IMG/VR virus record: IMGVR_UViG_3300029349_000013
Location: 1-20,316 of that record
Direction: 5' to 3' (one strand)
DNA from: a virus
DNA: 20,316 nucleotides
The notes below the pieces were generated by a model. It had not been told where the DNA came from and made no database searches. It saw nothing but the letters and a program-made list of their open reading frames with translations. The stretch's first letter is position 1, and each line of letters opens with the position of its first letter. Shown here piece after piece: positions 1 to 20,316 of this stretch. Both the position numbers and the translations under genes were made by a program.

Positions 1-559
1 AGTGACCCAATTCAGTAGAAGAAACACTTGAAGCAGAAACTACACCAGAGCCATCAGAAACCAATACTCTAGAGGCAGTCAAAGCAGCCATCTTACTGAA
101 AGAGATAGCAGCAGCAGCAGCGATGTCAGCGTTAACGATACTGGAAGTCAAACTCAATTTAGAGTAAGCGATAGCAGCGCCAGAAGCAACATCAGCGTCA
201 ACTAAACTGTTAGTTAGATTCAACTTAGAGTAAGCAATAGCGGCGCCAGAAGCGATGTTAGAGTTGGTTAAAGCACCAAGATCAACATCAGCGTCAGGCA
301 TAGTGATGGTGCGAGTGGTAGAAGCAGAGATTCCAGAAGCCTGGAAAGCAATCTTTTTGGTGGAATCGCCGTCGTCGCTGATTCGGAAGGTGGAATCTGG
401 AAACACACCAGAAATCAATTGGTCCAAGATGGCTTTGGTCAATTCAGTAGGGCTGGAAGAACCAACCTTCAAAGAACCTACCACCAACGTGTTTTGTTGT
501 AAGTCTACTTGCTTGGAAACACCGCCGACTAAGCGGGATAGCCTATTAATATCAACCAT
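1..559 (-). CDS. Phage tail fibre protein, N-terminal part (cut by window edge)
   Basis: The first 186 codons are visible and the rest lies to the left of the window. The ATG at 559-557 follows AGGAG (570-566) at good spacing. Residues 1-45 (start MVDINRLSRLVGG, then SSPTELTKAILDQL) look like the attachment end of a fibre. Residues 52-95 hold FRISDDGDSTKKIAF and TTRTITMPDADVDLG, a pattern I know from phage fibre and virion structural proteins. Residues 99-156 are tandem 22-residue units of the type ASGAAIAYSKL. These run into SDGSGVVSASSVSSTELGH, the usual entry to a repetitive fibre shaft. The protein probably forms a trimeric fibre projecting from the virion, but receptor-binding parts are not visible. 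Its Shine-Dalgarno sequence overlaps the stop codon of the upstream 65-aa gene, so translation is probably coupled. The fibre call is from composition and motifs, not from a search. Confidence 0.8.
   Translation of the reverse strand, partial: MVDINRLSRLVGGVSKQVDLQQNTLVVGSLKVGSSSPTELTKAILDQLISGVFPDSTFRISDDGDSTKKIAFQASGISASTTRTITMPDADVDLGALTNSNIASGAAIAYSKLNLTNSLVDADVASGAAIAYSKLSLTSSIVNADIAAAAAISFSKMAALTASRVLVSDGSGVVSASSVSSTELGH
92..265 (-). repeat. Tandem 22-aa (66-nt) fibre repeats
   Basis: Within the truncated fibre gene, two full units (residues 99-120 and 121-142) and a third, diverged unit (from residue 143) repeat with a 66-nt period. The core SGAAIAYSKL is identical in the first two units. 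The third reads AAAAAISFSKM. At DNA level the two copies of TTAGAGTAAGC (plus strand, starting at 159 and 225) show the spacing. Such units are typical of an extended fibre shaft. Confidence 0.8.
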
Positions 560-568
560 TTATAACTC

Positions 569-766
569 CTATTGATTTGGTTGTTGTTCAGAACTTTGGA
601 TATTATAACTGAGATCCAGTGTTAACCCATAGACTTTTAAGTACTTTTCCGCCTCGTCTTTGGCTTTTAGTAGGATTTCGTTGACCTTCACGCCCAAGTT
701 TTGGGCAATCAGGTCTACTTGCTCTACGCTCATTGCACTGATATCTACTTTTCTTTCTCTGGACAT
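569..766 (-). CDS. Small helical protein of unknown function between fibre genes
   Basis: This is a 65-aa protein that I do not recognise. Residues 10-45 (ISAMSVEQVDLIAQNLGV, then VNEILLKAKDEAEKYLKVYG) are charged and should be largely alpha-helical. The tail (LTLDLSYNIQSSEQQPNQ) is polar. There is no signal peptide, membrane segment or cysteine. The ATG at 766-764 is preferred because it overlaps the previous stop codon as TGATG and lies 6 nt after AGGGGG (778-773). A GTG one codon upstream would sit only 3 nt from that site. Its position between two fibre-type genes suggests a role in fibre assembly or attachment, for example as a small chaperone or adaptor, but that is inference from context only. 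The coding call rests on good spacing on both sides and coupling to its neighbours. Confidence 0.7.
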   Translation of the reverse strand: MSRERKVDISAMSVEQVDLIAQNLGVKVNEILLKAKDEAEKYLKVYGLTLDLSYNIQSSEQQPNQ

Positions 767-1614
767 CACAAACCCCCTATGACTTGAATGGAAACCAAGA
801 GGTCTTTAGCGGACGGGTTGTCCGAGTTCTTGGTTATTTTGCCCAATCTTACCACGAAGTCACCTTCCACAAACCCACCCACCCCTATATCTGGGGCTGT
901 GCTGGTTAAGGTTCCGGTTTTGCTAAGAAAAATTACATCACCTATTGAGAAAGAGGTGGTGATGTTTTTGATGAGGCCAGATAACACCACTAAGGCTTCT
1001 ACGTTATTTGGGATGGATTGCTTGGTGATGCCTACTATTGAGTTGACTTGCGACTCATTAGATGGGTCTATGGTGAAGATGTCACCATTTGAATCTTGTC
1101 TGACTGGGGTTAGGGCCGCTATGGTTGAGCCTGAAACGTTGGTGAACAGCTCTTCATTAGAAGAACCTCCGCCACCCCCACCACCCAAGTTTGGGTCGAT
1201 GATATTGAAAGCGTCGTAGTTTCTGGCGTATTGGACTACGTAATCTGGGATGCCCTGAGATTGTGGTGCTGCGTGATAAGTTAAATTGAAGCCGCTAGAG
1301 TTTCTAGCGATAAATCCTTTTATTCCAGATACTTCAGCTGGATCCAATGGCGCCCCAGTGTCATCGTAAGTTAGTACCACATTTACTGTAGTGGAACCAA
1401 GTGCATTAATACTACTAACAAAGTATTTACTTACGGTATATTGTGCGGATATGCTATTGAAAGTGTCTAAAAAAACAGAATCCCCAACCATTACATCAAA
1501 ACCTGAAAAGAAACCAAGGCCATCTGCAATATCCGCAGACACCTGAAAAGTTGTGGCCGTTAATTGAGTAGAGCTATTAGGGGTAAACCCTGCGCTAAAA
1601 ACTATATCTGACAC
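766..1614 (-). CDS. Phage virion structural protein (fibre/decoration type) with heptaglycine hinge
   Basis: This 282-aa protein starts with GTG (1614-1612), preceded by GAGG (1625-1622) at 7-nt spacing. No nearby ATG in frame fits as well. There are two parts. Residues 1-140 form a beta-rich domain with SGIKGFIARNSSG and a QYARNYDAFNI segment. Seven glycines then form a flexible linker (144-150). Residues 153-282 form a second beta domain (TPVRQDSNGDI, SIVGITKQSI, FSIGDVIFLSKTG, VRLGKI). Its order of elements resembles residues 1194-1310 of the 1709-aa protein of this operon: a variable-value segment, a GV/GI step, then FxxGDxxxLS. This type of domain recurs in phage capsid- and tail-decorating proteins. 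The exact site on the virion is unknown. The TGATG overlap with the next gene indicates coupling. Confidence 0.7.
   Translation of the reverse strand: MSDIVFSAGFTPNSSTQLTATTFQVSADIADGLGFFSGFDVMVGDSVFLDTFNSISAQYTVSKYFVSSINALGSTTVNVVLTYDDTGAPLDPAEVSGIKGFIARNSSGFNLTYHAAPQSQGIPDYVVQYARNYDAFNIIDPNLGGGGGGGSSNEELFTNVSGSTIAALTPVRQDSNGDIFTIDPSNESQVNSIVGITKQSIPNNVEALVVLSGLIKNITTSFSIGDVIFLSKTGTLTSTAPDIGVGGFVEGDFVVRLGKITKNSDNPSAKDLLVSIQVIGGL
773..778 (-). promoter_or_regulatory. Ribosome binding site deciding the start of the 65-aa gene
   Basis: AGGGGG on the minus strand lies 6 nt before ATG 766 and 3 nt before GTG 769. The spacing favours the ATG. The site lies inside the 3' end of the upstream 282-aa gene, consistent with translational coupling. 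Confidence 0.55.
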
Positions 1615-1621
1615 TGACTCA

Positions 1622-1625
1622 CCTC
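1622..1625 (-). promoter_or_regulatory. Ribosome binding site supporting a GTG start
   Basis: GAGG (minus strand, within TTGAGGTGAGTCA) stands 7 nt before GTG 1614. It lies in the short gap after the TGA of the upstream 414-aa gene (1633-1631). It is the main reason to accept the GTG start of the 282-aa gene. Confidence 0.55.
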
Positions 1626-1630
1626 AATTA

Positions 1631-2875
1631 TCAAAACAGGACCATCATTCCATAATCTTGTCCAGCGGAGTTACTTGAATGCTCTATCGTAATAGTTGCT
1701 GAAGAGTTGTTTACTATTCCACCGCTAGCGGTAACGCCTCTAACTGTATTTAATTTGAAAGCTATAGGTCTTATAGAGGTTAAAATACTGGTGCTTCCGC
1801 TAGGCTCTGGCACCTTAACCTGACAAATAGTCCTTCCTGTGGTTTCTGATGAGGTAAAGTTGACCACCACAGACTGATACCTAACCCCGCTTGGAAAGTT
1901 TAAATTCAAGATGCAAGTATTAGCTGTTCCAAAATCTTTAGTGGCTGTGATATTGGCTAAGTCAGCCGGAAGCCCAGTAGCGAGAATGATTATATTCCCA
2001 CTATCAAAGGTCAAATAGTTAGTTTCCATTCCACTTCCACCGCCACCCCCAGAAGAGTTAATGGTGATAGTGTTAGCGTCTTGGGCTAAGGTTACGTTAG
2101 TTCCAGCTACTAACCTTTTGAAATTTAAGGTATTTCCAGTTTTAGTAGACCAAACCTCAGCCTTACCAGCACCAGCAGTGCTCAGGTTAGCAGCGGCATT
2201 AATATCGCCTACTGCTGAGATAGAAACTTCATCATTCACTGTTGCAGAAATGGTAATATTTGAATTTCCAGCCAAAAGCTTTTTGAACTCTAAAGTTCCA
2301 GCGTTGTTGGCTTTAAACACCCCAACCCCAGCCGTTCCAACGTTTGCACCACCAGATACGCCGCCACCCCCGCCACCAGCAGCACTGATAGTGATGGTGT
2401 CCACGCCTGGGGTTAAAGTGATATTAGTCCCAGCTACTAAAGTCTTAAATTCTAAGTTTACGCCTGTTTTTTGCTTAAAAAGAATTTGCCCACCGCCTAC
2501 ATTACTGGCTGTGTTCACTTCCCCGCTTCCACCGCCAGTAGAAGCAATAACTATCTCGTTAGCGTTCTCGGTGATGGTGGTGTTTGCACCTGCTACCAAT
2601 TTCCTGAACTCTAAGTTCAGTCCGGTCTTTCCTTTAAAAACAGAGGCACCAGTGGCGCCCACATTCGTTCCGTCATTTGTCTCACCGGAACTCAAAAGGA
2701 TTCCATTCTGAGTGATTTGAATTTCTTGACCAAGGGAGTCTATGTAAAAACCCTCAGTTACAGCGCTTACTAATTTGGAATAGAAGGATCCTTTGCCTGG
2801 TCCAGTAACTGGGGCAGTAACCACAGCGTCTAAAACCTTGGGACTAACTTCTATCTGATTGTTTTTAATAGCCAT
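1631..2875 (-). CDS. Phage tail fibre protein with four beta repeats and glycine-rich linkers
   Basis: The protein has 414 aa. The ATG at 2875 follows AAAGGA (within CTAAAAGGAAATTAAA). Residues 1-65 form an N-terminal region (SFYSKLVSAVTEGFYIDSLG) ending in GILLSSGE. Four repeats of about 43-48 residues follow at roughly 71-112, 124-166, 178-221 and 228-275. Each has an NVG/NLS opening, a VF/ILF or VW step, LEF(R/K)(K/T)L(V/L)AG or close to it, and an ITIS-like last strand. Glycine-rich linkers separate three of them, including six glycines at 167-172 and five at 276-280. Residues 283-414 form a separate C-terminal domain (NYLTFDSGNIIILATGLP, ending DYGMMVLF), which is a candidate tip or trimerisation domain. 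A fifth copy of the repeat sits in the neighbouring 1709-aa protein, so the two are probably related or contact similar partners. The fibre role is inferred from architecture. Confidence 0.8.
   Translation of the reverse strand: MAIKNNQIEVSPKVLDAVVTAPVTGPGKGSFYSKLVSAVTEGFYIDSLGQEIQITQNGILLSSGETNDGTNVGATGASVFKGKTGLNLEFRKLVAGANTTITENANEIVIASTGGGSGEVNTASNVGGGQILFKQKTGVNLEFKTLVAGTNITLTPGVDTITISAAGGGGGGVSGGANVGTAGVGVFKANNAGTLEFKKLLAGNSNITISATVNDEVSISAVGDINAAANLSTAGAGKAEVWSTKTGNTLNFKRLVAGTNVTLAQDANTITINSSGGGGGSGMETNYLTFDSGNIIILATGLPADLANITATKDFGTANTCILNLNFPSGVRYQSVVVNFTSSETTGRTICQVKVPEPSGSTSILTSIRPIAFKLNTVRGVTASGGIVNNSSATITIEHSSNSAGQDYGMMVLF
2051..2665 (-). repeat. Four protein-level repeats (about 45 aa) in the 414-aa fibre gene
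   Basis: Copies lie at about 2665-2540, 2506-2378, 2344-2213 and 2194-2051. The shared core is a hydrophobic step, a TG or AG turn, L(E/N)F(R/K)(K/T)L(V/L)AG, then a beta strand closing ITIS or similar. They are diverged at DNA level, so the duplication is old or under diversifying selection. A fifth copy lies at about 3745-3602 in the adjacent gene. Confidence 0.75.
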
Positions 2876-2893
2876 TTTAATTTCCTTTTAGTG

Positions 2894-5800
2894 TCAAGGT
2901 AGATTGATGAAGTCAAAAACGTCACTAGCGATAGCGGCCACTTCCAGAGTGATTGAGTTTACAGATGTCTCGCTATAGCGATCGCCTGGGTCACCAACAG
3001 ATCCAGAGTTAACCATTAACACTCCGTTTTTAAAGACTAAAAATCTTTCATTACCAATAGTATAAGTTGCGGGGGTGGTTAAAACCGTTCCAGTCAAGGA
3101 TGTAACGGTGTGTCTTGATAAAGGCGCTGCACTTAACCTTTCAAAGGTGAAGATGTCAGACAGGGCAGCAACAGCCCCCAGAGTAATAGAAGTGATGGAA
3201 GTTTCTGAATAATAGTCCGTAGGGGCACCCAAGGATGAGGTGTTCATCAAAAGTCCATTCCTAAACACCATCAAAGACTTATCACCAATGACGTAGGTGG
3301 GTAAGGAAATGACTGAAGTGGAATAGCCAGAGTTATTCAATAAATAGATAGGTGAATTAGATTCATTCATTAAAACTAAGTAGTCTGAACTGGAAAGCAA
3401 CAACCCTAACTCAATAGAGTTGACGCTGTTTTCATAGAATCTATCAGATGGAATCCCAAGCCAAGGCGAATTCATCGTCCTAACCCCATTCCTGTAAACC
3501 TTCAATTTATTAGTTCTTGGGGTGTAATTTCCACCAGTTAGAATGGTATTTCCAATTTCCCCGTAAACATAGTTCAAGAAAGCAGGGTCATTAGACAAAG
3601 CAGAGGCGTCGATTACTACTGTGTCGCCCACTGTGTTGACGTTGATGTTAGTTCCGGCTGCTATGGTTCTGAGTTGTAAGGCCACCCCAACTTTACCAGA
3701 GTAGATTTGACCAGTTCCAGTCCCAATATTAGTTCCTACGTTAACCTCGCCGCTACCGCCCAATCCACCAAAGAAGGCGGACCCTTTGACGTCTATACGG
3801 AACAGTAATTTATCGCCTGGGATGATGTCGAAATTCAATTGGACTTGATTGCTTAAGGTGTTTAAGGCACCAACCTCAACCCAGTCGTCTTCTGGAATTA
3901 GCTTTTGGCCATTCAAGTGAATCTCTAAAGACCCACTACCCACTATGTAGTTTTGACCTGAACCAGAAGCTCTTGAGTCATTAGGGATGGTTATGTTGGT
4001 TCCCTGAATCACTGGGCCGTCTATTTCATTAGAGTTGCTGGCCCCTGAATCCAAAACACTTAATTCTTCTTCGTAAGTGTTATCTACGATTTCTTTAAAT
4101 TTGGGATTGATTAGAACGGTGTTGTCATCTACCGCTGGTCCAATTTCGACCACTGAGATTCCAGGGGTGTTTGGGTAAACTGAAGTTCCTTGACCAGCCA
4201 CACTGGAAACTAAGACCAATTCACCTTGAGTGAATGGTCCACCCAAAACATAAGCCTTACCTGTGATTTGAACCTTGCCAGTAGCACCATTCAAAATAGT
4301 CTCAGCCACTACCCCAAAAGTAGTTTTAGAAGTAGAGATATTGGTGTTGATGGCTTTGTCTATGAAGTTGTTACCTGTATTTTTCAAGTAAACCACTTGC
4401 CCTGGGGATAAGGTTCCACCAGAGTTGTTCACAAACAAATCAAAGGTCTTCTTATGGAAATGTAAAAGGTCTGCGTCCGTTCCAGAGATTAGGGTTTCGG
4501 CTTGGGCGCCAGTGATGTTAGTGTCTGCAAAAAAGGCTACCGCTTCTGCTAATTCTGGGTTTTCTACCACCTCAGTGATGTTTAAGGAAGGCTGCCCATT
4601 CCTATCCAACATCAAATCCCCATCACTATTTACCCAAAGACCATCGTCAGTGGGTAATAAAGGGGAAGAGAGTTGTCTAATGAAAGTAATCCCAAGCGGA
4701 TCTAACACCCCGGAGATGTAAACATCCCCATCAACTGAAAGGGCTTTGTTTCCAGGGGTTCCATTAATTACCACTGGTGAACCTATGTTCACGTTAATGA
4801 TGTTGCCGTTGTCGTAGGCTTGTTGCAAAGTAGTGGTAGAGATAGGCAAAGCGGTGAAATAAACCCCACCATTACCATCTATTCTAAAGGTTAATACATC
4901 GCCGACCACTAAGTTGTGCTCGAATTGGACTTGATTGCTTAGGCTACCCAAGGTTCCAATCTCAGTCCAGTCTGCACCCAAGAGTTGTAACTGGCCGTTC
5001 AAAAATACTTGTAGGTGGCCAGCGCCAACCACATAATACTGAGCTTCTTCTAAGGCCCTAGAGTCGTTGGGTAAAGTGATGATCGCTGGGGCTGATATGG
5101 GGCCTGTGACTTCGTTGTCGTTGGCCGGTGAGCCAGAAACCAACACCTTGTTCTCATCATAAACATTGCCGACTGAGGTGGTGTGATGAAGGTTGAATAG
5201 GTTGGTTGCGCTTCTAGTGTATAGAACGAAGACGTCCTGATCGGTTGGGACCTGGGAAGAGGGGGTGATGTAAAGACTTCCCACTAAATCGCCGTCTTGT
5301 GCGGTGGGGGATGTTTGAATATTGTTGATTATTTTGTAGGCGCTTCTGTTCACCCTTACCCAGACAGAGTGGTTATCTGGGATATTTCTTTGGATAGAAG
5401 GGTATGAATTGATGGCTAAAGCATCTATTTCATTTAAGTTAGTGGATCCATTGATTAATATTTTTAGGTTAGTTAAGGTAGAAGAATAACTGAACTCACC
5501 AGTAGATCCATTAAAAATCACCCCAATCTGATTCAAGACTGAGATGTTTTTGTTTTGGCTGTTTTCGTTATCATTTATGGTGTAAGAAGAAGACCTAACT
5601 ATTTCCTGCCCATCCATGTAATAAACAGAGGTGGAGGATAGCCTATAGAGTAAGATGAATTTGTTTTCTTCCAAAAGGAAGTTAGAGCCTAAGCTTTCGA
5701 CCGTAGGGACTATGGTGGTGTTTTTGTTTCGGTCTATCTCGATAACCAGAGCTTCATTTTGAAGCAGGGAATAGGCACCCAAGGTAATGAGTTGGGCTGG

Positions 5801-8023
5801 ACTGCCTGGCTTTCTAATCTCTATGGAACCTGGCTGAAAGATTAAATCTTGAGCTGGACCATTGGTCATGTTCCTTATATTCAATTTACCAATGAAAGTG
5901 ATACCACGATCCTGAACCCTATCAGCCATCATTGCGGTTAACTTGGCCGCTCGGCTGGTTAATGAGTCATCTACTTCAGTGTTGAAATTGGAATGGCCCT
6001 TAACTGCATTAAAAGAATCAGGAACTACATAATCTGGACTGGTCTGAGATAAAGACTCCATCCCAATGTAATTAAGGATGTTTACGGTATCTGGCTCGTT
6101 GATGTCGATGCTTTCGCCTTGGATGATTCTGGCGGCACCAAACTCAGTCCTTAGATTTACTCGAACACAAGTAACGCTAGAAGCTGATGGAGGAGAAACC
6201 AAGTCTGTGTTTGCGTTGTAGGGGATTTGTATTTGAGTTGGCCCCCTCACATTGCACAAATACTCACCTGAGCTATAGCTGTCAAAAAGGGATAGGGTGT
6301 CTTTGATGATTACTTTTTGTCCGCTTTCAAAGTTGTGATTAGCGGATTCTAATTGAAACCCATAAGCCGTTGATTTGGCTGAAGTAGTTAAAATAGCCCA
6401 AGAAACATCCGCATTGGCTACGGCAGTGGTTGCACTTGAATGAACCCAAGCCTCAGTGGTGCTTTCAACTTCCACCAAGTAGGTGCCGTTATGGCCACTG
6501 GCGTTACCGATTACGATTCTGTCCCCATTAACCAATGAGTGAGCGCTAGGGAAAGTTAGCTTAGCCCTAAATCCATCCCCATCAGAGATGGCAACGTTGT
6601 TGCTAAAGAATTCAGAGATGATGGAAGAGATGCCCATGATGGTATCGCTTCGGTTGGCCAGCCAATAGAAATTACCACCAGCCAAGAACCCATCTGAATC
6701 GGCCCTGTCCATAACCTTGATATCTGAGTTTAAAAACTCGCCCTTGGTGTAGACAGCAGCATCAGAAATGGTAGGGCCAGCGTAAACATCGGACAAAATA
6801 ACAGAAACAGCATTAGATGGGGTGGTGGAAGAACCAGCGCCATTCAAATTAGTTTTGAACTCTTCTACTCTAAGGTAGAGGTAGTCGTTGTCCCCTAATC
6901 GCTTAATCCAATCGCCCTTGGTTAAATTTTCAAACGAATTTAAAGAGCCATTAATGTAATTTACCCCATTAATGAAATTAACGTTGCTGTTAAGTGAGTT
7001 AATTGAAAGTCCTCTTTCAAATTCAACAAACATGACTTGTTCATTTGCAAGAGTTACACCAGTGGTAGGGTTCTCTCTAATGATTATGTCCCTGGGGTCA
7101 TTGGTCTTTTTATAAACTATGTCTTCGGACCAAGTCACCTTCCCTGGGGTGTTTTCATCATGCGACCACCTTCCCTTGGACTTGATATTGGAAGCCAAAG
7201 AGTCATCGAACAGATTCACTAAGGAAAGGGTGGGGGTGCTTTCGTACCAATAAGTGGTTCCACTAAGTTCTAACAACTTAGTCATAACCGCATCCATCCA
7301 CTCTTTGTAAGAGGTGATGTTTTTGTCGCCACCAAAGAATGGCGTTGGATCGCCTGAAGAGGTGATGGTTACGGGCGCTTCATCTCTTTGATAAAGGGAC
7401 GAGGGTAAAGATTTCCAAGCGTAGGTGTTGTTTTGATTGGGGGTAATGCCACCAGACCCTAACCTGAAAACCATATTTCGACAATCTGTAATCGATGTAA
7501 TTACAGATGAGTTCATTTGAACTTTACAAATTGGAATCACATTATCTGGGAATGTGGAAACAGAAACATTGACTTGCACTACCAGGGTGCTTTGAGTACT
7601 CACTTCTTGGGTGAATTCCCCGCCAGCCCCACCATTCAAGTCCACATCAAAGAAAGCTTTGGTGTCTGAAGCCGTGGAGACGGATGACAAAGTCAAGTAA
7701 ACATAGTTAGTTGCGTTTAATCTGAGCTCTGGGGATAAGGGCGTAGAAAGGGCATTACCCTCTGGCAAGGCATAAAAGAAAGACCCTGCACTGGACTCTG
7801 GATTAAAAAGGACTGAGTCGGCCACCTTAATAGAAATGGCAGAACTTCCTATAGACAAAGGTGCATCAATAACCTCAAAGCCCTTAAGGACCATTGGGTT
7901 AGAGCCTACAAAAGTCTTGATTAAGTGTCTAAAGTCAGAACTGACGAAGCTTTCGATTGACAATAAGTCTGTCAAATCCACTCTTTGCTGAGAACCCAGT
8001 AGTAAACGTCCTAAAACAGCCAT
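2894..8023 (-). CDS. Very large modular tail fibre / baseplate-decoration protein
   Basis: The protein has 1709 aa. The ATG at 8023 follows GAGGGG (in TTTTGAGGGGCTGCA). Residues 1-200 form a beta-rich N-terminal region. Residues 231-262 carry GGDKNITSYKEWMDAVMTKL and a WYES element, followed by GRWSHDE and W/DIVYKK segments. Two 'H-x-L/F-x-x-G-x-x-V-x-I' modules lie at 484-543 and 551-622. Residues 690-710 contain TSRAAKLTAMMADRVQDRG, a pattern I associate with large phage fibre proteins. A 90-residue module occurs twice (971-1060 and 1333-1421). LLHFH (1186-1190) is followed by a decoration-like beta domain (1194-1310). One copy of the neighbouring fibre's repeat lies at 1427-1474. Three C-terminal repeats close the protein (about 1497-1555, 1576-1630, 1651-1709). 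There is no catalytic motif, signal peptide or membrane segment. It lies directly after the baseplate genes, so it probably forms or anchors fibres on the baseplate periphery. Confidence 0.75.
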   Translation of the reverse strand: MAVLGRLLLGSQQRVDLTDLLSIESFVSSDFRHLIKTFVGSNPMVLKGFEVIDAPLSIGSSAISIKVADSVLFNPESSAGSFFYALPEGNALSTPLSPELRLNATNYVYLTLSSVSTASDTKAFFDVDLNGGAGGEFTQEVSTQSTLVVQVNVSVSTFPDNVIPICKVQMNSSVITSITDCRNMVFRLGSGGITPNQNNTYAWKSLPSSLYQRDEAPVTITSSGDPTPFFGGDKNITSYKEWMDAVMTKLLELSGTTYWYESTPTLSLVNLFDDSLASNIKSKGRWSHDENTPGKVTWSEDIVYKKTNDPRDIIIRENPTTGVTLANEQVMFVEFERGLSINSLNSNVNFINGVNYINGSLNSFENLTKGDWIKRLGDNDYLYLRVEEFKTNLNGAGSSTTPSNAVSVILSDVYAGPTISDAAVYTKGEFLNSDIKVMDRADSDGFLAGGNFYWLANRSDTIMGISSIISEFFSNNVAISDGDGFRAKLTFPSAHSLVNGDRIVIGNASGHNGTYLVEVESTTEAWVHSSATTAVANADVSWAILTTSAKSTAYGFQLESANHNFESGQKVIIKDTLSLFDSYSSGEYLCNVRGPTQIQIPYNANTDLVSPPSASSVTCVRVNLRTEFGAARIIQGESIDINEPDTVNILNYIGMESLSQTSPDYVVPDSFNAVKGHSNFNTEVDDSLTSRAAKLTAMMADRVQDRGITFIGKLNIRNMTNGPAQDLIFQPGSIEIRKPGSPAQLITLGAYSLLQNEALVIEIDRNKNTTIVPTVESLGSNFLLEENKFILLYRLSSTSVYYMDGQEIVRSSSYTINDNENSQNKNISVLNQIGVIFNGSTGEFSYSSTLTNLKILINGSTNLNEIDALAINSYPSIQRNIPDNHSVWVRVNRSAYKIINNIQTSPTAQDGDLVGSLYITPSSQVPTDQDVFVLYTRSATNLFNLHHTTSVGNVYDENKVLVSGSPANDNEVTGPISAPAIITLPNDSRALEEAQYYVVGAGHLQVFLNGQLQLLGADWTEIGTLGSLSNQVQFEHNLVVGDVLTFRIDGNGGVYFTALPISTTTLQQAYDNGNIINVNIGSPVVINGTPGNKALSVDGDVYISGVLDPLGITFIRQLSSPLLPTDDGLWVNSDGDLMLDRNGQPSLNITEVVENPELAEAVAFFADTNITGAQAETLISGTDADLLHFHKKTFDLFVNNSGGTLSPGQVVYLKNTGNNFIDKAINTNISTSKTTFGVVAETILNGATGKVQITGKAYVLGGPFTQGELVLVSSVAGQGTSVYPNTPGISVVEIGPAVDDNTVLINPKFKEIVDNTYEEELSVLDSGASNSNEIDGPVIQGTNITIPNDSRASGSGQNYIVGSGSLEIHLNGQKLIPEDDWVEVGALNTLSNQVQLNFDIIPGDKLLFRIDVKGSAFFGGLGGSGEVNVGTNIGTGTGQIYSGKVGVALQLRTIAAGTNINVNTVGDTVVIDASALSNDPAFLNYVYGEIGNTILTGGNYTPRTNKLKVYRNGVRTMNSPWLGIPSDRFYENSVNSIELGLLLSSSDYLVLMNESNSPIYLLNNSGYSTSVISLPTYVIGDKSLMVFRNGLLMNTSSLGAPTDYYSETSITSITLGAVAALSDIFTFERLSAAPLSRHTVTSLTGTVLTTPATYTIGNERFLVFKNGVLMVNSGSVGDPGDRYSETSVNSITLEVAAIASDVFDFINLP
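2897..3535 (-). repeat. Three C-terminal protein repeats (55-60 aa) in the 1709-aa gene
   Basis: Copies lie at about 3535-3359, 3298-3134 and 3073-2897. Shared features are a G(D/N)(K/E) or TNK step, L-x-V-(F/Y)-(R/K)-N-G, a short loop ending G-x-P/G-x-D-(R/Y)-(F/Y), E-(T/N)-S-(V/I)-x-S-I-x-L, and a closing SD-(Y/I/V)-(L/F)-x-(L/F) strand. The last copy ends at the C-terminus, placing the repeats at the distal end of the protein. Confidence 0.75.
3761..5113 (-). repeat. Duplicated 90-aa module in the 1709-aa gene
   Basis: Two non-adjacent copies lie at about 5113-4844 (residues 971-1060) and 4027-3761 (residues 1333-1421). Both run NE(V/I)(T/D)GP, I(T)(L/I)PNDSRA, YxVGxGxLx(V/I)xLNGQ, a DW element, LSNQVQ, GDxLxFRID. 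They are separated by the HxH motif and the decoration-like domain. The downstream copy is followed by a repeat of the 414-aa fibre type. Confidence 0.75.
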
Positions 8024-8080
8024 TGCAGCCCCTCAAAAGTTAAGCACGTCTATATGATAGCAAGAAAATGGTCAACGATT
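8024..8080 (-). promoter_or_regulatory. 57-nt gap with promoter-like element before the 1709-aa gene
   Basis: This is one of only two gaps over 25 nt. It holds TTGACC (8075-8070), a 15-nt spacer, then TATAGA (8054-8049), which resembles a sigma70-type promoter with short spacing. GAGGGG follows at the 3' end as Shine-Dalgarno. A similar arrangement occurs at 17676-17650. No hairpin terminator is seen. The call rests on short motifs and position only. Confidence 0.35.
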
Positions 8081-10186
8081 TCAGTCGATAGGGTTGTCGG
8101 TCTGTTGGTATAGATCAAAATCAGAGTAGAAGATTTCAGGAAACCTGATAATAAATTTAAGGAAAATACCAACGCTCTTAACTTTTTCCAAAGTCTCTTC
8201 CAAAATATACCTAGCTTGTAATGGGTCGGTTAAGTAAAAAGAATACTCTTTCCCTAACCCAGAGAACACGTGCCCACCTCTTCGCCTTAAGGCCACCAAG
8301 TTAGATCCCGCTGGATGTGGCTTTTCAAACACATAAGACGGATCTAAAACAATGGAATTGGTTCCAGCTTTACGCAAATACTTAACTGGCCCCTCTTGCC
8401 TGTCGGTTCCATACTCAAAGATAAGGAACCCTTGTTCATCAGGGACAGTGTTGGCGCCTACCGGTAAATTCAAAACCACATTCCCTGGAAAAATAGGATT
8501 AGTGATTTGAGCAGTGTAAGAGCTTAAAACAAAGGATGCATTCTCGTCATACAAATACCCACCCAAGATTCCAGTGTTGGTATTGGCTGAGGTTAAATAG
8601 ACTTTTGTTTTGGCCGCCAGGCCAATTCTCTCATACCTAACGCTTCCAGTCGCCGCCACTTCCACAGGACCCAGAGATTGATACGAGAAAGTAGTTCCAG
8701 AACAATCACTTACTATGAAGTTGCCGTTGAAATTGGTCCCAGTGGTAACCCCGTAGATTAAAACCGCCTCACCATCTTTCAAATCATGCGGGACAGAGGC
8801 GGTGACAGTGACCTTGTCGTTTATGTCCCTGGACAAACTAACTAAACTAAATTCAAATATCCCACTGGATTTAGGTAGGGCTGGGGTGATTCCTGTTAGG
8901 ATGTCCCCTGATTTACCCGTATAAGTATAGGATTTTCCTATATCGAATCGACCCTGAATTTCGTGTGACGTGTTTGTGTCAGTGGAAATGGTTAAGATGT
9001 GAGTTTGGATCTCTTCCACCGGTTCTAAACAAAATTTACCAGAACTGGGCCACTCACTTCCATCTATCAAGACCATGGACGAATCTGACAACCTATCAGC
9101 CATTTCCCCAACCAAACCATTTAAGTGAGCTGATCCAATCAGCCCTCGCCTAACTATGGGTGGGTTACTTGGCATCTCAATAATCACTTCCCCTGAATTG
9201 ATTTCCCAAACCAAAGCTCTATTCTTCTTAGTGAAGACCACTGACTTCTGGCTTTGGAAGAATTTTACAAAGTAATCAGGGTTTAGAGCATGATCGAAGT
9301 TGCCGGGGGTAGAGAATAGGTTGGTAAGAGAAAAGGAATTATTGATGAGGTCTATAGCCTCTACTTGAAAGGTTCCCTCATTCCCTGGGACATCTATTAT
9401 CACGTAGTCACCAACCCCAACCAAACTTAAATTAATAGGGTCGCCGCCTATGGATTGGAAGGTGGTGGTACTGCCCACTTTAGTGATGGTCCATTGGGTG
9501 TTGAGTGCATTACCAGAACCCTCTATAAACCCTTGCATTTTAAGGGAAATATTAGCTCTTCCACCAGTTATCTCGATGCTGCCAGTAGATCCTATTGTTT
9601 TGGTAAAGATCCGAATGTATTGTTTCTTGGAAATGCGATCATCAAAGATGGCAGCAAAAGAGTATTGGGCTTTTCTGTTTATGGCCGCCACTATCTCTTC
9701 TGCTGTTGCCTGACTTACATCACTGAAATCGTTGGCATAAAAATGTATTTCCTCAGTTTTAGTTCCATCTACTGAGTAAGAGATTTCGTAACCATCTTTT
9801 AGGAAATAAGGTCCAGCTGTATAATTTGAGGTAAAAGCGGTGGTGGCGTCCCTGAAAAAGAAGATGTCCAATAGGTCGTTAAATACTTGCTTGACCTGCT
9901 TAGGCTTATAGCTTAGGATGGGGATGTATCGCCTGAAGGTGGGGTCATCCATTCCAACCACTTTAGGTCTGGATATTTTAGAGTTGGCTGCCAACCTATC
10001 AAGATAGGGCCGCTCTGAACTTGAGATAAAGAACTGCTTCCTTACTTCTTGAACCAACTCAAACACATCGTCATCACTTCCCCCGGCTGCCTCTATCAAG
10101 GCTTTCCAGTTAGGGTTTTGCCTGGTCTTAAAGACTGGGTTGATTTGATTGTGTATTTGGTCTGATGACTTTTTATTACTGGCCAT
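8081..10186 (-). CDS. Putative baseplate protein in the gpI (tail protein I) position
   Basis: This 701-aa protein directly follows the J-like gene, where P2-type phages encode gpI. The ATG at 10186 lies 8 nt after the previous stop, which is part of its TAGGA ribosome site. The N-terminal 100 residues (NPNWKALIEAAGGSDDDVF, ERPYLDRLAANSKISRP, FRRYIPILSY) resemble the start of baseplate wedge proteins, where a 'YLDRLA' step is common. Residues 125-213 form a module shared with the J-like protein (GPYFLKDG, DFSDVSQATAEEIVAAIN, GSIEITGGRAN). Residues 457-505 hold an 'H-D-L-K-D-G' beta module (NGNF, TTFSYQS) also found in the J-like and 1709-aa proteins. The C-terminus (ARYILEETLEKVKSVGIFLK) is helical then beta. 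At 701 aa it is much larger than P2 gpI (about 180 aa). It probably links wedge to fibre attachment. The gpI assignment is by position and weak resemblance. Confidence 0.6.
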   Translation of the reverse strand: MASNKKSSDQIHNQINPVFKTRQNPNWKALIEAAGGSDDDVFELVQEVRKQFFISSSERPYLDRLAANSKISRPKVVGMDDPTFRRYIPILSYKPKQVKQVFNDLLDIFFFRDATTAFTSNYTAGPYFLKDGYEISYSVDGTKTEEIHFYANDFSDVSQATAEEIVAAINRKAQYSFAAIFDDRISKKQYIRIFTKTIGSTGSIEITGGRANISLKMQGFIEGSGNALNTQWTITKVGSTTTFQSIGGDPINLSLVGVGDYVIIDVPGNEGTFQVEAIDLINNSFSLTNLFSTPGNFDHALNPDYFVKFFQSQKSVVFTKKNRALVWEINSGEVIIEMPSNPPIVRRGLIGSAHLNGLVGEMADRLSDSSMVLIDGSEWPSSGKFCLEPVEEIQTHILTISTDTNTSHEIQGRFDIGKSYTYTGKSGDILTGITPALPKSSGIFEFSLVSLSRDINDKVTVTASVPHDLKDGEAVLIYGVTTGTNFNGNFIVSDCSGTTFSYQSLGPVEVAATGSVRYERIGLAAKTKVYLTSANTNTGILGGYLYDENASFVLSSYTAQITNPIFPGNVVLNLPVGANTVPDEQGFLIFEYGTDRQEGPVKYLRKAGTNSIVLDPSYVFEKPHPAGSNLVALRRRGGHVFSGLGKEYSFYLTDPLQARYILEETLEKVKSVGIFLKFIIRFPEIFYSDFDLYQQTDNPID
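9548..9814 (-). repeat. Module shared between the 701-aa and J-like proteins
   Basis: Residues 125-213 of the 701-aa protein: GPYFLKDG, a D-G turn, DFSDVSQATAEEIVAAIN, a strand ending IRIFTKTIGS, then GSIEITGGRAN. The same order appears in the 2473-aa protein at residues 373-458 (GPYELVNG, DFSNINAATLIEISVAIN, RGGEDA) and less completely at 505-587 and 1600-1633. Confidence 0.75.
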
Positions 10187-10194
10187 TTAAAATC

Positions 10195-13100
10195 CTATGA
10201 AATCAAGATGTTATCGGGTAAAATCAAAGCTTTCTGATCGCTACTAACCGCTATTCGCTCTTCTGTTGGCGACGGGGTTGTAAAGGTTATGGCTGCAATA
10301 CCAGAGATTTGCATACACCTTGCAATAATAGCACTTAAGATGAAGTCCTCGCCAACACCCAATTCAGAGGTGTAAGAAATGATAGTGCTCTTGATGTCGT
10401 TTGAGATGTCACTTAAGTTAACCCCATCCCTAACAGTAATCTTAAGGGCAATCTTAATGTTCTTGGCCAAAGGAGGCATAACCTCGATTTGTCCACCCAC
10501 AGCCCTTTTGCCAGGGAAGTTCAGTGTGTCTGAGTCCAATCCATCAACTATTCTTTGAACGGACCTTAAGATACCTGTGTAATAACTGTATCCGTCATTA
10601 CCAGACACAACACTAACGTCAAAACCTATCTTACCCATGCTTTTAACTTTAGTTCCGTAACTTACTGATAACTTAGAGTATTTTGTTGCTGGGGTTAAAA
10701 ACAAAGACCTCTCGTTGCTATTAAATTGAGAGATAGCGGTCCTAACCACTTGCCTATAGGATTTGTAAAGAGAGCTTGAGTTTTCAGTGATATAGAAACC
10801 GTCTGGCTTAGTAAGAGGAACGTTAGATTCCGCCACCCCGCCATTGTTTTGAACCCTCAAGAAAGGTCTTAAGGTAGAGCTATTGACCCCGATTTGAGTG
10901 ATGACCCTAACACCAGAGTTGGAAGTATTGAACCAGGTGCTTGAGGAAATGTTTTCTACTACCAATTCATCCCCAGGGAAAGCAGAGTCCCCATCAAAAA
11001 ACTTAATATCATCCTTACTCTTAAGTAAGGCACCAGCAAAAGACCCACCCTCTGACAAAGCGATTCCAGTAGAAGTGGAAGTTTCGCCTCTGTAGTTTTG
11101 GCCTAAGGTGATTTGAGTTCCTGAGATAGCAATGACTTGAAGGGCTAAACTGATGTCGTCCTCTGGCTTACGAACCCAATCACCCAAAACCACGTTCTCA
11201 AAATAATCTGGGGAACTTGCGGTAACTATGTTACTTCCAGACACCCAGTTAACTACATTAAGAGAGTCGTTAAAGTTTTTATAAGTATGTAATTCTTCTA
11301 CAGAAGAAGAGTTCTCGAAAATGATGTGAGTGTTACTTAAAGCTAATACCCTGTATTTACCTGCATTTTGAGCACTGAAGGTCTTTCCAGACAAAACCAT
11401 CCAATCATCGACAGCAACCCCGCACTCAGTAAACCTGGGTGCGTCGCCGCTTACGTAAGATAGTCTAAATAGGTTGTTTACCCCTAAAGACTCGATTTTG
11501 TATTTGGTTTGAACTATACCGTTTTTGGTCACAAAACCACCTGAGTAGGTGCTATTGACAATTGGCGCCCCCAAGGTTACTGTAAAGGATCTGGAATCAG
11601 GGACTGTTAGAACTGTGAAAATTCCATTCAATCCAGTATTGGCGTCAGAGATTACACAAGAATCCCCTTCACCAAGCCCATGGTCTTCAGAGCAAATAGC
11701 TGAAACGTTTACACCGCCAGTGACTGTGGTTAAAAGAATGGCTGCTGGCGCTGAGTGTGCTGATCTAAACCTAACAAAAGGACTGGGGAATACTTTGAAA
11801 TTAGCTAATCCTAACGGGGCATTAGATTGAATTTGGCCGTTGTAATTGATGACGTCCAAATAATTAGCGCCAACCCCAATGATTGGAAAGCCACCAATAT
11901 CATCCTCACCATTGTTCCAGGTCTTGTTCTTAGCGTTCCAGGTATTAGATCCAGAAACCACCAACAAGTCCCCAACAACAGCGTTAGAAACATCAGTTCC
12001 AGGGATTTGAAGGCCAGTAAAGTTGGCATTAAAGTTTGCATTGGACTGTAAGGTAATGCTGATTTTGTCTACGATATCGTTCACTGAATCGGTGCTCAAG
12101 ATTGAGCACATGATCTTGTGAGTGGCTGCTGTATATACAGTTCCAGTTGGTGCGGTTATGTTCCCGTCCACAGAAAACCACAAAGCAAAAGTTGTGCCAA
12201 GTGAAGTCTGGAATGAGAAGTAATCACCTTGGGTTGGAGCTGATGAAACCGTTAGACCAAAGGTGATTGGGGTGGAAACGCTACCGTTCACATAGTTAAT
12301 CACTTCCAGGGCCGCTGTTCCTGGGGTTGCACCAGTGGCAGGGTACTCATTGGGTGCAGACAAAGTGGACCCATTAGCGTCCGCTGACACGTCGAAATAA
12401 GACCCTGCATCAGTGTGCTGATACCTGTAAACCATGCCAGCAGACCTGGAATAAGAAGCACTTACGTCTGAAATGGCCCATTGAGTAAACTGAGAACTAT
12501 AAATTTCCTTTTCTTTATACTCAAAATCAAAATTAATTCCACTGGAATTCACCACCGCTATATAATCGCCACCAGTTAATCTGGACGCTCTCTTAGACGC
12601 TTTAGTGTTATAGACTTCAACCCAATCACCTTTAGTAATAGTGGGTGGATAAGCAAATACTTTAGCTTCCAAAAGACCAGAGTTAATTTGTGGCTCGCTT
12701 AGGATTGAAAATTCAGCCAAATTAGCTCTACCACCAACCACTTCCACCAAACCATCGCTACCAAACTTCTTGGACTTGATTTGAATCTTCCTGAAATTAT
12801 CAGATGAGTCCACGTCACAAACGATAGGTAATTGGCTCAAAGCCTTGTGTTTTAGGTGGTGCAAAATGTTTTTATTGGTCCTGGGCATCATTTTGAAGAT
12901 TTCACCCAAGTCGGTTGTGTTGGGGTTTGGGCAAGTATCCATAGCATAAATAGAAGGAACCACACCAGGAAGAATTAACCCCTTCTTTAAAACAAAGTGT
13001 GGACTGGTGTTAGCAAAGGTTTTTATAGTGCTGGTTGAGTCATATAAAGCGATGAAGTTGTGCAAGTTAGATAATGGGTCTGGGTTGTGCCCGTAAGCTA

Positions 13101-16100
13101 ATGCACTGCTATTTCCAGAGTAAGAATAAGTGTCTTCTTTCGTGGACTTAGGGAAGGTCAGGGAAGCGATTCCAACTGGCACGGCTTCCACTATGCTGCT
13201 TCCATTATTTATGTTGTCTGTGATGGTTTGGCAATCATTTGATATTAAAGGGAAAATATAAAGGCTCTGAGAGTTGGCCAAAGTTTCCACACCGTCAAAA
13301 GAGCCTTGCTGAGTTATTGCAATAGAGAATCCACTGGTTCCAGCGGTGGCATCATTCACCGACCCATTGAAAGAAGTAGTGATGGTTGCAACACCTAATG
13401 AGAATGAGGCATTGAAAGAAGAGTCTGAGTTTACAGCCAACGAAGTTTTATTGGCTATGGTTGTGGCTGAATCCCCTAAAGTGAATGGGACTTGGATGCT
13501 ACGGGCTGCGCCATGCAAGGGTTCTGGGGTGATTCCAGAGTTGTACCAAACCGCCACACTTCCACTTAAGTCATGGATTGTAAAGTAATTTCCAGCTATG
13601 GAAATATCACTGGTTCCAGCGGTATTTAAGGTAACCGACATTCCAGAGTCAGGCCCACCAGCCCCAACAGTAACCGGGCCATTAAAGGTATTGGTTACGG
13701 TCACAACATTGCTCAATGAGGTTGCAGTGAATTTAGGATCAGAGCCTACCACCAAGGCGGTCTTAGTAGCCACCATAGTAGAGGTGTCTCCAGTAGCCAC
13801 GGTAGAAATTTCCACATACCTACTTGCGCCAATAACGGTCGGAGTGGCGGTCCCTACGTTGTCCACGTCGTACCAGAAAACAACCATCCCTGCATCATCA
13901 TAGAGAGTGAAGTATTCGCCTGATGAAACAGTGGTTATGGTGTTGCCTTGAGCCGAACAGTTCACGTTGTGAATAGCGGGTGTTCCGATTATGTCGGGTA
14001 AAACAGTCACGTCAGTGATTTCTGGTTGCCCCAAGGAAGTGATGACTCCGCTGGGGTTGTAAATATCCAGATATCTGCTTGGGATGTTCACGTTGTTGAT
14101 GTAAAATTGTCCACGATTTCCAGCAGTTACACCAGAAGATTCAGTGATGGATAAGATGTCGCCCACTAACACGGTTGCAAAGTTGGTGGCTATGTTGTCA
14201 AAAGTATACCTAAAAAGGTTTGCGCCAATGTTAGTTACTTTGAAGGTGTGCCCACCAGTAACCCCTACCACCCTATTGGCATCGCTCTGGAAGAAGTATT
14301 TGGCGTGCGAATTGGCCGCTGTGGTTGTGTGAATAATTTTGTGAGCTTGAGATGGCAAGGTAGGATACTCTAAAGAGAATCTAATTGAATCCCCATTAGG
14401 CCCATACTCTTTAGCCCTAATTAGCATGGTGGCGTTTCCTGAGGCGGCCCCACCGGTTCTGTACCAGTTCCTGGCCTTAAACCAAACAGCATAATCTGAG
14501 AACTCAGTCTCATTAGTGGTTTTTGACCAGAATTGAAGGCTTCCAAAGCTTATCCCTGGTTCGTTATCTTGGTCCCATGCTGAAAAAGCAGTTCCTGAAG
14601 GGATGTATTGAGAATTGATTCTACCGGTTCGCCAAAAGTTTAAGTTTATGTTTTTGTTGGTGGTGTCGCCGTCAATCGCAAAAACACAACTGTCTTCATT
14701 GGATATAGACAAAGGATTGAAGATTCCAAATCTATCCCCAGCCTTATAATCAAAAATGGTAGTCGGGGTCATGATTTGAGTTCCGGCCTCGTCACTACCC
14801 ACAAACTCTTTTACATACCTGAATTGACCCTTGTTTGCACCAGTCTCTATGAAGATTCCGTCTTCATACGAAATCACAGAGCTGTTTAATACCCCAGTAG
14901 AAAGAAGTAGTTCTGAATAGTTTACTGGATTTGGTGTAGCGGACAAGGTTAGCGTTGAGTTTAGGTCTGAGTAAGTAACTCGGTCCAAAAACACATTGCT
15001 TTCATTGAGGCTGCTCATCCTGAATAAGGACGATAAATCTTTGTCCGTTCTCTTGGTTGCTACGTGGGTTTGTTTACTTCCTTGCAGTTCTTGCTTGGTT
15101 TCAAAAACATTGGCTATCCGGCCAGAAGATACTGGTAAGAAAATGTTACCAACGTCATCACTTTCCGTAGATGACGTGACTTTGATTTTGTTGGTTCTGT
15201 AAATAGACCCTTTTACATTCGACAAATTAGTAGTCACTGAGTTGACTATGTCAGTCAAAGTGGCTATAGTTGGGTTTGGTAAAGAGGATGCCTTAAAGAT
15301 TTGTGGATAGGTGCTACTGTTGAAAACCACCACGTCTTCAGATGCCGCTACTGAATAAGGTCCACCAGCAACCACACCCACATTAACAACGTCTACGTAC
15401 GAGTCAGACCCTGCTGTTAAGTGTGAGCCTTTGTTGATGATTTTAAAGATCCCAGAGTTCCCCACTGGAACCCACCCAGCACTTCTTTCGGCTATGTAAA
15501 GGTAGTCATTTAGTTGCGCTGAAGAGAACATGGTCAAAGTTGAACCAGTGACTCTCATTACGTCTGTAGAGGGGGTGGAAATGGTGATGGTGTTTCCAGC
15601 CGCTGGATTTACCGACCTAACCTCACCCGCACCATCAACGCACAGCACCATTTCAGATGGTCGCCCATCTGTGTCTAAGCTGAAGTTATAGCTTCCCACT
15701 GAGGTGGGCTCAGAAACGTACGCCCCTTTAGCGTCTATGATCCCGGCTGAAACCGTATCCCCTACGCTAAGCTCCCGTTTTAATTGTAAATTTCCTGTTT
15801 GTCGATTTAGTTTAAAGTCTGAGTTTTTACCAATATTTTCGGCGACTTGCCCAGAGAACATTTGGCTAAAGTAAGATCCGCCCAGAATTTTGATAGTGGA
15901 ATCAGACCCAACCTTATTGCTCTTCAAGGACAGGAACCCAGAACTGCTTTCTTCTGTAGTTACACCAGCGAACTTTTTATTAAACGCCTCTGCCCATTGG
16001 CTAAGGGATACTGAGCTTAAGGCAGCGTTATCGAAGTCTAAGCTGCTAAAAGACCGATCTTGTAATGGGGTTCCATCTACTTGAACTATCAAGTTCCCAG

Positions 16101-17616
16101 AAGTGGAAATAGACCAAGAGGAAAAGTTGGCAGTGTTGACGGAAGCAGAGCTTTCTTTCTCAGACAACAGTTCTGAATTTAAGTAAAGGCTTATGTATCT
16201 GTTTTTATTAGATGGGAACTTAAGGATACTATTTGAGTAAAGGGTTGCATCTTCACCACCCCTCAAAGGAAGGACTTGGATGAATTCAGCCTCATGGGAG
16301 ACTGGGTAAAGTAGTAGTCTGGATGAAGATTCAGTGAGCCTACACCTGAAATTAGTAGCCCTTTCGTTTATGGCTACGGATATCTCAATTAAAGTGGCGG
16401 CGTTAATGTTAGAGAAATCGCTGGTCAAAAATTGAATAGACTCTTCCGTCTCATCTATTTGGACTTTTAATTCCATGCCATTGACGAGTTCATAAGGCCC
16501 CTCTGCTTTGTTAATGACTTGTGGCCTGGGTAATGGGAAGTTAGATAGTTGTAAAAACTCTTCCCCACCAGTGGCTGAACTAAGTAGAACGTCCACCCCT
16601 TGGCCATCATAAGATGGTTGAAGTCCAGTTCCATCGTCTACGTAAATTATGGACGGTTGACCAAATTCAGGTGGTTCATTTATGACCGCACTTTCGATTT
16701 GCTTACCATCGTCCTGGTCTGAAACCCCAATAATAGAACTGAGGATGCTTTCCCTGGTCCCTCTGGCCAAAGTGGCAGCATAACTCTTAATTCTTTCTCT
16801 AAAATCCTCGTCACTTTCTACGTCTCGACCATCAGTCAACGGGGCATTATTAACCACCAAGGCACCAGAGAAAGGAAGTGTCACGAACTCAGTGATGGTC
16901 CCTATTCCTGCATTATTGATACTGCCTGCTGCCTCAGAAAAGATTTGAACACCAGACACCTCTTCTTCCCCAGATGGAAGGAACACTTCCCTGAGTAAAG
17001 AAAAGACCACTTCTGGGTTTTGGTTGTTAGCAGGGATTCTTACTTTGGTACTGTTTTGGATCAGGATGTCTGGCTGTCCTTGAGAGTTCACCACAGTGTC
17101 TGAGATAAGGTGGTCTTTTTGAAGAGCAGAAGAAAGGTTGATGGTGTAAAAGGAACCGTTGTTCACTATGCTTGTATAGGAAATTGGCCCCTCGAATTGT
17201 TGGGTTCCACGACCTAAGTAAATAGAGCCAGTGGCTGACCAGGAACTGGCATCATTGACGTAAATGATAGTGCTTCCGGCTATAGGGGGCGGCTTAACAG
17301 CGTAAAGGGAAGTGGATTGCTTGGTGATGTTGCCATTTTTTATGGTAACTGTCCCAGTGGACTGCTTGGCAGTGAATCTGGTTAGAGAGTAGTCTTGTCC
17401 CCTACTGTCCAAGTCTTGATCCTTAAGGGCGTCTATGCTTAGAGTTTCGAGAACTGAAAGGATATCTACGCTATTTTGAAAGTCTTGAGTGGCTATTGCC
17501 TCTAAAAGAGTGAGTAAGACGGAACCGTTGTTGATGTCGTTTACTGGCGTGTCCGCCACCATCTTCCTAACGAGTTCGCCCAAGATTTCAGAATAAGTTC
17601 GCAAAACTACAGCCAT
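10195..17616 (-). CDS. Giant baseplate J-like protein with about 2000-residue modular insertion
   Basis: The protein has 2473 aa. The ATG at 17616 follows AAGGTGGG. Baseplate_J family signs are clear at both ends. Residues 1-300 show an N-terminal helix pair, the AIATQDFQNSVDILSVLETL element and DGRDVESDEDFRERIKSYA with LARGTRESI (262-291). Residues 2330-2473 carry VMPPLAKNIKIALKITVRDG, YTSELGVGEDFILSAIIARC, then a G-I-A-A-I step and a final LPDNILIS. J proteins (P2 gpJ, T4 gp6 relatives) form the wedge ring around the baseplate hub and are usually a few hundred residues long. Between the two parts lie repeated beta-rich modules: the GPY/GGRAN type (373-458, 505-587, 1600-1633), a tandem pair (1222-1332 and 1333-1440) with a third relative at 1787-1880, several GDW-type segments, and an H-G-L module (1962-2016). 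There is no frameshift or stop, so it appears intact. Its gp25-like neighbour upstream and gpI-position neighbour downstream support the call. Confidence 0.88.
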   Translation of the reverse strand: MAVVLRTYSEILGELVRKMVADTPVNDINNGSVLLTLLEAIATQDFQNSVDILSVLETLSIDALKDQDLDSRGQDYSLTRFTAKQSTGTVTIKNGNITKQSTSLYAVKPPPIAGSTIIYVNDASSWSATGSIYLGRGTQQFEGPISYTSIVNNGSFYTINLSSALQKDHLISDTVVNSQGQPDILIQNSTKVRIPANNQNPEVVFSLLREVFLPSGEEEVSGVQIFSEAAGSINNAGIGTITEFVTLPFSGALVVNNAPLTDGRDVESDEDFRERIKSYAATLARGTRESILSSIIGVSDQDDGKQIESAVINEPPEFGQPSIIYVDDGTGLQPSYDGQGVDVLLSSATGGEEFLQLSNFPLPRPQVINKAEGPYELVNGMELKVQIDETEESIQFLTSDFSNINAATLIEISVAINERATNFRCRLTESSSRLLLYPVSHEAEFIQVLPLRGGEDATLYSNSILKFPSNKNRYISLYLNSELLSEKESSASVNTANFSSWSISTSGNLIVQVDGTPLQDRSFSSLDFDNAALSSVSLSQWAEAFNKKFAGVTTEESSSGFLSLKSNKVGSDSTIKILGGSYFSQMFSGQVAENIGKNSDFKLNRQTGNLQLKRELSVGDTVSAGIIDAKGAYVSEPTSVGSYNFSLDTDGRPSEMVLCVDGAGEVRSVNPAAGNTITISTPSTDVMRVTGSTLTMFSSAQLNDYLYIAERSAGWVPVGNSGIFKIINKGSHLTAGSDSYVDVVNVGVVAGGPYSVAASEDVVVFNSSTYPQIFKASSLPNPTIATLTDIVNSVTTNLSNVKGSIYRTNKIKVTSSTESDDVGNIFLPVSSGRIANVFETKQELQGSKQTHVATKRTDKDLSSLFRMSSLNESNVFLDRVTYSDLNSTLTLSATPNPVNYSELLLSTGVLNSSVISYEDGIFIETGANKGQFRYVKEFVGSDEAGTQIMTPTTIFDYKAGDRFGIFNPLSISNEDSCVFAIDGDTTNKNINLNFWRTGRINSQYIPSGTAFSAWDQDNEPGISFGSLQFWSKTTNETEFSDYAVWFKARNWYRTGGAASGNATMLIRAKEYGPNGDSIRFSLEYPTLPSQAHKIIHTTTAANSHAKYFFQSDANRVVGVTGGHTFKVTNIGANLFRYTFDNIATNFATVLVGDILSITESSGVTAGNRGQFYINNVNIPSRYLDIYNPSGVITSLGQPEITDVTVLPDIIGTPAIHNVNCSAQGNTITTVSSGEYFTLYDDAGMVVFWYDVDNVGTATPTVIGASRYVEISTVATGDTSTMVATKTALVVGSDPKFTATSLSNVVTVTNTFNGPVTVGAGGPDSGMSVTLNTAGTSDISIAGNYFTIHDLSGSVAVWYNSGITPEPLHGAARSIQVPFTLGDSATTIANKTSLAVNSDSSFNASFSLGVATITTSFNGSVNDATAGTSGFSIAITQQGSFDGVETLANSQSLYIFPLISNDCQTITDNINNGSSIVEAVPVGIASLTFPKSTKEDTYSYSGNSSALAYGHNPDPLSNLHNFIALYDSTSTIKTFANTSPHFVLKKGLILPGVVPSIYAMDTCPNPNTTDLGEIFKMMPRTNKNILHHLKHKALSQLPIVCDVDSSDNFRKIQIKSKKFGSDGLVEVVGGRANLAEFSILSEPQINSGLLEAKVFAYPPTITKGDWVEVYNTKASKRASRLTGGDYIAVVNSSGINFDFEYKEKEIYSSQFTQWAISDVSASYSRSAGMVYRYQHTDAGSYFDVSADANGSTLSAPNEYPATGATPGTAALEVINYVNGSVSTPITFGLTVSSAPTQGDYFSFQTSLGTTFALWFSVDGNITAPTGTVYTAATHKIMCSILSTDSVNDIVDKISITLQSNANFNANFTGLQIPGTDVSNAVVGDLLVVSGSNTWNAKNKTWNNGEDDIGGFPIIGVGANYLDVINYNGQIQSNAPLGLANFKVFPSPFVRFRSAHSAPAAILLTTVTGGVNVSAICSEDHGLGEGDSCVISDANTGLNGIFTVLTVPDSRSFTVTLGAPIVNSTYSGGFVTKNGIVQTKYKIESLGVNNLFRLSYVSGDAPRFTECGVAVDDWMVLSGKTFSAQNAGKYRVLALSNTHIIFENSSSVEELHTYKNFNDSLNVVNWVSGSNIVTASSPDYFENVVLGDWVRKPEDDISLALQVIAISGTQITLGQNYRGETSTSTGIALSEGGSFAGALLKSKDDIKFFDGDSAFPGDELVVENISSSTWFNTSNSGVRVITQIGVNSSTLRPFLRVQNNGGVAESNVPLTKPDGFYITENSSSLYKSYRQVVRTAISQFNSNERSLFLTPATKYSKLSVSYGTKVKSMGKIGFDVSVVSGNDGYSYYTGILRSVQRIVDGLDSDTLNFPGKRAVGGQIEVMPPLAKNIKIALKITVRDGVNLSDISNDIKSTIISYTSELGVGEDFILSAIIARCMQISGIAAITFTTPSPTEERIAVSSDQKALILPDNILIS
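11977..13953 (-). repeat. About 110-aa repeats inside the J-like gene
   Basis: A tandem pair lies at about 13953-13621 and 13620-13297, with a more diverged third copy at about 12258-11977. Shared order: G-(E/N/D)-YF-(T/S)-(L/I/F), a short turn, V/L-(F)-W-(Y/F), a GA(S/A)R or ATHK step, a GD(T/S) or TDS element opening a helix of the form 'TSTMVATKTAL', then F-x-A and a VTVTN or ATITT strand. The first pair is spaced about 109 residues apart. Confidence 0.75.
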
Positions 17617-17672
17617 TTTTACCCACCTTTTCGTTTGGTGCTGATGATGCTAATAGTGTAAACTTTTTTTGG
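17617..17672 (-). promoter_or_regulatory. 56-nt gap with promoter-like element before the J-like gene
   Basis: TTGACC (17676-17671) contains the TGA stop of the upstream 529-aa gene. A 15-nt spacer beginning with seven A follows, then TATTAG (17655-17650). The spacing is the same as in the gap at 8024-8080. AAGGTGGG near the ATG is the Shine-Dalgarno sequence. No terminator hairpin is visible. This is motif-level evidence only. Confidence 0.35.
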
Positions 17673-19262
17673 TCAATTCGGTGGGTTGACTGAGAAGCTA
17701 ATGGGGATAACTGATCCACCCCCAGATAAAACTACCCCCAGGCTAATCACGAACCCTGAGTAGGTATCATTGCTATAGGCTACGTCAATAAAGTCTAAGC
17801 GATCGAACCTGGGGTCATTTAGGACCTTAGAAGTGATGTTTTCCACCAAAGCCGCCCTGATTTGCTCTGGGGACTCTGTGGTCGATCCGATATTGGTCTT
17901 GATTCCATAGCCTTCGTGCCTAAAAAGACCACCCTCTTCCGTGCTTAGTAAAATCTTTAGGGCCTGCAAGGCATTGCTTTTTCCGTAACTGAGTTGGATG
18001 TCCCCGCTTCCAGAGAAATTTAAGTCACCAGTTTCAGACAAAAACAAATCCACACCCGCTCTTTTCTCGTCCTCACCCTTGGCCTTAAGGAACCATGGTG
18101 TGTCATTCCCTACTGAAGGTGGCAGAGGTTCAGAGGATGGGATTAGGATGAAAAAATTGGAATTAATGGTATTCGGCTTAAAAACTCGAATATGGGATAG
18201 GTCTTGGACCTTATAGATGTCCAAGTTAGCCTCACCGCTCAACTCAATAACAATTTCCCCAGACACAGGTATTTCGATAATGTTTACTATACTTCTTTGG
18301 TCTGGCGAGTTCTCTACTGTGCTTTGCAGTACAACTATTTGATTTATATATAGTTTTTGGATATTAAGTTGGTTTTGTAAGTCGTATTTACCTATGTTAA
18401 TCCTGTTACCGTTACCATTTGAAATTAAAGATATTTTTTCGCCTATTTCGTCGATGTAGGGGGGCTTTAGGTTATTGGCTATGGCGATGTCTATCCACTT
18501 ATCCTGATCGTCTAAGGTTCTGTGAGCTAAAGTTTGAAGGCTTTCCCCAAAGTTGAGCCTAACCAAATTACCTGAGTTGTAACTCTGGATGTTGAAGTTT
18601 GGGTTATTGGCGTTTTGTTTCGCAAAAGCAAACGGATCTACCCCAGAGGTAGGCTTAAGGATAGAAGAGTTGGCTATGATTGTGTCTATGGCGTTAATCC
18701 CCAACTGGAATTGTCTAGACAAATTAATCTGAGGGATGGTTTTGTTTAAAAGCTGAGATGCACTCTTTCTTCCATAGACTTTGTTGAAATCTTCATCCGA
18801 CCCACCTATGATGTCTGAAACATAATCCCTGCCAGCGGCCATCTTTTTTCTAAGGGTAAGAAAGTCATTCCTTTTGAAGTTGCCCACCCTAATGATTTCA
18901 CTGGTAACTATGGAATTCTCTTCTTTAGTTAAAGCGGTCGAGCTTATGGAAATGTTGTCAAAAACTGAGTAATAATCAGCTATTAATGAAGAGTCGGATG
19001 GTCTGGTTGGGTTACTGCCCCTCGTAGCCTCTATGACCGCATCAAACCCCTTAAGCTCCGATGAGAGTCGGTCTGGGTCAGAGTAGGAATTTAAGTTGGA
19101 AATGATGTCCAACCTAATTTGTGACCAACTATCTTTTATGTAGTTAAAACGGTACTTTAGGATAGATGGGATGTCCGCTATGGTCATCGGGTCTTTTTGT
19201 TCAGTCTTAATCCACAAGTTTAGGTCTGAGACGGCATAATAAGCATCTGAAATTACTGACAT
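17673..19262 (-). CDS. Baseplate wedge protein with LysM-like module and gp25-like C-terminal domain
   Basis: The protein has 529 aa. The ATG at 19262 lies one base after the previous TGA, with a GGGCGG-type ribosome site inside the upstream gene. Residues 1-200 are mainly helical and unrecognised. Residues 230-285 (LVRLNFGESLQTLAHRTL, then DKWIDIAIANNLKPPYI) match the 'GDTLxxIAxRxLGDxxxWxxLAxxNxLxPPYI' pattern of LysM-like modules in phage baseplate proteins such as T4 gp53. Residues 402-527 (GVDLFLSETGDLNFSG, GDIQLSYGKSNALQALKILL, EGGLFRHEGYG, LNDPRFDRLDFIDVAYS) match the gp25/gpW wedge family. In T4, gp25, gp53 and gp6 meet in the wedge. Here gp53-like and gp25-like parts share one chain next to the J/gp6-like gene. 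Its probable role is a core wedge component at the tube-sheath initiation ring. The gp25-like call is stronger than the LysM call. Confidence 0.82.
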   Translation of the reverse strand: MSVISDAYYAVSDLNLWIKTEQKDPMTIADIPSILKYRFNYIKDSWSQIRLDIISNLNSYSDPDRLSSELKGFDAVIEATRGSNPTRPSDSSLIADYYSVFDNISISSTALTKEENSIVTSEIIRVGNFKRNDFLTLRKKMAAGRDYVSDIIGGSDEDFNKVYGRKSASQLLNKTIPQINLSRQFQLGINAIDTIIANSSILKPTSGVDPFAFAKQNANNPNFNIQSYNSGNLVRLNFGESLQTLAHRTLDDQDKWIDIAIANNLKPPYIDEIGEKISLISNGNGNRINIGKYDLQNQLNIQKLYINQIVVLQSTVENSPDQRSIVNIIEIPVSGEIVIELSGEANLDIYKVQDLSHIRVFKPNTINSNFFILIPSSEPLPPSVGNDTPWFLKAKGEDEKRAGVDLFLSETGDLNFSGSGDIQLSYGKSNALQALKILLSTEEGGLFRHEGYGIKTNIGSTTESPEQIRAALVENITSKVLNDPRFDRLDFIDVAYSNDTYSGFVISLGVVLSGGGSVIPISFSVNPPN

Positions 19263-19263
19263 A

Positions 19264-20214
19264 TCACCGCCCTAATATAGATTTGACGCTGTTTATGGCG
19301 CCTTTGGCATTACCTAATCCACCCTTAACCTTACTTAGTAAGCTGGGCTTGTCTTTACTCAATCCAAGTTCAAACAACTTTGCTTCTAGAGAGTCGTCCT
19401 CTAATGGCTTGTCCGCTGAGGTTAAATCGTAGGCAGTTAAAGAGATATTGTAGTTGTACATCATCGGGGCGGAAGCATCCCTGGTCATCGTGAACTTATT
19501 AATCACGCAACTGTAGCGGTTATTGTCTTTGTAGTTTATGAAGGATAGGGGGGCAGTAGAGTCAGGTTTTTTTGGAAGGGGTGGGAGAAATGGTGCGGCT
19601 GAACTTAAAAAAGAGGATGCTTTAGCTAACCCGCTTGCAATTAATTGATCACCCAAACTAACCTCTGCTGCCTTTTTAATAGCGTTCTTATATTCTTGGA
19701 AGAAGAGATAAAGTCTATGGAAGGCATAATAACCAGTGCGCTCTAATTTAACCCCAGATTCATGAGGTTTAAGTGGCCCGCCCGTAGCTGAATTGACGGC
19801 ATCTCTGGCTAAATTTTTGGCCTTGTCTAATTTTGCTAATTTATCAGAAAAGAATCCACCTAAAGAATTGGCGAATAAAAAACCACCTTGGTAAAATTCT
19901 CTACCGTCCACTTTTTGAGATACTTGAGTTAAATTATCACCAATAATAGGAGCAACGACCGGCGTATACTTAGGGGCTATGCCTGTGGTCCCTGAGATTG
20001 AAATATCAAAATACCTCTGATCTGAGTGGACTTCTACTGTTCCGCCTATAGTAGGGATTAATTCAGTAGCGTAATGAGTTGTAATGGTTATGTTACTTGG
20101 GTTTAAGGGTAAGTAAATGAGCTTCCTTTTACCGCCAACATTAGACTCAAAGGCGTATGGAAGGGACTTATACCAATTTTCTTTTACATTTTCTATATCG
20201 TAAGTTCCAGCCAT
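19264..20214 (-). CDS. Putative tail tube / baseplate hub-associated protein
   Basis: The protein has 316 aa. The ATG at 20214 follows AAAGGA (in TTAAAGGATTAAAAT), which overlaps the previous stop region. Residues 30-82 (RKLIYLPLNPSNITITTHY, ELIPTIGGTVEVHSDQRYF, ISISGTTGIAPKY) are beta-rich and look like a tube- or hub-binding phage tail domain. A lysine-rich helical stretch follows (about 123-140). FHRLYLFFQEYKNAIKKAA (165-183), a proline-rich linker (207-217), a second beta part (LSFINYKDNNRYSCVINKFT, then RDASAPMMYNYNISLTAYDL), and a basic glycine/lysine C-terminus complete it. There is no catalytic motif or membrane segment. The next gene is the LysM/gp25-like wedge protein, so a role in tube-to-baseplate connection (the part played by T4 gp48/gp54) is plausible. 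That is inference from position and I cannot name the family. Confidence 0.55.
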   Translation of the reverse strand: MAGTYDIENVKENWYKSLPYAFESNVGGKRKLIYLPLNPSNITITTHYATELIPTIGGTVEVHSDQRYFDISISGTTGIAPKYTPVVAPIIGDNLTQVSQKVDGREFYQGGFLFANSLGGFFSDKLAKLDKAKNLARDAVNSATGGPLKPHESGVKLERTGYYAFHRLYLFFQEYKNAIKKAAEVSLGDQLIASGLAKASSFLSSAAPFLPPLPKKPDSTAPLSFINYKDNNRYSCVINKFTMTRDASAPMMYNYNISLTAYDLTSADKPLEDDSLEAKLFELGLSKDKPSLLSKVKGGLGNAKGAINSVKSILGR

Positions 20215-20217
20215 ATT

Positions 20218-20316
20218 TTAATCCTTTAATTTCAATACATTATCAACCCTGAGCGTAAAACCCTCACCTCTATAGGTGACGGGATACAAGCGAATAGAAG
20301 CCGTTAGTGAAACCGA
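20218..20316 (-). CDS. C-terminal end of an unidentified upstream gene (partial)
   Basis: An open frame enters from the right edge and ends at TAA 20220-20218, three bases before the ATG of the 316-aa gene. The 32 visible residues include SVSLTASIRLYPVTY and end NVLKLKD. The frame stays open across the 99 nt available, and the AAAGGA ribosome site of the next gene lies over its last codons, as at other junctions here. The alternating polar/hydrophobic pattern suggests beta strands. By position it should be another tail or baseplate gene. Too little is visible to say more. Confidence 0.6.
   Translation of the reverse strand, partial: SVSLTASIRLYPVTYRGEGFTLRVDNVLKLKD

Follow-up and report, generated by a model that had tools for sequence, protein, structure and literature searches.

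The giant J locus

The window analysed here is a stretch of viral DNA of 20,316 nt (IMG/VR record IMGVR_UViG_3300029349_000013, positions 1 to 20,316). On its minus strand, at 10195..17616 including the stop codon, lies an intact, uninterrupted reading frame of 2,473 residues that encodes a giant Baseplate_J protein, hereafter giant J. Directly upstream is P0005 (529 aa, 17673..19262, minus strand), a baseplate protein by phrog_975 whose C-terminus is gp25-like (hhalign 94%, E 1e-7); by eye, it appears to be a LysM-like baseplate protein fused to that C-terminus. P0006 (316 aa, 19264..20214, minus strand) is tail-tube-initiator-like, matching PF23980 at 9.6e-5, which is below the cut-off.

The next gene on the other side, P0002 (701 aa, 8081..10186, minus strand), lies where the third wedge protein (gpI/gp7) would be encoded. 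Set against the gp25/W - J - I order, the window thus has a gp25-like protein upstream of giant J and, downstream in the I slot, a gene whose N-terminus shows a very weak profile match to gpI-like proteins (hhalign, 18%). Assignment of P0002 to gpI/Tail_P2_I by profile is not upheld because Pfam and PDB searches gave nothing and the hhalign match is too weak; from gene order together with that match, P0002 looks like the third wedge protein. It also looks as if it carries an insertion of its own, with beta modules of the giant J insert placed between conserved N- and C-terminal parts.

P0003 (1,709 aa, 2894..8023, minus strand) is a probable fibre, poorly conserved and unlike the J insert. Inspection by eye revealed three imperfect repeats of ~70 residues (...FRNGxLM...YSETSxxSITL...) at its C-terminus (window 2894-3600), and four repeats of ~50 residues (FKxKTGxNLEFKxLVAGxNxTI) in P0004 (window 1631-2875), which is almost unconserved. 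One similar copy of the P0004-type repeat can be seen, again by eye, near the P0003 C-terminus.

An earlier note on this DNA read the frame as one J protein in two halves, parted by a huge modular insertion, that perhaps forms a decorated baseplate rim and takes over part of the job of separate wedge or fibre-network proteins. The first part stood, as set out below. The rim would be one possible form of the extra layer, and the takeover gained no positive evidence: the gp25-like protein, the gene in the third wedge slot and large fibre genes are all still present. Searches for T4 gp9/10 and gp53 in related genomes were uninformative, as no control gave a signal.

Both ends belong to one J protein

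Pfam Baseplate_J (PF04865) matches giant J as a whole at 3e-10 in two stretches, and a six-frame search shows that the order of the profile (length 255) is kept: residues 219-286 fall on profile positions 63-132, a match over the cut-off, and residues 2349-2432 on positions 179-254. The phrog_6 profile ('baseplate wedge subunit') matches at 5.4e-22 in three stretches; both ends contribute, and profile positions 285 and 294 bracket the gap. Taken alone, the last 164 residues match Baseplate_J (7.1e-5, 22.7 bits; curated cut-off 21.1) and phrog_6 (2.6e-9), and across family members the C-terminus alone matches Baseplate_J in seven of nine and phrog_6 in all nine. The N-terminal part matches PDB J chains at 8.9e-10 in a profile search. 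Used separately, N-terminal and C-terminal profiles both recover phi812 ORF62, phiCD508 gp65 and diffocin CD1371. The two motifs that the earlier note had quoted were both found, at about residues 262-276 and 2414-2429, and a J match at the C-terminus, whose absence would have told against the earlier reading, is present.

The N-terminal half of the J core is residues 1-335 (16612..17616, minus strand), as indicated by the match to PF04865 positions 63-132, the PDB J chains, hhalign, the secondary structure of the AF2 model and Foldseek. It comprises the helical part of the core bundle, the wing, the trifurcation helices with DGRDVESDEDFRERI, and the first strands of domain III. The C-terminal half, residues 2331-2473 (10198..10626, minus strand), is the remainder of domain III and contains YTSELGVGEDFILSAI; it is indicated by PF04865 positions 179-254, phrog_6, hhalign and Foldseek.

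The single-insertion reading was examined by excision. Eleven ordinary J proteins (ten of 351-407 aa and one of 586 aa, in keeping with the few hundred residues said to be typical) were aligned and compared with the family profile from which residues 336-2330 had been removed. The insert-free core of 478 residues matched ordinary J over 349 columns, ordinary residues 1-355 (hhalign 99.9%, E 1.8e-33). The N half alone matched ordinary residues 1-211 (E 5.5e-25) and the C half alone 239-355 (E 1.4e-10). As controls, equal-size slices of the insert gave no match to ordinary J (hhalign E 0.13 or worse), and core halves in swapped order aligned over only 211 columns. Since the excised core is collinear with ordinary J whereas insert slices and swapped halves fail, giant J is one J gene with a single insertion of about 2000 residues, as had been proposed; the insertion falls between positions that are ~28 residues apart in ordinary J. 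Ordinary J proteins of ~350-404 aa, namely Mu gp47, XM1 gp16, diffocin CD1371, phiCD508 gp65 and phi812 ORF62, are collinear with the whole core and lack an insertion at this site.

Structure models agree with this. AF2 was run on the two halves as separate chains, with alignments of 48 sequences, so no single model covers the assembled core. The half-models are mostly strand, with mean pLDDT of 79.0 and 80.7; their pTM values of 0.41 and 0.60 make the global arrangement unreliable. In Foldseek searches the best 26 PDB matches of the N-half model are all baseplate J or wedge chains. The C-half model likewise best matches baseplate J chains, with the pyocin PA0618 C-terminal domain at TM 0.72 (target-normalised; rmsd 2.6, 92 columns), and its matches include Cis11 and Alg11. 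T4 gp6 is matched structurally by both half-models; some further Foldseek hits are to a capsule lyase and to domains D2-D3 of the flagellar cap FliD. The best match of the C-half model in a viral structure library is an uncultured-phage 'Baseplate protein J-like'. Predicted structures of three UniProt entries so named, from uncultured Caudovirales phage (A0A6J5KUV1, A0A6J5L250 and A0A6J7WUL1), match this model, A0A6J5KUV1 with TM 0.59-0.60 and 38% identity; the entries give the J name and do not mention an insertion. Between them the matches of the two half-models cover the J fold (core bundle, wing, trifurcation and domain III). Prediction did not show the two ends in unrelated domains: both half-models best match J wedge proteins, to which nearly all of their structural matches belong.

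In XM1 gp16, domain I (core bundle plus trifurcation) comprises residues 1-86 and 179-196, domain II (the wing) residues 87-178, and domain III, which dimerises with the neighbouring wedge, residues 192-404 (PMC10457771). When the ordinary-J profile is aligned to solved chains (XM1 57-260 on profile 46-232), the insertion site falls inside domain III. Solved J chains that span the site have at most ~33 extra residues across the entire match. The wing of giant J is near-normal, the extra mass lying in domain III instead.

The insert and its modules

The insertion occupies residues 336-2330 (10627..16611, minus strand; 1,995 aa, ~213 kDa), with boundaries good to about 10 residues either way. 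It is beta-rich, about four times the size of the ordinary J core, and has a computed mass of 213.5 kDa per copy. Sequence searches of the insert against PHROG and PDB gave no match. Profile self-comparison distinguished at least three repeated module types, here called alpha, beta and gamma, which bears out the earlier description of repeated beta-rich modules between the J ends.

All modules lie on the minus strand. Module alpha occurs at residues 364-449 (16270..16527) and 490-578 (15883..16149), both seen in self-comparison and in comparison with P0002, and at ~1554-1633 (12718..12957), a copy detected via its match to the P0002 product. Self-comparison places module beta at residues 662-774 (15295..15633), 1110-1192 (14041..14289), ~1980-2106 (11299..11679) and 2211-2282 (10771..10986), the second and third of these being seen in the P0002 comparison as well. 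Module gamma, found by self-comparison and in relatives, forms a tandem pair at residues 1211-1320 (13657..13986) and 1323-1440 (13297..13650), with a third copy at ~1789-1885 (11962..12252). One member of the tandem pair is missing from most of the first-aligned relatives, and among relatives the number of gamma modules per protein ranges from 0 to 7. Residues 1964-2017 (11566..11727) resemble an endosialidase-type small beta barrel (PF12195, below cut-off).

Three of these types recur in the P0002 product: alpha (97.5%), beta (85%) and the endosialidase-barrel type (95%). Because it has the same module types as the J insert, the P0002 product looks like a partner of giant J and not like something that giant J has replaced. 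The modules were also searched for in the P0003 product and not found there.

Relatives, conservation and selection

Phage records yielded one match, to Myxococcus phage Mx1, the sole cultured member found. Its WNM70274 ('baseplate protein J-like protein', 1,925 aa, OR576727) belongs to the same family and has the same insertion site; it is 28.6% identical to giant J over 53% of the query, and 36% identical in the N-terminal 335 residues. It differs in having a shorter insert, of ~1,439 residues, in which gamma modules were not found. The word baseplate is absent from the Mx1 genome announcement (PMC10720576), and a literature search on the Mx1 baseplate found nothing. J identity is thus already known, via the Mx1 annotation and the UniProt names; a search of open papers, covering part of the literature, turned up no description of the giant J insertion.

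The N-terminal profile found 75 loci in viral contigs and the C-terminal profile 146, two sets that overlap and in which some records are near-duplicates. Other contigs carry 59 complete homologous ORFs, 1,930-2,922 aa in length; no shorter relative was found among complete viral-contig ORFs, and the largest giant J, of 3,881 aa, comes from one phage and is intact in two records. Other phages thus share the insertion, the 48 representatives combining a near-constant core (478-496 aa) with a giant insert (1,438-2,444 aa, median 1,894). Two matches turned up in a host search of MAG contigs, in the unrelated bins Cyclobacteriaceae and Mariprofundaceae, where the binning is untrustworthy. The giant J group is widespread and consists almost wholly of uncultured bacterial viruses.

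Fifteen related records are large (146-177 kb), and as the only clear J gene in 14 of them giant J must act as the wedge protein. The remaining record, G012, which underlies L032, has another Baseplate_J match, a weak one, at 71648-71908 in a 752-residue frame.

Taken from the two distinct pairs with dS below 1, dN/dS is 0.09 and 0.20 for the insert and 0.04 and 0.13 for the core; these ratios show purifying selection on the insert. Over 41 loci its median coverage is 0.96 and its identity 42%, the baseplate neighbours P0005 and P0006 having identities of 47% and 39%. Median coverage of P0003 is 0.10, a figure lowered by loci that end early, and P0004 was found once, as a weak match. Judged from these alignments, the insert evolves as its baseplate neighbours do, unlike the fibre genes, and the insertion is conserved and not an accident, with beta modules gained and lost.

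Proposed role and alternatives

We consider the chances somewhat better than even that the following holds as a single explanation: in a phage with a contractile tail, the giant ORF encodes a wedge protein of the J (T4 gp6-like) kind, the insert leaves and re-enters the J core at one place in the wedge-joining domain III, and an ordinary 478-residue J wedge fold thus bears, from that domain, a string of small beta modules that adds up to ~2,000 residues. If, as in T4 and XM1, from which the numbers are borrowed, there are two J copies per wedge and 12 per baseplate, the ring would carry ~2.5 MDa of insert (12 x 213.5 kDa). The inserts would project from the baseplate periphery as an arm or skirt, and this peripheral layer may brace neighbouring wedges and dock the P0002 protein and the fibres; fibre binding could thereby move the ring and start contraction. 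Giant J is, then, probably a normal wedge protein whose outer domain has a built-in beta-domain arm, the arms together making a layer that would surround the baseplate.

T4 gp6 has the same wedge role. In T4, however, peripheral mass resides in separate proteins such as gp7, of 1,032 aa (PMC10457771), whereas here the extra mass is within J itself. We put forward more tentatively, as a little short of an even chance, that this is a distinct architecture in which the wedge-wedge joint carries a conserved beta layer of ~2.5 MDa that interlocks with the modules of the next protein, making the peripheral ring covalently part of the iris and not an assembly of separate proteins.

Could the insert instead be a set of cell-surface binding domains mounted directly on the wedge? 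It is built of beta modules, one of which resembles the endosialidase barrel, the module number varies, and the capsule lyase and FliD domains are among the Foldseek matches. However, neither an enzyme nor a named binding domain was found in the insert, it is under purifying selection, and it keeps its 42% identity and 96% coverage even at loci whose fibre genes can hardly be recognised. Because the insert is so conserved relative to the fibres, we judge this reading unlikely.

Slightly less likely still is that the insert folds down and inwards round the central spike as a cage that opens on contraction. The best-studied enlarged J proteins, Alg11 of AlgoCIS (whose domain IV is residues 278-643) and Cis11 of the Anabaena tCIS, do enclose the spike in a cage (PMC8894135, PMC8894136), and in AlgoCIS cage opening is proposed to come before iris expansion (PMC13314943). 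Like giant J they are J-family proteins with extra domains within one chain, and both are among the Foldseek matches. However, the ordinary-J profile aligns to Alg11 749-989 and Cis11 950-1167 in a single stretch that runs across the giant J site, and since the core matches in one stretch, their large extra domains lie upstream of it. Those domains are in the wing-equivalent part and far smaller, whereas the giant J insert sits inside domain III and, at 1,995 residues, is more than five times the size of Alg11 domain IV. The difference in insertion site lowers the cage reading, and because its insert sits elsewhere in the fold giant J should not be classed with the cage-type proteins.

Some structural proteins of phages undergo cleavage, and this indirect argument is all that speaks for giant J being processed during assembly, with the insert as a scaffold or a separate protein. 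Such processing is improbable: domain III needs both halves, the ends are conserved together and core length is near-constant. Finally, a chimeric contig or the wrongful joining of neighbouring genes, to which the one broken copy (in record L062) might point, can safely be rejected as the origin of giant J, given the 59 complete ORFs on other contigs, the sequenced isolate Mx1, and two intact records of the very phage that is broken in L062.

In L062 a frameshift near residue 850 splits giant J (8992-11541 and 11526 onwards). Two further records of this phage (L063 and L078) are intact, and the break is probably a sequencing error.

As a wedge part, J is conserved among contractile injection machines, and its known large enlargements are at another site. 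A peripheral layer grown out of domain III, as we propose, would give J a second insertion-tolerant site, and a conserved fourfold enlargement at the wedge-wedge joint, in at least 100 contigs of uncultured phages, would amount to a second route to a baseplate periphery. The idea is directly testable because Mx1 is cultured and has a contractile tail, ~100 nm long (PMC6070905). The Mx1 counterpart of P0002 is annotated 'kelch repeat protein'.
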